Shown here one piece after another: positions 1 to 64,000 of a stretch of 64,000 bases of DNA. A model generated the notes under the pieces. That model did not search any database. It saw only the letters and a program-made list of their open reading frames with translations, and was not told where the DNA came from. The DNA lies in the IMG/VR virus record IMGVR_UViG_3300009514_000001, positions 1 to 64,000 of that record. One strand, written 5' to 3'. Position 1 is the first letter of the stretch. The number at the start of each line of letters is the position of its first letter. The translations under genes were made by a program, and so were the position numbers. The DNA is from a virus.

Positions 1-177
1 GAAGCTGTGCCAGTCCGACCTGACGGAGGTACCCTGGTAGTAAGCTCCCGGCCCAACGGTGAGGGCGCGTAAGGCGGCGCAAGCCGCTGGACGACTCCCG
101 AGGAACTGTCCCGTTTAGAACGGTGGAGGACAATCGCCAAGCGCATCGATAGGGACGTGCCTAGTGCTCTAGAATGA
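1..177 (+). other. Left-edge stretch, possible tail of a truncated plus-strand gene
   Basis: No complete gene is visible. In frame 1 the sequence is open from 73 to a TGA at 175-177 and reads as a plausible amphipathic C-terminus (E-E-L-S-R-L-E-R-W...), but a TAA at 70-72 lies in the same frame and there is no start codon. Frame 2 is open from the window edge to a TAG at 38-40. One of these may be the end of a gene cut by the window edge, converging on the minus-strand gene that ends at 161. Confidence 0.25.
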
Positions 178-1054
178 GTCTCATCTCCTCATCCGACAGG
201 CCTTGCTCAAGCTGACGAGCAACGTGGAGCACCATGCGCTCCATGATTTTCTGGGCGGCCTCGTCGGGTCCCTCGCCTTCGGCAGCTGTCAGTCCACGCA
301 CGAATTCCATCGCCGGACCCAGACCCGGGATGTCGGAGGTGGAGAAGGGGAGTTTGTCGGCCAGGCCACCGCCCGTGGCGAAGCTCTCTGCGGTCTCCCC
401 GTGAAGGAAGATGTCGTCGGCGACTCCACTGACCGCCTTGATGCCAATGTGAAGGCTCAGACTGTGGAGGAGTGCTTTGCTCGCTCCCCAGGCCGCACCG
501 CCACCCATCGCCCCCAGGACCGTCCCGGCGACATAGACGCCCGTCCCATACAGCGTCTTCATCTCGGCCTTGGTCGGCTTGCGCTTCTCCTTGAGGAGCT
601 TGGCGACGATGACCGGGGTGTCGACAACCACCGACTTGACCTCGCCCTTGGCCGATTTCCAGAGCTGAGAGGCAGCAGCCCCCGGGGCCTTCTTGATCCT
701 GGAGGCCGCACTCTTCATGGCCTTGCCGCGGAACGCCTTGTCGGTGACGAGATTCTGGACGTGCTCTGAGGCCCCCTTGAGCTTGACCTTCGCAGCGGGT
801 TTGAGGCCCTTCACGAAGGTGAGAATCCGAGACCCCAGGCCGCCTTTGCTCCCGCCACCGTCTCCGGTGTCCTTGGGGCCCCCTTCGAGGCGGGACTGCC
901 AGTCGGCCTTGCTCAGGGGCTTCTTGCCCTCGCGCTTCTTGCGCTTGACGTAATCCTGGTAGGAGGCCGCCTGGAACGCCCTAGACGCAACGCGCTGGGC
1001 GATGGCGACGCGCTGGGCCATCTCTTGGGCTTCTCTGGGGGTGATGGTCGACAT
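161..1054 (-). CDS. Virion-like protein with N-terminal RVASRAF box, 297 aa
   Basis: Function not recognised. The first 28 residues carry MAQRVAIAQRVASRAFQ, a version of the Arg/Ala box that recurs at the N-termini of other late-type genes here. A lysine-rich stretch follows (about residues 36-52), then a Gly/Ser linker and an Ala/Gly-rich hydrophobic segment near residues 165-205 that could touch a membrane. The start is fixed by an AGGAGG site five bases upstream. It is transcribed divergently from the 1291 gene. Placement in the virion is inference from strand and the shared box, not from a known family. Confidence 0.75.
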   Translation of the reverse strand: MSTITPREAQEMAQRVAIAQRVASRAFQAASYQDYVKRKKREGKKPLSKADWQSRLEGGPKDTGDGGGSKGGLGSRILTFVKGLKPAAKVKLKGASEHVQNLVTDKAFRGKAMKSAASRIKKAPGAAASQLWKSAKGEVKSVVVDTPVIVAKLLKEKRKPTKAEMKTLYGTGVYVAGTVLGAMGGGAAWGASKALLHSLSLHIGIKAVSGVADDIFLHGETAESFATGGGLADKLPFSTSDIPGLGPAMEFVRGLTAAEGEGPDEAAQKIMERMVLHVARQLEQGLSDEEMRLILEH

Positions 1055-1205
1055 CTTTTCCTCCTACACCAGAGGAGACTATCGAACCAATCTCCAAGAA
1101 CGACGAAAGGAGCCGCATCTTTCGATGCCGCTCCTTCTGCCTGAGCCTAGCGCTAGCTCCCGTTCGACCTACGCGCAGAGGTCGTCAACAAGAAAATGAA
1201 AGTGG

Positions 1206-1233
1206 GTCCATTTTAGTTTCTCCGGACGTATTA
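1206..1233 (+). promoter_or_regulatory. Phage-type promoter, GTCCAT-N16-GTATTA
   Basis: GTCCAT at 1206-1211 and GTATTA at 1228-1233 are separated by exactly 16 bases, the pattern shared by ten plus-strand sites in this window. It lies 57 bases before the ATG of the 1291 gene. The surrounding 1055-1290 holds no gene. Confidence 0.7.
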
Positions 1234-1290
1234 GGAGGGACATGGCCTCGACCCGTCGGAGGCCGTCAGAACCTGACTAAGGAACTAGCG

Positions 1291-3216
1291 ATGAGTGACG
1301 AAATTCTCCCAGATGTCATCCCGAACGTAGCTCACCTTCGTGATGACGATGATGGCGACAACCTTGCGGTTGGCCAGTGGTACTGGACTGTCGTCAAAGA
1401 CGAGAGGTGGTTGGGATGTTTGGTTCACATCGGTTCGAACTATGTCCAGGTTCAGCGCGTCGGCGTTGAACACTTCACGAGCGTTCGCATCCACCTGGAC
1501 GAGTTCCACAAGCACTGCGTGGAGCCCGAGAACGAGCCCAACGTCTACATCGGCCAGAAGGTCGAAGAGCACCGCCACCAGGTCCAGGGGCTGATGGGCC
1601 GCGTCAAGCAGCTTTGCGCCAAGTTCGGTCTCACCCCGGCTGGTGCACTCCCCGCCGAGTCCAGCCAGACATCGGGCGCACTCGTGGTGGCCCACGGTGT
1701 CTCCGACATCCAGAAGCATCGCTCCGACCTGGTCAAGGCCAAGGAGGAGACCCTCCCGAACCTGTTCAAGGAGATCGAAAAGCACCACCGCCAGATGGCG
1801 AACTGGATGAAGGCCGAACTCGCACCCCTCAAGGCGAACGAGAACGTTCTCAAGGCCCAGACACGTGGCCTGGAGGACCAGATTTTCACCGTCGACCTGT
1901 ACGCTGGCCTCTCGGAGGAGCTGGTCCTCCTCAGAGATGGCAAGCCGGCCCCGGACGAGGAGAAGATTCGCCTCTACCAGCGCCGCCACTACATGGACGA
2001 GGAGTGTCTACTCCAGTACGAGTCCGGGGGGATGGACTTCAGGGGCATCGGGTCCTTCGACCAGTGGCTCATGAAGGATGAGAACCGGGAGCGGATTCTC
2101 CCCAAGCCCCGGTGTATCGTGGCCTTCCGGGTGCGGCGCCACAATAAGGAGCGCGAGGTCCTGTCCCTGTCCGACTTGTCCCTGTCCGACTTCATCACCT
2201 TCCAAGGGTTCGATGAGGCGGACAAGTGGACGTTCCTCTACCTGCGCAACGGGGACCGGTACTTCAGACTCTCAACGACCATCGAGTTCGGTGAGCGCCT
2301 CTTCCCCGACATCGGGCGGTCCAAGCTCCTCGGCGGCGAGGAGCTGTACATCATGCCTGGGTGGACTCGCTCTAGCGAATGCCTCATCACCGAGCGTGAG
2401 CTGATTGCCAAGCGTGAGAAGGAGGCGAAGGAGAGGGCCAAGTACGAGGATAAGCTGGCTGCCTGGAAGAAGGCTGACCCGAAGGCTCGGGGCCTCCGCC
2501 CCCATCTCTGGTTGGGCTCCAGGCCTTCGTCCGAGAGGTACGAACCGCTCAACCAGGACAGCGTCTACTATGATGACGCGATGGCCGAGATTCACAAGGC
2601 CGCCCGGGACCATAATCGCGTCTCTGTCGTTCTCCAAGGTCTCCTTGACCGGTCGACCGCGTTCCAACCACATCCCCCCTGGCGCCTGTGGACAATCGAG
2701 GGGTTCCAGGGAGCTGTCGAGCTTATCTACAACGACTCTCGGGGTCTCGTTGCGGGCGAGAAGCCGGACTTCGAGGCTTTCCGGAAACGGCTCAACGCCA
2801 CACTCAAGAGAGGGTCGAAGACGGTCGGCCAGGAGTACTTCTGGCTGAGGCGGGAGGCGAAGAAGGAGAACGACCGAAGGGGCGACTCGTTTCCCTACAC
2901 CACGTTCCAACCCTATGGAAATCCTGGTCCTGGGGTCGTCGCCGAAGTCAGTGGGATGAGCAGGGACAAGACCAAGGTGAAGTTCACCTGGGAGCGGAAG
3001 AGGTTGAGCTACGGGTACGACCGTAGCCCCATACGCTGCCACCTCGAAGTCCCCATCGACCGCGTCCTGAATGTGGACGCCTACGAGCCGGGGTCTTACC
3101 AGCAATTCTACCGCGACCATAGAACACGCGCGGAGTACCTGAAGTGGGCTCCACTGCTGCTGGCCTGCGAGGACCACTACCAAGAAAAAGCGAAAAAAAG
3201 CGACATGCGTTCATAG
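1291..3216 (+). CDS. Large conserved-type phage protein, 641 aa, unknown function
   Basis: Soluble acidic protein I cannot place in a family. Residues about 140-200 (L-V-K-A-K-E-E-T and on) are predicted by eye to be a long helix or coiled coil, and residues about 360-390 form a second charged helix. No membrane segment, signal peptide or nucleotide-binding motif is visible. A 15-bp in-frame tandem duplication at 2161-2190 encodes L-S-L-S-D twice. It is the first gene behind the promoter at 1206-1233; AAGGAA seven bases before the ATG serves as ribosome site. Its last codons run into a conserved intergenic element (3181-3255). Confidence 0.75.
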   Translation: MSDEILPDVIPNVAHLRDDDDGDNLAVGQWYWTVVKDERWLGCLVHIGSNYVQVQRVGVEHFTSVRIHLDEFHKHCVEPENEPNVYIGQKVEEHRHQVQGLMGRVKQLCAKFGLTPAGALPAESSQTSGALVVAHGVSDIQKHRSDLVKAKEETLPNLFKEIEKHHRQMANWMKAELAPLKANENVLKAQTRGLEDQIFTVDLYAGLSEELVLLRDGKPAPDEEKIRLYQRRHYMDEECLLQYESGGMDFRGIGSFDQWLMKDENRERILPKPRCIVAFRVRRHNKEREVLSLSDLSLSDFITFQGFDEADKWTFLYLRNGDRYFRLSTTIEFGERLFPDIGRSKLLGGEELYIMPGWTRSSECLITERELIAKREKEAKERAKYEDKLAAWKKADPKARGLRPHLWLGSRPSSERYEPLNQDSVYYDDAMAEIHKAARDHNRVSVVLQGLLDRSTAFQPHPPWRLWTIEGFQGAVELIYNDSRGLVAGEKPDFEAFRKRLNATLKRGSKTVGQEYFWLRREAKKENDRRGDSFPYTTFQPYGNPGPGVVAEVSGMSRDKTKVKFTWERKRLSYGYDRSPIRCHLEVPIDRVLNVDAYEPGSYQQFYRDHRTRAEYLKWAPLLLACEDHYQEKAKKSDMRS

Positions 3217-3255
3217 TTGGCCTGGTGGGCGGGCTTACTGGAGTGAAGGGCGGCC
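3181..3255 (+). repeat. Conserved intergenic element, copy A
   Basis: An A-rich tract (AAGAAAAAGCGAAAAAAAGC) followed by TTCATAGTTGG, TGGGCGGGCTTA and GTGAAGGGCGGCC. The same order of blocks occurs at 7861-7927. Both copies sit at the end of a gene and before a GAGAGG ribosome site. It may be a promoter or operator; nothing in it matches the GTCC-N16-GTAT pattern well. Confidence 0.5.
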
Positions 3256-3287
3256 AAAGGGGCTGCTCACAACCGAGAGGCAACACC

Positions 3288-3765
3288 ATGACTAACTAAC
3301 GATACTCCCCTAGCAATCCAGTCCCTCCAGCGCGCGTACAACGGCTCCAACGAGGTCCGCTCCGAGCTAGTCATCCTCAACACCACCGGCGATGTCGACC
3401 CGCTCAACTACGGAGGGGGTGTCGTATTCGAGCGGTCCGAGACAGACACCGTCGAGTGGTGGTTCTGGTCCGGATGTGACGAGATGTACGGCGCCCCCGA
3501 CGACGAGCTGGACGCCAAGTTCAAGGTCTACCGACTCACCGTGCCGGACAACGTGCACGAGGAGTACGACTGGGCCGAGTGGAAGAGCATCAGCTCCTTC
3601 ACGGGCGCCGAGGACATCTGCAAGATGGCCGAGAGCAGTGACCTCCAGGAACGCCTCGTCGCTCTGGAGGCAGTCAAGAGCTACCACGGACCCGACGTCT
3701 TGGACTTCTACCCCGTCACGATGACCGGCCGCGAGCTGGCCCGGAAGTTCGGACTTGACAACTAA
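3288..3765 (+). pseudogene. Small phage gene broken by a 4-bp duplication after the start codon
   Basis: The expected start is the ATG at 3288, behind the same CCGAGAGGCAACACC leader used by neighbouring genes. It reads Met-Thr-Asn-stop because TAAC is present twice (3291-3300, ACTAACTAAC). Removing one TAAC gives an open frame of about 157 residues through to the TAA at 3763-3765, with a convincing composition (for example E-W-W-F-W-S-G-C-D near residue 55). The next in-frame ATG is only at 3484 and would give a 93-residue product. No family recognised. The lesion could be a real slipped-strand mutation or a sequencing error. Confidence 0.6.
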
Positions 3766-3770
3766 CCCAC

Positions 3771-3821
3771 TGACGAGTGCTGCTGGGGAGCAGCCGAAAC
3801 GCCCCTCGGGGCGTCTGGGAC
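3771..3821 (+). ncRNA. Double-hairpin RNA motif, copy 1
   Basis: TGACGA, then hairpin GCTGCT-GGGG-AGCAGC (3779-3794), then CGAAA, then hairpin CGCCCC-TC-GGGGCG (3800-3813), then CTGGGAC. The same layout with a different, still paired first stem occurs twice at 8065-8181. It sits between genes and may be a structured RNA or a terminator; there is no U tract. Confidence 0.5.
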
Positions 3822-3841
3822 CCACTAACCACAGGAGAAGC

Positions 3842-4078
3842 ATGCTTGATAGTTCCACCCTGAACATCCTTCGTTCACAACATCCAGAGTTCACCTGGCA
3901 GGCCATCAAGGGAGCCGGCGTGATTGGCGCGAGAGGAACGAAGGACGAGGAGACCATCGAGGTCTTCTTCTGGGCCGACACCCACCAGTGGGTTGCCCAA
4001 CACAATGGCGGCAGCCTCACTCTGGGAAACCACTACACGGCCTGTCAGGCGGTCGATGAGACCCTCGCAACCGACTAG
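3842..4078 (+). CDS. Hypothetical phage protein, 78 aa
   Basis: Short soluble protein starting M-L-D-S-S-T-L. AGGAGAAGC upstream selects the ATG at 3842 rather than an upstream in-frame codon that would run through the RNA motif. Aromatic-rich centre (E-V-F-F-W-A-D-T-H-Q-W) suggests a small beta domain. No family recognised. It precedes the HD hydrolase by eight bases, so the two are probably co-translated. Confidence 0.7.
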   Translation: MLDSSTLNILRSQHPEFTWQAIKGAGVIGARGTKDEETIEVFFWADTHQWVAQHNGGSLTLGNHYTACQAVDETLATD

Positions 4079-4086
4079 GAGATGCA

Positions 4087-4608
4087 ATGAAATACGACGA
4101 ACGACACTACACCATGGCCCGCCAGGCGGCGGCTGTGGCTCACCAGGGGCAGACCTACGAGATTTTCCCCTACACCATGCACCTCGACCTCGTCGTCGAC
4201 GTCATCAAGCGACACGGCCTCTCCGGTCCGTTCATCGTCGCCGGGTACCTTCACGACGCGATGGAGGACGGGGCTCTGACCTACTCCAAAATCAAGCGCT
4301 ATTTCGGTGAGAAGGTCGCCGAGATGGTTCTCGCGGTCACTGACGAGATCGGACGCAACCGCAAGGAGAAGAAGACCCGAACCTTGGCCAAGATTGCCGG
4401 AAATGAGGACGCCACCATCCTCAAGTTGGCCGACCGCATCGCCAACGTGGAATTCGGCAAGGAGTTCGGGGGCAAGGTCGACATGTATCGCAAGGAGTAC
4501 AGGGCGTTCCGCCAGGCACTCTACAATCTCGACCACTCACGGGCTTGTCCCCTCTGGCGAGACCTGGACGTGTTGATGGGCTGGGTGGGTGAGGAAATCG
4601 ATGGCTAG
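4087..4608 (+). CDS. SpoT/MESH1-like HD-domain (p)ppGpp hydrolase, 173 aa
   Basis: Single-domain HD phosphohydrolase of the RelA/SpoT-MESH1 type. Visible landmarks are the first histidine at H32 (Y-T-M-H-L), the H56-D57 pair in G-Y-L-H-D-A-M-E-D with E60-D61, the I-K-R-Y-F-G-E-K-V motif, V-T-D-E and K-L-A-D-R-I-A-N-V near residue 117. Family members remove the 3-prime pyrophosphate of (p)ppGpp or related nucleotides using Mn2+; there is no synthetase, TGS or ACT domain. The likely role is to blunt the host alarmone response, which is inference. AGGAG lies seven bases before the ATG. The next gene starts inside its 3-prime end. Confidence 0.85.
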   Translation: MKYDERHYTMARQAAAVAHQGQTYEIFPYTMHLDLVVDVIKRHGLSGPFIVAGYLHDAMEDGALTYSKIKRYFGEKVAEMVLAVTDEIGRNRKEKKTRTLAKIAGNEDATILKLADRIANVEFGKEFGGKVDMYRKEYRAFRQALYNLDHSRACPLWRDLDVLMGWVGEEIDG

Positions 4609-4846
4609 CTTTGATTTCCACACCCTCTACGTGGTCTGCTACCCCGGACCACACTGCCCCCAACCCTTCGACGAGAGGGTCTACACTGACCGCGTCGAGG
4701 CCGAGAAGGTGGCCGCCTACGCACGCAAAGCGAAGGGTCTTGGCGTTCGTCCATATAAGGACGCCAAGGTCCTGTCGCTCGGCGACTTCATCTCGGACGT
4801 CCGCACCGAGGCCCTCGACGCCACCCGAGGAGACCACTGCTGGTGA
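4601..4846 (+). CDS. Hypothetical phage protein, 81 aa
   Basis: Starts at the ATG at 4601 (M-A-S-F-D-F-H), overlapping the HD hydrolase stop by eight bases, which implies translational coupling. Looks like a small alpha/beta protein with Y-V-V-C-Y-P-G at the start of a strand. No family recognised. Confidence 0.7.
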   Translation: MASFDFHTLYVVCYPGPHCPQPFDERVYTDRVEAEKVAAYARKAKGLGVRPYKDAKVLSLGDFISDVRTEALDATRGDHCW

Positions 4847-4851
4847 CCCCC

Positions 4852-5008
4852 ATGAAGATTCGACTGACCTGCCCTCGCCGACGGCGAGGTCTGTGCCGGG
4901 GCTCTCAACTGGGACGAGCCCCAGGAGAGGAAAGATGCTGAGCGAGCCGACGCCTGGATTACCCAAGCGGTCGAGAACCACATTAAGCGCTGCAGCGGAG
5001 CGTACTAG
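4852..5008 (+). pseudogene. Frameshifted small gene
   Basis: ATG at 4852 reads M-K-I-R-L-T and then leaves the coding frame. The downstream frame from about 4868 to the TAG at 5006-5008 is clearly protein-like (A-D-G-E-V-C-A-G-A-L-N-W-D-E-P and a helical tail). A single-base change near CTGACCTGCCC would join them into a protein of about 51 residues. Either a decayed gene or a sequencing error. Confidence 0.5.
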
Positions 5009-5063
5009 TCAAAGATCTAGGTGGGATGCCGGATCTCGGTGATCGCATCCTACCCGAAGTGTA

Positions 5064-5168
5064 ATGCGCCCTGTGGAGGTGTGGATCGACGAAGAGGGTT
5101 ACTACAGACTATCAATCTACTCCAAGGACACTTCACCCGCGGGGCGTTACCCCGAGAGGACGACATGA
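5064..5168 (+). CDS. 34-residue small protein, coupled to the next gene
   Basis: ATG at 5064 opens M-R-P-V-E-V-W-I-D-E-E-G-Y-Y-R and ends in TGA at 5166-5168. The stop overlaps the next start as ATGA, the coupling used throughout the window, which supports it being real despite its size. Function unknown; the sequence looks like a beta hairpin fragment. Confidence 0.55.
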   Translation: MRPVEVWIDEEGYYRLSIYSKDTSPAGRYPERTT

Positions 5169-5449
5169 GAGAAGACCTACAGCAGGCAGTTCGAGAGCTT
5201 CACGAAACGGACCCGCGCCGAGAGGCGTGGAACTTGTTCGAGGTGGTCGGCTCGAGCCAGAGACCCAACAAGTTCGAGATCGAAAAGGTCGACCTCCCAG
5301 AAGTCGAGTGCGAGGAGTTTGAGGCCGATGACGACGCGGCCACATACGTGGCCGAGCGCCTCATGGAGGTACACGGCGGGAACAGGTGGGCCGACCATCC
5401 CTCGTGCGCACAGTGTAGGTTGTGCCTCATCCGCGCACTCTACCCATGA
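5165..5449 (+). CDS. Hypothetical acidic phage protein, 94 aa
   Basis: Start at 5165, overlapping the preceding stop (ATGA) with GAGAGG seven bases upstream. Mostly helical and acidic with a C-terminal C-A-Q-C-R-L-C cluster and H-P-S just before it, possibly one half of a zinc site. Function not recognised. The next reading frame begins on its own stop codon (5446-5449). Confidence 0.7.
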   Translation: MREDLQQAVRELHETDPRREAWNLFEVVGSSQRPNKFEIEKVDLPEVECEEFEADDDAATYVAERLMEVHGGNRWADHPSCAQCRLCLIRALYP

Positions 5450-5826
5450 AGATCCACGGCGACCAGATCAGGTACTGGTCTGTGTTCGATCAAATGCCGG
5501 AGATACTTCGAGGACTTTTATTCTGGCGCGGATGCTGATGATTAGAGCTTTCTGAGCGTCCTGGTCGACGTATCCGAGATGGTCCGAGAGGCCGGAATCA
5601 CGTTCCCTACGGCCATGATGGCCCGAGAGGCCGGAATCACGTTCCCTACGGCCATCACACGCCGCCTGTAGGGACGAAAGGTAAACACGGCGAGGATCTG
5701 ACTGAAACCAACCAACCACTGGGGTGATGTCTTCTGGGGTGTCTGCAAGGGAGTGGGCCAGAACAAGCTGGGCCACATTTTGATGCAGGTGCGCCAGGAG
5801 CTACGCTCCCAACTCCAACAGGAGTG
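5446..5826 (+). pseudogene. Decayed gene or gene pair with internal 39-bp duplication
   Basis: ATG at 5446 overlaps the upstream stop and gives 30 residues (M-K-I-H-G-D-Q-I-R-Y-W). Past its stop, other frames encode recognisable pieces: V-L-V-D-V-S-E-M-V-R-E-A-G-I-T-F-P (about 5556-5610), typical of small phage proteins, and T-N-H-W-G-D-V-F-W-G-V and Q-N-K-L-G-H-I-L-M ending at 5826. At least two frame changes separate these. I read it as one or two genes broken by indels. Confidence 0.55.
5578..5655 (+). repeat. Tandem duplication, 2 x 39 bp
   Basis: Two adjacent 39-bp copies (5578-5616, 5617-5655) beginning GATGG[T/C]CCGAGAGGCC and differing by one base. In the coding frame this repeats 13 residues including E-A-G-I-T-F-P-T-A. 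Confidence 0.9.
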
Positions 5827-5830
5827 ACCC

Positions 5831-6433
5831 ATGTTCGCAATGTTCACAATGTACGACCCTCACGAGTTCGCCGAGGCCATCGAGGTCCCGGTGGAGGAGT
5901 GGCCAGGTCGGTGCTTCGAGATCGCCTGCCTCATCGTCAAACGTGCGTTGGTCGAGGGTACACCGGTCTATGGACACTGGCTCGGGCCGGTCCATCCGGA
6001 CAACGGCACGTTCGACCCCAAGCGTTCCTTCCAGCGTCATGGCTGGGTTGTGGATGACGACGGTGAGATCATCGACCCCACCCGGTGGGTGTTCGAGAAC
6101 CGCACCCCCTACATCTTCGCTGGCCCCAACGAAGATGGCTTCTACGACGAAGGGGGCAACAAGTTCAGGGACCTGTACCGGAGGCCCTGTCCGTCCCCGG
6201 ATGCTCACGACCAGTTCCCGGACTTCCAGGTCGTGGGTGAGGCCAGGGACTTCTGTATCGCCCAGATGGGCCCACCACCCTGGAACGTCCTCCAGGTGGG
6301 CTGGCTCGCCAACCTCAACCCCCAGCCCCTCGGCGACCTTGCCCCGGTCCTTCACCAGGCCATCAAGGACGCCGGGTGGTCTGGATTCATCCCCATCGAC
6401 AACCGTCTATGGGTCGAGCGCACCTTCGGGTGA
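5831..6433 (+). CDS. Conserved-type phage protein, 200 aa
   Basis: Intact soluble protein. The block H-G-W-V-V-D-D-D-G-E-I-I-D-P-T-R-W-V-F (about residues 69-87) resembles a motif seen in uncharacterised phage proteins; I know no function. Starts at the ATG at 5831 behind a CAGGAG ribosome site. It follows the decayed region and precedes another frameshifted gene. Confidence 0.75.
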   Translation: MFAMFTMYDPHEFAEAIEVPVEEWPGRCFEIACLIVKRALVEGTPVYGHWLGPVHPDNGTFDPKRSFQRHGWVVDDDGEIIDPTRWVFENRTPYIFAGPNEDGFYDEGGNKFRDLYRRPCPSPDAHDQFPDFQVVGEARDFCIAQMGPPPWNVLQVGWLANLNPQPLGDLAPVLHQAIKDAGWSGFIPIDNRLWVERTFG

Positions 6434-6446
6434 GCTTGGAGGCCGT

Positions 6447-7034
6447 ATGACTGAAGAAGGCCATCCCAATTACCCCTTCAAGGCGGAGCCCGGGCGGGGG
6501 AATAGAAGTCACTGGAACCCCATCAGCTGTCGCTGTCGCTGAATACGTCTACGACTTCCTCATCGAAGAGGGAGAGCGTAGGTTGAAAGAGTACAGGGAA
6601 AACGGAGGGGTTGGCTGCTCTCCGACCTCGACACCTGGCACCAGTGCCGGGACCACTACGACGACCAGCCCCACCCCGAGATGGACATCTACTGTGACTG
6701 TGGGTGTGGCACCGAGGGCCTCTGCGAGGAGGAGGCCATTCGCTGGCAGGCCGAGGCCGCCGTCAGTCGGGTTCAGACACTGGCTGAGAAGCCGATGCTG
6801 CGAGAGGCCGTTCTAGTCACGCCTGAACTTGTCCGCCGGTTCGAAACCATCCAAGGCGGGCTCGGCTCTTTCGATGACTCCGAGGCCATCCTGGCCGCCG
6901 CCGAGCGTCGGGGAGTTTCGGTCGAGCAGAACGGCCGCGGCGAAAGAATCGGCCTCCGGCGCAGGTACGACGCCCTCGGCGACTACACGCCCGTGTTCAT
7001 GACTGACAAAGATGACGACGACATCCCCTTCTGA
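6447..7034 (+). pseudogene. Gene with two homopolymer-associated frameshifts
   Basis: ATG at 6447 (M-T-E-E-G-H-P-N-Y-P-F) loses frame at the G-rich run near 6490-6500. The next frame encodes A-V-A-E-Y-V-Y-D-F-L-I-E-E-G and loses frame again at GGAGGGG near 6605. The last frame runs W-L-L-S-D-L-D-T-W-H-Q-C to the stop at 7034, including a Cys-rich Y-C-D-C-G-C-G-T and an acidic tail. Repaired, it would be about 195 residues. Both breaks fall in G runs, the signature of sequencing indels, though real decay is possible. Function unknown. Confidence 0.6.
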
Positions 7035-7047
7035 GAGGCAACACACC

Positions 7048-7344
7048 ATGGACACTCCCAAGCGCATCATCCTAGTCCACGACCTAAATCCTGACAGCCA
7101 GGGTCGGCAGTCCTTCACCATGCTTTGGCCGGACGACCGGCTGTTCCTCCTCGGCAAGGAGAAGGCGGAACAGATGAGAAAGAAGGGCCGCACCCAGTAC
7201 GTCCGCGGCCAAGGTTTCTTCGCCAAGGTCGAGGACCACACGAGACCTGGAGACCTCGTCCTCGACGACTTCAACAACACCCGCTTAGAGGAGGCCAAGG
7301 GTCTTCTCCTCCCGGAGAACCATCATGTCACTTCCACGGATTAA
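7048..7344 (+). CDS. Hypothetical phage protein, 98 aa
   Basis: Starts M-D-T-P-K-R-I-I-L-V-H-D-L-N-P at 7048 behind GAGAGGCAACACACC, the standard leader of this region. Small alpha/beta fold by eye. No family recognised. The DUF262 gene starts inside its 3-prime end. Confidence 0.7.
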   Translation: MDTPKRIILVHDLNPDSQGRQSFTMLWPDDRLFLLGKEKAEQMRKKGRTQYVRGQGFFAKVEDHTRPGDLVLDDFNNTRLEEAKGLLLPENHHVTSTD

Positions 7345-7873
7345 CGCTCACAGCGTCAAACGATGCGTAGGTGAGGTTATCAATTTCATTCTCGACCCGG
7401 ATTTCCCCTTCGAGTTCAACCCCGCCTACCAGCGAGGTGCCGTCTGGAGCGTCGAGCAGAAACGCAACCTCTGGAAGTCTCTCCTGATGGGGCTTCCGGT
7501 GGGGGCGGTGTTCATTAACCAACGGGGGGACCACTCCTTCGGAGCCGAGAAAACCTATCACGTCGTCGACGGCCAGCAGCGCCTGCGAGCCCTGCTGGAG
7601 TTCCGCCAAGGTCTCTACGGCCTCCCCCGCGACTGGTTCGAAGACGACTGGGTAGCTCCTGACTACGAGGGCGAGTTCGTCACCTTCGACGGCCTCTCTC
7701 GGAATGGTTGGTCCTGTATCCGCAAAGAGGCCACCATCATCTGGCTGGAGACCACCCTGAAGACCGAGGCCGAGGAGGCCGAGATGTACCTCCTTATCAA
7801 CTTCGGCGGAGTCGAGCAGACGGCGGAAGACCGCTCCAGGGCTGAGGATGTCGCTTTTTCACAAGAAAAGTGA
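7325..7873 (+). CDS. Stand-alone DUF262 (ParB-like) domain protein, 182 aa
   Basis: Matches the DUF262/GmrS N-terminal domain: N-P-A-Y-Q-R-G-A-V-W near residue 32 and the signature V-D-G-Q-Q-R-L (DGQQR at 82-86), followed by the usual I-N-F-G-G-V near the end. In defence enzymes such as GmrSD this ParB-like fold hydrolyses nucleotides and drives a partnered HNH nuclease (DUF1524). Here no DUF1524 follows, so it is either a single-domain regulator or decoy, or works with a partner elsewhere. Start at 7325 behind GGAGAACC. Confidence 0.8.
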   Translation: MSLPRINAHSVKRCVGEVINFILDPDFPFEFNPAYQRGAVWSVEQKRNLWKSLLMGLPVGAVFINQRGDHSFGAEKTYHVVDGQQRLRALLEFRQGLYGLPRDWFEDDWVAPDYEGEFVTFDGLSRNGWSCIRKEATIIWLETTLKTEAEEAEMYLLINFGGVEQTAEDRSRAEDVAFSQEK

Positions 7874-7927
7874 CCTCGTTTCATAGTTGGTCCTCTGGGC
7901 GGGCTTAGTGACATGAAGGGGGCGGCC
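7861..7927 (+). repeat. Conserved intergenic element, copy B
   Basis: Aligned base for base with 3181-3255 through AAGAAAAG, TTTCATAGTTGG, TGGGCGGGCTTA, ATGAAGGGGGCGGCC. Here TCATAGTTGG is at 7881-7890. Like copy A it follows a gene end and precedes ACAACCCGAGAGG. Confidence 0.5.
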
Positions 7928-7950
7928 CCCACAACCCGAGAGGAGACGAG

Positions 7951-8061
7951 ATGTCCGCCAACTACTGGCAAAAAGGTCCATTCGGATACACCGCCACAAT
8001 CAGTGGAATCGCTGGTCGCTCTGTCGAGAGGGAGAGTTCCTCGAGACGGCCGATACCCTGA
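7951..8061 (+). CDS. 36-residue protein before the RNA motif
   Basis: ATG at 7951 behind CCGAGAGGAGACGAG gives M-S-A-N-Y-W-Q-K-G-P-F-G-Y and stops at 8059-8061, four bases before the double-hairpin motif. A two-base shift at GAGAGGGAGAG near 8028 would instead extend it through the duplicated region to 8219, so truncation by frameshift cannot be excluded. Confidence 0.5.
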   Translation: MSANYWQKGPFGYTATISGIAGRSVERESSSRRPIP

Positions 8062-8064
8062 AGG

Positions 8065-8181
8065 TGACGATGGCCCGCGGCGGCGGGCCGAAACGCCCTC
8101 ACGGGCGTCTGGGACGCAAACACCCACCCATGACGATGGCCCGCGGCGGCGGGCCGAAACGCCCTCACGGGCGTCTGGGAC
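8065..8181 (+). ncRNA. Double-hairpin RNA motif, copies 2 and 3 in tandem
   Basis: Copy 2 (8065-8115): TGACGA, hairpin GGCCCGC-GGCG-GCGGGCC (8072-8089), GAAA, hairpin CGCCC-TCAC-GGGCG (8094-8107), CTGGGAC. Copy 3 is identical, 66 bases further on (8131-8181). The first stem differs in sequence from the one at 3779-3794 but keeps its pairing and position, which argues for a folded RNA. Role unknown. Confidence 0.55.
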
Positions 8182-8196
8182 GCAAACACCCACCCA
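8065..8196 (+). repeat. Tandem duplication, 2 x 66 bp
   Basis: Exact copies at 8065-8130 and 8131-8196 starting TGACGATGGCCCGCGG. Each contains one whole double-hairpin motif. Confidence 0.95.
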
Positions 8197-8215
8197 CAAC
8201 CCGAGAGGCAACACC

Positions 8216-8395
8216 ATGAGCTACGAGAAACGAGACGAGAGAATGGAAGCAGCCCTCAACCGCTTCCGCGCCAACACCCGACGACGCCGCCGCAACCGAC
8301 GCCGGGTCGAGGCCCGGGACCGCAAGGAAGAGCGCTTCCGCGACGTCGACCCGCACCTCGCCCCGAGCAGTATCGCCTGCACCGACGAGGTCTGA
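8216..8395 (+). CDS. Small basic protein, 59 aa
   Basis: Starts M-S-Y-E-K-R-D-E-R behind CCGAGAGGCAACACC. The centre is almost all arginine (T-R-R-R-R-R-N-R-R-R), which suggests nucleic-acid binding. A perfect hairpin follows at 8401. Confidence 0.65.
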   Translation: MSYEKRDERMEAALNRFRANTRRRRRNRRRVEARDRKEERFRDVDPHLAPSSIACTDEV

Positions 8396-8400
8396 CACCC

Positions 8401-8436
8401 TTCTCCTGTCCACTGGAATTCTAGTGGACAGGAGAA
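8401..8436 (+). terminator. Perfect 14-bp hairpin between genes
   Basis: TTCTCCTGTCCACT (8401-8414), eight-base loop, AGTGGACAGGAGAA (8423-8436). No U tract follows, so it could also be an operator or RNA-stability hairpin. Confidence 0.55.
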
Positions 8437-8464
8437 CGCACCCAACACCCCGAGAGGCAACACC

Positions 8465-9065
8465 ATGTCAGCTACCGACACCCGACCCGTCGTCCTGTCC
8501 TACGGACTCGGCGCCGACTCCACCGCCATCCTGCTTCGCTGGCTCCTCGACCCGTCGAGCCGTAACTTTGACCTGTCCCAGCTCATCGTCGTCACGGCGA
8601 TGGTCGGCGACGAATTCGACGAGACCGGTCGTCTCGTCGAGGAGCACATCCTCCCCATCATCCGCGAGATCAACGAAGAGCTTCGCAAGCAAGGCCGGCA
8701 TCCGGGTAGCTCAGGTCGCCCGAGGCGGTCGCCTGGAGAAAGACGGCATCGTCGTCCTGGACGACTCCACCAACCCCGAGAAGCTCCACCTCAAGGGCGC
8801 CTACAAGCTCAGTGACGAGCTTCGCCACGCCCTCACCGTTCCCCAGTTCCGGGCCTACGCCCGCAAGTCCCACTCGGCCAGCGACGAGGACCGGCCCCAG
8901 GAGGACAGGAACGAGGCCCACGAGATGGCCAGGATGTTCGCCGCTCTCGAACACGAGGGCATCAAGCCCTGGGAGATTTCCTTTGGCTACCACGACTGTC
9001 CGGAGAGCGTCCTGGGGATTTGCTACCACCAGACCATCGCCAAGGAGTGGTGTGACGTGAGCTAA
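8465..9065 (+). pseudogene. PP-loop ATPase (PAPS reductase-like), one frameshift
   Basis: The N-terminal half has the PP-loop V-L-S-Y-G-L-G-A-D-S-T-A (residues about 10-21), as in adenine-nucleotide alpha hydrolases and phage PAPS-reductase-like proteins that adenylate a substrate for sulfur or amine transfer. The frame is lost near 8688 (CGCAAGCAAGG); one base too many there separates it from R-V-A-Q-V-A-R-G-G-R-L and the rest, ending at 9065. Repaired length about 199 residues. If the shift is a sequencing error the enzyme is probably active. Standard GAGAGGCAACACC leader. Confidence 0.7.
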
Positions 9066-9082
9066 ACCCGAGAGGTGTCACC

Positions 9083-9367
9083 ATGTCCCGCAAGAAGAAG
9101 AGCAACAAGCAACGACGAGAGCGGCGGGAGCGCCTGAGGGTTCGTCGCCAAGAGCGTTTCGACAACGCCCCTCAGGCCCCCGCTCGCCCCTTCTTTCTGG
9201 GCAAGTCCAGGAAGGGCGACGAGGCGGAAGTTTGCTTTGACTTCCGCGACCAACCTGAGATCGAAGTCGACTTCGAGGATGCAGAGGACCCGGGGGAAGC
9301 CATCAAGGAGGCCTCCCTGCGGAATCAATGGTCTGAGCTGGACCACACCACCAAAGGTGAGGCCTAG
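9083..9367 (+). CDS. Small protein with basic head and acidic tail, 94 aa
   Basis: Residues 1-30 are dominated by Lys and Arg (S-R-K-K-K-S-N-K-Q-R-R), residues 45-75 by Glu and Asp. Such bipolar phage proteins often bind nucleic acid, but the function is unknown. It converges on the minus-strand gene, overlapping by four bases. Confidence 0.65.
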   Translation: MSRKKKSNKQRRERRERLRVRRQERFDNAPQAPARPFFLGKSRKGDEAEVCFDFRDQPEIEVDFEDAEDPGEAIKEASLRNQWSELDHTTKGEA

Positions 9368-9939
9368 CTCAGGGCCATCCTCTCAACGTCTGCTCGGGAG
9401 ATGGGAGTTCTGCCGTCCCAGGGCACTTCGGTCCAGACGAAGCCGAACTCGAACCGCAGTCCGCGGGCTTTCGAGTACAGCTCCGAGCCCGGGTCAGGCG
9501 ATATCTGGAGGGCTGGGCTGCCTGAGGGATCAACCGCGAGAACCGCACGGGGGACTCCCTCCGTGAAGTACATGCCGACGACGCCCTCCCTACTCTTGTA
9601 GATGACAGCGTCCTGTTGATACCGACGTCCCAGCTCGAACAGGTCTTGAGAGGACATCCCGGGTACCAAGATGGACCTCTCGGAGACTCCCTCCCACTTG
9701 CCTCGGAGGGGTTCCCACCGACGATAGCCCATCGCTTGGAGGTCACGAATCAAGTTCGTGTGGCGTCTCTTGTTCTCGGACTTCGAGGTCGTCGTGTAGG
9801 CCGACAGAACCCCAAAGTGACTTCCCATGCCCATCAGCTTCCTGAGCTGATGGACGCGAAGGGCCGTCTTCTGTCTGGCTGTCACCACCTCGCGCAGGTA
9901 CCAAGACGCTACGCGCTTCGCAATCTGGATGTCGCCCAT
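9364..9939 (-). CDS. DUF3293-like protein with N-terminal IAKRVASWYL box, 191 aa
   Basis: Begins M-G-D-I-Q-I-A-K-R-V-A-S-W-Y-L, the late-gene N-terminal box. The body (F-G-V-L-S-A-Y, then E-N-K-R-R, G-K-W-E-G and G-R-R-Y-Q-Q-D-A-V-I-Y) resembles small DUF3293-type proteins of unknown function; that match is from memory of the pattern and is tentative. The start at 9939 is preferred to the codon at 9954 because the box normally sits at the very N-terminus. Confidence 0.65.
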   Translation of the reverse strand: MGDIQIAKRVASWYLREVVTARQKTALRVHQLRKLMGMGSHFGVLSAYTTTSKSENKRRHTNLIRDLQAMGYRRWEPLRGKWEGVSERSILVPGMSSQDLFELGRRYQQDAVIYKSREGVVGMYFTEGVPRAVLAVDPSGSPALQISPDPGSELYSKARGLRFEFGFVWTEVPWDGRTPISRADVERMALS

Positions 9940-9988
9940 CAACCGTCCTCCCAAGACCCACAGAAATAGACAGAAAACCCAACAAGGG

Positions 9989-10016
9989 GTCCACTTGGAC
10001 TCCCGAGGACGTACAA
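9989..10016 (+). promoter_or_regulatory. Phage-type promoter, GTCCAC-N16-GTACAA
   Basis: GTCCAC 9989-9994 and GTACAA 10011-10016 with the 16-base spacing. First gene downstream is the one at 10081. Confidence 0.65.
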
Positions 10017-10080
10017 GAGAGTGTCACTGGGCTTACGCCCTCGAACCAAACACTGAACCAACCCCAACCAGGAGGTGCCT

Positions 10081-10188
10081 ATGAGGTGGCCCGGCCGCGG
10101 AGGTGACTAGCCGCGGTGCAGGATAAAGCCACCGACGTCAACCAAGCTCTCTGCATTGACCATGTACCCACGTGAGGACGACCCTTGA
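10081..10188 (+). pseudogene. Short gene with in-frame amber codon
   Basis: ATG at 10081 has a strong CCAGGAGG site. It reads nine codons and meets TAG at 10108-10110; the frame then stays open to a TGA at 10186-10188 that overlaps the next start as TTGA. That overlap suggests the original product ran the full 35 residues. TAG is used as an ordinary stop by other genes here, so recoding is unlikely. It could also be a nine-residue leader peptide. Confidence 0.4.
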
Positions 10189-10382
10189 AGACAGATACCT
10201 GGTGCATCTGGAAGTGGAACGACAACATCGTTGGTGGCCCAATCACCTGGTGCGGACAAGAGCGATACGAGGGGCCTGCATACCGTAGGGTCAATGACGC
10301 CATGTACAAGGGCGGCCCCAAGGTCTGTCCCGGGTGTGTCAATGAAGTCGTAAAGCACCTCCAGGGTAGGAAAGGACCATGA
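10185..10382 (+). CDS. Small zinc-finger-like protein, 65 aa, TTG start
   Basis: TTG at 10185 opens M-K-T-D-T-W-C-I-W-K-W-N-D-N. Cysteines in T-W-C-G and V-C-P-G-C could bind zinc. Its TGA overlaps the next ATG (10379-10382). Function unknown. Confidence 0.6.
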   Translation: MKTDTWCIWKWNDNIVGGPITWCGQERYEGPAYRRVNDAMYKGGPKVCPGCVNEVVKHLQGRKGP

Positions 10383-11017
10383 GCAAAGACGACAAGAGCC
10401 ACCCAAGCTACGCAACCATCCGCTGGGGACACCAACAGTCCTCAGGGAACGACCCCCTGTTCATGTCGTCCCTAGGACATCGGAACACCGTCTACGTCGA
10501 GGTGTCTGAGGCCGTCGAATACCTTGACAGAGTCCCGCGGGCGATTGCCAAGGATCTCATTATCCAGCTCCAGATGAGCCCTCTTCAGTGGGCCGAGTTC
10601 ATCTCGACACCGAACCAGGGAACGGGTACCCCGTGTACCATCCAGCGACGAGGCGCCGAGCTGGTGCCCCGGCCTCCCAGGAATGAAGAGACGGCCCGAC
10701 TGCGTCAGAAGGTCCGTAACAAGGCAGGTGAGGTCTCAGAGGGCGGCAAGAACCTCCTCAAGGAGATGGACGCCATCATCGGAGGCAAGTCCGTCCGCAA
10801 GAAGGACCTGAGAGAGCTTCGCGACAAATTCAGCCAGCTCCTCCTACAAATCAACGACCGCCTTCCCTTCGTTGTCCAGGAGTTCCAGGAACACATGGAC
10901 GACCTCACCCACGACGCTGTGGCGTCCGTCAACAGCCAGATTCAACACAAGATTCGAGAGACTGGACTCGCCGCCCTGGGAGTCCAGATTGATGCCCCGG
11001 CGCTGCCGGAAGAATGA
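10379..11017 (+). CDS. Conserved-type phage protein, 212 aa
   Basis: The N-terminal half (S-Y-A-T-I-R-W-G-H-Q-Q-S-S-G-N, then Y-V-E-V-S-E-A-V and W-A-E-F-I-S-T) resembles a family of uncharacterised phage proteins. Residues about 105-200 are helical with heptad-like spacing (E-L-R-D-K-F-S-Q-L-L-L-Q). No catalytic motif seen. Coupled to the small protein before it. Confidence 0.7.
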   Translation: MSKDDKSHPSYATIRWGHQQSSGNDPLFMSSLGHRNTVYVEVSEAVEYLDRVPRAIAKDLIIQLQMSPLQWAEFISTPNQGTGTPCTIQRRGAELVPRPPRNEETARLRQKVRNKAGEVSEGGKNLLKEMDAIIGGKSVRKKDLRELRDKFSQLLLQINDRLPFVVQEFQEHMDDLTHDAVASVNSQIQHKIRETGLAALGVQIDAPALPEE

Positions 11018-11079
11018 CCCATGCCTGACGGGTGTCGTACTCAAGTGCCGGGGCAGGAAATAACAACGAGGAACGAACC

Positions 11080-11376
11080 GTGCACCACGAACCCCCCGAC
11101 AGAGAAGAGCTGTGCGACCTGCTGGTCGCCGAGGCCTTTGCCCTACGACAAGAGTTCCGAGCGGCCGAGCTGGATGACGGCACCGGTCCCGGGACGCCTA
11201 TCCGTCTACGTCTCAACGACCAGGGGTGGAACCTACTCACCGGCGACTCCTCATTCGACCAAGACCTCGAAGGCCTTGTCGCTGTCGGGTGGTTGCCCTA
11301 TGATGCCGATGCCGATGTCTGCGACGACGTTGCCGAGCAATTGCTCGAAGAGCTTGAGGAACTGGCTGCCGAGTAG
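11080..11376 (+). CDS. Acidic hypothetical protein, 98 aa, GTG start
   Basis: GTG at 11080 with GAGG eight bases upstream is chosen over an in-frame GTG at 11032 that lacks a ribosome site. The C-terminus is a run of Glu, Asp and Leu (E-Q-L-L-E-E-L-E-E-L). Function unknown. A strong terminator follows. Confidence 0.6.
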   Translation: MHHEPPDREELCDLLVAEAFALRQEFRAAELDDGTGPGTPIRLRLNDQGWNLLTGDSSFDQDLEGLVAVGWLPYDADADVCDDVAEQLLEELEELAAE

Positions 11377-11426
11377 CCAGTTCACATCGCCTTCCCCGGG
11401 TTGGGTTGCCTCTCGACCGGGGATTC

Positions 11427-11461
11427 GAAGGCCCTCCGAGTTGGGTGCTCGGGGGGCCTTC
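11427..11461 (+). terminator. Intrinsic terminator hairpin
   Basis: GAAGGCCCTCCGAG (11427-11440), loop TTGGGTG, CTCGGGGGGCCTTC (11448-11461), one wobble pair, followed by ACCGCTTTT. Confidence 0.7.
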
Positions 11462-11480
11462 ACCGCTTTTGGAGTCTGTC

Positions 11481-12104
11481 ATGGATGACCTCGAACGCCT
11501 CCTCCAGCTCGTACACAGCGGAGACCGGGAGGCCGCCAAGGACGTGTTTGCTCAGGCTCGCAGGCGAGGAGACAAGGCCGCAACTCAGATGGCAGGCCTT
11601 CTCCTGTACCCCACCGAGGCCATGTACCTGCGGAGCGTCCTAGTACCGGCCTGGAAGGACCGGGACGCTAGGCTCCTGGAGTTCGCCTCCACATGCCTCG
11701 GGGTGTGTCTGGACGTCGCCACCGTCACGAGGCTGGACGCCCTCCGCTCCCGAGCCAACAGGAAAGACGACTCCCCCCACATGACGACCTCTCTGGACAT
11801 CGTCAGGACACTCCAGGGGGCTCTCGCCAAAGACACACACTGGGATTCCCCCTCCAGGAAAACCACGAAAAGAGACGCTCTCGGAACCCACCGGACGATA
11901 GTCTTGGCCACTCGCCAGGGCGGTACTCTGGTGTGTGGCATCTCCTCCGCCGACGTACTCAACCCTCACCCAGGCCACTTCTGGGACGACCTCAACCCCT
12001 GGGGGTGGACTGCCAGCTCTACCGGCGACGGTGAGTTCCTCCAGCGCTTGCAGAAATGGGCAAGCGACACCCGGAGCGACCGAACCACCATCGACATCCT
12101 CTGA
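11481..12104 (+). CDS. Hypothetical phage protein, 207 aa
   Basis: Start M-D-D-L-E-R-L-L at 11481, just past the terminator, with GGAG nine bases upstream; an upstream in-frame start would have to translate through the hairpin. The N-terminal third is helical (A-A-K-D-V-F-A-Q-A-R). Function unknown. Confidence 0.65.
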   Translation: MDDLERLLQLVHSGDREAAKDVFAQARRRGDKAATQMAGLLLYPTEAMYLRSVLVPAWKDRDARLLEFASTCLGVCLDVATVTRLDALRSRANRKDDSPHMTTSLDIVRTLQGALAKDTHWDSPSRKTTKRDALGTHRTIVLATRQGGTLVCGISSADVLNPHPGHFWDDLNPWGWTASSTGDGEFLQRLQKWASDTRSDRTTIDIL

Positions 12105-12106
12105 CG

Positions 12107-12161
12107 CCCCGCCCCGGCGGGGTCCTTTTCGATCTTTGGGGGTCCTCCGGGGGAGGACCCC
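12107..12161 (+). terminator. Terminator followed by a second hairpin
   Basis: CCCCGCC-CC-GGCGGGG (12107-12122) followed by TCCTTTT is a good intrinsic terminator. A second 9-bp stem GGGGTCCTC / GAGGACCCC spans 12139-12161. Confidence 0.75.
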
Positions 12162-12201
12162 ACGCCGTATGAGTCCGATAGCGCCGCAACAGGAGAACCC
12201 C

Positions 12202-12507
12202 ATGACTGACTGGGAGTATGACCTAATTGAGACTTTCTGGCTCCCTGAGCATCTCAGTGAGGGGTTCCACAAAGCAGACGTTGCATTTCAGCATGTTGCG
12301 GGCGAGCCTCACCATCAGTGGACAGTACTGAGGTTCAACTACCCCATGGCTCTTGTCGACATCAGGGATGCTACGTTTGTCGAGATTCACGTAGGTTCTT
12401 CCCTATGGCCTCCTCTCGAAGCACGTCTTCCTCGGTTGTGCGATGGCCTTCGTTCCGAACTCGAACGAATCGGCTGGAGCGCCCTTGACCAAAAGGACTG
12501 CCCATGA
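12202..12507 (+). CDS. Hypothetical phage protein, 101 aa
   Basis: Starts M-T-D-W-E-Y-D-L-I-E-T-F-W behind CAGGAGAACCCC. First of a run of four overlapping genes (12202-13150). Mixed alpha/beta composition; no family recognised. Confidence 0.65.
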   Translation: MTDWEYDLIETFWLPEHLSEGFHKADVAFQHVAGEPHHQWTVLRFNYPMALVDIRDATFVEIHVGSSLWPPLEARLPRLCDGLRSELERIGWSALDQKDCP

Positions 12508-12704
12508 GCCAACAGAAGGACATCACCTTGGTCCACATCCTCAAGCACATCGAGACCCTGCGCTCCCAGGAGGTCACCGTGCACGTCGACCAGGGGCGTC
12601 TGGAGTCGAAAGACTGGGAGCGCGTCAACATCCGACAGCACAAGGTCGACGAGGCCACGGTCATCATCGACGGAGAGGCACCGGAGCCTGGGGCCGCCTC
12701 ATGA
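12504..12704 (+). CDS. Hypothetical small protein, 66 aa
   Basis: ATGA overlap with the gene before and the gene after. Sequence M-S-Q-Q-K-D-I-T-L-V-H-I-L-K with a regular alternation typical of a small alpha/beta domain. Unknown. Confidence 0.65.
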   Translation: MSQQKDITLVHILKHIETLRSQEVTVHVDQGRLESKDWERVNIRQHKVDEATVIIDGEAPEPGAAS

Positions 12705-12958
12705 AATTTCAGGTCATGAAGTCAGCGACTATCAAAGACCCGCAAGGACGGCCCTTGACCGTCAGGCCGCCCAATATTCTGGACCTTTCCGGCGTCCCCC
12801 AGTCCAACAACGAATACTGGCACTACATCATGACTCTCGTCAGGGACCAGCGTATCATCGAACCTCTGCCGGCTGTTTCTGCTGGGCCTTACTTCACCCA
12901 CTGCGCGGACCCCCTGGTGTTCTGGGGAGTCATCTCTGGGTCCAGGAGTTTGCACTGA
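12701..12958 (+). CDS. Hypothetical small protein, 85 aa
   Basis: ATG at 12701 overlaps the preceding stop; its own TGA overlaps the next ATG at 12958. Starts M-K-F-Q-V-M-K-S-A-T. No family recognised. Confidence 0.65.
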   Translation: MKFQVMKSATIKDPQGRPLTVRPPNILDLSGVPQSNNEYWHYIMTLVRDQRIIEPLPAVSAGPYFTHCADPLVFWGVISGSRSLH

Positions 12959-13150
12959 TGAGCAAAAAATGACGGATACAACCAGGCGTACCTCATCTGG
13001 TGCTACTACTACTTCGAGGCGGAGCACTACGACCGCAAGGTCTGTCAGCACATGAAGGACGGAGATGCCTTTCCCTTTGTGGCCACTGTGATGATGGTCG
13101 CAATGGCGATAATGACCAAGAAAGCAGAAGGGCCCGCCATCAGGCGAGCC
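12958..13150 (+). pseudogene. Small gene frameshifted at an A6 run
   Basis: ATG at 12958 reads Met-Ser-Lys-Lys-stop. Dropping one A from the six-A run gives an open frame starting M-S-K-N-D-G-Y-N-Q-A-Y-L-I-W and including Y-D-R-K-V-C-Q-H-M-K. The true 3-prime end is unclear; the frame runs into an imperfect hairpin at about 13124-13150 and then antisense into the lipoprotein gene. Probably an indel at a homopolymer. Confidence 0.5.
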
Positions 13151-13174
13151 CTTCCACCAGTCGAGCTGGGAGGC

Positions 13175-13471
13175 TTACCGGCCGTCGGCAGCGTCGCCAG
13201 TCGCATCCTCCTCGGCGGGAGCGTCTTCGGTCGTCGCGTCTTCCTCGGAAACGTCCTCGGCGGGTGCGTCTTCAGAGGGGGCGTCCTCGACAGCGGCGTC
13301 GCCTTCGGTACTGTCTTCGGCAGCGGCGTCACCTTCGGCAGCGTCCTTGACGGGAACGTCACCTTCGATGGCGTCGGTCGGAGCCTGGACGTCGGTGCTC
13401 TTGTCGTCACTGCCACAGGCGAAGGTCAGGGTGAGGGCGAGAGTGGCCAGAATGAGAATCAGCTTGCGCAT
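13175..13471 (-). CDS. Small Asp/Glu/Ala-rich lipoprotein, 98 aa
   Basis: Lys-containing N-terminus, hydrophobic core L-I-L-I-L-A-T-L-A-L-T-L-T-F and lipobox-like cysteine at C19 (T-F-A-C) predict export and lipid attachment. The mature part is low complexity: repeats of E-G-D, A-A-E-D, A-P-S-E-D with almost no other residues. Such tails are common in deltaproteobacterial and Myxococcota lipoproteins, a weak clue to the host. In a phage it could alter the surface to exclude other phages, which is conjecture. Convergent with the gene at 12958. Confidence 0.75.
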   Translation of the reverse strand: MRKLILILATLALTLTFACGSDDKSTDVQAPTDAIEGDVPVKDAAEGDAAAEDSTEGDAAVEDAPSEDAPAEDVSEEDATTEDAPAEEDATGDAADGR

Positions 13472-13488
13472 TGTTGGTTGGTACTACC

Positions 13489-13510
13489 CGATATCCCTTA
13501 CGGGATGTCG
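13489..13510. promoter_or_regulatory. Dyad between divergent genes
   Basis: CGATATCCC-TTAC-GGGATGTCG, 18 bases upstream of the lipoprotein start (a near-perfect 9-bp dyad). Possible operator for one or both divergent genes (13471 minus, 13615 plus). Confidence 0.4.
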
Positions 13511-13614
13511 ACAGGAGTTGGGGAAACGGCCCGTCGGCCAAGCCGGCATCTCTACCCGTTCTTCTTTCCCAGGTCAAGTCCAACCCCTGACCATCGTGCA
13601 AAGGAACCATCTAG

Positions 13615-14658
13615 ATGAGAAAGCCCTCTGTCGACAAATTCCAAGGATGCCTCATTGGGTGCGCTGTCGGAGATGCCGTCGGCGCTCCCGCGGAAACCTG
13701 GGGACTGCGAGAGTGTCAGACCTACGTCAAGACCAAGGTCGGACCCATGGCCTTTGAGAGGGTGTTCCGGACGTCCAGAAAGGGCGAGCGAGTCCCCTTC
13801 GGACAGTACACCGACGACACCCAGCTCACCCGAGAGCTGATCTCGTCCATCCTCGACCGCGGCGAGGTCGACCCTGAGCACTACGCCGATATCCTCGTGG
13901 ACCTGTTCGGTAACCGCAACCCGGTCGGTACCGGACGAGCCACTAGAGCGGCCGTCACCCGCCTCTATCAGGGAGTCCCCTGGGACGAGGCAGGAACGCC
14001 CTCGCCATCCGCGGGCAACGGCTCGGCCATGAGGGCCGCCCCCGTCGGCCTGCTCCACTGGAACACCAGGCCGAAGCGTATCAAGAACCTGGTCGAGGAC
14101 GCCGAGGCCCAGGGCATCATCACGCATGCCAACCCCGTGTGTACCGCGGGGGCCGTTGCCCTCGCCACTGCCGTCAAACAGGCCCTCTCGCCCGCCCCTC
14201 CGAACACGCTACGCTGGTGGAAGGACCTGGCGGAGGGGGTGTCCTGCGTGGACCACAACGCCTACGACGACGTCCCGATGGACGAACTTATCCTGAGCCT
14301 GTGGAAGCGCCGTGAGGCCAAACCCGAGGACATCAGGACCTGGCTGATGGACATCACCCCAGACTTCGGCACCAAGTGGCGGGGTATCAGCTCCTGGGTT
14401 GTCTCCAGTGTCCTCTGGTCTCTGTACGCATTCCTCCGGACCCCGGACGACTTCTGGATGACCATCCAGACGGCTATCTGGCCGGGAGGAGACGTCGATT
14501 CGACCGCGGCCATGGCAGGGGCCATCAGCGGCGCCTACAACGGCCTGGGAGCCATTCCCGAGGACGTGGCCAGGCAGGTCAACGACGACGGCTCCCAGGG
14601 CTATGAGGAGCTGTGTGAGATGGCCAGCAAACTCCATCAACGAACAGTAGGAGGCTAG
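13615..14658 (+). CDS. ADP-ribosylglycohydrolase (DraG/ARH family), 347 aa
   Basis: Full-length member of the ARH/DraG fold. Visible signatures: G-C-A-V-G-D-A-V-G-A-P-A-E (residues about 15-27), the metal-binding Y-T-D-D-T-Q (65-70), G-N-G-S-A-M-R (near 138), H-A-N-P and the C-terminal metal motif G-G-D-V-D-S-T-A-A-M-A-G. Family members remove ADP-ribose from arginine, serine or nucleic-acid targets with two Mg2+ or Mn2+ ions. A WGR-PARP is encoded 19 kb away (33266-35011), so the two could be writer and eraser; alternatively this enzyme reverses a host ADP-ribosylating defence. Starts at the ATG at 13615. Confidence 0.9.
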   Translation: MRKPSVDKFQGCLIGCAVGDAVGAPAETWGLRECQTYVKTKVGPMAFERVFRTSRKGERVPFGQYTDDTQLTRELISSILDRGEVDPEHYADILVDLFGNRNPVGTGRATRAAVTRLYQGVPWDEAGTPSPSAGNGSAMRAAPVGLLHWNTRPKRIKNLVEDAEAQGIITHANPVCTAGAVALATAVKQALSPAPPNTLRWWKDLAEGVSCVDHNAYDDVPMDELILSLWKRREAKPEDIRTWLMDITPDFGTKWRGISSWVVSSVLWSLYAFLRTPDDFWMTIQTAIWPGGDVDSTAAMAGAISGAYNGLGAIPEDVARQVNDDGSQGYEELCEMASKLHQRTVGG

Positions 14659-14660
14659 CG

Positions 14661-15491
14661 ATGGGAGACATCTTCACCGACGCCAACAAGGGCTACTGGA
14701 GAGAGAAGAAAGCCCGGGCGAAAGCGGCTCGGCTCAAGGACGAAGCAGCCCAGAGGGAGGTAGAAGCCATGGGAGACGGACAATATCACGCTTGGAAGGA
14801 GCAAAGAGACAAGGAAGACAAGGAGAAGCTCCGCAAGAGCAAGCAGGTCACCGGTCACAGTGCCAAGAACATCATGCGGGTGATATCCTTGAGCGTTCCC
14901 CAAGAGGCCTGGGAAACAGTCGTCCAGGTCTTCCAGAACAATGGGATGCTTCTTCACGATACGAAGGTGCCAGAGCCCGACGGGGGGCCTCTGCTCGATG
15001 TCTGGATTCGACCGGATACGATTAGGACCCTCCCTCTCCCGGACCAGAAGGGGTTTTTCCTGGAACCCTCCAACCTTCGAACGTCGTACGACAGGGCCGA
15101 CGTGTTCATCCACGCGATGGTCCGACATACCTGTCCCGACGGCGGCACCAAGAAATGGACTCAGGACCACACTCTCGGCAGGACCGTGTGGGACAGCCAC
15201 CTCGGATTCCAGTGCCGCTGTGGCGTGTGGGTGGGCATCACCCAGGCCACGTTCCAGGCTCTCCCAAACTCCTGGGACAGCCTCCTGAGTGGACATAAGG
15301 AACGAGACCTCTTGGCCACCAGGACGGCATCCGACAAAGAGAACCTCCTCGGCGAGGTCGAAGAGATGGACGTAGGTGAGGACGTTCCCAAACTCACCCG
15401 AGAGGACCTCCAAGAGGCTCTAGGCAAGGGGAAGGTGTTTGTCCATACCGACCACGGCCTCCAGGCCGCCCCAGAGGACATTCTCAGCTAG
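14661..15491 (+). CDS. Hypothetical phage protein, 276 aa
   Basis: Starts two bases after the ARH stop and is likely in the same operon. Residues 1-65 are a charged helix (W-R-E-K-K-A-R-A-K-A). The middle has a C-R-C-G pair and H-T-C-P that could make a zinc site. Function not recognised. Confidence 0.7.
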   Translation: MGDIFTDANKGYWREKKARAKAARLKDEAAQREVEAMGDGQYHAWKEQRDKEDKEKLRKSKQVTGHSAKNIMRVISLSVPQEAWETVVQVFQNNGMLLHDTKVPEPDGGPLLDVWIRPDTIRTLPLPDQKGFFLEPSNLRTSYDRADVFIHAMVRHTCPDGGTKKWTQDHTLGRTVWDSHLGFQCRCGVWVGITQATFQALPNSWDSLLSGHKERDLLATRTASDKENLLGEVEEMDVGEDVPKLTREDLQEALGKGKVFVHTDHGLQAAPEDILS

Positions 15492-15492
15492 A

Positions 15493-15798
15493 ATGCGTAT
15501 CCCACACCGGTGCTCACGGTGTCAGGCGCGACATGCGTTCAAGTTCCACTGGCAGACGTACCGGAAGGTCATGAGGTGCGCCCAGTGTGGCTACGCCAAG
15601 TTCTACGTCGACAAGGCGAGGATGCGAAGAAACAACGGCAAACTGGCCTGTCTCTGTGACGCCTACCACTATCCTCACCGCTATCAGTCCGGTCAGTGTA
15701 TTCACGGCCCGAACCCGTATGGGTCTGTCTCGTTCGAGCCACCACCCCCGCCGTTCGACTACAGCGCGCCCGACGACGACGACGGGACGCCCTTCTAG
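15493..15798 (+). CDS. Phage zinc-ribbon protein, 101 aa
   Basis: Start M-R-I-P-H-R-C-S-R-C at 15493. Two CxxC pairs (C-S-R-C, C-A-Q-C) form a classic zinc ribbon, followed by a C-L-C, H-Y-P-H and C-I-H cluster for a second site, then a Pro-rich and acidic tail. This layout is common in uncharacterised phage proteins. Converges on the minus-strand gene at 15795. Confidence 0.75.
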   Translation: MRIPHRCSRCQARHAFKFHWQTYRKVMRCAQCGYAKFYVDKARMRRNNGKLACLCDAYHYPHRYQSGQCIHGPNPYGSVSFEPPPPPFDYSAPDDDDGTPF

Positions 15799-16028
15799 TC
15801 CCCGAACAGTTCCAGAATGCCAACGGGGCCTTCGTGGAGAGGCTCCCAGTTGGTCTCGAACTGCTCTTCGGACTCGACTCCGAACATGCCGACCGAACAC
15901 CCGGTGTCGTAATAGACGGTGCCGTCGATACGGTCGAGGACCTGACACTGATGAGCCGACGCAACTCGATGGCGGTACGTCGGCTCAAAGGGGTCGGCCT
16001 TCGTAAAGGTGTAGCCGTTCTTAGTCAA
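15795..16028 (-). CDS. Hypothetical protein, 77 aa
   Basis: Starts M-T-K-N-G-Y-T-F-T-K and overlaps the larger gene upstream by eight bases. Composition and coupling support it as real. Unknown function. Confidence 0.65.
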   Translation of the reverse strand: MTKNGYTFTKADPFEPTYRHRVASAHQCQVLDRIDGTVYYDTGCSVGMFGVESEEQFETNWEPLHEGPVGILELFGD

Positions 16029-17169
16029 GGAAATCGCCCTTACGAGCCAGCCGCTCGGCTTCGCGGATGACAGTCGAGATGCTGGCCTCTCCCAGCTCCC
16101 GGGACCGCCTACCTAGACTCACCTCGTACTCTCCTCGGAAAGTGTCGTAGTGAACTCCGAGGTAGGTCCTCCCACCGAAGGCAGGGTCAGAGGCTTCGTT
16201 CCAGATAGAGATCCGGATAGAGTCGATACTCCGGTCGGCAGTGAGGTCGGAAGACAGGCCGTATTTTCGCTCGAAGTGATGAGCGATTTGTAGAAGAGCT
16301 TTCTTTGCCTTCGCTGGTGAGAGGGCCGCCCGGCGGTCAAGTCTCTTCGCGGCTTTCACAGCGAGGTAGGCGTCGTCCGAGGCGATACCGGAGTCCATCA
16401 GACTCTTGGCAACGTCTCTTTCCAAGAGACCGATGCCGAGCATCGAACGGGCCCTGTGAATCAGGCTTTCGTCGACCATTGCTTGAAGAGACCTCCCGGA
16501 AGACGCCGTCTCCCTGTCAGCAGCGACAACGGCGTCGAGGAGCTTGTTGCGGAGGGTCTCGTCCTGGACCGTCGAGGCGAACTTGATGGTGTCGGCTCGG
16601 AGGGCCTGATAGCCGTCGTTGCTTTCGGAGGCGACCATCTCCAGACCGCCACCCGCGGTCTCGTGCGCCGAGTCCCGGAGAGCGTCATTGACAGACCCGC
16701 CGCCGGTGTCGTCGACGTACTTGCGCAGCTTGCGAGAGAGGAAGTTAGCGAGTGATCTGAGTTCCTTGCGAGAGTCCTCGAACAGGTGGTCGAGGTCGCC
16801 GTCGAACATGGTCACTCCCTCTCCTCGGAGGGTCATGAACGCCAGGTAGTCGCCGTCGGCGTCCATGAAGGCGTCGGCCTGTTCGCCCAGGTCCTGGCCA
16901 GCCAGGTATCCCTTGAGAGGGTTCTGCTTGAACCAAGACTTGAGGGCCTTCTCCAGCTCCCTTTGGAACTTGTCGATGGCCTTCCCCACCTCTTTGGTGG
17001 CCTCGGCATCTCGGCCGTCCAGCCCCATCGACTCGGCCTCGCCCTGGACCAGCCAGTCCATCACGTCCGGGTCGTCGAGGGCGGCCATCTTCTCCAGGAT
17101 GGGCAGGATGTGCTCCTGGAGGTGAGGCTTGTCGGCGATGTAGCGAATGGTGGCGTCGCGAAGGCTCAT
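16021..17169 (-). CDS. Large helical virion-like protein, 382 aa
   Basis: Start at 17169 (M-S-L-R-D-A-T-I-R-Y-I-A-D) has GAGGAG eight bases upstream; an in-frame codon at 17226 lacks one. The N-terminus P-H-L-Q-E-H-I-L-P-I-L-E-K-M-A resembles E-L-R-D-R-L-L-P-I-L in the 56752 gene, linking it to that late-gene group. Mostly helical, ending E-R-L-A-R-K-G-D-F-L-D. No family recognised. Confidence 0.7.
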   Translation of the reverse strand: MSLRDATIRYIADKPHLQEHILPILEKMAALDDPDVMDWLVQGEAESMGLDGRDAEATKEVGKAIDKFQRELEKALKSWFKQNPLKGYLAGQDLGEQADAFMDADGDYLAFMTLRGEGVTMFDGDLDHLFEDSRKELRSLANFLSRKLRKYVDDTGGGSVNDALRDSAHETAGGGLEMVASESNDGYQALRADTIKFASTVQDETLRNKLLDAVVAADRETASSGRSLQAMVDESLIHRARSMLGIGLLERDVAKSLMDSGIASDDAYLAVKAAKRLDRRAALSPAKAKKALLQIAHHFERKYGLSSDLTADRSIDSIRISIWNEASDPAFGGRTYLGVHYDTFRGEYEVSLGRRSRELGEASISTVIREAERLARKGDFLD

Positions 17170-17253
17170 GTGGAATCTCCTCAGGAGGTCTCGGGTCCAG
17201 ACCGCTGGTTCGTCACCCTGGTGCAATTATCGAAGCTCTAGTGGCTTAGGGGG

Positions 17254-17281
17254 GTCCTGTCCAGGCCCCGGTGCGGTATAC
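17254..17281 (+). promoter_or_regulatory. Phage-type promoter, GTCCTG-N16-GTATAC
   Basis: GTCCTG 17254-17259, GTATAC 17276-17281, 16-base spacer. Transcription would begin near 17288, so the downstream gene must start at the ATG at 17309, not at 17288. Confidence 0.65.
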
Positions 17282-17308
17282 AGAGGTATGGAGCTGAGGG
17301 AGTCCCCA

Positions 17309-17644
17309 ATGGCCTGGAAAGTGGTTTACGATGGACGACGTGGGCAGAGTCTCCACCCGGTTGAGAAGCCGGCGCCCGAGTGCGTCTCGCCCCACTGTGA
17401 CTGCAAGACACAGTGGCCCAAGCCCTCTTGGGACAACCATCTGGGGTTTCGCTACGCCGATCACAGCAACCATTGGGAGGTCCGAGATGCCGCCCTAGCC
17501 CTGGACAACCGGGCTGAACGGGCGGTTCCATCCCTGTGGCTCGCCCACATGGAGGAGATCGGCCGCCCCGTGAGACAGGTCTCTTGGAGAGGGGCCCACG
17601 GCAAAATCCCGAAATTCTACAGAAGAAGAGGACAAGAGCAATGA
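17309..17644 (+). CDS. Hypothetical protein, 111 aa
   Basis: Start M-A-W-K-V-V-Y-D at 17309 with GAGGGAG upstream; chosen because the promoter's expected start site lies at about 17288. A C-V-S-P-H-C-D-C cluster near residue 28 may bind metal. Its TGA overlaps the ligase ATG, so it is coupled to ligA. Confidence 0.65.
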   Translation: MAWKVVYDGRRGQSLHPVEKPAPECVSPHCDCKTQWPKPSWDNHLGFRYADHSNHWEVRDAALALDNRAERAVPSLWLAHMEEIGRPVRQVSWRGAHGKIPKFYRRRGQEQ

Positions 17645-18756
17645 ACAAGAGCGCGCTCACCAGGAAGATTGAAGATGCCAGAAAGGCCTACTACGGACCT
17701 AACGCCCCTCTCATGACGGATGCCGAGTACGATGCTCTCGAAGACGAGCTTCGCCTCCTCGACCCCGAGCATTACCTGCTCATGACAACAGGGACTCCTC
17801 CTGGCGACAGCGGCTGGGAGAAGGTCTCCCACGGCATCCCGATGCGCTCACTCAACAAGGCCCAGGTCTTCGATGAGATGGGCACCTGGTTCAAGAGCCT
17901 GGGACAGGTCCCCTGCCCACCTCTGGAACCCTCTCTGGTATTGACCGAGAAGCTCGACGGGATCTCATGCTCCCTCCAGTACATCAAGGGCCGACTCGTC
18001 TCGGCCCTGACCCGAGGTGACGGTGCCGTGGGTGAGGATATCACCCGCAACGTCAGTCTGATGAAGGGCGTTCAACACCGGCTGCCGAAAGGACCCTATG
18101 AGAACTGGAGCGGCCACCTCCGAGGTGAGATCGTCTGTCGCCGGTCCGACTTCGAGAAGCACTTCAAGGGCTACTCGAATCCCCGGAACACGGCGAGCGG
18201 GACGGCCAAACGTGAGAGCGACCCGGAGCCCTGCAAACACCTGACGGTCATCGTCTACCAGATGGTTCCCGAGGGCGGCTACATGATTTCGAAGATGACG
18301 GAGCTGGAGACCATCCAGAGCCTCGGGTTCATCGCCCCCAACTACGTTGGCCTGAAGTTCGACCGCATCGAGTCCATCTACCGAGGGTACGTTGACGACC
18401 AACGGGAGCTGTTGGACTACGACATCGACGGCCTGGTCATCGAGGTCAACTCCCAGTCCTTCGCTGAGGACCTCGGCGAGCTGAACAAGAGACCCAAAGG
18501 TGCCGTCGCGTTCAAGTTCCCCCACGACTCCAAAGAGACTACCCTGGAGCGCGTCGAATGGCAGGTCGGCAACACCGGCCGCATCACGCCGGTGGCGGTG
18601 TTCAAGGCGGTCAACCTGGCCGGTGCCAACGTTACCCGGGCAAGTCTCCACAACGTGTCCTACGTCAAGTCACTCAATCTCCACGAGGGCGACAAGATTC
18701 TCGTCAGCCGACGAAATGACGTCATCCCGGCCGTAGAGTCCAACCTCTCAAGGTAA
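17641..18756 (+). CDS. ligA: NAD-dependent DNA ligase, N-terminal subunit (adenylation and OB), 371 aa
   Basis: N-terminal two thirds of a bacterial LigA. Domain Ia (residues 1-65, Y-Y-G-P-N-A-P-L-M-T-D-A-E-Y-D) binds NMN; the nucleotidyltransferase domain has the adenylated lysine K104 in L-T-E-K-L-D-G, then N-P-R-N-T-A-S-G-T and D-G-L-V-I-E-V; the OB fold ends with S-R-R-N-D-V-I-P-A-V-E. The protein stops exactly where the zinc finger would begin. The missing zinc finger, HhH and BRCT parts are encoded 5.7 kb away (24413-25252). Two-gene split ligases are known in large phages. Expected to seal nicks in phage replication and repair when both halves assemble. Confidence 0.92.
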   Translation: MNKSALTRKIEDARKAYYGPNAPLMTDAEYDALEDELRLLDPEHYLLMTTGTPPGDSGWEKVSHGIPMRSLNKAQVFDEMGTWFKSLGQVPCPPLEPSLVLTEKLDGISCSLQYIKGRLVSALTRGDGAVGEDITRNVSLMKGVQHRLPKGPYENWSGHLRGEIVCRRSDFEKHFKGYSNPRNTASGTAKRESDPEPCKHLTVIVYQMVPEGGYMISKMTELETIQSLGFIAPNYVGLKFDRIESIYRGYVDDQRELLDYDIDGLVIEVNSQSFAEDLGELNKRPKGAVAFKFPHDSKETTLERVEWQVGNTGRITPVAVFKAVNLAGANVTRASLHNVSYVKSLNLHEGDKILVSRRNDVIPAVESNLSR

Positions 18757-18774
18757 CTAAGGAATCCGGTAAGA

Positions 18775-19969
18775 ATGGCCAAAAAGAAAACTGGGTTCTC
18801 CCTGTTCAAAAACCCCGTCACCAGAATGAGCGCGACGCCTCTCGTAGAGCGAAGGGTGTCATGGAGAAGCTGGCTGGCGTCGGCTCGGCGTTCAACAAAC
18901 TCCCCAAGAGCCCGACACCCGTCAATCTCTTGGCCTTTGGAGTACAACTCCCAGAGGAGCCGACCAATCTCCTGGCCGACCTTCTTGTCCTGCCCCTCCT
19001 CGTTCCGGTCGAGGAACCAGAAGTTCTGGTCGCTCTTCGACCCTGAGGACACGACAGTCTCGTCCCAGAGCTTCGTCACCTTGACCTGGTCTTTGTTGCT
19101 CCCGAGGACCTCGGTGTTGGGGTGGTTGGCGAGCACGCGGCCGATGAGTTCGTGGAACTCGAACATCCAGAACTGCGTGAGAGAGGGGTCGGACGACGGG
19201 TCCAGGGCCTTCTCTGAGAGGAGCTTGGACAGACCGACGACTCCAAAGGGAGTTGTACGGCTCCCGTGTTGAGGTGATGAGTTCCGGTCGCTGGAACTCG
19301 ACCCTCCGTTCCTGGAACATCGGTGAGGATTCCCTCGAAAGCGAACAGACCAGTGCTCTCCTGGAGCGTATCGAGAGGTTCTTCGCTGCTGGGCATTCTC
19401 GGAGCATCATCCTTCATGGGTCCCCGGGAACGGGCAAGAGCGAGATGTCCAGGACGATCTCGAAGAGCCTCCAGGGGATGACCCTGTTCATCAACGCATC
19501 CGAGTTCAAGAGCCTCCAGTCGAATACTCTGTCCAACTGTCTCGACCTCCTCCACCCTGACATCGTCATCATCGACGACCTCGACTGTGTCTACGACGTC
19601 AAATCACTCCTCTCGGCCATCGACCGCATTCACCGGACCACCAGGCTGTTCATCGTGACAGCGAACGACCTGGAGTCCTTCGATGCTGCTGCGGTTCGGG
19701 CAGGGCGCTTCGACGAAATCGAGGTGGTCAGGAGAGTGGTCATGCCCGAGGACATGATTCCGGGCCTGGAGGAATCCGTCTACAAAGACCTCAACGACTG
19801 GCCCGTTGCCTTCGTCGAGGAGCTGGGGAAGAGGCTTGAAGTCCTGGGGGATGAGAGCCTGAGCGAGGAGATGGGACGACTCAAGGCCCGTGAGGAAGCA
19901 AACGTCGTCAACCGCAAACGGGGTGCCGCATCCCTAGAAGAAACTACGGAAGGTAGCAGTGATGAGTAA
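18775..19969 (+). pseudogene. AAA+ ATPase gene disrupted by an internal inversion
   Basis: The 3-prime part (19253-19969) is a good AAA core: Walker A H-G-S-P-G-T-G-K-S, Walker B I-V-I-I-D-D-L-D, sensor T-A-N-D and arginine-rich R-A-G-R-F-D. The 5-prime part (18775-18940) starts M-A-K-K-K-T-G-F-S-L-F-K-N and, after one missing A near 18828, reads to N-L-L-A-F-G-V. The stretch between is coding on the minus strand. Flipping it back joins A-F-G-V to V-G-L-S-K-L-L and L-W-E-L-Y to G-S-R-V-E-V, in frame at both ends, giving about 390 residues. As it stands only an N-truncated ATPase could be made, perhaps from the ATG at 19277. Confidence 0.75.
18934..19259 (-). other. Inverted segment inside the AAA gene
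   Basis: Left edge: CCTTTGGAGT (18934-18943) joined to ACAACTCCC. Right edge: ACTCCAAAGG joined to GAGTTGTAC (19240-19258). Both edges carry both short sequences, so each original breakpoint is duplicated by about 10 bases. The minus-strand frame between is protein-like (W-M-F-E-F-H-E-L-I-G-R-V-L, then W-F-L-D-R-N-E-E-G) and is the missing middle of the ATPase. Confidence 0.75.
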
Positions 19970-21092
19970 CAAGACGTTCCTGACTGGTGTTCACGAGATT
20001 GACCGTGTGTTCGGTGGTCTACCAATCAACACGGTCTGGACCCACCTCGACATCGACTCGAAGAGGGGTGACAAGACCCTCGACAGATTCATGGCCGCCC
20101 TCCGCAAGCAAAATCTTCGCGCTATGTTCTTCGATGTCGTGCCGGAGGAGCGCCCTTCGGACTGGGACTTGGTTCTCGTCCGCTGCGACGAGGAGAGCTT
20201 CGTCGAACAACTTCGACGGGCCCAGCATCACAGCGTCTATGGGGGCGTCGGGACGATTCTCTCCGTCAACGTCCCCGAGCGGTTCCTCGACTTCGTCGAA
20301 CGGAAGGGGACCGTCGAACTGGCTCGCCTGTACCGAGGGGAGTTGGCTGAACGATGCGACCTGGTAACGGCCACCCTACCTCGGCCCTATGACGTCGGGA
20401 TTTGGATGAGCTGCCTCAAGTCCCGCCAACGGGGATTCGGCTCCTTCGAGTGGCCTCCTGTCGAGAGACTCCCCGACAAGCCGTCCCTATCTGAGGCGAT
20501 GAGTGTCATCGGCGACACCCTGGGCGACAACGCTCTCCTCGATGGTCTGTCCTGGGAACCTCGTGGGTCAGCATCGACGAGCTTCGGGACTACAACCGCA
20601 TCGACGAAAGTGATTGACGCCTTGGACATCGACGACCTGGTCCGTCGCCTTCCGGTAGGACAGAACGTCCGTCGCCTCGCTGTCCGCATCGTCCGCGAAG
20701 CGGGACAGCGTGGTGGCTCTGTGCTCGTCGACCTAGTGGCGAACCTGATCTCACGAGCCAATGAGGTCGACCTCTACGAAGAGGAACGCAACGAGGCCCT
20801 AGAGGACCTGGAGAGCCTCATCCTGGAGGTCAGCTTCGAGGGTCAGGACTTCGAAGAGTCCCTCAAATACTGGAAGTCTGTCGAACAACTCCGGAGACTG
20901 GAGAGCCTCATCCTGGAGGTCAGCTTCGAGGGTCAGGACTTCGAAGAGTCCCTCAAATACTGGAAGTCTGTCGAACAACTCCGGAGAAAAGCCATCGACC
21001 TCCTCATCGAGCACGGCGTCGACCGCGACGAGATGGACAGCGACCTTCTCAAGGGCATCAAACTACTGGCCGAGAGAGACGATGACGACTGA
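19962..21092 (+). CDS. RecA/KaiC-like protein lacking a Walker A motif, 376 aa
   Basis: The N-terminus F-L-T-G-V-H-E-I-D-R-V-F-G-G-L-P resembles the T-G-I-x-x-L-D-x-x-L-G-G-G start of RecA/KaiC folds, but where G-x-x-x-x-G-K-[ST] should follow the sequence is T-H-L-D-I-D-S-K-R-G-D-K-T, so ATP binding is doubtful. The C-terminal part is helical and contains a perfect 90-bp tandem duplication (30 residues twice, L-E-S-L-I-L-E-V-S-F...). It overlaps the AAA gene stop and precedes small coupled genes. A recombination or helicase-loading accessory role is possible but unproven. Confidence 0.65.
   Translation: MSNKTFLTGVHEIDRVFGGLPINTVWTHLDIDSKRGDKTLDRFMAALRKQNLRAMFFDVVPEERPSDWDLVLVRCDEESFVEQLRRAQHHSVYGGVGTILSVNVPERFLDFVERKGTVELARLYRGELAERCDLVTATLPRPYDVGIWMSCLKSRQRGFGSFEWPPVERLPDKPSLSEAMSVIGDTLGDNALLDGLSWEPRGSASTSFGTTTASTKVIDALDIDDLVRRLPVGQNVRRLAVRIVREAGQRGGSVLVDLVANLISRANEVDLYEEERNEALEDLESLILEVSFEGQDFEESLKYWKSVEQLRRLESLILEVSFEGQDFEESLKYWKSVEQLRRKAIDLLIEHGVDRDEMDSDLLKGIKLLAERDDDD
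20808..20987 (+). repeat. Tandem duplication, 2 x 90 bp, in frame
   Basis: Identical copies 20808-20897 and 20898-20987 starting CTGGAGAGCCTCATCCTGG; each adds a 30-residue helix to the RecA-like protein. Confidence 0.95.
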
Positions 21093-21399
21093 CCCTACGA
21101 CCATCCGCTGGTACCTCTGGGAAGCCGACGACGGCTCCAGCAGCTATTACTCTCCCTCTCCCGGACACCCCGACAGACATCTGAAGGAGGAGGACAGGGA
21201 CCCCTATACCCTGGCCAAGACCTTCGACGTCGTCGGGTGCGGCAAGGAGTGCTGGGACGAGAACAACCCGCCAGAAACTCCACACAACGACATGTGCAGG
21301 ACCTGCTATTGCACTGGTATGCAGGCCCTGTACGACCACTACGACTGGGAGGCGTACAACCCACCTCTCCCTGGAACCTTCAAGGACGACGATGTCTGA
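21082..21399 (+). CDS. Cys-rich hypothetical protein, 105 aa
   Basis: Starts inside the end of the previous gene (ATG at 21082). Cysteines in V-G-C-G-K-E-C-W and M-C-R-T-C-Y-C suggest one zinc site. Tyr and Trp rich. Its TGA lies seven bases past the next start. Function unknown. Confidence 0.65.
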   Translation: MTTDPTTIRWYLWEADDGSSSYYSPSPGHPDRHLKEEDRDPYTLAKTFDVVGCGKECWDENNPPETPHNDMCRTCYCTGMQALYDHYDWEAYNPPLPGTFKDDDV

Positions 21400-21679
21400 C
21401 GACCCAGTCCTCGCCCTCGCTCCCTTAGTGCCGGTCGACGGGGTTTTGGAGCCGGTGTATGACGCCGTGTTGGTTGACGTTGGGCCCAACCGTTTGGCCA
21501 CCCTCAGGAGGCTCCGCATCGGTCTCTGGCCCGACCTTGGCCTCCTGGAGGTCAAGAGACGGATGGACAAGCTCCCTGTCATCCTGCGGGAGGACATCGA
21601 CCTCTCCGATGCCCAGGACATCAAGAGGGAGTTCTCTCGCTTCGGGGCTCGGGTCGAGATCGTACCTGGGTCCAGTTAG
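21392..21679 (+). CDS. Ribosomal protein bL12 C-terminal-domain-like protein, 95 aa
   Basis: Residues about 23-92 follow the L7/L12 C-terminal domain: Y-D-A-V-L-V-D-V-G for the first strand, L-R-R-L-R for helix 1, L-G-L-L-E-V-K-R-R-M-D-K-L-P for the 'glycine-leucine-x-E-A-K' helix, D-A-Q-D-I-K-R-E-F for helix 3 and G-A-R-V-E-I-V for the last strand. This domain recruits translation GTPases on the ribosome. The N-terminal dimerisation domain of bL12 is absent. L12-like proteins have been reported in other phages; here it could redirect host translation, which is inference. Confidence 0.75.
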   Translation: MSDDPVLALAPLVPVDGVLEPVYDAVLVDVGPNRLATLRRLRIGLWPDLGLLEVKRRMDKLPVILREDIDLSDAQDIKREFSRFGARVEIVPGSS

Positions 21680-21697
21680 GTGAGCTAGGTCGTATAA
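21670..21697 (+). promoter_or_regulatory. Phage-type promoter, GTCCAG-N16-GTATAA
   Basis: GTCCAG 21670-21675 and GTATAA 21692-21697, 16 bases apart. The upstream hexamer lies inside the last codons of the L12-like gene. Drives the operon starting at 21729. Confidence 0.7.
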
Positions 21698-21728
21698 CCA
21701 GGTGCTACAACTGACAAGGAGACTACGG

Positions 21729-22127
21729 ATGGCAAGACGACTCAACGACCTATTCAAGCGCGTACAACGACGACGAGGCCCTGGACTCGCTGACCTCAGC
21801 GACCTGAAGAAGCGCCTGGGCATCGAGGAAGCAGAACCCCATGAGGCCCTTCTCAGCTACCCGATGGCGGTAGCCTCTCGCTTTGCCGCGGCGGCCGGAA
21901 CCCTGCGGGACAAGGTCGACACAATGGACCCCTTGGATGGGTTGGTTGAAGTCGGTCGGGCCAAAGCCCTTGCCGGAATCATCCGGTCACAGGAGGGGGA
22001 GGCCAAAGCCGAGGAGATATTGACCATCCTCGGGGTCGATCTGAAGGGTCTCCAGCGGCGCCTGGAGGAACGCCTGGTCGAGGAGATGACCGATCTCGTC
22101 ACCAACTCCCTCTCGGGAGGTGAGTAG
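21729..22127 (+). CDS. Basic helical protein, 132 aa
   Basis: Start M-A-R-R-L-N-D-L-F-K at 21729 with AAGGAG nine bases upstream and the promoter 32 bases before. Basic N-terminal 20 residues, then predicted helices with A-M-A-V-A-S-R-F-A-A-A-A-like content (P-M-A-V-A-S-R-F-A-A). That stretch faintly resembles the late-gene box, but here it is internal. Unknown function. Confidence 0.65.
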   Translation: MARRLNDLFKRVQRRRGPGLADLSDLKKRLGIEEAEPHEALLSYPMAVASRFAAAAGTLRDKVDTMDPLDGLVEVGRAKALAGIIRSQEGEAKAEEILTILGVDLKGLQRRLEERLVEEMTDLVTNSLSGGE

Positions 22128-22717
22128 TGACCCACATCGAACGCGAGCACAAGTGGACCGTAAGGCCCTTCTTCCACTTCCCTGTCGGCAGCTTCGACCG
22201 CAAACACGATATTTGGACCCCTCACGGCGTTTTGGTGGGAGACGGAAAGTATGCTCCCTCCACGGAGAAGCGTATCATCCAGGTGTACCTGGACGGCACC
22301 AGTCTCGACCTCCGCAACACCGAACGCATCCGCCTCATCAAGGAGGACGGCAAGTGTCGCTTCTTCCACACCCACAAGACTCACCGGACCGCGGGGGAGG
22401 CCTACGAGACGGAGAAGGAGATTACGAACACGGAGTTCTCTCGCCTCTACCGGACCTTTCGCAGCCCTCTGGCCAGTGACCTCGTCAAGACTCGTCGGAC
22501 GTTCACCTGGAAAGACATTGTCTGGGAGATGGACAAGTTCGACCAGCCCACCTACTCCCGGTATCTGCTGGAGGCTGAGGTCGAGGACTTGTCCGCCACT
22601 CTGGAACCACCCCCTCTCTGGTCCGTGACCAAAGTTACGGGGGACCCGAAGTACTCCAACGCTTACCTGGCCCTCACCGAGCTGGGCCGGCTCCTTTGGG
22701 AGGACACTAGAACATGA
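22127..22717 (+). CDS. CYTH-domain (triphosphate tunnel) protein, 196 aa, GTG start
   Basis: The defining ExExK motif is at the N-terminus (I-E-R-E-H-K-W, E5, E7, K9). Alternating charged strands follow: R-I-R-L-I-K, F-F-H-T-H-K-T-H, K-T-R-R-T-F-T-W, E-M-D-K-F and the acidic Y-L-L-E-A-E-V-E-D, then G-D-P-K-Y-S-N-A-Y-L-A. CYTH enzymes bind triphosphates in an eight-stranded tunnel: inorganic triphosphatase, thiamine triphosphatase or adenylate cyclase class IV. Which applies here cannot be told. The GTG overlaps the preceding TAG. Confidence 0.85.
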   Translation: MTHIEREHKWTVRPFFHFPVGSFDRKHDIWTPHGVLVGDGKYAPSTEKRIIQVYLDGTSLDLRNTERIRLIKEDGKCRFFHTHKTHRTAGEAYETEKEITNTEFSRLYRTFRSPLASDLVKTRRTFTWKDIVWEMDKFDQPTYSRYLLEAEVEDLSATLEPPPLWSVTKVTGDPKYSNAYLALTELGRLLWEDTRT

Positions 22718-23388
22718 CTCACCCACTCATTCGTCCGGGCAAGATTGTCCTCCTCACCGGCTATCCCGAGAGCGGGAAGACGACTGAGGCCCTGAAGGCC
22801 TCCGCCGAAGTCAACAACGAAGGCGGAGCCGTGTTCTACGTCGATGCGTGCAACCAATTCGACCACCAGTTCGCCGAACACCTGGGGGTGCCGGTGACTG
22901 ACAAGGAAGCGTTCGGGCTGATGTACGCCTCCGTCATCGACCAGGCTGTCCTGGTGTCGAAAGCGGCCATCAAGTCTGGAGTCGACCTGCTCGTCCTGGA
23001 CATGGTCAATGCCATGGTCGAGCCCGGGGCGGAGACTTTCTCCCTGGTGGACCAGGAGGACCGGGCGGACGAGGTGCTCAGGGCCCGAGCCCGAGAGAGG
23101 GAGGACTTCTTGGAGATGTCCCAGGAGGAGGTCATCGAAGGTGATCCCGAAGAAGGCATCGACACGGAAGAGGAAATGGACACCGTAGACGTCCCTGAGA
23201 GCCCCGAGGAGCTGGCCCTTGCCGAGACGTGGCAAGAGCACCTGGAAGGTATCCAGGAGGCTCTCAGAAGCTCTCACACGGCTGTCCTGGCCCTCTGGGG
23301 AACGTCCCGCAAGTTCCTCAACACCAAGGGTGCGTATGTCCCCTGGTCGAAGGCCGCCGAAGCCGTCCTCGACGTGGAGTCCCTCTGA
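22714..23388 (+). CDS. RecA/UvsX-like P-loop ATPase, 224 aa
   Basis: Walker A is L-T-G-Y-P-E-S-G-K-T-T (residues about 14-24), followed by V-F-Y-V-D-A-C-N-Q-F-D like the A-x-x-D-A-E-x-x-x-D of RecA, and Walker B-like D-L-L-V-L-D-M-V-N-A-M. After it comes a long acidic insertion (residues about 125-175) and a C-terminal S-S-H-T-A-V-L-A-L-W strand. Shorter than RecA (about 350) and without its N-terminal oligomerisation helix, so closer to phage single-domain recombinases. Works presumably with the ligase halves and AAA protein in recombination. Confidence 0.75.
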   Translation: MTHPLIRPGKIVLLTGYPESGKTTEALKASAEVNNEGGAVFYVDACNQFDHQFAEHLGVPVTDKEAFGLMYASVIDQAVLVSKAAIKSGVDLLVLDMVNAMVEPGAETFSLVDQEDRADEVLRARAREREDFLEMSQEEVIEGDPEEGIDTEEEMDTVDVPESPEELALAETWQEHLEGIQEALRSSHTAVLALWGTSRKFLNTKGAYVPWSKAAEAVLDVESL

Positions 23389-24011
23389 TGAGCACTGACA
23401 TCTGTAGCAACCTGCGCGTCGCCACCGGCGGCTACCTGATGAACATCAGGCGGGCGTCCGACAACATGATGCAGGCAGTTTCACAGCCCAAAACTCTGGA
23501 GGAGAGGGCAGAGACCTCTTTCATGAGTATGCTGGAGACCGTCAGAAAAGCCTGTGCTTGTGACTGGTTCACGATGGCCGAGTACGACCAGATGTCCCGC
23601 TTCAACGGATTTGAGTCTGAGCCGGAGCTTCCCACCGGGATGGTCCTCCTTCACACGCTCCGACACTCCTTGGGCGGGTTCGTCGCCACGTTCCCGAAGA
23701 ACCCCGAGGAGGAAGTCATCCTGCCGACCATCTCCGATGTGATGGAGGCCCTGATGAGCTTCGAGTACGTCCTGAACTTCGAGGAGGAAGAGGAAGGGGA
23801 AGAGGAAGAACACACCCAGGGGCCGTGGAAGGGGACGGGGACGTACAAATTCATCAGCCAGGTCACGGTCGACGGACCCGAACTGCACTTAAGTGAGGTC
23901 GCCCTGACTTCGGAGGAGACCGCCGCCTTCGAGGTGATGACTCCAGCGCAGCAGGACCTCTTTCTTCTCAGCCGCAGCCTAGAAGACTCCGAGGAGGAGG
24001 GTCAACCATGA
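23388..24011 (+). CDS. Hypothetical phage protein with poly-Glu patch, 207 aa
   Basis: ATG overlaps the preceding TGA (23386-23390). Helical N-terminal domain with C-A-C-D-W-F, then a run N-F-E-E-E-E-E-G-E-E-E-E-H near residue 143. No family recognised. Its stop overlaps the next start. Confidence 0.65.
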   Translation: MSTDICSNLRVATGGYLMNIRRASDNMMQAVSQPKTLEERAETSFMSMLETVRKACACDWFTMAEYDQMSRFNGFESEPELPTGMVLLHTLRHSLGGFVATFPKNPEEEVILPTISDVMEALMSFEYVLNFEEEEEGEEEEHTQGPWKGTGTYKFISQVTVDGPELHLSEVALTSEETAAFEVMTPAQQDLFLLSRSLEDSEEEGQP

Positions 24012-24355
24012 AAGAAAAGACCATGAATGCCAGAGTCACGAGAACGATGCTCGGGTTCGAGGACCACGGCATTCTGACCGCCCTTGTGGACGTCACCTTT
24101 GCTGATGGCGGACAGGGCTTCGGTGGTCTGTTCCTCGACAACGCCAACCTCGCCTGGTTCGTCAAGGCGTCCTCAAGGCGGTGGGTGTCGACAAGTGGGG
24201 AAGCCTCAAGGGCAAGCCGTGTCGAGTTAGGGGCACCGCCGTGAAGCTCACGGCCATTGGCCACTTCATCGACGACGAGTGGTTCGACATTACGAACCCG
24301 CCTCCAGTCGACTCGGAGAACGTCCCCGCCCCCGATAAGGGATACGAGATCGTCT
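24008..24355 (+). pseudogene. Conserved-type phage gene with one frameshift
   Basis: M-K-E-K-T-M-N-A-R-V-T-R-T-M-L-G-F-E-D-H runs to A-W-F-V-K near 24166; one missing G in AAGGCGTCC breaks it from G-V-L-K-A-V-G-V-D-K-W-G and the rest, ending at the TAG at 24353-24355. The repaired 116-residue product (with G-H-I/G-H-F and D-D-E-W-F-D) matches a small protein type common in phages, function unknown. Likely an indel. Confidence 0.65.
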
Positions 24356-24357
24356 AG

Positions 24358-24385
24358 GTCCTGAGGAGATTCGGAACCCGTACTA
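24358..24385 (+). promoter_or_regulatory. Phage-type promoter, GTCCTG-N16-GTACTA
   Basis: GTCCTG 24358-24363, GTACTA 24380-24385, exact 16-base spacing, 27 bases before the ligase C-half ATG. Confidence 0.65.
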
Positions 24386-24412
24386 GAAGATAGAACAGCC
24401 AATGAGGAGACC

Positions 24413-25252
24413 ATGAACATTCTCGACATGTTTGGTGACGAGGAAGACCAGGCCCAGCTGACCAGCCAGCCAATCGCCATCCCCACCCACTGCCCGGAGT
24501 GCGAGTTCCCGCTCCGGATGGACGGGGAGTACCTGGTGTGCAAGAACGGCAAGGCCTGTCCCGCTCAGGTGACGGGGGCAATGAAAGCCTGGATTTCCAA
24601 GCTGGGCATCCTTCACTTCGGCACCTCTCTCATCGAGGCCATCGTCGAATCCGGCTTGGCCAAGACTGTTCCCGACCTCTACCGACTCAAGGCGCCCCAG
24701 GTGGCGGCACTGACGATGTCCGGCCGGCGCGTCGGCGACAGCACGGCCCACACTGCCCTCTCCAACCTACACGCCAAGAAGGACCTGGCTCTGGCTACTA
24801 TGGTCGGTTCCCTGGGCATCCCGATGGTTGCCCGAAGCATGTGCAAGACCATCGCCCAGGGAGGTTTCGATACCATCGACCTGATGATGGTGGCCAAGGT
24901 CGACGACGTGGCCGCCATCCCGGGTGTCGGCCAGAGCAAGGCCGAGAGCTTTGTTGCCGGCATCGCCGAGCGCAAGGAGATCATCGAAGACCTCCTGGAG
25001 GTGGGAGTCACCATCAAGGCGGCGGCCGACGGACCCCTCAGGGGCAAGCTCTTCTGCATGACCGGGTTCCGCTCGAAGGAGATGGAAGAGGCCATCGAAG
25101 ACGCTGGCGGCATCATCAAGTCGGGCGTCAGCCGCAAGCTCGATTTTCTGGTTGCGGACGACCCGGATTCGACCAGCGGCAAGCCCAAGAAGGCCCGCAG
25201 GTACGGCGTACCCATCATCGACAAGGCGACACTCTGGGGGATGGTATCGTGA
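24413..25252 (+). CDS. ligA: NAD-dependent DNA ligase, C-terminal subunit (Zn, HhH, BRCT), 279 aa
   Basis: Completes the ligase begun at 17641. Residues 25-50 hold a four-Cys-type zinc finger (H-C-P-E-C-E-F-P and C-K-N-G-K-A-C-P-A-Q). Repeated helix-hairpin-helix elements follow (L-G-I-P-M-V-A-R-S, A-A-I-P-G-V-G-Q-S-K-A), then a C-terminal BRCT domain (G-K-L-F-C-M-T-G-F-R-S-K-E, G-G-I-I-K-S-G-V-S-R-K, L-D-F-L-V-A-D-D). It has its own promoter (24358-24385) and start ATG at 24413 behind GAGGAG. Expected to bind DNA and clamp it for the catalytic half. Confidence 0.92.
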   Translation: MNILDMFGDEEDQAQLTSQPIAIPTHCPECEFPLRMDGEYLVCKNGKACPAQVTGAMKAWISKLGILHFGTSLIEAIVESGLAKTVPDLYRLKAPQVAALTMSGRRVGDSTAHTALSNLHAKKDLALATMVGSLGIPMVARSMCKTIAQGGFDTIDLMMVAKVDDVAAIPGVGQSKAESFVAGIAERKEIIEDLLEVGVTIKAAADGPLRGKLFCMTGFRSKEMEEAIEDAGGIIKSGVSRKLDFLVADDPDSTSGKPKKARRYGVPIIDKATLWGMVS

Positions 25253-25515
25253 ATGACCATACACTCGTCGATGCCCTCCTAGAGGGCATCTGTGACAACC
25301 TCGAACGACATCAGGCAAAGGCCCAAGGACCGAAAAGCGAGGTCAAGAAGTTCGCTCAACTCGTCCGAAAAGAGTTGGAAAACGATGTCCTGGCAAGAGT
25401 CTCCCGAAGCCAAGCCAACGAGTTGCGTCTGGAGTTTGTTCGCGCCCTCGACTTCTGCCTCCACTGTGGTGAGGACACCCGAGACCGTGTCTGCTACTGC
25501 TACCGAGACGAATGA
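25249..25515 (+). CDS. Small protein with C-terminal Cys cluster, 88 aa, GTG start
   Basis: GTG at 25249 overlaps the ligase stop. Helical body, then C-L-H-C-G-E-D-T-R-D-R-V-C-Y-C, a four-Cys zinc knuckle. Unknown function; co-translated with the ligase subunit. Confidence 0.65.
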   Translation: MNDHTLVDALLEGICDNLERHQAKAQGPKSEVKKFAQLVRKELENDVLARVSRSQANELRLEFVRALDFCLHCGEDTRDRVCYCYRDE

Positions 25516-25521
25516 GGTGTC

Positions 25522-25953
25522 ATGGCTACCGCCCTCACTACCGCCCGCACTCTGGTCCAGATGGACCTGCCGCCACCCCCAGGCATTGATGACTGGGCCG
25601 CTCCGGAGGGTGTCCTCTCCCCCACGGAGGTGAAGGAGCTGCGTATTGGCCGCAAGCTCTTGATGCACGGCTGGGTCGAGTTCGGCTACCCTGAGGACTC
25701 CCTCTCCCGACGAGGGGTTGTACACCCCGTGGAGGGGCCTCCCCTGGAGGTCTACTTCATCGGCTGGCGGTACCGATGCGAGGGTGTCCGCACACCTGGG
25801 CACAAGGCCGGCTGGTCGGGCGTAGACCACTGGGACCCGGGCTCGCCTTCGGAGTTCTCCATGAAACGGAGAGTTCTCGTCGTGCAGGTCAAGAGGGGAC
25901 CTGGGTCGAGGATTGAGGAAACCCTCCCCTCTCAAGTGACGAGGAAGAGATGA
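25522..25953 (+). CDS. Hypothetical phage protein, 143 aa
   Basis: Starts M-A-T-A-L-T-T-A-R-T behind GAGGTGTC. Contains L-P-P-P-P-G-I-D-D-W and a beta-rich centre (Y-F-I-G-W-R-Y-R-C). Stop overlaps the next ATG. No family recognised. Confidence 0.65.
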   Translation: MATALTTARTLVQMDLPPPPGIDDWAAPEGVLSPTEVKELRIGRKLLMHGWVEFGYPEDSLSRRGVVHPVEGPPLEVYFIGWRYRCEGVRTPGHKAGWSGVDHWDPGSPSEFSMKRRVLVVQVKRGPGSRIEETLPSQVTRKR

Positions 25954-26084
25954 CCATCCAGGTCGAACAAGAGATGTACGGATGGACCCTGGAGCCCCTA
26001 CGGAACCAGACTCGGGACATGGAAGAGTTTGCTCAGAAGATAAACGACTTCCTTGTCGCAATGGGGATTGACGCCCCGACCTGA
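25950..26084 (+). CDS. 44-residue protein
   Basis: ATG at 25950 in an ATGA overlap; reads M-T-I-Q-V-E-Q-E-M-Y-G-W-T-L and ends G-I-D-A-P-T. Overlap and composition support it. A GGGCC-TTTGA-GGCCC hairpin follows before the HU gene. Confidence 0.6.
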   Translation: MTIQVEQEMYGWTLEPLRNQTRDMEEFAQKINDFLVAMGIDAPT

Positions 26085-26159
26085 CGACGGTAAGGTCCGC
26101 GGCGCTACTCATTTAGAGCCACGGGCCTTTGAGGCCCCTCACTCCCCGAGGAGGGAACC

Positions 26160-26438
26160 ATGAACAAGAATGAACTGATCACCGCCGTCCACAACAACAA
26201 TGACAACCTCACCAAGAAGCAGGTGGAGCAAGTCATCTCCACCTTCTTCAACGTGACCGCCAACGAGCTGAAGTCCGGCGGCGCGGTCAGATACCACGGA
26301 TTCGGTTCGTTCACCGTCTCCCAGCGGAACGCTCGTAAGGGCCGCAATCCGCAGACCGGCAAAGCCATGAACATTCCGGCCAAGAGAATCGTGAAGTTCA
26401 AAGCCGCCAAGACTCTCTCGGAAACCGTCAACGTCTGA
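26160..26438 (+). CDS. HU/IHF-family DNA-binding protein, 92 aa
   Basis: Complete HU fold: N-terminal M-N-K-N-E-L-I-T-A-V, dimer helix K-K-Q-V-E-Q-V-I-S-T-F-F, the F-G-S-F-T-V beta hinge and the DNA-binding arm with R-N-A-R-K-G-R-N-P-Q-T-G (the R-x-G-R-N-P signature), then I-P-A-K-R-I-V-K-F-K. About standard length (90). Bends and compacts DNA as a dimer. Preceded by GAGGAGG and followed by a terminator. Confidence 0.93.
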   Translation: MNKNELITAVHNNNDNLTKKQVEQVISTFFNVTANELKSGGAVRYHGFGSFTVSQRNARKGRNPQTGKAMNIPAKRIVKFKAAKTLSETVNV

Positions 26439-26464
26439 GCCGACAGTCGACCGAGAGCACCATA

Positions 26465-26495
26465 GAGAGGGGACTCTGACCCAGGGTCCCCTCTC
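26465..26495 (+). terminator. Terminator hairpin after HU gene
   Basis: GAGAGGGGAC (26465-26474) pairs with GTCCCCTCTC (26486-26495), followed by CTCGTTTCGAGG, itself able to pair. Confidence 0.65.
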
Positions 26496-26514
26496 CTCGT
26501 TTCGAGGAGGTACC

Positions 26515-26547
26515 ATGAGCCTCGTCAGCTCAAACCCCTACTCCTGA
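26515..26547 (+). CDS. Ten-residue leader peptide upstream of glutamine synthetase
   Basis: ATG at 26515 has an unusually strong GAGGAGG site and reads M-S-L-V-S-S-N-P-Y-S before TGA; the synthetase ATG follows ten bases later. The strong site for so short a frame suggests translational coupling or attenuation rather than chance. Not proven to be translated. Confidence 0.4.
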   Translation: MSLVSSNPYS

Positions 26548-26557
26548 GGATACCAGC

Positions 26558-27688
26558 ATGATCATCGAGTATATCTGGATTGACGGAACCGGGCCAACGC
26601 CCCAGCTCCGAAGCAAGACCAAGGTCGACAACAACAACAAGTCCCGGCTGGTGACAGAAGCCGTCCAGGACGGATTGGTAGCCACCGACGACGACGACAA
26701 CATCCCAGAGAACCTGCGTGAGTGCTATCTCGGCCCTGTCTGGGGCGCCGACGGCAGTTCGACGAACCAGGCGGCAGGAAAGGACTCCGACATCATCCTC
26801 GTCCCTGTCTGCTCAGTACGGGACCCGTTCCGGGCCAACGCCTTCCTGAACCTTTGTGAGGTCCTCGACAGCAAGGGAGAGCCTCACTCAAGCAACACCC
26901 GGGCGAAATTCCGAAAAGTCCTCACCCCACGGAGGCACTTCCAGCCTTGGCTCGGCCTGGAGCAGGAGTACACCCTCCTGACGCTCTCTAACCACGTGTC
27001 CTTGGATGCCAAGGGCAACACGGCCTTCGTCCTGGACCCCCTCGGGTTTGTAGCTCAGAAGGGCTACCCCAGACCCCAGGGTCCCTACTATTGTGGGGTC
27101 GGAGCCAACAACATCTACGGCCGAGGGGTCTACGAGGAATTCCTCAAGGCCACCTCCCTCGCCGGCATTGCCATCACGGGGGCCAACTGGGAGGTCATGC
27201 CTGGACAGGCTGAGTTCCAGGTCTCTGCCCCGGAAGCTCTCCTGACCTGCGACCATCTCTGGCTCGCCAGGTGGATTATCCAGCGCGTCGCGGAGGACCA
27301 CAGGGCCGTCGTGTCCTTCGATCCCAAACCGGCCGATGGTGACTGGAACGGCGCCGGTATGCACGCCAACTTCTCCACCGGGGTGATGCGAAGCCGGGAT
27401 GGACTCGACGTCATCAAAGAGGCCTGTGACCAGCTCGAAGAGCACGTCCAAAAGCACCTAGACGCCTACGGCGAGGGCTACGAACGTCGCCTCACGGGCG
27501 ACCACGAGACGTGCTCCTTCCAAGAGTACCGGTGGGGCATCGCTGACCGGACGGCCAGCGTCCGCATCCCCCTCCAAGTCAAGGAGGATGGCAAGGGCTA
27601 CCTAGAGGACCGTCGGCCAAACGCCAACGCCGACCCGTACAACGTCGGCCGGGTCCTCGTCGACACCATCTGTCGTCGGTTCACCTAG
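26558..27688 (+). CDS. glnII: Type II (eukaryote-like) glutamine synthetase, 376 aa
   Basis: Catalyses glutamate + NH3 + ATP to glutamine. GSII hallmarks along the whole length: W-I-D-G-T-G and L-R-S-K-T-K in the N-terminal beta-grasp, W-G-A-D-G-S-S-T, V-C-S-V-R-D-P-F-R, the Glu-rich G-L-E-Q-E-Y, the N-W-E-V-M-P-G-Q metal/substrate motif, the ATP-site D-P-K-P-x-x-G-D-W-N-G-A-G-M-H, and R-T-A-S-V-R-I-P near the end. Length matches GSII (about 340-375) rather than bacterial GSI (about 470). No adenylylation tyrosine segment is expected in this type. As a phage-borne metabolic gene it could support nucleotide synthesis during infection. Confidence 0.92.
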   Translation: MIIEYIWIDGTGPTPQLRSKTKVDNNNKSRLVTEAVQDGLVATDDDDNIPENLRECYLGPVWGADGSSTNQAAGKDSDIILVPVCSVRDPFRANAFLNLCEVLDSKGEPHSSNTRAKFRKVLTPRRHFQPWLGLEQEYTLLTLSNHVSLDAKGNTAFVLDPLGFVAQKGYPRPQGPYYCGVGANNIYGRGVYEEFLKATSLAGIAITGANWEVMPGQAEFQVSAPEALLTCDHLWLARWIIQRVAEDHRAVVSFDPKPADGDWNGAGMHANFSTGVMRSRDGLDVIKEACDQLEEHVQKHLDAYGEGYERRLTGDHETCSFQEYRWGIADRTASVRIPLQVKEDGKGYLEDRRPNANADPYNVGRVLVDTICRRFT

Positions 27689-27696
27689 CAGCCTGA

Positions 27697-27731
27697 CCAA
27701 CGCTTTCTGAAAAAATTGCAGAAAGCGTTGG
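27697..27731. terminator. Perfect 13-bp hairpin after glutamine synthetase
   Basis: CCAACGCTTTCTG (27697-27709), loop of nine bases, CAGAAAGCGTTGG (27719-27731). No U tract on either strand. Confidence 0.55.
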
Positions 27732-27733
27732 GG

Positions 27734-27785
27734 GTCCGGTGTGGGTCCCTCCTCCGTATTAAGAGGAGGAGACCCACACTGGACC
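27734..27785 (+). promoter_or_regulatory. Promoter GTCCGG-N16-GTATTA inside a long inverted repeat
   Basis: GTCCGG 27734-27739 and GTATTA 27756-27761 with 16-base spacer. The same stretch is a near-perfect inverted repeat: GGTCCGGTGTGGGTC...CTCCTC (27733-27754) pairs with GAGGAG...GACCCACACTGGACC (27763-27785), leaving the GTATTA in the loop. Read-through RNA would fold into a long hairpin while RNA started here would not. Heads the NYN gene. Confidence 0.65.
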
Positions 27786-27795
27786 CGGAGAGGAG

Positions 27796-28743
27796 ATGAT
27801 GACCTCTGACGCCGCTGCACTTTTCGTCGACTTTGAAAACCTCTACTACCGCCTCTTGGACGCACCGTTCAGTCTACGAGGAGACGAGGCCCTCTCGAAG
27901 TCCCTTGACGTCCTGAACGAACTTCGAGACGCCGCCCGCAAGAGTGGCCACTCCCTCATCGTCGAGCGCTGCTATGCCGACTGGGAGTTGATGCCGATGA
28001 CTGCTCAGAGGCAGCTCCAAATCGCTGGAATCCTTCCCAGGTACGTCGACTCTCGCCGCAAGAAGAACTCGGCCGACATCGAGATGAGCCTCGACGTCCT
28101 GAATGTCGTCCTCACCAGGCCCGAGATAACCTTCGTCATCCTAGTCGGCGGGGACCGGGACTACCTGCCCATCCTGAGGCGTCTGAAGGAACACCACCGA
28201 TCCGTTCGCATCGGCTCCCTCAAGGAGTCCCTCTCCGGAGACATGCGGGAGTTCGCCAACACCTACTCCCTGGCCGACGTGGTCGAACTGAACCAGTGGG
28301 TTGAGAGCAAGGAAAAGATTCCCTCGGCTGAAGAAAGCCTCGTAGAGGTCCAGGACGTCGTGGTTGAGGACCTTGTGGTTGAGGACCTTGAGCCGATCGC
28401 TGTCGAAAAGACGCCCAAGACCGCCCCACCTGTAGAGCAGAACCACAACACGAGGAAGGCCCAGAGCATCGAGGTCGGTGAGTGGCACGAACGCTACATC
28501 CGGGCCATGTTGGACTTTCTACGAGACCACGGGTACGACGAGGTCCACATGGGGCCCTACCTTCGCTGGCTGAACCACTCTGGTCGCTTCGACCTAGTCA
28601 GCCACCGCGAACAGAGGAAAGTACTCGACGACCTCCAGGCCCTCGGTGCGGTGAACATCGAGAGCCGGCGCGCCTACGAGGGCCACACCTTTGGTGTAGC
28701 CCACATTGACTGGAACCACAGCCTGGTTCAGTCCGCAAACTAA
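27796..28743 (+). CDS. NYN/LabA-like RNase-fold protein with C-terminal LOTUS-like domain, 315 aa
   Basis: PIN-like NYN domain: A-L-F-V-D-F-E-N-L (residues about 7-15), K-N-S-A-D-I-E-M-S-L-D and V-G-G-D-R-D-Y-L-P-I-L supply the usual acidic residues of this nuclease fold. An acidic linker (about 175-225) includes a 15-bp tandem duplication (28360-28389, V-V-E-D-L twice). The C-terminal 80 residues (Y-I-R-A-M-L-D-F-L-R, Y-L-R-W-L-N) look like a small winged-helix OST-HTH/LOTUS domain that binds RNA. Probable ribonuclease or RNA regulator. Confidence 0.8.
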   Translation: MMTSDAAALFVDFENLYYRLLDAPFSLRGDEALSKSLDVLNELRDAARKSGHSLIVERCYADWELMPMTAQRQLQIAGILPRYVDSRRKKNSADIEMSLDVLNVVLTRPEITFVILVGGDRDYLPILRRLKEHHRSVRIGSLKESLSGDMREFANTYSLADVVELNQWVESKEKIPSAEESLVEVQDVVVEDLVVEDLEPIAVEKTPKTAPPVEQNHNTRKAQSIEVGEWHERYIRAMLDFLRDHGYDEVHMGPYLRWLNHSGRFDLVSHREQRKVLDDLQALGAVNIESRRAYEGHTFGVAHIDWNHSLVQSAN

Positions 28744-28752
28744 GGAGACCAC

Positions 28753-29184
28753 ATGTCGCGCTACAAGTTCGAGCCCGGAACCAAAGTCCTCTACCTGGCC
28801 GGAGAGGACATCATCGAGACCACCATCGAGAGGCTCGGCTCAGGCCATCCGGAGATGGGTCCGTCCTACCTCATCACCGTCGGTGAGAGTGACGAGAGTG
28901 AGATCGTGGAGGTCTACGGGGACCATCTCCTGCCCCAGTTGGGGTTGGAGCGAGACAAGACCAAGCCCGCGGGCGTCGTCCGCTACACCTTCCGCGACGA
29001 CAAGGGCCAGCAGTGCTCCCTGGAGTTCAACCGTCACAAGGACAGCGGAATGCTCTGGGTCGGCATCGAGGTCAACCTCCAGGGCACCAAGCTCGTCGCC
29101 GGACGCATGTGTCTCAACCGAGCCCAGGCGATGGTCATCGCCCCCCTGCTCGCTCAGTTCGCCGTGAGCGGGACCCTCTCGTGA
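28753..29184 (+). CDS. Hypothetical phage protein, 143 aa
   Basis: Nine bases after the NYN stop, with AAGGAG. N-terminal beta barrel-like start (G-T-K-V-L-Y-L-A-G-E-D-I), and a C-terminal half with W-V-G-I-E-V-N-L. Its TGA overlaps the next GTG. No family recognised. Confidence 0.65.
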   Translation: MSRYKFEPGTKVLYLAGEDIIETTIERLGSGHPEMGPSYLITVGESDESEIVEVYGDHLLPQLGLERDKTKPAGVVRYTFRDDKGQQCSLEFNRHKDSGMLWVGIEVNLQGTKLVAGRMCLNRAQAMVIAPLLAQFAVSGTLS

Positions 29185-29432
29185 GCGTGGTCGAGGAATT
29201 CAGGAAGCTCTGGGAGCAGAAGCACATTGACGCCACCGCTTTCTGGCTGGCAGTGGCTGAGGGGATAGATGAACGAGGCGAGGAGACCGAGTGGGAGCTA
29301 CTTCAGGGGCTGAGGACTTGGCCGGATGGAGTTGCCCACGGGTTGAGGAGCTTCTCGTCAAACATGCAAAAGGGGAGGATACCTTCACAGGCAGTTCTCA
29401 CTACAACGCCAGGACCAACTGTCACACCCTAG
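29181..29432 (+). CDS. Hypothetical protein, 83 aa, GTG start
   Basis: GTG at 29181 overlaps the preceding stop. Reads M-S-V-V-E-E-F-R-K-L-W-E-Q-K. The last 20 codons are Thr and Pro rich and the gene ends at the edge of the low-GC insertion element, so the C-terminus may have been altered by it. Confidence 0.55.
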   Translation: MSVVEEFRKLWEQKHIDATAFWLAVAEGIDERGEETEWELLQGLRTWPDGVAHGLRSFSSNMQKGRIPSQAVLTTTPGPTVTP

Positions 29433-29529
29433 GGTACACAAACTGTACCCGCTAACTTAACAATTTCTGTCTAAATCTCACTTTTTCTCGGTAGTGTAGT
29501 TATACCAACCCCCTAAGTAGGTGAAGGTC
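29432..29529. promoter_or_regulatory. AT-rich left border of the IS607 element with a dyad
   Basis: Dyad GGGTACA-CAAAC-TGTACCC (29432-29450), then AT-rich DNA. CTCACT, 17 bases, TTATAC (ending at about 29509) is a possible promoter for the element's genes. GC drops sharply here compared with 1-29 kb. Confidence 0.4.
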
Positions 29530-29751
29530 ATGATGAGGAAAGCCATGATTGTCCGAGTTACCGCAACCGAGTTTGAAACTGACCAGGGGAGGGTGTTCCC
29601 GCACCCTGTCCCCTTTGAGGAAGATCAGGTGCCTTCCGTCGAGGACTTCCAGAAATGGTACGACCATTGGTTTGCCCTTTTCTGCGATGAGTTCTCGGGA
29701 GAGAGAATCGCCGTGCTGCCAAAGAGAGGAGAGGATGCCGAAGAAGGATAA
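29530..29751 (+). CDS. Small IS-associated protein, 73 aa
   Basis: ATG at 29530 behind GTGAAGGTC; reads M-M-R-K-A-M-I-V-R-V-T-A and overlaps tnpA by 17 bases. Acidic, Trp/Phe rich (W-Y-D-H-W-F-A-L-F). Not a known IS607 component; may be a regulator of transposition or an unrelated small gene. Confidence 0.5.
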   Translation: MMRKAMIVRVTATEFETDQGRVFPHPVPFEEDQVPSVEDFQKWYDHWFALFCDEFSGERIAVLPKRGEDAEEG

Positions 29752-30361
29752 ACTTCTGTCTCTCGGCAAAGCCTCCACTTTGCTAGGTCTTCACCCAAAC
29801 ACACTCCGCAACTGGAGTAATGAGGGGAAGATCAAGTCCGTCCGAACGCCTGGGGGTCACCGTAAGTTCCCCCTCTCGGAGGTCCAGAAGCATATGGGGC
29901 TGGAGTCCTCTGAGGATCAACCAGGAAACCGCACCGCCATCTACTGCCGTGTCAGCAGTCACGACCAGAAGAAAAAAGGTGATCTAGAACGCCAGGCGGG
30001 CCGGGTGAGTTCTTACTGCGTCCAGAAAAGCTACCAGGTGGTTGATGTCCTCCAAGATGTCGGGTCTGGTATGTCTGAGAATCGACCTCGTTTGCGTAAG
30101 CTATTCAAGTTGGTGGACGACCACCAAATTGACCGGGTGGTCGTCGAGCACAAGGACCGCCTGACCCGGTTCGGTTTCGGTCTCTTGCAAGCCTACTTCG
30201 GGAGTCACGGAGTGGCCATCGAGTGGACAGAGGAGACTCTGGGGAAATCCTACGAGGAAGAGTTGGTGGAGGACATCTTGTCCCTCATGGCGTCCTTCTC
30301 CGCCCGCATCTACGGCAAGCGTTCCGCTGAAAACAGGAAGAAAGCCCAGGATAATAAATGA
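29735..30361 (+). CDS. tnpA: IS607-family transposase TnpA (serine recombinase), 208 aa
   Basis: N-terminal MerR-like helix-turn-helix (residues about 8-52, L-S-L-G-K-A-S-T-L-L-G-L-H-P-N-T-L-R-N-W), then the resolvase domain with catalytic serine S74 in Y-C-R-V-S-S-H-D-Q, the R-L/R-x-x-R region (R-P-R-L-R-K-L) and D-R-L-T-R-F. Normal length for the family. Start at 29735 with GAGGA upstream. IS607 recombinases move the element as a circular intermediate with little target specificity. Confidence 0.9.
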   Translation: MPKKDKLLSLGKASTLLGLHPNTLRNWSNEGKIKSVRTPGGHRKFPLSEVQKHMGLESSEDQPGNRTAIYCRVSSHDQKKKGDLERQAGRVSSYCVQKSYQVVDVLQDVGSGMSENRPRLRKLFKLVDDHQIDRVVVEHKDRLTRFGFGLLQAYFGSHGVAIEWTEETLGKSYEEELVEDILSLMASFSARIYGKRSAENRKKAQDNK

Positions 30362-31080
30362 AAATGAGAGTCTGTATCCCATATTTCGGCGCGAAGTTTA
30401 TGAGAGCACCTCACTACCCGGCCCCTCAACACGACACCATTGTGGAGCCTTTTTGTGGGGGTGCGGGTTATTCTCTGAGACATCACATGAAAAAGGTGAT
30501 TCTATTTGACAAGAGTGAGTACGTCGTTGGTGCCTGGAGGTTCCTTCTCAGATCTCCAAAAAAAGAAATACTCAATTTGCCCCTTCTGGAACCTGGTGAG
30601 GACGTATCCGATCTGAGCATCTGCCAAGAGGCAAAGTGGTTGATCGGGTTTTGGATCAATCAGGGATCTGCGGTTCCGAAGAGGACTATGGGGGGCAGGC
30701 GGTCAAATAGAAGATTCGGAACCTGGGGAGATGCTGCCCGTCAGCGACTTGCTGACCAAGTTGGATCCCTTCGTCACTGGGAAATAAATCAGGGGAGTTA
30801 CACAGAAGTGCCTGATATTAAAGCGACTTGGTTTATAGACCCTCCATACCAAATCCAGGGTAAACATTACCCCCACCGCATCGGGGACTATACGGGTTTG
30901 GCTTTATGGTGTCGGAGCCGAAGAGGTCAGGTGATGGTGTGCGAAAGTGAAGGCGCAGACTGGCTTCCTTTCTCTCCTGTCACAACTGTCGTCGGTGCCA
31001 CGCACCGAAAGACAACCGAAGTTCTCTGGACAAACAAAAACGAGGCATTGGTTCCTCCTATCCACAAGGTGGATAAGTAG
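30358..31080 (+). CDS. Dam-like N6-adenine DNA methyltransferase, 240 aa
   Basis: Motifs in the alpha (Dam/DpnM) order: I-P-Y-F-G-A-K near the start, SAM-binding V-E-P-F-C-G-G-A-G-Y-S-L, and catalytic D-P-P-Y-Q near residue 161. The ATG overlaps the tnpA stop as ATGA, so it is translated with the transposase and behaves as element cargo. It could protect DNA from restriction or mark element junctions. Start codon alternatives M1 and M3 are equivalent. Confidence 0.88.
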   Translation: MKMRVCIPYFGAKFMRAPHYPAPQHDTIVEPFCGGAGYSLRHHMKKVILFDKSEYVVGAWRFLLRSPKKEILNLPLLEPGEDVSDLSICQEAKWLIGFWINQGSAVPKRTMGGRRSNRRFGTWGDAARQRLADQVGSLRHWEINQGSYTEVPDIKATWFIDPPYQIQGKHYPHRIGDYTGLALWCRSRRGQVMVCESEGADWLPFSPVTTVVGATHRKTTEVLWTNKNEALVPPIHKVDK

Positions 31081-31140
31081 TTATGTCTGTCGTCCAAAGG
31101 GCATACAAGGTTGAGATCGACCCCAATAACAAGCAACGCA

Positions 31141-31166
31141 CCGCTCTGCGGTGCCGCTCTGCGGTG
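31141..31166 (+). repeat. Tandem duplication, 2 x 13 bp, in tnpB
   Basis: CCGCTCTGCGGTG twice in a row. Not a multiple of three, so it shifts the tnpB frame. Confidence 0.95.
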
Positions 31167-32254
31167 CCACGCTGGTTGTGCCAGGTGGGCATTCAATTGG
31201 GGACTCTCCCGTAAAATCGAGTCCTACAAGGAGACGAGGAAGTCCCCGAACAACATCGAGCTTCATCGGGAGTTGAATAAGCTCAAGAGGGCCGACCCAG
31301 AGAACGGTGGAATTCCCTGGATGTACAACGTCTCGAAGTGCGCACCACAGGAAGCTCTCCGAGACCTGGATAAAGCGTTCAAGAGCTTCTTCAGACGCTG
31401 TAAGAAGGGGGCCAAGAGAAAAGGTTTCCCTCGGTTTAAATCTCGTCGGAAGAGTCCCCTCAAATTTCGCCTCACAGGGGCTATCAGGACTTCCGAAGAC
31501 GGCAAACAGATCAAACTCCCCAACTTGGGGTGGATCCGGCTCAAAGAGACCGGGTACCTCCCAGGACCCGAGAGGAAAGAAGTGAAAATCCAGTCGGCAT
31601 CACTCTCTGAGCGAGCCGGAAGGTGGTTCGTTTCTCTGACCTGTAAAGTAGAGGTTCCTGATACCGCACCACGACCGAGAACCAAAGTCGTTGGGGTGGA
31701 TGTTGGAATCAAATCTCTTGCGGTGACGAGCGACGGACAGGTGTTCGAGAATCCGAAAGCCCTGGCTCGTGTGCAACGCCGCTTGCGGCGAGCACAAAAG
31801 GCACTGGCTAGGAAACAGAAGGGCAGTAGGAATCGGGAGAAGGCACGTAGGAGAGTTGCGAAGCTCTACTATCGGGTGTCGTGCATCCGACAAGATGCTC
31901 TACACAAAGCCACCAGTGAGATCGTGAAGGGCGCAGATGTAGTCTGCATCGAGTCCCTGAACGTCTCTGGGATGTTGAAGAACAGGAAACTCTCTCGTGC
32001 TCTTTCTGACGCATCCCTGTCGGAGTTCTTGCGTCAGTTGGCCTACAAGGCTGAGTGGGCCGGTGTTGAGGTGGTAGAGGCCGACAGGTTCTACCCATCG
32101 AGCAAGACCTGTTCTGGGTGTGGTCACGTCAAACAGGACTTGTCTTTGTCTGATCGTACCTACTCTTGTGGGGAGTGTGGTTTGGTGATGGACCGAGACC
32201 TGAATGCCGCAATCAATTTGAAAAACTTGGCCCCGAGTTCCGGGGTGTCAGCCT

Positions 32255-32346
32255 GTGGAGAGAATGTAAGACCCCAGTCGGAGCTTGCTCGGGTTGGGGC
32301 TATCTCTGCGAAACAGGAACCGAACACAGGAGCTACACCATGTTAG
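32255..32346 (+). ncRNA. Candidate omega RNA at the tnpB 3-prime end
   Basis: TnpB guides are made from the element's right end. Here GTAAGACC, GAGCTTGCTC and CAGGAACCGAACA recur in the same order in the tnpB remnant at about 58070-58130, as expected for a conserved RNA scaffold overlapping the coding end. The guide boundary cannot be placed without an alignment. Confidence 0.4.
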
Positions 32347-32397
32347 CTTTTGGTAAGTTTCGGAGAACGGTTGATGACCCCTCAGGGAGGGTATGAC

Positions 32398-32475
32398 GTG
32401 CTGACGGCCAAGGGTGTGAGAGTCGTCCAACTGGTCTACTTCGGTCCCATCAAGGGTCGGGTACTCAAGTCATGA
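32398..32475 (+). CDS. 25-residue protein, GTG start
   Basis: GTG at 32398 behind GGGAGGG; an in-frame ATG at 32374 would give 33 residues. Reads T-A-K-G-V-R-V-V-Q-L-V-Y-F-G-P. Its TGA overlaps the next ATG. Confidence 0.5.
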   Translation: MLTAKGVRVVQLVYFGPIKGRVLKS

Positions 32476-33197
32476 ACCACCGAACTGGCGATCCCGTCTC
32501 CATCCCCCAGGGCAAGGGTTCTCTGAGGGAAGACCTCGTGCGCCGCCTGAATAACGTTGCCCTGGACATCGAGATGTACAGGGAGGGCTTAGACATCGAC
32601 GAACACGTCGCCCTCGACTTTGCCCAACGCTGCGACGTGATTTGTGGTCTTCTCAAGAGGGACAAGGAACCACCATCACCCTTCGCCCAGTTTGTTGACC
32701 CGGCCCTCTTCTGGGCGGCGGTAGCGCAAGGATGGAGTCTTCAGACCAAGGTCGACAATCTCCTCCACGTCGTTGTTCTCGGTCCGACTGGGGTCCCGTA
32801 CGTTCGTACCGACGACTTCGACTCGCCTTTCTTGGCTAAACCGAAAATGTCCTCCCAGTACCCGATCATCGGCATCTGGGTCGTCCGCGACGTGAACGGA
32901 GTTGAGGGGAGTCCCTATTGGGACGAGTTCGCCGGCAACAGCGAGTATACCGTCGTTCGACTGGTCGACGGTGGTGTTGGCATCGTCAGCACCGACTATG
33001 AACGATCCGGTCCCGGGAGACACCGCGTACGGAGGTATTTCAAGGACGAAAAGAGGGGTGAATCCGTCGAGGGCCCACTGAACGCCACCGCCTCGACCAC
33101 CTGGCGCACCTACGAGAATGGCCAAGGAGATGCCTACGGGAGACTCCTCAAGAAGGCCAAGGCCCGGGTGAGGTGTCCGGGGCATGAGATCGCCTAG
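32472..33197 (+). CDS. Hypothetical phage protein, 241 aa
   Basis: Starts M-N-H-R-T-G-D-P-V-S-I in an ATGA overlap. First gene of normal phage composition after the insertion element. Beta-rich second half (V-V-R-L-V-D-G-G-V-G-I-V). No family recognised. The promoter at 33198 follows its stop directly. Confidence 0.7.
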   Translation: MNHRTGDPVSIPQGKGSLREDLVRRLNNVALDIEMYREGLDIDEHVALDFAQRCDVICGLLKRDKEPPSPFAQFVDPALFWAAVAQGWSLQTKVDNLLHVVVLGPTGVPYVRTDDFDSPFLAKPKMSSQYPIIGIWVVRDVNGVEGSPYWDEFAGNSEYTVVRLVDGGVGIVSTDYERSGPGRHRVRRYFKDEKRGESVEGPLNATASTTWRTYENGQGDAYGRLLKKAKARVRCPGHEIA

Positions 33198-33225
33198 GTC
33201 CACTTCGGTCCCTCCGGCCGTATAA
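33198..33225 (+). promoter_or_regulatory. Phage-type promoter, GTCCAC-N16-GTATAA
   Basis: GTCCAC 33198-33203, GTATAA 33220-33225, 16-base spacer; 41 bases before the PARP gene ATG. One of the best matches to the consensus. Confidence 0.75.
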
Positions 33226-33265
33226 CAGGGTGGAAGCAAACCACCCTTGTCGAGAGGACAAACCG

Positions 33266-35011
33266 ATGGCCAAGGCCGACAAACTCAAGCGAAAGCTCCT
33301 CCCCCCCAACCACACTGCTGCCGACTTCCAGTACAGGGGTCGGCCATCGACTGATGTGGGCGACTTCGGCGAGGACGTGGGTATCGCTGACGGAGCTTGC
33401 GTCAACCAGTTCGGCGATGACGGCTCCGACAAGGGCCGCAACAACTGCAAGTACTACCACGGCGGCGTCGTCCAGAGTACCAAGGACAACTCCTGGTGGT
33501 GCTACTTCCAGTACGGACGCATCGACGACAGTGGCGAAAGCTGGACGGCCCCCTACTCGAACCCGGCGAAGGGTGGCGACTTCCGCGGCGGAGACTTCCA
33601 GTTCTACGGATGCGAGAGCGAGGCCCACGCGCGCAAAGAGTTCGCCGCCCAGATGAGGAAGAAGTCCACGAACCGCCTGGAGAGGAAAGACCTCGGCGGT
33701 GGCGTGAAGGTCTGGGTCTCGAAGACCGACAAGAACGGCAAGAGCAAGGATGGCTACATCATCCAGGCCTTGGCCACACGGACCCGAGGCCTCCCCGACG
33801 CCTACACCATCAAGGACGACACCGGAGTCACCATCAAGGACGACACCGGAGTCGCCGAGGCGAAGGCGAAGCCCAAGAAGAAGACCAAGCGAGCGTCTTC
33901 GGCCCCCAAGGTCCACCCCCAGGTCGTCAAGCTCGCCCAAGACCTCGTGGGTGGTACCAAGACCTTCGCCCGGGCTGCCGCGGCGGCCACGGGTGTCACG
34001 CCCACCCTGGCGGCCATCACCGAGGCTCGCGACGTCATCATCCCCCAGGCGCTCCAGCTCCTCGCCAAGATCGGAGATGACCTCGACGCCCAGCTCAACG
34101 ACAAGAACCTCCAAGGACTGTCCCGCTACATGGCCGGGCGCATCCCCGTCATCATCCCTCGTGGAGCCACTCAAGAGGACCGGGCCAAGATGCTGCTCCT
34201 CTCCAAAGACACCATCATGGAGCGCCAGCAGGACCTCGACGCGTTCGAGGCCGCCCTCAAGTCTGAGGACTTCGAGACCGAAGGGGACTCCCCGGTCGTC
34301 GACTACAACGCCATGCTCGGCGCCCTGGTCGACTGGATTGACCCCCAGAGCGAGTTGGGAAGGTGGTTGGAACCCACATTCCGGGCGATGTCGAACAATC
34401 GTCACTACAACAGTAGGGGACGTCTGGTCATCAAGAACATGTTCAAGGTGGTTCGGCCGGACAGGGACGCCCTTTTCGTGGCTGCGACCAAGAAAGTCGC
34501 TGCCAAATGTCGGGGAAGAGTCGACCTCAAGGCGCGTCTCCAGCCACCAGCCAGGCCCGATGTGTCGGACATCTCGGACGAATACGACCAGGCCAACGTG
34601 TTCCTGGGCATCCACGGAACCCGGGCTGTGAACATCCACCCCATCATGTCGACGAACCTGAGACTTCCAAAGTCTCTCAGAGGAGTCGTAATCACCGGCA
34701 GTGCCTTCGGATCGGGTATTTACGCAGCTTCCGACTGGAAAAAAAGCTATAATTATTGTGGGCTTAGCAGCTCCTACTACGGGGGTGGAGGTACGATTTC
34801 GGGCCGCGGGTTCTTCATGTTCCTCCAGGACATCATCATGGGCCAGGCATACAAGGCCCGATCCGTGGGTTCTTGGCAGACTCCTCCCAACGGGTGTGAC
34901 TCCATCGCGGCCTACCCGGACTTCATGAGGACGCTTCAGAACGACGAGCACATCATCTTCGACCCGTCGTATCAGCGTATCCGATACCTCATCGAAGGGG
35001 AGATTCACTAG
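33266..35011 (+). CDS. WGR-PARP ADP-ribosyltransferase, 581 aa
   Basis: C-terminal PARP catalytic domain (about 440-581) with the H-Y-E triad: H450 in G-I-H-G-T-R, Y486 in G-S-G-I-Y-A-A-S and E561 in N-D-E-H-I-I-F, plus the S-x-x-Y-C of K-K-S-Y-N-Y-C. The N-terminal region (about 45-130: Y-H-G-G-V-V-Q, Y-G-R-I-D, F-A-A-Q-M-R-K-K) resembles a WGR domain that binds nucleic acid ends. A helical regulatory-like region lies between. A glutamate in the triad is typical of polymer-forming PARPs. Start at 33266 with GAGAGGA. A 24-bp in-frame duplication is at 33805-33852. Confidence 0.85.
   Translation: MAKADKLKRKLLPPNHTAADFQYRGRPSTDVGDFGEDVGIADGACVNQFGDDGSDKGRNNCKYYHGGVVQSTKDNSWWCYFQYGRIDDSGESWTAPYSNPAKGGDFRGGDFQFYGCESEAHARKEFAAQMRKKSTNRLERKDLGGGVKVWVSKTDKNGKSKDGYIIQALATRTRGLPDAYTIKDDTGVTIKDDTGVAEAKAKPKKKTKRASSAPKVHPQVVKLAQDLVGGTKTFARAAAAATGVTPTLAAITEARDVIIPQALQLLAKIGDDLDAQLNDKNLQGLSRYMAGRIPVIIPRGATQEDRAKMLLLSKDTIMERQQDLDAFEAALKSEDFETEGDSPVVDYNAMLGALVDWIDPQSELGRWLEPTFRAMSNNRHYNSRGRLVIKNMFKVVRPDRDALFVAATKKVAAKCRGRVDLKARLQPPARPDVSDISDEYDQANVFLGIHGTRAVNIHPIMSTNLRLPKSLRGVVITGSAFGSGIYAASDWKKSYNYCGLSSSYYGGGGTISGRGFFMFLQDIIMGQAYKARSVGSWQTPPNGCDSIAAYPDFMRTLQNDEHIIFDPSYQRIRYLIEGEIH
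33805..33852 (+). repeat. Tandem duplication, 2 x 24 bp, in PARP gene
   Basis: ACCATCAAGGACGACACCGG and four further bases, repeated exactly; doubles eight residues (T-I-K-D-D-T-G-V) in the linker. Confidence 0.95.
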
Positions 35012-35226
35012 CTGGAGTGCTCGGTCACTCTAACCGCCCAGTCCAGGAACTCTTGGACTGGGCGGTTCCGTTTCATGCGGTTACACCTGCTGCAACAAGG
35101 AACACAGTTGTCCACCTCATAGCCTCGGTCGTTATCGACCCGGTCGATGCCTGAGGCACGCAAGACGGGGGTTATCTCCTGTGCCCGATCTGTCGTGCCG
35201 AGCGCCCCGCGCCCTCCTGATTGCAC
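35008..35226 (-). pseudogene. HNH endonuclease remnant, C-terminal half
   Basis: G-I-D-R-V-D-N-D-R-G-Y-E-V-D-N-C-V-P-C-C-S-R-C-N is the second half of an HNH domain with its second Cys pair. The first half, with the leading C-x-x-C and the first histidine region, is missing upstream. It overlaps the PARP stop by four bases on the other strand. Probably a homing-endonuclease fragment left by recombination; the 72-residue product is unlikely to cut DNA. Confidence 0.65.
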
Positions 35227-35229
35227 TTG

Positions 35230-35747
35230 AGACGGGGCGTTCGTCGTTCTTGACGACGACTCAGCGAGTTTGCATACTTGGCGAGCAATCAGGAGGCCGC
35301 CTTGAGGAGGCGTTCGACATCCAGGTCCAGTGCTTCGACCCGGAGGCCGTCGCCCGTCTCAACCGCATCTCGAAGGAGACCGGGGCCGAGTTCGTGCTCA
35401 CGACCAACTGGCGGCGACGCATCGGACCTGAACGCCTGGTCCGAATCCTCAAAGCCATCGGCGTCATGTTCGATGGCCTGGTGTTCCAGACCGGAGTCCG
35501 GTTCAGCCACCAGGAGCGCTCCGACGAGATTCTCGGGTGGCTCAACGACAACCACGGCAAGCTCAACATCGAGAGCTTCGTCATCCTGGAGGACCTCCAC
35601 CCGATGCGCCAGCTTGAAAGGATGACCGTCAGGACGGACGCCCGCTGGGGTCTCCGCGAGAACCACGTCGAGAAGGCCATCGACATCCTCACCGAGTCCT
35701 CGAATGAGGACTGGCTCCCTCTTCTCAACGCCCCGGAGTTCTACTGA
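35230..35747 (+). pseudogene. HAD-like hydrolase gene, start lost and one frameshift
   Basis: The frame V-V-L-D-D-D-S-A-S-L-H-T-W-R-A-I (from 35230) looks like a HAD nucleophile motif region but has no start codon, then meets TGA at 35307. One base shift there continues into E-E-A-F-D-I-Q-V-Q-C-F-D-P-E-A-V-A-R-L-N, then L-T-T-N-W-R-R (HAD motif II region), F-V-I-L-E-D and the end at 35747. Similar small HADs in phages are nucleotide or RNA-repair phosphatases. The 5-prime end is cut where the HNH remnant begins, so both genes were damaged by the same event. Confidence 0.6.
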
Positions 35748-35848
35748 TGGGAAGCGCACCTGAAGCACGGATTTTCTACGGCTACTTCCTCGACGACCTC
35801 GACATCGACGGCTACGCTCGAGAACTTAGGAGAACCCCATGTCCATGA
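35747..35848 (+). CDS. 33-residue protein
   Basis: ATG at 35747 overlaps the HAD stop; reads M-G-S-A-P-E-A-R-I-F-Y-G-Y-F-L and ends ten bases inside the next gene. Overlaps on both sides support translation. Unknown. Confidence 0.5.
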   Translation: MGSAPEARIFYGYFLDDLDIDGYARELRRTPCP

Positions 35849-36423
35849 CAGACAAGATGCAGAGCCTCCGACGCCACGGAGCAACCAACTTCAACTTCCT
35901 CACTCTGACGAGCGGCCTCTTCGGCCTGGTCGTTGTCCTTTCCGAGGAGGCATCCAGAGCACGGGGTCTGATTCGTATCCTCCAGGTCAATGCTACGACC
36001 CCAGCCGAGACGCCCGGACGACTGATGGACGAAGTCCTCCAGCGCCTCGAAGGCCAGAAGGACATCCCGAAGCACTGGATTGGAGAGGCTGAGACCTCGA
36101 CTCCCTCCGAGGGTCTCAAGCTCATCGTCAAGGAGCGGGAGCGCCAGGTCCAGAAGAAGGGATTTACGCCCGACAAGGACCGTCAGTACACCGACGGTGA
36201 GCTGTACCGGGCAGCTATCTGCTACGCCGCCGGCAAGATGCCGGTGTTCATCCCCTCGGAAGAGGGGGTGGGACATAACAACAGCCCCAACGGAGACAAG
36301 ATGGTCGACCCCTGGCCCTGGGACGCCGAGCACGACCACCGGTCCGCGGACCGAGTCGAAGGTCTGGCGAAAGCGGGAGCGCTCATCGCCGCCGAAATCG
36401 ACCGCCTTCTCTCGATGAGTTGA
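35839..36423 (+). CDS. Common phage protein of unknown function, 194 aa
   Basis: The C-terminal half has the recurrent phage pattern E-R-E-R-Q-V-Q-K-K-G-F, D-G-E-L-Y-R-A-A-I-C-Y-A, D-P-W-P-W and K-A-G-A-L-I-A-A-E-I-D-R-L seen in many unrelated phages without known role. AGGAGA precedes the ATG at 35839. Confidence 0.75.
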   Translation: MSMTDKMQSLRRHGATNFNFLTLTSGLFGLVVVLSEEASRARGLIRILQVNATTPAETPGRLMDEVLQRLEGQKDIPKHWIGEAETSTPSEGLKLIVKERERQVQKKGFTPDKDRQYTDGELYRAAICYAAGKMPVFIPSEEGVGHNNSPNGDKMVDPWPWDAEHDHRSADRVEGLAKAGALIAAEIDRLLSMS

Positions 36424-37389
36424 ATGATGTCTCTCTCCCCGAAAGAACTGGTCGAACACTCCATTACCATCGCCGAGGAGTACCGGCGTCAGGGCCTCAA
36501 CCTGACCCTACGCCAGCTCTACTATCAGCATGTCGCTAGGGGCCTCACGGGCTCCGGGCAGAAGGTCTACAACCGCCTGGGGGCCGCCCTGACCAAGGCC
36601 CGCTACGATGGCAGGTTCCCGGTCGAGTGGCTCTGCGACCGGGGGCGGTCTGTAGAGTCCTCTCAGTCGACGGGCCACAACGTGAAACCCGACTCCGCGA
36701 TGGTCCAGGCTGAGCGCATCATCGGCGACCTTCCACACTGGCTACTCAAGTCTGAGCGCTGGGTGGGCCAGCCTATATACGTTTCGGTGTGGGTCGAGAA
36801 GGAAGCCCTGGCGGGGGTGTTCGAGCCCGTCACTCAACAGTTGGGCGTCGGCATGTTCGCCTGCAAGGGATACCCCTCTGTCAGCGCCCTGTACCAGTGG
36901 CTCGAACAGGCCGACCGAGCCGCCCAGGGCATCTGGGACGACGGTCACGACCACTTCGAGGGCCACGCCGAGAGAGCGGTGGTGCTCTACTTTGGCGACC
37001 ACGACCCTGATGGCTTCGAAATTCCGAGGTCGGCCAAGCGCAACCTCGACAAGCTGGTCAACGTCACCCGGTTCGATCCCGGGCCCATCGAGTTCCGGCG
37101 CATCGCCCTGAATATGGACCAGATTCGCCAGTACTCCCCACCCCCGTTCGAGGCCAAGACCACCTCCTCACGCTACGCCACCTACCGCGTAGAGCACGAC
37201 ACCGAGGACGCCTGGGAGCTGGATGCCCTGGAGCCGACGGTCCTTCGCGATCTCATCAGGACCAACGTCCGGGCCTTGTTCGACCAGGACATCTATGCGG
37301 ACAACCAGGACCTGGTTCGAGAGGCTCGCGAGGAGATGCGTGAGCGCATGGCCGACATCGAGTGGCTCGAAGAGGTCGTCGGAGACTAG
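36424..37389 (+). CDS. Toprim-like phage protein, 321 aa
   Basis: Starts right after the preceding stop. Y-R-R-Q-G-L-N-L-T-L-R-Q-L-Y-Y-Q near residue 20 and the acidic L-Y-F-G-D-H-D-P-D-G-F-E-I (about residue 188) fit a Toprim-containing family related in pattern to the TopoVIA/Spo11 type; V-W-V-E-K-E-A-L-A provides the usual glutamate. Family function in phages is unknown, possibly DNA cleavage or ligation. Well conserved throughout. Confidence 0.7.
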   Translation: MMSLSPKELVEHSITIAEEYRRQGLNLTLRQLYYQHVARGLTGSGQKVYNRLGAALTKARYDGRFPVEWLCDRGRSVESSQSTGHNVKPDSAMVQAERIIGDLPHWLLKSERWVGQPIYVSVWVEKEALAGVFEPVTQQLGVGMFACKGYPSVSALYQWLEQADRAAQGIWDDGHDHFEGHAERAVVLYFGDHDPDGFEIPRSAKRNLDKLVNVTRFDPGPIEFRRIALNMDQIRQYSPPPFEAKTTSSRYATYRVEHDTEDAWELDALEPTVLRDLIRTNVRALFDQDIYADNQDLVREAREEMRERMADIEWLEEVVGD

Positions 37390-37886
37390 CGCTCCAGCGG
37401 CACCGGGACGCCAGAGTAGGGAGCCTGCTTGAGGTCCCCGGACTTGACCACCCCGGCCAGGTGCCGGATGTAGGCCTCGGCGACCTCACTGGCGCTATTG
37501 AGGCCGGAGATGTTCGGCGGGTCGATGTGAGAGGCGCTGAAGCTCTCCGTGATGTTCGGCTTGCGGGGGTCGTGGACGAACTGCTGGAACATCGCCGCCG
37601 GCAGCTCAACCACGAAGAGCATGGCCCGGTGGTCGCCCGACTTGAACAAGTTGAGATGCAACTTCCGATCTCCATCCAGGTGGACCCGAGGCGGGTGTGA
37701 GTTACTCGGGTCGATGTTCGTCGCCCTCTTGCGGATGAGTTCGACGACGGCATCTCTGAACTTGCGGGAGAGATCGACGTCGGTGGTCGAGAGGAGCTGA
37801 CGGATGTAGGCCAGGGACGACGTCTGCTGCGTCACGTAGATGTAGGCCACCCTCCTGGCGATGTTCTCGGCGGCTTGTCGGTTCAT
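37386..37886 (-). CDS. Virion-like protein with IARRVAYIYV box, 166 aa
   Basis: Begins M-N-R-Q-A-A-E-N-I-A-R-R-V-A-Y-I-Y-V, the clearest copy of the late-gene N-terminal box. The rest is soluble alpha/beta. GAGGAGG lies eight bases upstream on the minus strand. It overlaps the Toprim-like gene end by four bases and diverges from the cas operon. Confidence 0.75.
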   Translation of the reverse strand: MNRQAAENIARRVAYIYVTQQTSSLAYIRQLLSTTDVDLSRKFRDAVVELIRKRATNIDPSNSHPPRVHLDGDRKLHLNLFKSGDHRAMLFVVELPAAMFQQFVHDPRKPNITESFSASHIDPPNISGLNSASEVAEAYIRHLAGVVKSGDLKQAPYSGVPVPLER

Positions 37887-37937
37887 CCAGCCCTCCTCAA
37901 GTCTCTACAGAGTACCAGGCGATAGAGAGACAAGTGG

Positions 37938-37965
37938 GTCCACTTTCGGACCCGGTGTCGTATGG
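37938..37965 (+). promoter_or_regulatory. Phage-type promoter of the cas operon, GTCCAC-N16-GTATGG
   Basis: GTCCAC 37938-37943 and GTATGG 37960-37965 with 16-base spacing. Start of transcription near 37972 rules out the in-frame GTG at 37934 as the cas3 start and favours the GTG at 37988. Puts CRISPR interference under the phage's own promoter class. Confidence 0.7.
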
Positions 37966-37987
37966 AGGGCTACGAGGTGAGGAAAGA

Positions 37988-39985
37988 GTGAGAGACATCT
38001 ACGCCAGGCCGGGACAGCTTCTTTACGACCACCTGCTGGGTGTCTGTCGAAAAGCTCTCCCAAAGGCAGCTCGACTCAATCTTGAAAAGCCCCTGTTTGA
38101 CCTGATTGTGAGCCACGATTTAGGTAAGGCTTCATTTCTCTGGCAGCAAGGATTGCAGAGAGGAGACAGACCCCTGCCTGACCACGTCTCCGCAGGGGCT
38201 AAGGTACTTCTCGACAGAGGGAGTCCGCTATTCCTGTTGTCGCATAGCCACCATGGTAGTCTAGGCAGTCTCGCGGCTTGTCGCCCCCAAGTAGGGGAGT
38301 TCTCAGTACCCGAAGAAGTTCTGATTTGGCTCTCTGATAACGCACCGAGGCTGGCTAGTGAAGTCCACCAAGAGCTGGGCCTGGGTGTTGAGTTCGGCAG
38401 GGAGAACAACCCCTGGTGGCTGGAAGACACCCCAGAACAGGTCTCTCTTCGTCTACGGCTCCTCTTCTCCCTTCTTGGAGACATGGACATCCAAGATGCT
38501 AGGGAGTTCGACACAGGAGAACGCCAGAATCATCACGGAGTGCAGGAGCTTCACCAGAGGTTCTTGGAGTGGGTCGACAACAGTCCCTCAACTGTCGTCT
38601 CCGAAGCCCTAGCGTTCGCCCGGCACCCCCCCGGTAGGTACCGCATCACATCCCCCCACCCCATCGGCAAGACGACTGCGGGGCTGGGATACGGACTGGC
38701 CCATGCGAGGGCGCACGACCTGGACAGGGTCGTTCTGGTCGCCCCCTACCTTTCCCACCTACACCATCTGGAGGAGCGTCTCACAGACCTCTTCGGAGAG
38801 CGACTGGTCTCTAGTTCAGTTCTCCAGCACCACACCGGGATAGCCACTTCCGAGTTGTCTCCTTGGGCCAAGCCGCTCATCCTGACTACCTCGGCCCAGT
38901 TCTGGGGGACCCTCAACCATCACCATAAGATGGCCCTCCGCAACGTCCACTATCTCTCCCACAGTGTCGTCATCCTCGACGAGAACCAGGCTCTCACCTC
39001 TCGCCTTCACGACCACTATGAAAGCACCCTGAACCTGATGCGGGATGAGTGGGGGTGTTCGATTGTGCAGACAGGACAAACTATCCGTGCCCGCTCAAGA
39101 GAGATGCCAGCCCGCCTGTCGTCTTCCTCAGGGACAGATAATCGGTCGTCCACCCTACTAGGGGAGGTGGAGTGGTCTGCTGTTGCCTCACGGGCTAGTG
39201 AGTCGACCAGAGCAATGGTTGTCACCAACACCATCGCCGATGCTCTGGAGGTGGCCAGCCACATGCCGGAGGGAACTGTGTGCCTGACCAGTCGCCTCTG
39301 CTCGCGAGACCGACAGGACATTGGACACCGCCTCCGCCTCCGAACACAAGAGGGCCCCCTGAGAGTGGTTGCGACTCCCCTGACGGAGACAGACACCGGG
39401 ATGCTCTTCGGTCTCGTGTTGAGGGCCATGTGTGGAGCGGGGTCCCTGCTCCTTTCACGGGCACACCTCCTCCCCGGAGGGGAGATGGGCATCTTCACCT
39501 CGACACCCCCAAGGGCGGCTGGTCGGGATGCCGCTATTACCCAGAGGCTTCTCCAAGACCCCTGGCAGCTCACAGACTCGGACTGGCTGGCCGAGTACTA
39601 CGACCAAGTCTTAGCGACAGGAACCGTCAGCTCCGACCTCGTCAGAGCGGCCCATGAACTCGACTTCAGAGGAGCATCCAGAGCCTTCAGGCTCATCTCA
39701 GATAACAAGACCAACATCCTGCTCGTGAGACACCCCAACGTTGACATCCAAGATGAGATTGACTCCGTATTGGGAGGCCTGAGGTCCCCCTCACCAAGGA
39801 TACGGCGAAAAGCGCGTCGAGACGCCCTGAGATACTCCGTGCCCCTTTCTGAGTATGAGTTGAACTCTGCTAGGAACCAGGGCCTTATCGGAACCCTCGC
39901 CACACATCTGGAATGTGACCTCGAAACACCCATCTGGCTAGGGGGCTACGACGACACAAGTGGAGGACTTCGTTTTTTCTCTTGA
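37988..39985 (+). CDS. cas3: Cas3 nuclease-helicase, type I-C, helicase motifs degenerate, 665 aa
   Basis: HD nuclease domain looks intact: Y-D-H near residue 15, S-H-D-L-G-K-A, P-D-H-V-S-A-G-A and S-H-S-H-H-G. The helicase is odd. Walker A is T-S-P-H-P-I-G-K-T (normally A-P-T-G-x-G-K-T), motif II I-L-D-E-N-Q-A-L is acceptable, but motif V is T-E-T-D-T-G-M (expected E-A-G-V-D-x-D) and the motif VI arginines (Q-A-A-G-R-x-N-R) are replaced by L-L-L-S-R-A. So target nicking may persist while ATP-driven unwinding is doubtful. GTG start at 37988, set by the promoter. Confidence 0.88.
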   Translation: MRDIYARPGQLLYDHLLGVCRKALPKAARLNLEKPLFDLIVSHDLGKASFLWQQGLQRGDRPLPDHVSAGAKVLLDRGSPLFLLSHSHHGSLGSLAACRPQVGEFSVPEEVLIWLSDNAPRLASEVHQELGLGVEFGRENNPWWLEDTPEQVSLRLRLLFSLLGDMDIQDAREFDTGERQNHHGVQELHQRFLEWVDNSPSTVVSEALAFARHPPGRYRITSPHPIGKTTAGLGYGLAHARAHDLDRVVLVAPYLSHLHHLEERLTDLFGERLVSSSVLQHHTGIATSELSPWAKPLILTTSAQFWGTLNHHHKMALRNVHYLSHSVVILDENQALTSRLHDHYESTLNLMRDEWGCSIVQTGQTIRARSREMPARLSSSSGTDNRSSTLLGEVEWSAVASRASESTRAMVVTNTIADALEVASHMPEGTVCLTSRLCSRDRQDIGHRLRLRTQEGPLRVVATPLTETDTGMLFGLVLRAMCGAGSLLLSRAHLLPGGEMGIFTSTPPRAAGRDAAITQRLLQDPWQLTDSDWLAEYYDQVLATGTVSSDLVRAAHELDFRGASRAFRLISDNKTNILLVRHPNVDIQDEIDSVLGGLRSPSPRIRRKARRDALRYSVPLSEYELNSARNQGLIGTLATHLECDLETPIWLGGYDDTSGGLRFFS

Positions 39986-40079
39986 CGAGAGTCAGAGAAA
40001 GCCCTTGCCTTTCCGACCACGGGAACACCCGGGGAACTATTAACAACACAATGTGGTTGAGGCGAAAATTGAGGCGAAA

Positions 40080-40754
40080 ATGAACCTGAGAAAACTACTC
40101 AGCGACCCTGTGAGGGTCAAGGTCACAGGCAGAAGAGGCCTCTTTTCGCGCCATGACTTTCCTACGGAGAGGATTTCATACCCTATCATGACCCCCAGTG
40201 CCGCCCGGGGGCTGCTCAGAAGGATATACGGAAAACCTCAGCATTTCTGGGTGATACAGGCGGTTCAGGTGCTGAATCCAATTCGGTTCGAGAACATCAC
40301 CTACAACGAGGTGAGACTCCCGAAGAGACCTGTTCCTGTGAATGTTAGCAATACATCTCAGGTCCGTATTCAGAGGTCTGCCCAGGTTCTCATAGAGCCC
40401 TCCTACATCATCGAGGCACGGGTTCTGGTGCATCCCTATGCGTACAGGAACGGAGGCATGCCCACCAAGCACACGGAACAGCTCAAGAGACGTCTGAAGA
40501 GGGGCCAGTTCTTCCTCCAACCCGATCTCGGCAAGAGCGAGTTTTTCGCTGATTGTTCTTTGCCGGACGGCAGCGAGAGTCCCCTTCCAGTGAGCCAGGA
40601 CCTCGGCCGTATCCCTCTCTTCGTCGATCAGAGCGAAGGGCGCTCGCACTACTTCCAGGCCTTCATGAAGCGGGGTGTGGTGCAGGTGCCGCAGAAGCAG
40701 CTTCTGGACGTCCTGGAGCCGAAACTCCTCGACCAAGACCCTTGGAGAACGTGA
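40080..40754 (+). CDS. cas5: Cas5 (Cas5c/d), crRNA-processing subunit, 224 aa
   Basis: Type I-C Cas5: V-K-V-T-G-R-R-G-L-F-S-R-H-D-F-P, then I-M-T-P-S-A-A-R-G-L-L-R-R-I-Y and the V-L-N-P-I-R-F-E-N-I-T-Y-N-E-V block. In I-C systems Cas5 cuts the pre-crRNA at the base of the repeat hairpin and caps the 5-prime handle. ATG at 40080 is chosen because a 12-bp duplication (40057-40080) places GAGG six bases upstream. Its TGA overlaps the cas8c ATG. Confidence 0.92.
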   Translation: MNLRKLLSDPVRVKVTGRRGLFSRHDFPTERISYPIMTPSAARGLLRRIYGKPQHFWVIQAVQVLNPIRFENITYNEVRLPKRPVPVNVSNTSQVRIQRSAQVLIEPSYIIEARVLVHPYAYRNGGMPTKHTEQLKRRLKRGQFFLQPDLGKSEFFADCSLPDGSESPLPVSQDLGRIPLFVDQSEGRSHYFQAFMKRGVVQVPQKQLLDVLEPKLLDQDPWRT

Positions 40755-42655
40755 TGTACAATCTCATCCGAGAACTCACCAAAGTACGGGTGCCCTCGAC
40801 GTTCCCGGGCCCTGGGTATCTCCTCAGAACTGCCAACGTGTTCTGTCACCTAGACAGATCGGGATTCTCTCACTGGGAGGTCAAGAAAGAGGGTGAGCTT
40901 TACATGCTCCCCGACTCTGGACGTACAGGGACGGGTACAAAGGTCGGCCTGTGGGGTGACCAGGTGAGGGTCTACACCGGGAACAAGGAGACCAAGAAGG
41001 CCCGGGCCAAGAGAGAGGCCGCGAACAAGGCGAAGGGGAGAGACAACTCCAACGACTTGGCGGTTGCAATGGCCAAAGCTGTGAGCGAGGCCCACAATCG
41101 CATCAAGGGCCGCGCCGGAGAGGACACCAGGCTGAGTCTCGTCTACACATTTCTCACGGACGAGAGTCAGCGTCAGCGGGCTTACGATGCCCTTCCGGAT
41201 GACGTGAACCCGAACAGTCCTGTCGTCCTTGTTGTCGAGGGGAGGACGATGGTCCGTCCCCAGGAAGGTCCCTGGGCATCTCCGAACATCGACCTCTACG
41301 AGGAAGAGGGCAAACGCATTGCCTGGGTAGGCAATCTCAAGACCGTCGAGGGGGTGTGTAGCGTCACAGGCGAAAAGGACCTCATCCCCGACATCCACCC
41401 TGGGTCCGTGAAGATTGGTGACTCCAGAGCCCAGCTACTTTCCGGAAACATCCCCCAACACTTCCCCAATCCCAAAGGCAAGCTGTGGAGCACTGGCATC
41501 GGCCTGGAGGCTGCCCAGCAGTACACGACCGCCCTTGACTACCTGACGACGGACAAGAACCACCACCTGACGGCCCTCCACACCACGACCAAGAACCCCT
41601 CCTCCAGCGACTTCCAGAAGATAGTCTGGTGGGGCCGGGACGAGGACGCCTCCCTTCCTATCTACCAGAGCATTATCCGCCCCTCTGCGGAAGTCCGCAC
41701 GGCTATCGAGGAAGCCCTTGAGGGGAGGGGAGGTCCGGTCAACCTCGAACACCCCTTCAACACACTCGTCCTAGGTACCCACGTCAGACGCCTGGTGGTG
41801 CTCAGCATGTCGAGCGATACCCTCCTGGGTGTCTACCAGAGTGCCAGTCGATGGCTGAGAATGACCGAGACTCTCAGCGTTGATGAAAGGGGCGCCCTTG
41901 CCCGGAAAAACCACTCTCTCAAGGCCCTGTCGAGGGCCCTTCTGCCCCGCTCAAAGGAGGGTGAGTGGTTCGGTAAGTGCTCTCCCTACACGACGCAGGA
42001 CATCCTGAGGTCCATGCTCTTTCGGGAGCCCCTCACCAAGAGGCTCATCCACGGCCTGATGACTCGTCTCGAACGTGACCAACAGCTAACCACCGCCCGC
42101 ACAGCCCTCTTGCAGGTCTACCTACACCAACGAGGAATCATGGCTGACAAGACCCAAGCCCGAACCCCCATCGACCCGGAACTGGGAGGGTACGTCGGAT
42201 ACAATCTCGGACGTCTCCTCCAAGAGGCGACGGCCATCCAAAAGGCGGCAATCCGAGTCAATCGGGACTTGAGTTCCACCCTCTCATCCTACGCCAAGAA
42301 CCACCCCCGACGGCTGTACGACAAAACCACTCAGAAGGCGGACAATCACTTGACCTCTCTCAGGACCAAAGGGGACTACGGACTGGCCTCAATGTTCGAG
42401 AAGCGCCTGGGGGCCATCATCGGACGCATCTCTATGGTGCCGAAACAACTTCCCGAGGAGCAACTCGCACTGTTTCGCAAGGGACTGCGGGATCAGTATC
42501 TGGCCTCCCAGGCCGCCAACAAAAGACGATCTCAACTTAACAACGAGGACATCGCCAAGGACGAACTCGCATACCAGAAAGCGCAGGTCGACCTGACTCT
42601 AGGTCTCATTGACCCGGAGGACTGCCCTGCACCACCCACCACCGACAAGGAGTGA
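40754..42655 (+). CDS. cas8c: Cas8c (Csd1), large Cascade subunit, 633 aa
   Basis: ATGA overlap with cas5. Pattern of the Csd1 family: N-terminal Y-N-L-I-R-E-L, C-S-V-T-G-E-K-D (the C-x-V-T-G motif), T-D-K-N-H-H-L-T, F-Q-K-I-V-W-W and the helical C-terminus. It recognises the PAM and anchors the crRNA 5-prime end. Length is normal for the family. The last 171 codons probably also give Cas11 from an internal start. Confidence 0.92.
   Translation: MYNLIRELTKVRVPSTFPGPGYLLRTANVFCHLDRSGFSHWEVKKEGELYMLPDSGRTGTGTKVGLWGDQVRVYTGNKETKKARAKREAANKAKGRDNSNDLAVAMAKAVSEAHNRIKGRAGEDTRLSLVYTFLTDESQRQRAYDALPDDVNPNSPVVLVVEGRTMVRPQEGPWASPNIDLYEEEGKRIAWVGNLKTVEGVCSVTGEKDLIPDIHPGSVKIGDSRAQLLSGNIPQHFPNPKGKLWSTGIGLEAAQQYTTALDYLTTDKNHHLTALHTTTKNPSSSDFQKIVWWGRDEDASLPIYQSIIRPSAEVRTAIEEALEGRGGPVNLEHPFNTLVLGTHVRRLVVLSMSSDTLLGVYQSASRWLRMTETLSVDERGALARKNHSLKALSRALLPRSKEGEWFGKCSPYTTQDILRSMLFREPLTKRLIHGLMTRLERDQQLTTARTALLQVYLHQRGIMADKTQARTPIDPELGGYVGYNLGRLLQEATAIQKAAIRVNRDLSSTLSSYAKNHPRRLYDKTTQKADNHLTSLRTKGDYGLASMFEKRLGAIIGRISMVPKQLPEEQLALFRKGLRDQYLASQAANKRRSQLNNEDIAKDELAYQKAQVDLTLGLIDPEDCPAPPTTDKE
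42140..42655 (+). CDS. cas11: Internal Cas11c start within cas8c, 171 aa
   Basis: In type I-C the small subunit is made from an internal start in cas8c. Here CGAGGAATC precedes an in-frame ATG at 42140 (M-A-D-K-T-Q-A-R) by an ideal distance, and the product is the helical C-terminal domain. Somewhat longer than typical Cas11c (about 120-140), so a later start is possible. Confidence 0.6.
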   Translation: MADKTQARTPIDPELGGYVGYNLGRLLQEATAIQKAAIRVNRDLSSTLSSYAKNHPRRLYDKTTQKADNHLTSLRTKGDYGLASMFEKRLGAIIGRISMVPKQLPEEQLALFRKGLRDQYLASQAANKRRSQLNNEDIAKDELAYQKAQVDLTLGLIDPEDCPAPPTTDKE

Positions 42656-42659
42656 AAGA

Positions 42660-43613
42660 ATGGACGTCAAGTGTATCAACCCAAAGACCCGCCACGATTT
42701 GCTAATCACCTTCAGCGTCACCCGAGGCAACCCCAACGGAGATCCGGATGCCGGAGGAGCGCCCCGAGAAACCCAGGATGGCTATGGCATCGTCACCGGT
42801 GAGAGCATCAAGCGCTTGGTACGGGATGCCGCGGAAGAGGTCTTCGAACAGAAGATTTACATCCGGTCCGGACCGCCCCTAGAGGAGGCTCTGTTGAAGG
42901 CCGTCGAGCGAGCCTACAACGGAGACTCCTCCGAAGCTCCCCGTGACAAGAAAGGCAACCTCCTGGTGGCCCAGGTACCAAAGGACAAAATCCAGGCCAT
43001 CCTCGACGAACTGAGATCGTACTTCGACAACCGCATGTTCGGAGCCGTTTTCGCCAGTCAGAAAGTCCCTGTCGGACGATTCCGAGGACCCGTAGCTATC
43101 GGAGATGCCCGGTCCTTCGATGAGATCGTAGTCCGAGAAAATCGCCTCACTCGGGTCGTCTCCGCCAAGTCCGATGAGGGCAAGGACCGAACCGGCCAGG
43201 GCACCTTCGCGGAGCGCTACGCCGTCGACTTCGGCTTCTACGAAAGCTTCGGCAGCTTCAGCCCCCACGGCTCTGGCAAGCACGTCTCCGAGGAGGACCT
43301 CAAGGTGCTCTTCCAGTCTCTCGTCACGGGGTTCCAAGAAAGCGCCTCCGCCCGTCGTGGGGGCTCCTACCAGGTTCACCGCATCTACGTGTTCACGCAC
43401 GACAACGCCCTGGGTAACGCCTCCCAGCACGATCTCCGCAAAGTCGTCAAGGTGACCAAGCGGAAAGACGTGGATAGTCCCCTCTCCCTCGACGACTACC
43501 TCGTCGAAGTGAACCGAGGTGCCATCCCCAAAGGAGTTCACCTGAGCATCATCGACAACAGCAACGTCCTGGACCCGCAGGCCTGGTACGTCGACAGCTC
43601 CCGTCCTCGATAG
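42660..43613 (+). CDS. cas7: Cas7 (Csd2), Cascade backbone subunit, 317 aa
   Basis: ATG at 42660 with AAGGAG, four bases after the cas8c stop. The Csd2 opening R-H-D-L-L-I-T-F-S-V-T-R-G-N-P-N-G-D-P is unmistakable, with D-G-Y-G-I-V-T and N-R-M-F-G-A-V-F and the C-terminal Q-A-W-Y-V-D. Several copies coat the crRNA. No cas4, cas1 or cas2 follows; a hairpin and the array come next. Confidence 0.93.
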   Translation: MDVKCINPKTRHDLLITFSVTRGNPNGDPDAGGAPRETQDGYGIVTGESIKRLVRDAAEEVFEQKIYIRSGPPLEEALLKAVERAYNGDSSEAPRDKKGNLLVAQVPKDKIQAILDELRSYFDNRMFGAVFASQKVPVGRFRGPVAIGDARSFDEIVVRENRLTRVVSAKSDEGKDRTGQGTFAERYAVDFGFYESFGSFSPHGSGKHVSEEDLKVLFQSLVTGFQESASARRGGSYQVHRIYVFTHDNALGNASQHDLRKVVKVTKRKDVDSPLSLDDYLVEVNRGAIPKGVHLSIIDNSNVLDPQAWYVDSSRPR

Positions 43614-43617
43614 TACC

Positions 43618-43664
43618 CGTTCGAACACCCCAGTGATGAGGAGACCCCTAGGGGTGCTCGAACG
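43618..43664. terminator. Long imperfect hairpin between cas7 and the array
   Basis: CGTTCGAACACCCC (43618-43631) pairs with GGGGTGCTCGAACG (43651-43664), one mismatch. It separates the cas operon from the array. GGGGTGCTCGAA recurs at 43731-43742 in the leader. Confidence 0.6.
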
Positions 43665-43789
43665 ATAATGAAATCAATAGGTTGGATGCACTTTTGAGAG
43701 CCTCCCATCTTGTTCTTTGATAAGTGAATTAGGGGTGCTCGAAAACAGTACTCCAACTACCTAAGAACACTAGCTTTTGGGCTAGTGCG
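43665..43789 (+). promoter_or_regulatory. CRISPR leader, AT-rich
   Basis: AT-rich 125 bases upstream of the first repeat, on the side of the array whose repeats are perfect, hence the leader. Contains the second copy of TTAGGGGTGCTCGAA (43729-43742). No protein frame. Confidence 0.6.
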
Positions 43790-45467
43790 GTCGTCTTCTC
43801 GAAAGAGGAGACGGGAGATTTCAACGTGAGAAAGCTGAGGAGGTTCTGGAAGCATGGAGCGTCGTCTTCTCGAAAGAGGAGACGGGAGATTTCAACGAGG
43901 TGGGCGTAGACTCCGGGGGACTCGCCTTCAGTCGTCTTCTCGAAAGAGGAGACGGGAGATTTCAACGAGTTCGATGGGGACCGGCTTAAAGGAATCCTGA
44001 GCAGGTCGTCTTCTCGAAAGAGGAGACGGGAGATTTCAACGCCGAGAAGTACCCGGTGTAGTCGTAGCCATGGAACAGTCGTCTTCTCGAAAGAGGAGAC
44101 GGGAGATTTCAACGAGTGTGTAGTGGGCTGCCCCGCTACGGATTACGGGTCGTCTTCTCGAAAGAGGAGACGGGAGATTTCAACGATGATGCCTGCGGTG
44201 ATGTAGGGGCCGTCTTTCCGGGTCGTCTTCTCGAAAGAGGAGACGGGAGATTTCAACCTAGGATAGGGAAACGGGTTCAGCCGAAGACGCACGTCGTCTT
44301 CTCGAAAGAGGAGACGGGAGATTTCAACGTTGAAGAGAAGACCAGGAGAGACAGAGAGGCCACGTCGTCTTCTCGAAAGAGGAGACGGGAGATTTCAACA
44401 ACGTCGACACCAGTCTCTTCTCGCCCTTCTTGAGAGGTCGTCTTCTCGAAAGAGGAGACGGGAGATTTCAACTGATTCTGTCGGACACGACTGTCCTCGA
44501 CGCACTGAGTCGTCTTCTCGAAAGAGGAGACGGGAGATTTCAACGTCTTCAGGAGAGCTGGAGCCGACCCCACCCGACCCCACCTGAGCCCGTCGTCTTC
44601 TCGAAAGAGGAGACGGGAGATTTCAACATGGTCAGGGTCTCGACGGGGAGGTGATACGAGGGCGGTCGTCTTCTCGAAAGAGGAGACGGGAGATTTCAAC
44701 CCGAAGAGATCGTCGGAGGCGAATCCGCCACCCACGAGTCGTCTTCTCGAAAGAGGAAGATTTCAACTATCCGAGGTTAGAACAGGACAGTGAAGGTGTC
44801 GCCTGAGAGCTGAACTCGTGTCGTCTTCTCGAAAGAGGAGACGGGAGATTTCAACAGGGCCTGGCTACCCCCAGGAGACTTCTGGGCGGGCGTCGTCTTC
44901 TCGAAAGAGGAGACGGGAGATTTCAACTCACTCTCGTGGTCCACATCCAACCTCGGGGCTCCTGTCGTCTTCTCGAAAGAGGAGACGGGAGATTTCAACG
45001 ATGAAGAGCCGAAGCCGCGCCAGCGCCCGAGAAGCGCGTCGTCTTCTCGAAAGAGGAGACGGGAGATTTCAACGGAGGGACAGCGTGTTTCTTCTTCGGC
45101 TTGGCTTCCTGTCGTCTTCTCGAAAGAGGAGACGGGAGATTTCAACCGGAGCAGATGCTACGCAGGGCGGAGACTGCCCGCGGTCGTCTTCTCGAAAGAG
45201 GAGACGGGAGATTTCAACGGACTACGAGCGCCGCTATCCTGGCACCACGCACCCCGTCGTCTTCTCGAAAGAGGAGACGGGAGATTTCAACAGGTGCGGT
45301 CGTCTTCTCGAAAGAGGAGACGGGAGATTTCAACAAAGACAGGGACACGGTCGTTCACACCTGGTGTCGTCTTCTCGAAAGAGGAGACGGGAGATTTCAA
45401 CGGCAATGTCGCCCGCTGTTAGCCCCCAGCGCAGCCAGTCGTCTTCTCGAAAGAGGAGACGGGAGAT
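43790..45467 (+). CRISPR. Type I-C CRISPR array, 24 repeats, 23 spacers
   Basis: 36-base repeat starting GTCGTCTTCTCGAAAGAGGA and ending GGGAGATTTCAAC. GTCTTCTC and GAGGAGAC form an 8-bp stem closed by a GAAA tetraloop. Spacers are mostly 34-38 bases. Exceptions: spacer 11 is 47 (internal 10-bp duplication), spacer 14 is 52, spacer 21 is only 7 (45292-45298), spacer 22 is 31. Repeat 14 (44738-44767) lacks GACGGG. The last repeat (45438-45467) loses its last six bases, marking the leader-distal end. The array is on the same strand as the cas genes. Confidence 0.97.
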
Positions 45468-45487
45468 CCGGGGCTTCGAGCCCCTTC
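45465..45487 (+). terminator. Hairpin at the end of the array
   Basis: GGGGCT-TCG-AGCCCC followed by TT directly after the last degenerate repeat. Confidence 0.45.
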
Positions 45488-45527
45488 AACTGCAACCAAG
45501 CCACCCCACGAGGAAGGATTACAACCA

Positions 45528-46418
45528 ATGGCTACTGCAACTATGACCAACACCGTTCCCACCGTCGACTCCGTACTCCAGGGCACCTCCAACTGGAGGG
45601 ACGCCGCCTTCGAAGCCTGTAAGTTCTACGTCGACCAAGGCCAGTGCTTCAGCTCCGGCGAGGTCGCCCGAGACCTTCGAACGCACCGGACCGATCTCAA
45701 GTTCTCCGTCATGGGTGTCGGAGAGTACCTCCGCGACCTGTTCTACGGCGGAGGGATGCCTGACTACCAGGCCCTCGGCATGACCATGCCTGTTCAGCAG
45801 GTCGGCCGAACGACCACCGGCAAGGGGCGGACCCCGGCGGGCCGAGACGTCTTCGTCTACTGCCCTGACCCAACTGAGGGCTACAACCACGACTTCGAGG
45901 TCGACATCCCTCGTCCCCCGGTTGATGGCGGGTTCGTCGCAACCGGCATCCTTCCAGGACGCGTCTCGGCGACGAGACCTACCGGAGCGCCGGCTCTGAC
46001 CCCCGTTCCGGTGGGCGCGACTCCTTCGGGCATCCACCCGCCGCACCAGTCGACCTACACTCGCCAGCCGACGGCCAAGGCCGCCAACATCACTGGCAAG
46101 GCTCCAAAGAAGGACCCCGAGGCCAAGGTCCACACCGACCGCCGCCTCTGCATCTCCCGCAACGCCTTCGAGGCCTTCGTCCACCTGACAAAGACGCCGA
46201 TGAAGGGAGGTGACCCGATTTACCTCTCCTTCGACGGAGACACAGCCACCGTCACCCTCGACCAGGTTCCCGGGTCCAAGCCCTACAGCCTGGCCACGGA
46301 GAGGGGACGCATCCTGTTCCCGTCGCCGAACAAGACCAAGTCCTTCGCTCCGGGCAAGACGACTCCGGTGACCATCACCGCCAAGAGTCTCTCGGTGAAC
46401 CTGGCGGACGTCTACTGA
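45528..46418 (+). CDS. Hypothetical phage protein, 296 aa
   Basis: ATG at 45528 with GAGGAAGG upstream. N-terminal domain (residues about 15-75: A-F-E-A-C-K-F-Y-V-D, F-S-S-G-E-V-A-R-D-L-R) reads like a winged helix; a Pro/Thr-rich linker and a C-terminal beta domain (D-T-A-T-V-T-L-D) follow. Could be a DNA-binding regulator. Unrelated to Cas proteins despite its position. Ends at a bidirectional terminator. Confidence 0.65.
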   Translation: MATATMTNTVPTVDSVLQGTSNWRDAAFEACKFYVDQGQCFSSGEVARDLRTHRTDLKFSVMGVGEYLRDLFYGGGMPDYQALGMTMPVQQVGRTTTGKGRTPAGRDVFVYCPDPTEGYNHDFEVDIPRPPVDGGFVATGILPGRVSATRPTGAPALTPVPVGATPSGIHPPHQSTYTRQPTAKAANITGKAPKKDPEAKVHTDRRLCISRNAFEAFVHLTKTPMKGGDPIYLSFDGDTATVTLDQVPGSKPYSLATERGRILFPSPNKTKSFAPGKTTPVTITAKSLSVNLADVY

Positions 46419-46442
46419 CGTGACGGACCTGGCCAAGAGCAA

Positions 46443-46483
46443 CAAGACCCCTCGGGCTCTCTCACGGGGCCGGAGGGGTCTTG
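46443..46483. terminator. Bidirectional terminator between convergent genes
   Basis: CAAGACCCCTC (46443-46453) and GAGGGGTCTTG (46473-46483), perfect 11-bp stem, followed by CGTTTCG; serves the 45528 gene and groES. Confidence 0.65.
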
Positions 46484-46500
46484 CGTTTCGTTCGGGCTGG

Positions 46501-46788
46501 TCAGGTTATGATGCCCAGCAACTCGCCCTCACGGAGCAAGTAGTGATCCTTTCCTTCGAGTTGGACCGTCGCGGCACCTCCGGCATACTTGCCGTAGATG
46601 ACGCGGTCGCCCACCGAGACTTCCATCGGGATTCGCTCCCCTTGCTCGTTTCGAGCGCCGGGTCCAACGGCGATGACGACCCCCTCGTTGGGCTTGTCTG
46701 GATTCACGAGCAGGATGCCGCCCTTGCTCCGTCCTTCGGCTTTGTGGGGTCTGATGAGTACGCGGTCGCCCAGTGGCTTGATTCCCAT
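46501..46788 (-). CDS. groES: GroES co-chaperonin, 95 aa
   Basis: Full-length GroES: M-G-I-K-P-L-G-D-R-V-L-I-R-P, the mobile loop E-G-R-S-K-G-G-I-L, V-V-I-A-V-G-P-G and V-G-D-R-V-I-Y-G-K-Y-A-G, ending E-G-E-L-L-G-I-I. The start is set by AGGAGGG on the minus strand. Caps GroEL during folding; phages such as T4 carry their own co-chaperonin for capsid proteins. No GroEL gene is in the window, so it presumably works with the host chaperonin. Confidence 0.93.
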   Translation of the reverse strand: MGIKPLGDRVLIRPHKAEGRSKGGILLVNPDKPNEGVVIAVGPGARNEQGERIPMEVSVGDRVIYGKYAGGAATVQLEGKDHYLLREGELLGIIT

Positions 46789-46849
46789 GGTGTCCCTCCT
46801 GTCGAGACGGGTATGGTGCTGACGTGACACTACCACCAAGGAGAACCAG

Positions 46850-47290
46850 ATGAACGACCCGTATCGAGTAGTTGAGGTCGACGACAACCTCACGGTCCTG
46901 GAAGAGAATCCCGAAGCCGCCTACGGCAAGGCCAAGCGCGAGGGCAACCTGGCCTACGCTGTCGTCTCACTGGCCGACATCCGGGACGACTGGTTCGCCT
47001 GGATGGCCTACAAGCTCTGTCGGAATGACGACCAGCTAGATATGCCGACCGCCTCTGTCGTGGTCTCCCTAGCCGCCATCCGACGACCCGTCGAACCGAG
47101 TCAGGTCGTCGAGTGGTTGGCGGAGTGGCTCAAGGAGCCCAGCGGCGTAGAGGACGTACTCAACCGACTTCTGAAGGACGGCAACGTCCAGACCAAGGAC
47201 GGCCCCATCGAGGCCGTCCGTAACCTCAACGGCCAGCTCCAGTTCATCTCGACGAATACCTGGCCCATACCCAAGTTGGAGACTAAGTAG
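46850..47290 (+). CDS. Hypothetical phage protein, 146 aa
   Basis: Starts M-N-D-P-Y-R-V-V-E-V behind AAGGAG, diverging from groES. The C-terminal half (Q-V-V-E-W-L-A-E-W-L, V-L-N-R-L-L-K-D-G-N-V) resembles a winged helix. No family recognised. Stop overlaps the next GTG. Confidence 0.65.
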   Translation: MNDPYRVVEVDDNLTVLEENPEAAYGKAKREGNLAYAVVSLADIRDDWFAWMAYKLCRNDDQLDMPTASVVVSLAAIRRPVEPSQVVEWLAEWLKEPSGVEDVLNRLLKDGNVQTKDGPIEAVRNLNGQLQFISTNTWPIPKLETK

Positions 47291-47400
47291 TGTCAGAGAC
47301 CATCGAAACCGGAACCGTCTTCACCCCCGGCAGCTCCAGCAACCTAGCCTTCGGAAACGGTCAGTGCATCTGCTCGGCCGGAGGATATCGGAACCGCTAA
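47290..47400 (+). CDS. 36-residue protein, GTG start
   Basis: GTG at 47290 overlaps the preceding TAG. Reads S-E-T-I-E-T-G-T-V-F-T-P-G-S-S and ends C-I-C-S-A-G-G-Y-R-N-R. Overlap supports it. Unknown. Confidence 0.5.
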   Translation: MSETIETGTVFTPGSSSNLAFGNGQCICSAGGYRNR

Positions 47401-47483
47401 ACCAGTTCCAACTCTACTCTAGGACCCTTGGGAAACCGTTTTACCGGTCCCTGAGCGTCTGTTTTCTGATCTCAGGAGACTCC

Positions 47484-48371
47484 GTGTCATCAGTACGCAT
47501 TCCCGAACCCCACGAAATCGACCTCGTTCTCTACCACGCCGGCTGCACAGACGGCTTCACAGCAGCCTGGGCAGCCTGGGAGGTCCTCGGCGACAAGGCC
47601 GAGTACATCCACGTCCAGTACGGGTCCGACCCGCCAGACGTCGAGGGACGCAAGGTCGCCGTCGTCGACTTCAGCTACCCCCGGGAGCAGCTCCAGGAGA
47701 TGGCCTCGAAGGCAGAGGCCCTCGTCGTCCTGGACCACCACAAGACGGCGGAAGCTCAGCTCCACGGCCTCGACTACGCCCGGTTCGACATGGACAAGTC
47801 CGGCGCTGTCCTCTCCTGGGAGTTCTTCCACCCCGGCAAGACGGTTCCTCCGGGTGTCCTCTACGTCCAGGACCAAGACCTCTGGCAGTGGGAGATGGCT
47901 GACTCCAAGGAGTTCTCGGCCGGCCTCGGCCTCCGGGAGTTCGAGTTCGAGGTGTGGCGAAAGGTCATGTATGACTCCTGGGAGGTCACCGACGAGGGGG
48001 TCATCATCCTCAAGTACGTCGACAACCAGGCCTCCCGCCTGGCGAAGAAGGCGGTCTTGGTCGAGATCAACGGACAGCGGATGTGGATGGTCAACGCCAC
48101 CAACCACGCCAGCGAGATTGGCCATCTCCTGTGTGCTCGCGAGGATGACGTCGGGGTCGCAATGATTTGGTTCTACGAGGCCCAGAAGAGTAGGGCACGG
48201 GTGTGCTCTCTTCGGTCTCGCAAGGGCGGGGTTGATGTGGGTGCCTTCGCGGCCTCGTTCCGCAAAGACAACCCGGAGAAGGTACTCTCGGGGGGTGGTC
48301 ACCAGGCAGCCGCAGGGTTCGTCTGGAAAGGTCCTATCGAGGACCTGGTCACCTTCATTGATGACGAGTGA
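47484..48371 (+). CDS. DHH-family phosphoesterase, 295 aa, GTG start
   Basis: Fold of NrnA-like oligoribonucleases and related enzymes. Motif I appears as Y-H-A-G-C-T-D-G-F (H18, D23), motif II D-F-S-Y, motif III V-L-D-H-H-K-T, motif IV D-Q-D-L-W, and the C-terminal DHHA1 domain has G-G-G-H-Q-A-A-A-G-F. All metal ligands seem present. Substrates could be short RNA, pAp or cyclic dinucleotides. GTG at 47484 has CAGGAG seven bases upstream. Confidence 0.88.
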   Translation: MSSVRIPEPHEIDLVLYHAGCTDGFTAAWAAWEVLGDKAEYIHVQYGSDPPDVEGRKVAVVDFSYPREQLQEMASKAEALVVLDHHKTAEAQLHGLDYARFDMDKSGAVLSWEFFHPGKTVPPGVLYVQDQDLWQWEMADSKEFSAGLGLREFEFEVWRKVMYDSWEVTDEGVIILKYVDNQASRLAKKAVLVEINGQRMWMVNATNHASEIGHLLCAREDDVGVAMIWFYEAQKSRARVCSLRSRKGGVDVGAFAASFRKDNPEKVLSGGGHQAAAGFVWKGPIEDLVTFIDDE

Positions 48372-48378
48372 GCGAACG

Positions 48379-48849
48379 ATGGACAGGCTGCACCACTACG
48401 GACGAGATGACTCCGGGGCTCTCTACGAGCTGGCGGTAATCTCTCGTCGTAGGGGTGACCGGGCGCCTTGGGGCGTCGCTGTCAGCCGTCTCGTCGTTCT
48501 TGAGCAGTGGAATCTGCTCGCCGATGCCTTTTTGGGGAGTCCACTTCCCTGGCTCCGGTCGTATTATCCAGTAACAGGGCGCTGTGCCTCCTCATGGAAA
48601 GTGGCAGCACGGTGCCTCCGGGCCCTAGAAGGCCCGGACTGGTGGCTCTGGCTCCAACAGCATTCACTGGACTCTTGCGTCGCCGGTATCCTACATGGCG
48701 ACGACCGGGACCTCAGCGAGGCTGTCAGGGCCGACTGGAACCGGCTTCTTGCCGAAGGCGTCAGCCAAAGGATTCTCGCCAAGGGCAAGAGAGGACCGGT
48801 TCTCTGGGTTCGAGTCCCAGTTCCTTCACTGGACACGAGGATGCGATGA
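48379..48849 (+). CDS. Hypothetical protein with an internal promoter, 156 aa
   Basis: ATG at 48379 (M-D-R-L-H-H-Y-G-R) directly after the DHH gene. Trp-rich centre (W-W-L-W-L-Q-Q-H). A promoter-pattern site (48539-48566) lies inside the frame and a GGCCCGG hairpin at about 48621-48642, so the second half may be constrained by other signals. Unknown function. Confidence 0.55.
   Translation: MDRLHHYGRDDSGALYELAVISRRRGDRAPWGVAVSRLVVLEQWNLLADAFLGSPLPWLRSYYPVTGRCASSWKVAARCLRALEGPDWWLWLQQHSLDSCVAGILHGDDRDLSEAVRADWNRLLAEGVSQRILAKGKRGPVLWVRVPVPSLDTRMR
48539..48566 (+). promoter_or_regulatory. Phage-type promoter, GTCCAC-N16-GTATTA, inside a gene
   Basis: Perfect consensus spacing: GTCCAC 48539-48544, GTATTA 48561-48566. 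It would transcribe the second half of the 48379 frame, the 48846 gene and the I-E-like mini-array at 49591. Confidence 0.65.
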
Positions 48850-49580
48850 AACACGTTCTGCCCGAAGACACGACCGAGAAAGAGTTCCCCCGCCAGTTGG
48901 CCGCCATCCTGGCGAAAGCCTCGGACGGTGACGAGATCGAGCTGCCGACCAATGAGCTGTGCCAGGTGGCCGCCGAGACCCTCAGGGAGGACTACCCCAA
49001 CAAGCAGAATATCCGCCTGATCAGCCAAGAACCAATTCCCGTGTTCCAAGCCCCGGGCGGCGGACCCATGGTGCTCATCGGACCACCGCCGTGGCTCCAG
49101 GGAGAGGGAGACAACGACACTCCCCTGGCCGGCTCACCTCTCAGAGACTACGACGCCTGGATTCAAAAGCTCCAGGAGGACGGCCGGGTCCCAAGCGAAG
49201 AGGACGTCCAGGAGTGGCGGGAAAGGGAGGCGAGCATCCGAGGCCACGAGACCTGGATGGCCGGCTGGTTCGACAGCATGATTCACGGGTTCATCATGGC
49301 GGGCAGGGAGGAAGGGACCAACGAGTTCCTCGACCGAACCCGCGTCCTTGTCCACCAGAGCGCCCTCGTTGTAGGACACCTGATGGAACTGGCTCGCCAG
49401 GCTGCCAACCGGGAGGAAGGAAAGGGACCCGAAGTCCTTCAGGAGCTTCGGGACCTGATGCGCGACGGTATCCGTTCGGGCATCTCGGACACCTCCAACT
49501 GCCAGTGCCCGAGCTGCGTTCAGCGACGCGAGGAAGAAGCCCGCGCCGCCGAAGCCGCTCTGGATGAGGATGGGGATTGA
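48846..49580 (+). CDS. Hypothetical acidic phage protein, 244 aa
   Basis: ATG at 48846 behind ACGAGGATGCG. Mostly helical; ends in C-Q-C-P-S-C-V-Q, a possible zinc knuckle, and an acidic tail. Function unknown. It is the last gene before the mini-array and on the same transcript if the promoter at 48539 is active. Confidence 0.65.
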   Translation: MKHVLPEDTTEKEFPRQLAAILAKASDGDEIELPTNELCQVAAETLREDYPNKQNIRLISQEPIPVFQAPGGGPMVLIGPPPWLQGEGDNDTPLAGSPLRDYDAWIQKLQEDGRVPSEEDVQEWREREASIRGHETWMAGWFDSMIHGFIMAGREEGTNEFLDRTRVLVHQSALVVGHLMELARQAANREEGKGPEVLQELRDLMRDGIRSGISDTSNCQCPSCVQRREEEARAAEAALDEDGD

Positions 49581-49590
49581 CAGGTTGTCG

Positions 49591-49735
49591 CAGAGTCCGC
49601 GCGAGCGGAGATGAGCCCGACCCCTGCTGCGGGACCGGTGGGATGCTCGCGCCTACCCCACATGCGTGGGGATGAGCCCGTACCCTGGTCTGATGCGAAG
49701 CCCGAGTCCGCTCCGCACACGCGGAGATGATCCCC
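49591..49735 (+). CRISPR. CRISPR-like mini-array with type I-E-like repeats
   Basis: Three diverged 29-base units end in GATGAGCCCG, GATGAGCCCG and GATGATCCCC: 49591-49619, 49652-49680 and about 49707-49735. The first two are exactly 61 bases apart, the period of type I-E arrays (29 + 32). Unit 2, with CCCCAC-ATGC-GTGGGG-ATGAGCC, is very close to known I-E repeats. Units 1 and 3 replace the stem bases on both sides (TCCGC/GCGGA, CTCCGC/GCGGAG), so the hairpin is kept while the sequence drifts. No I-E cas genes are in the window. It could be a mini-array, an RNA anti-CRISPR that mimics host repeats, or another hairpin element. Confidence 0.6.
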
Positions 49736-49737
49736 TC

Positions 49738-50766
49738 CTAGAGGTCGCCGAAGATTTGGCCCCACCAGGGAGCGATATCCCACTTGGTCTTCACCACATG
49801 GTGGTGGCCGATGACACCGCGGAACGTGCTGGCTCCGCCTTTGCCCGTGAGAGCCTCACGGGGGATGACCCCGTGGTAGGGCTCGCCCGTCTCCTCCAGG
49901 CCGTCCTTGCCCCTGGGGATGCGGAACGGGATGCCGAGCGCGGCACAGAGGTCCTCTGTCAGCTCCCTGGCCGCCTTGGCCAGTCGGGGCTCCAGGGTGA
50001 CGATCTTGTCTCGACCCCGAGGATTGGGGTTGTCGACCAGCTCGACGTTCCACCCCTTCTTCTTGAGCTTCTTGAGCCACTTCTCCGTCGGCTGCTGACA
50101 GATGTCCAGACCGACGGACCGGCTGTTGGCCCCCGCCGCGTGCCAGGCCCGGTGGATGGTGTCTAGGAACTGGTAGAAGTAGACCTGGTCCTCCGCGACC
50201 TGCAAGTCCAGGCCGCCGTGGGAGGACACGTTGCGCTTGTCCGAGACGATGTTGCCCTTCTTGTCGAACTTGGCGTTCTCGAAGACGTTGAACAGGGACT
50301 GGGCTGAAAAGGCGCCCCAGTGCCAGACGATGTAGTCGATGCCCTGACCCAGCTTACGGCCCTCGTTGTAGTCCTTCTCCCGGTGCAGGTCGAGGCCGCC
50401 CCCATCATTGAAGTTGATGAACTGGTAGCTGCGGCCCTCGGGAAGGGCGATCTCCTGTCCGTCGTGAATCAGACGGTTCACCCACGGACCCACTTGTTTG
50501 AGGTGGTCGCCGTAGTTGTCCTTGATGGCCCTCCAGGTCCCGTTACCGAGTTTGCCGTCCCAGTCCTCCTCGTCCTCGAACACGGCCCTCTGGATGTCGT
50601 GGACGGCCTCGGCGAACGCGAGACTACTCGGGTCCTGGGCAAGGTCTGGAAAGGCCTCCAGAGCCGCAAGGGGCATCTTGTCGTAGAAGTTCAGCTTGGC
50701 TTCGGCGCGCTCGTTGAAGTCGGCGGCCTTCTTCGGGTCGTACCCGAATTCCATCAGGTCACTCAT
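49738..50766 (-). CDS. N-acetylmuramoyl-L-alanine amidase (endolysin), 342 aa
   Basis: Amidase_2/PGRP-type fold: I-V-W-H-W-G, S-S-H-G-G-L-D-L-Q, H-R-A-W-H-A-A-G-A-N and the C-terminal G-V-I-G-H-H-H-V-V-K-T-K-W-D supply the zinc histidines and catalytic region. Residues about 50-95 (A-V-H-D-I-Q-R-A-V, D-G-K-L-G-N-G-T-W) match a peptidoglycan-binding module. Cuts the amide between muramic acid and the peptide at lysis or entry. The start at 50766 (M-S-D-L-M-E-F-G-Y) has GAGGGTGAGAG upstream. Confidence 0.88.
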   Translation of the reverse strand: MSDLMEFGYDPKKAADFNERAEAKLNFYDKMPLAALEAFPDLAQDPSSLAFAEAVHDIQRAVFEDEEDWDGKLGNGTWRAIKDNYGDHLKQVGPWVNRLIHDGQEIALPEGRSYQFINFNDGGGLDLHREKDYNEGRKLGQGIDYIVWHWGAFSAQSLFNVFENAKFDKKGNIVSDKRNVSSHGGLDLQVAEDQVYFYQFLDTIHRAWHAAGANSRSVGLDICQQPTEKWLKKLKKKGWNVELVDNPNPRGRDKIVTLEPRLAKAARELTEDLCAALGIPFRIPRGKDGLEETGEPYHGVIPREALTGKGGASTFRGVIGHHHVVKTKWDIAPWWGQIFGDL

Positions 50767-50771
50767 CTCTC

Positions 50772-51272
50772 TCACCCTCGTTGGAGTTCTCGGAGGCTCT
50801 TCAGACGGTACTCGTCGAAGAGTCTCCATACGGGATCGACATAGGGGCGGACGAGAACCCTCTCCGCCTCCTCACGAGTTTCTACTCCTGGCTTGACTCT
50901 CTGCCTGGCCATGAAATAGAAGCTATAGGCAACCTCCGGACTAGACTGACACCAGACAACGACCGGCAACCCTTCGAGCCGAATGTCGTCGGTGTCGGGA
51001 ACCCGGAATAGGGCTCTCGCCGTGGCTGCTACCTCAGCCGAACTGTAGTGCTTAGGTCTCTCCTCCTCGTAGAGGTCAAAGAGAGGACGCCAGACACCCT
51101 CCTCGTAGGGTGACGCCAGATAGTTCGCCCCATGGGCAAGCCAGAAGGTGTAGCGGCCGTCCTTGACGAAGGCGTCGACCTTGGTCTTTGACAGTATACC
51201 CTTCCGAGGAGGTCTCCGTGACCGGACCCGGTCCTTGCGCTTCCTCTGTTTCTTGCGCTTCTGTCTGCCCAT
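50772..51272 (-). CDS. Basic-headed hypothetical protein, 166 aa
   Basis: First 25 residues are almost all Lys/Arg (G-R-Q-K-R-K-K-Q-R-K-R-K), then an alpha/beta domain with T-F-W-L-A-H-G-A-N-Y and V-V-V-W-C-Q-S. Six bases upstream of the amidase, so probably one late operon. Function unknown. Confidence 0.65.
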   Translation of the reverse strand: MGRQKRKKQRKRKDRVRSRRPPRKGILSKTKVDAFVKDGRYTFWLAHGANYLASPYEEGVWRPLFDLYEEERPKHYSSAEVAATARALFRVPDTDDIRLEGLPVVVWCQSSPEVAYSFYFMARQRVKPGVETREEAERVLVRPYVDPVWRLFDEYRLKSLRELQRG

Positions 51273-51455
51273 GACTTTCCGTCAGCAGATTGTTGAGTGC
51301 GTGGCGGCTCGCCACCTAATCCTCAAAACAACCCACCACCCATCCCTCGAATTACCCCTCTCCACCTTACCCACCTTAGACACCGCCACGCACTCCTCTC
51401 GTTGTTCCTTCGATACTTGCGCCTAGCGTAGTCGACCTCAGAGGAGCGTACCCAG
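51273..51455. other. Divergent intergenic region, nothing recognised
   Basis: 183 bases between the minus-strand 51272 gene and the plus-strand 51456 gene. C-rich; TTCGATACTTGCGCC near 51410 could be a -10 element but no consensus promoter pair is present. Confidence 0.4.
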
Positions 51456-51812
51456 ATGAAACTACTCAGGCCCTCCCGTTGCAGCCAGTGCGGACGCACC
51501 ATCCAGGTTCCAGGGCGCGGTTCCTACCGCATCGCCTGTGAGTGTGGCCACCTCAACGAATACCGCGGCACCCCCTCCCGGAAGTGGGAGAAGCCAACGC
51601 CTCCGCGAGAGCCGGCCCCCAGGATTGTGCCCGAGCCTCGACCGGCACCGGAGCCGGAACCAGAGCCTCTCCCCGAGTGGAACAGCAGGATGCTCAAGGC
51701 CGAGCTGTTCACCACCGCCACGGAGTGGTCCCTGGATGTCAGCACTGACAGCACCAAGGCAGAAATCATCGAGGCCCTCAAAGACCTCGAAGCCAGCCGG
51801 AGCGGAGAATGA
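51456..51812 (+). CDS. Zinc ribbon plus SAP/HeH-like protein, 118 aa
   Basis: N-terminal ribbon C-S-Q-C-G...C-E-C-G-H, a Pro/Glu-rich linker (E-P-R-P-A-P-E-P-E-P), then a C-terminal helix-extension-helix (M-L-K-A-E-L-F...T-K-A-E-I-I-E-A-L) like SAP/HeH domains that bind DNA. GAGGAG precedes the ATG. Overlaps the next start. Confidence 0.7.
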   Translation: MKLLRPSRCSQCGRTIQVPGRGSYRIACECGHLNEYRGTPSRKWEKPTPPREPAPRIVPEPRPAPEPEPEPLPEWNSRMLKAELFTTATEWSLDVSTDSTKAEIIEALKDLEASRSGE

Positions 51813-51817
51813 CAGCC

Positions 51818-53027
51818 ATGAATCCTCGCCTCCAACTGGAGAGGTTGTCGCAAAAGGTCTCGCGTGAGTTCCTCCGGGCTCTTGACCGGGACGAGTACGA
51901 GGAGGCTAACAACATTCTGCGGGAGTTCTCTCGCAAGGCCCTTCCTATCCTGCAATCTCTCGACAAGGAGTTGACTGGAAGGAACGATAGCAGACTCACG
52001 GAGAAAGGACTGTATGAGGCCTTGTTCGAAGGGTCCGGCTCCTATGTCTACTACCTGAGCGACGGGGGCTACAGCCGGTTGGTGTTTGACATCATGCAGA
52101 CAATGGGCTCCTCTTCGCTCCCGTTTGGCATCGAAAGAGGCCTGGCAACAGCCAGGACGCTCTCCCGTTGGGACGAGATGAGAAAGGCGAGCGGAGGTCT
52201 TCTGGCCGAGCTTGAGAGGAGAGTGGAAGCTCTCCTCTCTGAGGCGGAAAGTAGGGAGGGCAAAATCACCTACGAGGAAGCCAAAGAGATAGGAGGACCC
52301 TTCAAGGAGTGGTTCCTGGCCACATTCCTCATCGAGAGGAGTACCACCCCGAGGGGAGGAAAGAAGGTCAAGGAAGAGGCAAGGAAACTCCTCTGGGCGC
52401 TGACGAACGGCATCTACATAGGAGGGGGGTGGACAATCCAATCGGTCCGCGCCGCTTGGGGACAATTCCGGCCTCTGGCACCCACCCTTGTCAAGCTCTT
52501 CTCAGATGAAGGGAAAGACAAGGACCACCTCCGCGAGAAGAAGACCTCCCTCGCGACCTACGTCAACCAAAGGGGGTTGTCGAACAAGACCTTCCTCAAG
52601 TACGTGGGGGTTATCGAAGCCGTCATAGGCAACCTCAAAGGGTGGCGCCGCAAGGCCCTGGGGAGGGGATTGAGAGTCATCCTCGCCAGTCCCGACCACT
52701 TTCGCGGAACAGCCTCCGGGAAATATCGAAGAGAGGAGGATGCTCTCTACGTTCGAGCCACGCCCAAGGTCCTGAAGAGGACTTCTGGGGCGTATGCGTC
52801 CCCCGAATACATCATCGTCCACGAACTGGGTCACAGGTACGAGTACAAACAGCGAGTCCCCCTGGACTTCGACAGGACCCCTTGGACAACAACCAGGTAC
52901 TCCCGCACGGAAGGCGAGGCCTTCGCGGAACTGTTCGCTCTCGGCCACTTCGGATATCCAGAGTACAGCGACATCCTAGTCAAGTTTGAGGAAGTCATGA
53001 CGGGGAAGAAAAAGAGGCGAGCAACGA
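51818..53027 (+). CDS. Zincin metallopeptidase-like domain protein
   Basis: H-E-L-G-H-R-Y-E-Y (near residue 338) is a zinc HExxH motif, with downstream E-G-E-A-F-A-E-L-F as likely third ligand. The N-terminal 300 residues are helical. The reading frame does not stop at 53027 but runs on in frame into the next unit, which has its own GAGG ribosome site and ATG (53028), so the two are either fused or a stop has been lost. ATG at 51809 or 51818. May be a head-maturation or wall-acting protease; unproven. Confidence 0.6.
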
Positions 53028-54768
53028 TGGGCCCCAGAGCAATCGCCCGTAGCATCGCCGAGCGTCTCTCCTGCGGACCTCACCCATGCCAGTGTGGTGG
53101 GGCCTGTCAGTGTGGCGGCACCTGCCGGTCCAAGGGCGCCGACCAGGCCAAGGACGCTGAGCAGATGGTCTACTTCGACGCTGACCACATCGACGTCGAC
53201 GTGACCATCGGTGAGGTCGAAATCGAGAACAAGGGTGGACAGCCGGACATGATAGGCGGATTAAAGGGGGAGTACTACGGAGACATCCCGTTCTCCGAAA
53301 CTTACGGAGACTTGGGTGCCAAGCTCCAGTTCGGTTCCTGTTTCAATGAGGTTGCCCAGGCGGAAAATAGCTTGGTTCTCGCTAGTAATAACCACCCTTG
53401 CGACGGCGGATTTTACGGTTGTGAACCAACCCCCTATCCGCCCAGGACTCACGTCCTCTCCGCAGGCTGTAACACCGATGAACTACCGGCTGAGCCCAAA
53501 CATAGAGACCCTGTCAGACCTCGTCAAGGGGACTCCTGGAAGCTCGCCGGCTGGGATCGAGGTCTCACTGTGGACCAGGTCGAGTTGAAGCTCTCCTACG
53601 CCGACAGAGAGGCCTACGTCCCTTTTGTACCGGGCGCTCGACCTGACCTGCAAGACCAGCAGGAAGAGCGCCCTTTCAACGAGTACATCCACCCCGACGC
53701 CCTCCCGAACGACGACGAGAGCGAGGCTCACCCAGCCACTCCGACGCCGGCGGAGGTCCTCATTCGCAAGGCATCAGCCGGCAGAGTCAGACCCTACCTC
53801 CTCAAGTACCTGAAGATTCTCGGCGAGAAGATTCGCCCTAAGATCAAGATTCGGGGTCGAGGTGGTTGGGCCAAACCCTGTGGACCAGCAGAGATCCTGG
53901 CACCACCACGATTGTCCTCCAGAAGCGCATCCTCGACGACCCGTCCACCCTGGAAAGGGTCGTTGCCCATGAGGTGGTCCACCACGTTGAGTTCATGAGC
54001 GTGGCGCGGGAAGACATCAAGAGGATGAAGTACCATCCCGAGCACGGGAAAATGTTCCTGGATTTGGCTGCCAAGGTAAATGCAGCGATGGGCTCCGGCT
54101 TCGTGACCGTCACATCAGACCAGACATACGTCGAGACTGAGAACACCCGCGAGTTCTACCTCCTGGTAGAACCTCTCCCCTACAGAGGAGAGACCCGATA
54201 CGGCTGGGCGTGGGGAGCCAGGATGACCAAGCGCACCAAGGCGAAGGTGGAGCGCTCCATAAGGAGTGGTGGGAAGCTGGTTCGGACCCGGGATGGACGG
54301 TGGCTAAACGGGGCCAAGCTCAGTCAAGGGGGGTACTCCCTTGCCAAGCCGGGAAGCCCCGAGGAAGATGAGATCAAACACATCCTGGGCATCAAGCCGG
54401 AAAAGCACGCCAGTGCCAGGAGAACGGTGGTTCTGCCCAAGGGTTTCCGCAAGGCGGTCGAGAAGCACGCCAGTGGCGTGTTCGTCATCCTGGGTGGCAA
54501 GAAGTACAAGCTCGTCAAGAAGGGTCACAGCGGAGCCTGGGAGGTCGAGGGAGTGCCCGGTCGACGAGGCGGCGGTCCTCATGTCGGCGAGAGATACATG
54601 CTCAGGGCCAAGCCCTCAAACACGATGTTGTCAGCCTCCCCAGGTGAGTCCCGGACGCCGAGGAGAGTCTACCTCTCCCCGACGACAAGCCGAGGCACGG
54701 CAGACAGGGGGAGCGACGAGAAGGTCTACTTCCCGTTCGACGAGATGGTCCTCTTGCTTCCTCGCTAG
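53028..54768 (+). pseudogene. Virion-like protein with SprT-type zincin, one frameshift
   Basis: Starts M-G-P-R-A-I-A-R-S-I-A-E-R-L-S, a version of the late-gene box, then a Cys-rich C-Q-C-G-G-A-C-Q-C-G-G-T-C. Frame one runs to about 53865 (K-I-R-P-K-I-K-I-R-G-R-G-G); a missing base at GGTGGTTGGG moves it to G-Q-T-L-W-T-S-R-D-P-G, then H-E-V-V-H-H-V-E-F (SprT-like HExxH) and the end at 54768. Repaired length about 580 residues. SprT-like domains are common in large-phage structural proteins. The shift may be a sequencing error. Confidence 0.6.
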
Positions 54769-56747
54769 ATCCCTAACAGGTCCATCAGCTCATCGACCTG
54801 GCGTTGCTCCTCGGGGCTCATGGACTTGCGCTCCACTTCTTCGACCACGGTCTTGATGGCCTTCGGAGAGACCGTCGGGGCCACGTCTGGCTGCGGGAAC
54901 TTGGTCACTCGACCTGTGTGGAAGTGGAACTCCACCGGGACCGGGATGCGGAGCTTCTCAGCGATGGCCAGACGGTGGTTGCCTTCGGCGACCTTGGCAG
55001 AGCCGTCACGGCCGATGTGGAAGTGCAGCGGCTCCTTCGGGTTCCACCCGTTGCGCCGCATGTCCTCCACCAGAGCGTCCCACTTCATTGGTCCTTCGAG
55101 CCAGACGCTCTTGCCCCCGACCTTGGCGTAGCCTGAGCGGCTGTTATCTCGGGTCCAGCGATACTCCTTGTGAGGGGCCATCTCCCGAGGCTTGAACGGT
55201 TGGGGCATCGAATCGTCGAGAGCCTTATCTCCGTCCTCGGACCATCGTCGGATGACCTCGTCGACGGACACGCCGCGGCGGAGACGGTAGTAACCGGCCA
55301 CCCGCTGCATGTACTCGCCGGCGACCCTCTGGGCCATCTGGGACTGAATCAGCTCATCATTCTCCCGTTCTATCCAGAGACGTCGGACCCCATCCAGAAG
55401 TTTATGGGAGGGGTAGCTCTGCCCAAGCTGTTTGGGGGTCGTGCCCATTGCGTTACAGAAGTCGACCAACCACTGCGAGCGCTTTGCGGCGTACCCAGGG
55501 TCCCTCCCGTAGGGCCCGAAACAGAACTCGAAAACCGCTCGCATCTCCTCGGGGTGAGGGGGCCGCCCCCAGACCAGATTGTACTCGGTGATGATTCTGC
55601 CCAGGGCGTCGCCCATGATGTCGGCCGGACCATCGCCGTTGTACATCGCCTCATCGGCAGGGTCGACACCTGGGAAGGCGTTGAGCAGGCCACCCTTGTC
55701 GACCGGCGGAGGGGAGATGCCTGGGTTGCCCGGTGTGATGGCCCACCAGCCGGCGACCTTGTTCGCCAGTCTCCTCTCACCCTCGGCGACCAACTCCATG
55801 CTCTTGACTGGGGCCGGCTCGACGCCGACAACCTGGTAGTCCCGGAGACGACCTCGGTCGAGCGTCTTCATGAGGCTCTGCTCATTGATGACCACCCGCC
55901 ACAGGTCGCGAATCTCGCCGCCTCCCAGGTCGCTGGCGATGCCGTAGGCCCGGTCGGCGTCCGTCGTCAGGAAGATGCCTGGAGGAACCGTCCGTGCGTT
56001 CTCGTAGTGGCGCCTGTCACGCGTCGGGCGGGCCGTCCATAGGAGGAGCCACTTGCCAGGCTTCGAGGTGCTCCCAGGGCTCTCCAGCTCCCTCACGAGG
56101 CCGAAGTAGTCTGACTCGTCTGCGGAGTTCTGGAAGAAGTAGGAGTCCTGGCCCTCCAGGACCTCCATCACCACGACCTTGCTACCTTCAAGGTAGGCTG
56201 AGAATCCCATCAGGTCGCCGAGGCGGACATAGCCACCGGTGACCGGAGTGGTCAGGCCCGTCTCCTCATTGTACATCGGCTCGACCACCACATCGTGGAC
56301 GCCGGACCAAGTCTTGAACCGCTTGGTGGCTTTCTCGATGTGGCCCACGAGAGTATCCAGGTTGACCTTGCTCTCGTCGATTACCTTCTGAGCCGAGGGG
56401 CGATAGTTCTCGTAGAGCTGGTCCTCGGTCATGCTAAGCTCTTCGACTCCCTGGAGCTGGTCGAGGTAGTCGTAGACCTTACGCCAGGTGCTGAACAGCT
56501 CCGTGGGGACGCGGTCGAATAGACCCCGGTCCACCACCATCAAGCTGATCTCAGAGGCGTTGCCGTCTCTCAGGGCCTGGGCGTAGTTCGAGCCGATGTG
56601 GGGCTCCAGAAGGTCTGCCAGGTCGACCCCGTTGATGCGGTTCTGACGGAGGCGCTCGTACCTCTTCCAGGCATACCGAGCCCCCTCGGCCAGGTCAGCG
56701 TCCAGGTCGTCGAGGTACTTCTTCGCGTCAATAGTGACTCGGCCCAT
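54765..56747 (-). CDS. Large virion-like protein with ParB-like C-terminus, 660 aa
   Basis: Start at 56747 (M-G-R-V-T-I-D-A-K-K-Y-L), four bases after the upstream stop. A central region (R-H-Y-E-N-A-R-T-V-P-P-G-I-F-L-T-T-D and on to W-R-V-V-I-N) resembles ADP-ribosyltransferase-like folds by pattern only. Two late-gene boxes are internal (Q-M-A-Q-R-V-A-G-E-Y-M-Q-R-V-A-G-Y-Y, about residue 475). The C-terminus has a ParB-like nucleotide motif, V-A-E-G-N-H-R-L-A-I-A. Probably a multidomain virion protein, possibly ejected. Confidence 0.65.
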   Translation of the reverse strand: MGRVTIDAKKYLDDLDADLAEGARYAWKRYERLRQNRINGVDLADLLEPHIGSNYAQALRDGNASEISLMVVDRGLFDRVPTELFSTWRKVYDYLDQLQGVEELSMTEDQLYENYRPSAQKVIDESKVNLDTLVGHIEKATKRFKTWSGVHDVVVEPMYNEETGLTTPVTGGYVRLGDLMGFSAYLEGSKVVVMEVLEGQDSYFFQNSADESDYFGLVRELESPGSTSKPGKWLLLWTARPTRDRRHYENARTVPPGIFLTTDADRAYGIASDLGGGEIRDLWRVVINEQSLMKTLDRGRLRDYQVVGVEPAPVKSMELVAEGERRLANKVAGWWAITPGNPGISPPPVDKGGLLNAFPGVDPADEAMYNGDGPADIMGDALGRIITEYNLVWGRPPHPEEMRAVFEFCFGPYGRDPGYAAKRSQWLVDFCNAMGTTPKQLGQSYPSHKLLDGVRRLWIERENDELIQSQMAQRVAGEYMQRVAGYYRLRRGVSVDEVIRRWSEDGDKALDDSMPQPFKPREMAPHKEYRWTRDNSRSGYAKVGGKSVWLEGPMKWDALVEDMRRNGWNPKEPLHFHIGRDGSAKVAEGNHRLAIAEKLRIPVPVEFHFHTGRVTKFPQPDVAPTVSPKAIKTVVEEVERKSMSPEEQRQVDELMDLLGI

Positions 56748-56751
56748 GGCC

Positions 56752-57699
56752 TTAGTCCACGGCAAGGTAGTAGTGGAAGTTAATACCCAGGTCGCTCATG
56801 ACCTTGGTGACGTCGCGGAACGACATCTTGGGGATGTCGGACTCGTTCTGGCGGGCCCACTCGTAGAACTTCTTGGTGCCCGTCCGCTTGCGCTTGCGGG
56901 GGATGGCCGTCGGCTCGTTGATCTTGTCGGTCAGGTCCCTGACCATGAAGCTCTGCGGTTCGGCAACGACCCTGACCTTGGGGCCGGAGACGTCGACAGG
57001 GTCCATCCCTACCGGGTCGATGCGAATGCCCTTGTGAGTGCGTTCGTCGAGCATCAGGCGGTAGCTGAGGCCCAGGACTGACTTGGCCATGCGAAGGGCC
57101 TTCGTGTAGTCCGCCGAGTAGAGAGAGGAGGACACGTAGTCCAGGAGAGCCTTGCCGAGGCCATCCAGGTACGTCTGGGACCCCAAGCTGAACTGGTCGA
57201 CCTTCTTCCCCCGCTTGCCGGCGTAGGTGAGGTCCCAGACCTTCACCCAGTCCGCGAGACGCTGAACGCGGATGCGACCGTTCTCGAACTTCTCCCCGAC
57301 GGCCAGGGGCTTCCCGGTCGCCCGCTGGACCTTCTTGATGAGTTCGGGGTGCCACTGGCCCTGGTCCCGTGTTCCATACTCCAGCTTCCGAAGCTCTCGG
57401 TACTTCTCGAACTCACGGTCGAGACTGCGAGCTTGTCTAAGGATGGGCAGAAGACGATCTCGAAGCTCCGGCTTGGCGTGAGCCAGACGGACCACCTCGT
57501 CGAAGAGGGCGGCCTCCTTGTCCGGCTGCGGATGGATGTCGCGCTTGTCGAAGTCCTCGCGCTCAACACGCTCCTCTCCATCCTTGTCGAGGTCAGCGAC
57601 CTGAGACGCCCGACGACCCAACCAGCTTCCTCTGGCCTCCTTGGTTGGGCCGCTGACCATCTGGTTCACGACTCGGCGAGCAATCTCCCTGGCGTCCAT
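56752..57699 (-). CDS. Virion-like protein with N-terminal IARRVVNQM box, 315 aa
   Basis: M-D-A-R-E-I-A-R-R-V-V-N-Q-M at 57699, chosen because GGGAG then sits six bases upstream. Later A-K-P-E-L-R-D-R-L-L-P-I-L resembles the 16021 gene. C-terminal R-K-R-K-R-T-G-T-K-K-F-Y-E-W is basic. Operon partner of the 54765 gene. Confidence 0.7.
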   Translation of the reverse strand: MDAREIARRVVNQMVSGPTKEARGSWLGRRASQVADLDKDGEERVEREDFDKRDIHPQPDKEAALFDEVVRLAHAKPELRDRLLPILRQARSLDREFEKYRELRKLEYGTRDQGQWHPELIKKVQRATGKPLAVGEKFENGRIRVQRLADWVKVWDLTYAGKRGKKVDQFSLGSQTYLDGLGKALLDYVSSSLYSADYTKALRMAKSVLGLSYRLMLDERTHKGIRIDPVGMDPVDVSGPKVRVVAEPQSFMVRDLTDKINEPTAIPRKRKRTGTKKFYEWARQNESDIPKMSFRDVTKVMSDLGINFHYYLAVD

Positions 57700-57760
57700 A
57701 TTCATCTCCCAATTGGTCCGCACTGGCTGTCCAATACTCCGGTTGTATAGGAGGCATATC

Positions 57761-57866
57761 ATGCCAGCAGATTCCACATTTGAACAACGACGCATCGCCC
57801 GCCGAGTGGCGGACGCCTACTTCAGAGCCCATCCCGCTGCGCCACGTGACAACAGGGCCATGCTCA
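57761..57866 (+). pseudogene. 5-prime remnant of a virion-like gene
   Basis: AGGAGG then ATG at 57761, reading M-P-A-D-S-T-F-E-Q-R-R-I-A-R-R-V-A-D-A-Y-F, the late-gene box, for 35 codons. The rest is replaced by a tnpB 3-prime fragment from 57867, so the gene was cut by an insertion. Confidence 0.6.
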
Positions 57867-58184
57867 GGAGTCAAGGTTATCGAAGCGGACCGATGGTTTC
57901 CCAGCTCGAAGACGTGTTCTGGGTGCGGGGAAGTAAAGTCTGACTTGAGTTTGTCGGACCGGACGTACGAATGTTCGGGGTGCGGTCTCAAACTAGATCG
58001 AGACCTGAACGCCGCAATCAATTTGAAGCAGTTGGCCGGGAGTTCGGCGGTATCAGCCTGTGGAGAGGACGTAAGACCATCAGGAGAGCTTGCTCACCTG
58101 ATGGCGACCTCGATGAAGCAGGAACCGGACAGAGGAAAAAGTTCTGGAGAACGGGTCCAGTTGACTCCTCGCGGTCGTATATAG
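57867..58184 (+). pseudogene. tnpB: TnpB C-terminal remnant with right-end RNA
   Basis: G-V-K-V-I-E-A-D-R-W-F-P-S-S-K-T-C-S-G-C-G matches tnpB at 32064 onward, followed by the second zinc pair and the last RuvC aspartate (L-D-R-D-L-N-A-A-I). The N-terminal three quarters is absent. The tail keeps GTAAGACC, GAGCTTGCTC and CAGGAACCGGACA, so the omega RNA scaffold may still be present as an orphan. Confidence 0.8.
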
Positions 58185-58197
58185 GTATAAGACCTAT
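58155..58197 (+). promoter_or_regulatory. Phage-type promoter with downstream operator dyad
   Basis: GTCCAG 58155-58160 and GTATAT 58177-58182, 16-base spacer, then ATAGGT-ATAAG-ACCTAT (58181-58197), a perfect dyad overlapping the -10 and start site. A repressor bound there would block transcription of the 58218 gene. Confidence 0.65.
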
Positions 58198-58217
58198 TCC
58201 GTCGCAAGGAGAAGACG

Positions 58218-58958
58218 ATGACGAACGCCAACAGTACCCTCACAGCCGCCGCTCTTTCTGATGCAGACAACGATGCGCTCACCCGCATCATCACGCGCAA
58301 GAAAGGCATCTCCCGAGGCAAGGGAAACAACCGCAAAGTCTACGGAGACGACCTGGTCGAAGTCCTCGTGGTGACCGGCTTCGACTATCACGAGGTCGTC
58401 GAGCGCTCCTGGCAGGAGCTGAAGAACCTCGACATCAACGACGTCGTTGGAGAGCTTTCCGGACGTCTCGACGGCGAAGGCAACCCCATCACCCGAGACG
58501 ACATCGGCGCCGCGATGAAGGAGCTGCAAGCCAGCTTCTCGGCCAGCCTCGACGGCCGCAACCACGCCTCGACAGAGGGTAACTTCGAGACCCTGGAGGT
58601 CGACGGACAGAAGGTTCGAACAGTCAAGGTCTACAAGGGCCCGAAGACGGGGCAGAAGCGGGCCACCGAGGGTCTGGCACCGGGGACCATCTACATCCAC
58701 GGCCTCAAACTCTCAGAGAAGGTCCTGGAGCCAGCAGCCAATGGGCCCAAGCCCAAGAGCAATTCCTCGGCGAAAACCATCGCCAAGCGGTTCGTTCGTG
58801 GTAAGCTCTCGGTGGGTTCCTACGTGAGCTACGAGCTGCCTCCCGAAGGCAAGCCGTTCATCGTTCGTCCAGGAGGGACGACCCCGTTCCATTCGGACGG
58901 CAGTCGCATCCGGTTCCGCAACGCCACCGTCGAAACCCTCTTCGGTATTGCAGGGTGA
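58218..58958 (+). CDS. Hypothetical phage protein, 246 aa
   Basis: ATG at 58218 behind AAGGAG. N-terminal helices (D-A-D-N-D-A-L-T-R-I-I-T-R-K-K-G), C-terminal beta-rich part (S-V-G-S-Y-V-S-Y-E-L). Has its own promoter and operator, so it is probably tightly controlled. No family recognised. Confidence 0.7.
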   Translation: MTNANSTLTAAALSDADNDALTRIITRKKGISRGKGNNRKVYGDDLVEVLVVTGFDYHEVVERSWQELKNLDINDVVGELSGRLDGEGNPITRDDIGAAMKELQASFSASLDGRNHASTEGNFETLEVDGQKVRTVKVYKGPKTGQKRATEGLAPGTIYIHGLKLSEKVLEPAANGPKPKSNSSAKTIAKRFVRGKLSVGSYVSYELPPEGKPFIVRPGGTTPFHSDGSRIRFRNATVETLFGIAG

Positions 58959-58960
58959 GT

Positions 58961-59089
58961 ACGACCCCGCATGAGCGGGGATGTTCCCAAACGGGAACAG
59001 GTCATTGACCGCTATTGACCTCCTCCGCGAGCACGGAGATTCCCGGTCATTGACCGCTATTGACCTCCTCCGCGAGCACGGAGATTCCC
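58961..59089 (+). CRISPR. Second CRISPR-like mini-array with type I-E-like repeats
   Basis: Unit a (58961-58989) has CCCCGC-ATGA-GCGGGG-ATGTTCCC, the classic I-E repeat shape. Units b and c (stems at 59023-59038 and 59068-59083) have CTCCGC-GAGC-ACGGAG-ATTCCC with one mismatch. Units b and c are identical because a 45-bp stretch (59000-59044) is duplicated (59045-59089). Stem-to-stem spacing is 58 then 45, so less regular than 49591-49735. Lies between two genes on one strand. Confidence 0.5.
59000..59089 (+). repeat. Tandem duplication, 2 x 45 bp
   Basis: Exact copies beginning GGTCATTGACCGCTATTGAC; each contains one I-E-like hairpin unit. Confidence 0.95.
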
Positions 59090-59099
59090 AAAGGAGCAC

Positions 59100-59633
59100 A
59101 TGACAGACACCATTCTTTTCCAAAATCGCTGGGTCAAGGTCATCGACCGTGACGGCTACACCATGGTCCACGGGGCCGGGAATGCCGTCGCGGTTCTCCC
59201 CTTTCGAGGGGCGGTCGGCCAAGCCACAACCGCTGACGTGGAGTTCCTGGCTCGCATCGAGCCCTGTCCTCCCCACGGACCGAAGCCCCACCTCTGTGGC
59301 ATTACGGGGGGCATCGAGGGCCGGGAGAAGCCGGTCGACGCTGCGGTGAGGGAGACCTTCGAGGAGTCTGGGTTCCGGGTCACCAGGGAACAACTGGTTC
59401 GCCTGGGCATGGTATGGCCGAGCAAGATGTCGACCACCATCATGCACCTGTTCGCCGTCGATGTGTCCAGCGTCCCCTGGGAGACTCCCCCGGGGGACGG
59501 GACCGTCTACGAGGCCCAGTCGATGACTGTGTGGCTCCCTTACGAGAAGTCCGCCCTGGTCCCAGACGCAGTCTACTGCTCGATGATGCTACGCCTGGGA
59601 CGGTTCTTCCGTGAGGGCCTCTGGGGCGGGTGA
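59100..59633 (+). CDS. Nudix hydrolase, 177 aa
   Basis: Perfect Nudix box at residues 70-92: G70, E76, R84-E85, E88-E89, G91 in G-G-I-E-G-R-E-K-P-V-D-A-A-V-R-E-T-F-E-E-S-G-F. Hydrolyses a nucleoside diphosphate linked to some group; the substrate (ADP-ribose, dNTP, RNA cap, Ap4A) cannot be told. ADP-ribose would fit with the PARP and ARH genes. AAAGGAGCAC precedes the ATG, right after the mini-array. Confidence 0.9.
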   Translation: MTDTILFQNRWVKVIDRDGYTMVHGAGNAVAVLPFRGAVGQATTADVEFLARIEPCPPHGPKPHLCGITGGIEGREKPVDAAVRETFEESGFRVTREQLVRLGMVWPSKMSTTIMHLFAVDVSSVPWETPPGDGTVYEAQSMTVWLPYEKSALVPDAVYCSMMLRLGRFFREGLWGG

Positions 59634-60746
59634 GTCTCCGAAGAGGTCGAGTATGCCGCCCTCGGAGGGCGCCGCGGAACGTTCTTCGTTGAGTTGGAAG
59701 AGTCGGTCGAGTAGTTCATCCTCGACTGGTCGTGTCCAGCATAGCTCGGAACGTCGAGGTCGTCCCACCCGTAGCTTCTGAGGACCTCCATCTCTTCGTG
59801 GAGCTGTTGAAGCGGGTAGTTCGCCGGCCTTGATAGTGTTGTAGAGCTTGATAGTGTTGTAGAGCTTCGTCAGGACCTGGTTCCTACGTCCTGAATGTGG
59901 ACGGATTCACGCTGGCTCCGGAAGAGCGTGACGCCCTTATCGACAAGGACCCGAGGAACGCCCAAAGAATCTTCCCCTACATCGGAGGAAAAGAGGTCAA
60001 TAGCTCACCGACTCAAGACTTCCATCGATACATCATCAACTTCGGCCAGATGTCGCTGGAAGAGGCCGAACAGTGGTCAGACCTGGTTGAGCGGCTGAGA
60101 AGACTCGTCAAACCGGAGAGAGATAAGCTCAAAAGAGACAATTACCGACTACTCTGGTGGAGGTTTGGAGAGCCCCAAGTAGGCCTCTACCGCGCCCTCT
60201 CCGGACTACATCGTTGTTTGGTTACGGCTGCGACTTCGAAGCATGTGATGTTCTCGTTTCAGCCGGCGGGGAGGGTGTTCGGTCACGTCCTCTACGTGTT
60301 CCCTTTGGAGTCGTGGACGGCCTTCGCGGTGCTCCAGTCTCGGGTCCACGAGTACTGGGCTCGCATCATGGGCTCTTCTCTTCAAGGAACTTCCCGCTAT
60401 ACGGCGGAGACCTGCTTTCGAACCTTCCCCTTTCCTCGTGAGGACCCCAAAGAGGTCATCCTCTCGGAAGGCATCGGACAGCGGCTCTATGCCGCCCGAG
60501 CCGAGTGGATGACCTCGAATCAGAAACGAAACTCAGACCCTTGTTGGCCCCCAACGGGAGGGGGTCCGGGCGCTCCGGAGCCCGACGTAGACGAGAGTTC
60601 AGCGCGGCCGTCACTGGGTCCGGGCGCTCCGGAGCCCGACGTAGACGAGAGTTCAGCGCGGCCGTCACTGCGGCCGTCACTGGGTCCGGGCGCTCCGGAG
60701 CCCGACGTAGACGAGAGTTCAGCGCGGCCGTCACTGCGGCCGTCAC
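59634..60746 (-). pseudogene. Eco57I/MmeI-like methyltransferase C-terminal gene, copy A, internally inverted
   Basis: GTG at 60746 overlaps the dTMP kinase stop and begins M-T-A-A...L-N-S-R-L-R-R-A-P-E-R-P-D-P, triplicated by a 54-bp repeat, then L-G-A-N-K-G-L-S-F. The next 650 bp (about 59881-60530) encode the specificity region on the opposite strand (G-S-Y-V-L-N-V-D-G-F-T-L to Y-A-A-R-A-E-W-M-T-S-N-Q-K). The tail (L-T-K-L-Y-N-T-I to G-G-I-L-D-L-F-G-D) is back on the minus strand with an 18-bp duplication (59829-59864) and two frameshifts. Re-inverting the middle restores the family order. Confidence 0.7.
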
Positions 60747-60747
60747 T
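60562..60747 (-). repeat. Three 54-bp tandem repeats with 12-bp sub-repeats
   Basis: Copies at 60562-60615, 60616-60669 and 60682-60735, starting GGGTCCGGGCGCTCCGGAGC. The second and third are each followed by an extra GCGGCCGTCACT. All lengths are multiples of three, so the minus-strand frame repeats T-A-A-L-N-S-R-L-R-R-A. Confidence 0.95.
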
Positions 60748-61450
60748 GAAGGGTCTGTCGAGATTCCGCCAGGTCACTCCTGGTCCTAACCACCCATTCC
60801 ACCACTTCGGCAACCAGCTCGTCCTGGGTCTTCGTGGCATCCAGAATGACCCTCCCTTTGCGGGGAGTGTTCGAGTAGGGGCCTTCGACCAGGTCGAGAT
60901 AGGCCTGGCGGTACTGGGCGAGCTGGTCAGGAGTCTCGAATGAATCCGCTTTTCGACCGGCCTGGATGCGCTCGTAGGCCACCTCTGGAGCCAGGTCCAT
61001 GACCAGGAGGAGGTCGGGAACTGGGCAAATCTGCGTGGCCTCGAACCAGATGCGCTGCCGCAGACCGTATATCCCTCCTTGGGCCGGCATGCGCAACGCC
61101 TGATAGACGATGGTGCTGTGGTAGTAGCGGTCCGTGACGATGACTTCGCCGCGCTCCAGGGCCGGACGGATGACCCGACGGGCGTGCTCGGCACGGTCGA
61201 GCATGAACAGCCAGTACTCCTCCAAGGGGGAGTAGCGCTCGTCCCTGCTCTCACAGAGAAGCCTGCCGAACTTCCCGTCGCGGGTCGGCTCCCTTGTCTG
61301 GGATGCTGGAAGGCCCTTTTCCCGGAGGGCGGGGACCAGGTTGTCCACGAGGGTGCTCTTGCCCGCGCCGTCCATACCCTCAACCACGACCAACATGCCG
61401 TGGCCCACGACACCGGCAGGAACCGGCTGACCCGTCTTCATCATCGCCAT
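60743..61450 (-). CDS. tmk: dTMP kinase, 235 aa
   Basis: Walker A V-V-V-E-G-M-D-G-A-G-K-S-T (residues about 21-33), T-R-E-P-T-R-D-G, the D-R-Y motif in V-T-D-R-Y-Y-H-S-T, and V-M-D-L-A-P-E-V-A-Y. Makes dTDP from dTMP. Slightly longer than bacterial Tmk (about 210). Start at 61450 chosen for GGAGAGAAG upstream. Its stop overlaps the damaged methyltransferase gene start. Confidence 0.9.
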   Translation of the reverse strand: MAMMKTGQPVPAGVVGHGMLVVVEGMDGAGKSTLVDNLVPALREKGLPASQTREPTRDGKFGRLLCESRDERYSPLEEYWLFMLDRAEHARRVIRPALERGEVIVTDRYYHSTIVYQALRMPAQGGIYGLRQRIWFEATQICPVPDLLLVMDLAPEVAYERIQAGRKADSFETPDQLAQYRQAYLDLVEGPYSNTPRKGRVILDATKTQDELVAEVVEWVVRTRSDLAESRQTLQ

Positions 61451-61460
61451 CTTCTCTCCT

Positions 61461-62462
61461 TCACATCTTGAACGACTTGGGGGCAGGACCCTTGAACCCC
61501 TCCCACGAGGTGATGTGGTCCCACCTCGACTCTTTACCATACCCACCCTCGCTCTGGGGTGTCTCGTAAGTCAAGCGCAGGACCTCCATAGCACTCGCGC
61601 CCTTGCCTGCCTTCTCCTTTCCTACGCGGGTTCGCTTGTAAGCGGACCCACTGTTCTGGATACGGATGCAGGCGGCCAGTATCTGACCTCCATTCGGTCC
61701 GTCGAGATCGGAAGTCCACCCGAAGTTCCGGGCCATCTTGAGGCCCTTGGCTCCATACTTCTTGAGCCACACCTCTGCCTGGAACTTCATCGCCTCCGGC
61801 TTGCGGGCCGCCCACCACCAGCCGGCACAAAGCCAGTTGTAGCGAGCCTGATGCCTGCGCTCTCCTTGTTTGGCCCGGACTCGTTCACGAATCCAGTCGT
61901 GGTCGCGCATATTCTCCGCCGTCTCAGCTCCCCAGGCCTGAGCTGACAGCTCCGGAAGGGCTCGAACGAACGAGGCCAGGAAGGGCGGCGCTGTCCCCGC
62001 CCAGTAATGGGCGATGCCGATACTGAACTCGTCCACAGAAACCCAGCTCTTGGGGTCTCGGCTGAACTTGCCCCCCGGCCTCCATCCGCTGACCAAACGG
62101 AACATGGCGTCGTGCCACCTACCGTGTGAGGTGAAGGACTCCCAAGCTGGGGCCCTGATGGGATACCTGAGGTCTCCGGGTTCTTGGGCATGGTCGTACC
62201 CCCAGCGAGGGACGAAGATGGGCATGGGATGGAGGGTGAGCATCTCCTCGGAGAACGGTCCGTACCGGTGAACCAGCTCCTCTTGAGTGCCCGGTCCAAG
62301 CATCCCGTCAACGGTCAGCCTGAGGGCCTTCTGTTGCATCTCCACCCAGGCGACGCCGGCGAGAGTCGTCGGGTCAACCATGACACCGGTGGACTGGCAG
62401 AGGAAAGGACCGGGAGCGCGCTTGCGGTTGTAGGCAATGGCCTTGTCGACATTGACAGCCAT
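61461..62462 (-). CDS. Endolysin-like protein with peptidoglycan-binding module, 333 aa
   Basis: Residues about 40-65 (M-Q-Q-K-A-L-R-L-T-V-D-G-M-L-G-P-G-T) match a PG-binding module. The larger C-terminal part (V-D-E-F-S-I-G-I-A-H-Y-W, W-G-A-E-T-A-E-N-M-R-D-H-D-W, W-W-A-A-R-K) looks like a muramidase or chitosanase-type domain with acidic residues in the right neighbourhood; the exact family is unsure. With the amidase at 49738 it gives two wall hydrolases. Its ribosome site is partly inside a 12-bp hairpin (62471-62497). Confidence 0.7.
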   Translation of the reverse strand: MAVNVDKAIAYNRKRAPGPFLCQSTGVMVDPTTLAGVAWVEMQQKALRLTVDGMLGPGTQEELVHRYGPFSEEMLTLHPMPIFVPRWGYDHAQEPGDLRYPIRAPAWESFTSHGRWHDAMFRLVSGWRPGGKFSRDPKSWVSVDEFSIGIAHYWAGTAPPFLASFVRALPELSAQAWGAETAENMRDHDWIRERVRAKQGERRHQARYNWLCAGWWWAARKPEAMKFQAEVWLKKYGAKGLKMARNFGWTSDLDGPNGGQILAACIRIQNSGSAYKRTRVGKEKAGKGASAMEVLRLTYETPQSEGGYGKESRWDHITSWEGFKGPAPKSFKM

Positions 62463-62470
62463 GGAGACCT

Positions 62471-62497
62471 CCTGTGGTGAAGTGTCTTCACCACAGG
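62471..62497 (-). promoter_or_regulatory. Perfect hairpin overlapping the endolysin ribosome site
   Basis: CCTGTGGTGAAG (62471-62482), TGT, CTTCACCACAGG (62486-62497). On the minus-strand mRNA its 3-prime arm overlaps the first bases of the AGGAGG of the 62462 gene (62468-62473), so folding could limit translation. Confidence 0.6.
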
Positions 62498-62526
62498 CGA
62501 TTTCATAGGCTGGCTAGTGTCTCAGT

Positions 62527-62909
62527 TCAGTCTCCAAAGAGGTCGAGTATGCCGCCCTCGGAGGGCGCTGTAGTCCGTTCATTCAACACGAAGAGCCGGT
62601 CCAGCACTCCGTCCTCGAAATTCTGGTCGTGTTCGGTGTAGGGCGGGACGTCTAGGTCACCCCACCCGTAGGCTTTGAGGACCTCTCGGTCCATCTCTTC
62701 GTGAAGCTGTTGGAGTTCGGGCAGCTCACCGGCCTTGATGGTGTTGTACAACTTCGTCAGGCCTTTCTGGTTCGAGGCCATCCACTTGGCCCGGGCCGCA
62801 TAGAGACGCTGAGAACGGTGGAGCCCTGATGAATTGACCCTTCGTTGGCCTCTAGGGGCAAGGGGTCCGGACGCTCAGGACCTCGACGTAGACGGGAGTT
62901 CAACGTCAT
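62527..62909 (-). pseudogene. Eco57I/MmeI-like methyltransferase C-terminal gene, copy B, internally deleted
   Basis: ATG at 62909 overlaps the previous stop (ATGA) and begins M-T-L-N-S-R-L-R-R-G-P-E-R-P-D, the same start as copy A. After Q-G-S-T-V-L the specificity region is missing and the frame is lost; the family tail resumes as Q-R-L-Y-A-A-R-A-K-W-M and L-T-K-L-Y-N-T-I-K-A-G-E-L, ending D-L-F-G-D at 62527. The tail alone is open from 62781 (84 residues). Confidence 0.7.
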
Positions 62910-63199
62910 GCTGCGTTCCTCTCCGTGTGATGTCCGCCTCGTGGCCAGACCTTGGTCACAGGCTTCCTGCGCTGTCGAGTGTACCTCACCGTCGACCAGG
63001 TGTCAGGCGGGTGGACGACGATGAAGAACCCCAGTTCTCTGGCGATGCTGTGGGCCTGCTCGTCGGCCCCGACACAATCTCCATGGTGGAAGACGGGCTG
63101 TGTGTTGCAGCGCTCTACGATGCGTCTGAGGAGCTTGTAGAGGGTCTGTCGCTGGAGGTCCGTCAGACCATCCCGTGTGCCAGTGAACCCTACGTGCAT
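62906..63199 (-). CDS. SLOG/DUF2493-like protein, internally shortened, 97 aa
   Basis: H-V-G-F-T-G-T-R-D-G-L-T and V-F-H-H-G-D-C-V-G-A-D-E-Q-A-H with H-P-P are typical of SLOG-fold nucleotide-binding proteins common in phages. Usually about 60 more residues follow H-P-P before the closing S-G-T-W-S-T-V-R-Y motif; here H-P-P is joined directly to D-T-W-S-T-V-R-Y-T-R. The frame is kept, so a short protein is made, but the pocket is probably incomplete. Confidence 0.7.
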   Translation of the reverse strand: MHVGFTGTRDGLTDLQRQTLYKLLRRIVERCNTQPVFHHGDCVGADEQAHSIARELGFFIVVHPPDTWSTVRYTRQRRKPVTKVWPRGGHHTERNAA

Positions 63200-63876
63200 C
63201 GCCTCGGCGGGACCAAAACCTCGAAGGAGTAGTCCTCCACCCCGAGGTGTTCGAGATAGAGGTCACAGACCCGAGTGAACCCCTTGTGGACAAGAACCCG
63301 CAGACGCTTCACGACCTGCCAGGTGGCTGGGTACTTGGACGCCAGTTGGCGGTCGCTCGAAAAGGGAGCCTTGGGCTTGAAGAAGTCCGGGTGGAGCTTG
63401 AGGGCCTTGACGATCTCTGCGCCCAGGAACTTGAGGGCGTCCTGAGTCTGCTTTGTCGCGGCCACCAGCAAGGAACCGTCCGTCAGAAGGGCTCGTTGCT
63501 CGCAGAGTTGAATGGCCTGGAAGAGGAATGGCTCTTCACTAAACTTGAAGTTTAGAATCTTGCCACCGGGGAGAAGGTTCTCCGTCGGCTTCACAACCTG
63601 GAGCCCGTCCGACGGAGATGTAGAGACCCTCAGCTTGACCGTGCCGTAGAGCAACATCTGTTTGACCAGATGCCCCGAGAGCGTGGTGAACTCCTCGTTG
63701 AACCTGGCCAGGCCCCCTGCCACGGACTTGTCCGGGGACTCCGTCCACTGGTAGCGAGGGCGAGTGGCCAGGTTGAGCTGCAAGGTCAGGGCTCGAAGGC
63801 GGTCAACAGCCTGTCCGAGGATTGGATAGGTCTGGAGGGCCTGGTTGATGTGTTCGACTTGGTCCACAGCTCTCAC
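63190..63876 (-). CDS. Hypothetical phage protein, 225-228 aa
   Basis: GTG at 63876 or 63867 (M-D-Q-V-E-H-I-N-Q-A-L). Mixed composition, ends Y-S-F-E-V-L-V-P-P-R-R. Overlaps the next gene start by ten bases. Overlaps the upstream partial gene by over 60 bases, unusual for this genome, so one boundary may be wrong. Function unknown. Confidence 0.65.
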   Translation of the reverse strand: MRAVDQVEHINQALQTYPILGQAVDRLRALTLQLNLATRPRYQWTESPDKSVAGGLARFNEEFTTLSGHLVKQMLLYGTVKLRVSTSPSDGLQVVKPTENLLPGGKILNFKFSEEPFLFQAIQLCEQRALLTDGSLLVAATKQTQDALKFLGAEIVKALKLHPDFFKPKAPFSSDRQLASKYPATWQVVKRLRVLVHKGFTRVCDLYLEHLGVEDYSFEVLVPPRRCT

Positions 63877-64000
63877 CGGATTTCTTGGGACACCACGACG
63901 GCTTCTCCCCTCCTACCTTAGGGTATTTTCCACCAAAGCGTGCACGTTGCGCTGCGTCCTTGTGTCGGCATTGCCCGAAAGCTCTCTTGTGCTGGCCATT
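63803..64000 (-). CDS. Partial gene at the right edge, zinc-type C-terminus
   Basis: Open minus-strand frame entering from the window edge: A-F-G-Q-C-R-H-K-D-A-A-Q-R-A-R-F-G-G-K-Y-P-K and K-P-S-W-C-P-K-K, stopping at 63803. The spaced Cys and His suggest a small metal-binding protein type seen in phages. The N-terminus is outside the window. Confidence 0.55.
   Translation of the reverse strand, partial: NGQHKRAFGQCRHKDAAQRARFGGKYPKVGGEKPSWCPKKSGESCGPSRTHQPGPPDLSNPRTGC

Follow-up and report, generated by a model that had tools for sequence, protein, structure and literature searches.

Phage intergenic repeat mimics inhibit type I-E and other CRISPR systems, and one such mimic, RacrIC1, lies 11 nt after an acr gene on the same transcript (PMC10651486). 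The rules of SRUFinder discard candidates that have similar neighbours within 100 bp (PMC10651486). Ectopic CRISPR repeats are typically degenerate, with the first repeat the most diverged (PMC9458426), and this degeneracy resists recombination (PMC9458426). The native type I-E crRNA of E. coli is 61 nt long (PMC4288178). The locus described here shares features with these systems and with the mini-arrays carried by viruses, and is compared with each of them below.

The window analysed is the first 64 kb (64,000 nucleotides) of IMG/VR record IMGVR_UViG_3300009514_000001, which is 222,005 bases long. The record is marked as a huge tailed phage by baseplate and tail proteins, an NAD-dependent DNA ligase, thymidylate synthase, GroES and a type I-C locus. 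A 96-bp direct repeat occupies record positions 1-96 and 221910-222005, which means that either the genome is circular or the assembly broke at this repeat. Because part of this end sequence recurs inside the record, inverted (- strand) at ~65.2 kb, completeness of the record is uncertain. The sequence-only reading had held that the genome's own CRISPR system is of type I-C, and this was borne out by cas3, cas5c, cas8c, cas7c and an array at 37.9-45.46 kb:

37934-43613, + strand: the phage's own type I-C effector genes cas3, cas5c, cas8c and cas7c
43746-45460 (ends approximate), + strand: the phage's own I-C array, with repeat GTCGTCTTCTCGAAAGAGGAGACGGGAGATTTCAAC

The I-C repeat differs from the I-E-like units described below, and a search for it in IMG/VR gave no match. 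At window positions 45300-45460 the distal end of the I-C array is degenerate, with one very short spacer and one repeat that lacks its 3' end. Neither Cas6e nor Cas7e, the I-E Cas6 and Cas7, was detected in the record, which may be incomplete. Other features of the phage include a Volactin-family actin-like protein (PF25216) with an intein-like insertion (record ~188443-190557, - strand), which has relatives on two IMG/VR contigs; a D12 DNA methyltransferase gene inside an IS607-like element with a MerR-resolvase and TnpB (window 29549-32346); and an apparent ADP-ribosylation eraser/writer pair, made up of an ADP-ribosylglycohydrolase (window 13615-14658) and a WGR-PARP protein (33230-35011).

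Downstream of the I-C array, three units span 145 nt and fill the 157-nt intergenic gap between two convergent genes:

48846-49580, + strand: upstream co-directional gene, 244 aa, of no family; its stop lies 9 nt before U1
49590-49618, + strand: U1, a degenerate I-E repeat-like unit GCAGAGTCCGCGCGAGCGGAGATGAGCCC, with 5/6 stem pairs and a canonical 3' half GCGGAGATGAGCCC
49619-49650, + strand: spacer S1, 32 nt, GACCCCTGCTGCGGGACCGGTGGGATGCTCGC, encoding DPCCGTGGML in frame
49651-49679, + strand: U2, an I-E repeat-like unit GCCTACCCCACATGCGTGGGGATGAGCCC, with stem CCCCAC/GTGGGG and handle ATGAGCCC
49680-49705, + strand: spacer S2, 26 nt, one 6-nt Cas7 step short of 32
49706-49734, + strand: U3, a nearly canonical actinobacterial I-E repeat GTCCGCTCCGCACACGCGGAGATGATCCC
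49738-50829, - strand: convergent amidase/endolysin-like gene (PF01510; phrog endolysin/amidase), which closes the intergenic space

The three 29-nt units that the sequence-only reading had claimed are present on the + strand, its coordinates being one base too high, and the first two are separated by exactly the 61 nt that it gave. U2 and U3 are 55 nt apart, i.e. the spacer between them is 26 nt, six below 32. In each unit two 6-nt arms flank a tetraloop and are followed by an 8-nt tail, ATGA(G/T)CCC; this is the layout of an I-E repeat and its 5' handle. The features of an I-E repeat (29 nt, 6-bp stem, tetraloop, 8-nt handle) are all seen in U2 and U3 and are weak in U1, whose stem has an outer G-G mismatch. 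The folding of U1 is weaker, and it may pair elsewhere within the whole RNA. The near-identity at a 61-nt period of I-E arrays was not found here: the intervals are 61 and 55 nt, and U2 and U3 share 19/29 positions.

A scan of 84,980 species genomes with the core pattern of U3 yielded 13 matching stretches, four of which were real arrays with a 61-nt period (two Bifidobacterium pullorum contigs and two Brevibacterium contigs, with Cas6e in both genomes). The repeat of the B. pullorum I-E array, GTCTGCTCCGCACACGCGGAGATGATCCC, is 28/29 identical to U3. The best authentic matches of the other units were 23/29 for both U1 and U2 and 25/29 (Arcanobacterium haemolyticum) for U4, a fourth candidate unit described below. 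U1 reached its 23/29 with a Brevibacterium I-E repeat variant, and its 14-nt 3' half is identical to the Brevibacterium repeat. An earlier suggestion had placed the second unit close to the I-E consensus; the unit nearest to a real repeat is U3 (28/29), not U2 (23/29).

Further authentic repeats were taken from Cas6e loci of Actinomycetota and Chloroflexota, and a covariance model built from 16 authentic I-E repeats (R1) was run over the whole 222-kb record. U3 scored 37.2 bits (E 1e-10), U2 29.5 bits (E 9e-8), U4, at 58960, 21.6 bits (E 8e-5) and U1 14.8 bits (E 0.025). Because 3 of the 16 repeats had been reached via their likeness to the units, a second, non-circular model (R2) was built without them; its top three hits in the record were U3 (7e-5), U2 (1e-4) and U4 (1e-3), and U1 was not listed over the 222 kb. 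U3 and U2 therefore rank first in the whole record with both models, and a position matrix agrees for these two units. Since R2 drops U1, we accept this unit mainly on its 61-nt register and canonical 3' half. An Rfam scan of the region returned nothing.

The sequence-only reading had also stated that the stems change on both sides while staying paired, and a comparison of U2 with U3 upheld this. The two units differ at 10 positions, four of them in compensatory stem pairs; two pairs (7/20 and 10/17) are fully compensated and none is broken. The chance that four random stem changes leave all pairs intact is ~1.2%. These changes bear on a sober rival explanation, a fragment of a host I-E array that was acquired by the phage and is decaying without function. 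Divergent repeats and one short spacer would suit such a relic, and host arrays often end in degenerate repeats. A relic would also agree with the failure to find a leader or promoter and with the lack, in our searches, of a relative that has kept the locus. The sole clear relative found was LR745208.1, a 485-kb uncultured phage with a baseplate protein 41.5% identical, in which a scan with the repeat core pattern gave a single chance-like match. Relatives of the amidase, both upstream genes and the Cas7 were sought in IMG/VR or phages and none was usable; none of the searches for relatives turned up a related phage carrying the I-E-like locus. Decay does not, however, predict differences between U2 and U3 that are compensated without a broken pair, the retention of both handles, an S1 coding motif that is still intact or three units that fill a 157-nt gap, and we consider a relic rather unlikely.

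The position of the locus between convergent genes raises a second alternative, that the units are plain intergenic hairpins acting as bidirectional terminators. Between its genes, this phage has many hairpins that lack a U-tract. No U-tract follows any unit, none of the units was scored as a terminator, and this alternative accounts neither for the conserved 8-nt handle nor for the I-E homology or the methylase spacer; it is disfavoured, and we give it hardly any weight. The same scan for terminators and promoters gave no terminator at the units, no leader and no clear promoter, and one weak promoter-like site.

The strongest evidence that the units form an array comes from S1. Its in-frame peptide DPCCGTGGML is motif I of N6-adenine DNA methylases (PF02384). 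When the whole locus was compared with plasmids by blastn, two matches covered almost exactly S1, both inside DNA methylase genes. A search with S1 only listed ten plasmid records, from Streptomyces, Acetobacter, Haloferax, Natronosalvus, Pseudomonas and Paracoccus, with the matching genes annotated as N-6 DNA methylase or class I SAM-dependent DNA methyltransferase. The best match, in Streptomyces longhuiensis, is 28/32; 3 of the 4 mismatches fall on the third base of a codon, and PF02384 is present in the gene product. The edges of the methylase match coincide with those of the spacer, and nothing outside S1 matches. No other DPxCG(T/S)G motif occurs in any frame of the record, and DPxCG(T/S)GG(M/F) had 0 occurrences in 60 Mb of sequence simulated from the phage composition. 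Because the motif is encoded, the match stops at the spacer edges and the motif is absent from the simulation, S1 is best read as a genuine spacer that was taken from a methylase gene. Its methylase motif and matching edges give it the character of a spacer derived from foreign DNA.

The search with the 32-base spacer that the sequence-only reading had proposed led to methylase genes, at best to a 28/32 match and not to an exact protospacer, which was not found in plasmid, IMG/VR, phage or actinobacterial genome searches. S1 with every sixth base left free had no match in IMG/VR, and a degenerate S1 pattern had none in 91 actinobacterial genomes. In the two nearest S1-matching genes the match is preceded by TAC, which is not a known I-E PAM. 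A 20-nt exact match of S1 in Erwinia phages was judged to be due to chance, since it ends inside the spacer and other positions are mismatched. No convincing match to a target was found for S2, and neither spacer gave a convincing match when compared with the phage itself, with cas loci and with the sequence upstream of cas3. When spacers of the retrieved I-E arrays were compared with the phage, only short chance matches were seen.

Because S1 encodes a methylase motif and the match is confined to the spacer, we regard the locus as a genuine, degenerate I-E mini-array and not as a set of terminators. The earlier proposal of a mini-array is in this respect well sustained: the repeats are homologous to those of I-E arrays, a 61-nt unit is present, and the spacer has matches in N6 DNA methylase genes that stay within its limits. 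Judged on these sequence features, the locus is very probably a type I-E mini-array.

A second I-E-like patch lies at 58957-59099:

58960-58988, + strand: U4, the fourth candidate I-E unit, 25/29 to the A. haemolyticum I-E array repeat
59000-59089, + strand: two exact 45-bp tandem copies, GGTCATTGACC...CTCCGCGAGCACGGAGATTCCC, with a weak I-E-like hairpin at the end of each copy (59023-59038 and 59068-59083)

U4 starts 1 nt past the stop of the gene at 58218-58958, and its handle can also pair into a second, 7-bp hairpin (TGTTCCC/GGGAACA). The tandem copies end just before the Shine-Dalgarno sequence of a NUDIX gene, and their hairpins scored only 6.5 bits with the covariance model. U4 is likely to be related to U1-U3; membership of the tandem copies among the I-E units is doubtful. 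The patch has no standard array geometry. An isolated protein with an MmeI-type target recognition domain is encoded nearby (window 59897-60943, + strand), and the record has no DPxCG(T/S)G methylase motif outside S1.

The main functional rival to a guide array is a Racr-like RNA decoy, an option that the sequence-only reading had also named, because CRISPR-Cas is inhibited by repeat mimics that lie directly after a gene. By analogy, the RNA of the units would bind host Cas6e and Cas7e and jam the assembly of I-E Cascade, the spacers being incidental. U1 and U4 lie 9 nt and 1 nt past stop codons, much like RacrIC1; the best-kept parts are the handle and stem, which Cas6e or Cascade would bind; and the geometry of the second patch also favours a decoy. 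U2 and U3 are intergenic repeat-like units as Racr elements are, but they are not solitary within 100 bp. A decoy would need neither a 32-nt methylase-coding spacer nor a 61-nt period, and the upstream genes match no known family, so a link to acr genes could not be made. We think a decoy, too, rather unlikely.

As for the host, the pattern of stem plus ATGA(G/T)CCC formed 61/62-nt arrays in 5/397 Actinomycetota, one being the chosen centre. It formed none in 399 Pseudomonadota or 301 Chloroflexota, where matches were single or scattered. Among the ~1,100 genomes sampled, repeats with an AUGAKCCC handle form arrays in Actinomycetota only, and this distribution points, short of proof, to an actinobacterial host. 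The best repeat matches, among them the 28/29 of U3 to an actinobacterial repeat, cannot fix the host alone because most of the sequence compared was actinobacterial. TnpB and ligase searches gave no pointer to the host.

Since no I-E Cas6 or Cas7 was found in the record, hijacking of a host I-E Cascade, as the sequence-only reading had proposed, would be the natural reading. Use of the locus as a guide for host Cascade is to us the best explanation and the one that suits the spacer best; we give it moderate confidence. S1 encodes a signature motif of DNA methylases, and therefore the phage probably borrows the host CRISPR machinery against a methylase gene. Because the stop codon of the gene at 48846-49580 sits 9 nt before U1, the array may be the 3' UTR of this gene, and it would then be transcribed from the + strand by read-through. 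Host Cas6e would cut at the 3' base of each stem, and the I-E architecture predicts two crRNAs, of 61 and 55 nt, that begin AUGAGCCC:

49611-49671, + strand: predicted mature crRNA 1, 61 nt (8-nt handle, 32-nt spacer and 21 nt)
49672-49726, + strand: predicted crRNA 2, 55 nt

The 55-nt product would correspond to 61 nt less one 6-nt Cas7 step. Once loaded onto host I-E Cascade, the S1 crRNA would guide the complex to the stretch that encodes motif I in a gene for an N6-adenine DNA methylase; this gene may be carried by a rival phage or plasmid or form part of a restriction-modification locus of the host. Host Cas3 might then cut the methylase gene, or Cascade might repress it. We suggest, as a tentative specific form of this model, that a heterologous I-E guide locus turns host Cascade on the N6-adenine methylase of a host restriction-modification system, and that its non-identical repeats resist recombination and escape array finders. 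The non-identity of the repeats counts against a guide function, being unlike classical viral mini-arrays.

A different use of host Cascade would follow the CreR/CreA systems, in which case a crRNA-like RNA would direct Cascade by partial pairing to repress the promoter of a host cas gene or a phage gene. The first unit is the most diverged (U1 23/29 with 5/6 pairs, against 28/29 for U3), and degenerate mini-arrays that partly match the cas3 promoter region lie upstream of cas3 in two actinobacterial I-E loci. In Ca. Corynebacterium gallistercoris (L016), a degenerate two-unit I-E mini-array at 2544-2620 (-) lies upstream of cas3 (2755), and its spacer TGAGAAGTGCGCGAATG matches the cas3 promoter region at 2702 (+) at 15/17 positions, after AAC; 0/2,000 shuffles were as good. 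In another actinobacterium (L111), three degenerate I-E units at 1095-1236 (+), with spacings of 52 and 61, lie upstream of cas3, and the first spacer matches the cas3 promoter region at 1325 (+) at 16/21 positions, after AAT (1/2,000 shuffles as good). From their sequences, both look like candidate CreR regulators of type I-E. For the phage locus, however, no convincing match of S1 or S2 was seen in the 24 actinobacterial regions upstream of cas3 that were sampled, nor in the phage, and S1 is a coding motif and not a promoter; regulation of this kind is quite improbable here. Degenerate I-E-like units were also seen in A. haemolyticum, whose genome has Cas6e; they lie at 5366-5540 (-) of locus L020 and adjoin a phage-type integrase (4057-5361), and form another ectopic repeat cluster borne by a mobile element.

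If the guide reading is true, one phage combines two CRISPR strategies, an I-C effector of its own and a cassette of guides for another's I-E effector, and the gene to which the spacer points, a DNA methylase, is a common restriction-modification component. Such loci may be systematically missed, because their repeats are too dissimilar for identity-based finders and too clustered for SRUFinder. A covariance model of authentic repeats does detect them.

Among the known systems, Racr and other solitary repeat units (PMC10651486) share with the locus the phage-borne intergenic repeat mimics that lie just after a gene and keep stem and handle; here, in contrast, three units stand in array register around a meaningful 32-nt spacer. 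The ectopic repeats of CreR/CreA (PMC9458426, PMC12737573) are likewise degenerate, non-identical and irregularly spaced, with the first the most diverged, but the present locus has no adjoining cognate cas operon, no promoter match was found, and its spacer reads as coding. Saccharomonospora phage PIS 136 (L010) has two unannotated I-E arrays, at 5939-6150 and 8779-8986, and Cas7e was not detected in it. This actinophage resembles the present case in the 61-nt spacing of its I-E repeats and in the lack of a detectable I-E Cas7, whereas its repeats are canonical, nearly identical and four per array. Its spacer at 8808-8839 has 13 nt in common with the reverse complement of S1. The virus-borne mini-arrays of Sulfolobales viruses (PMC6858448) and of huge phages with host-like repeats (PMC7162821) have in common with this locus one or two spacers, the lack of matching cas genes, repeats of bacterial-host type and a spacer with a recognisable foreign gene. 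They differ from it in three respects: here the repeats differ from one another at about one-third of positions, the array is of subtype I-E although the phage's own system is I-C, and the class of target recognised is a DNA methylase instead of a related virus. Non-identical repeats, a heterologous subtype beside the phage's own system and a methylase-derived spacer are thus what is new here among viral mini-arrays.
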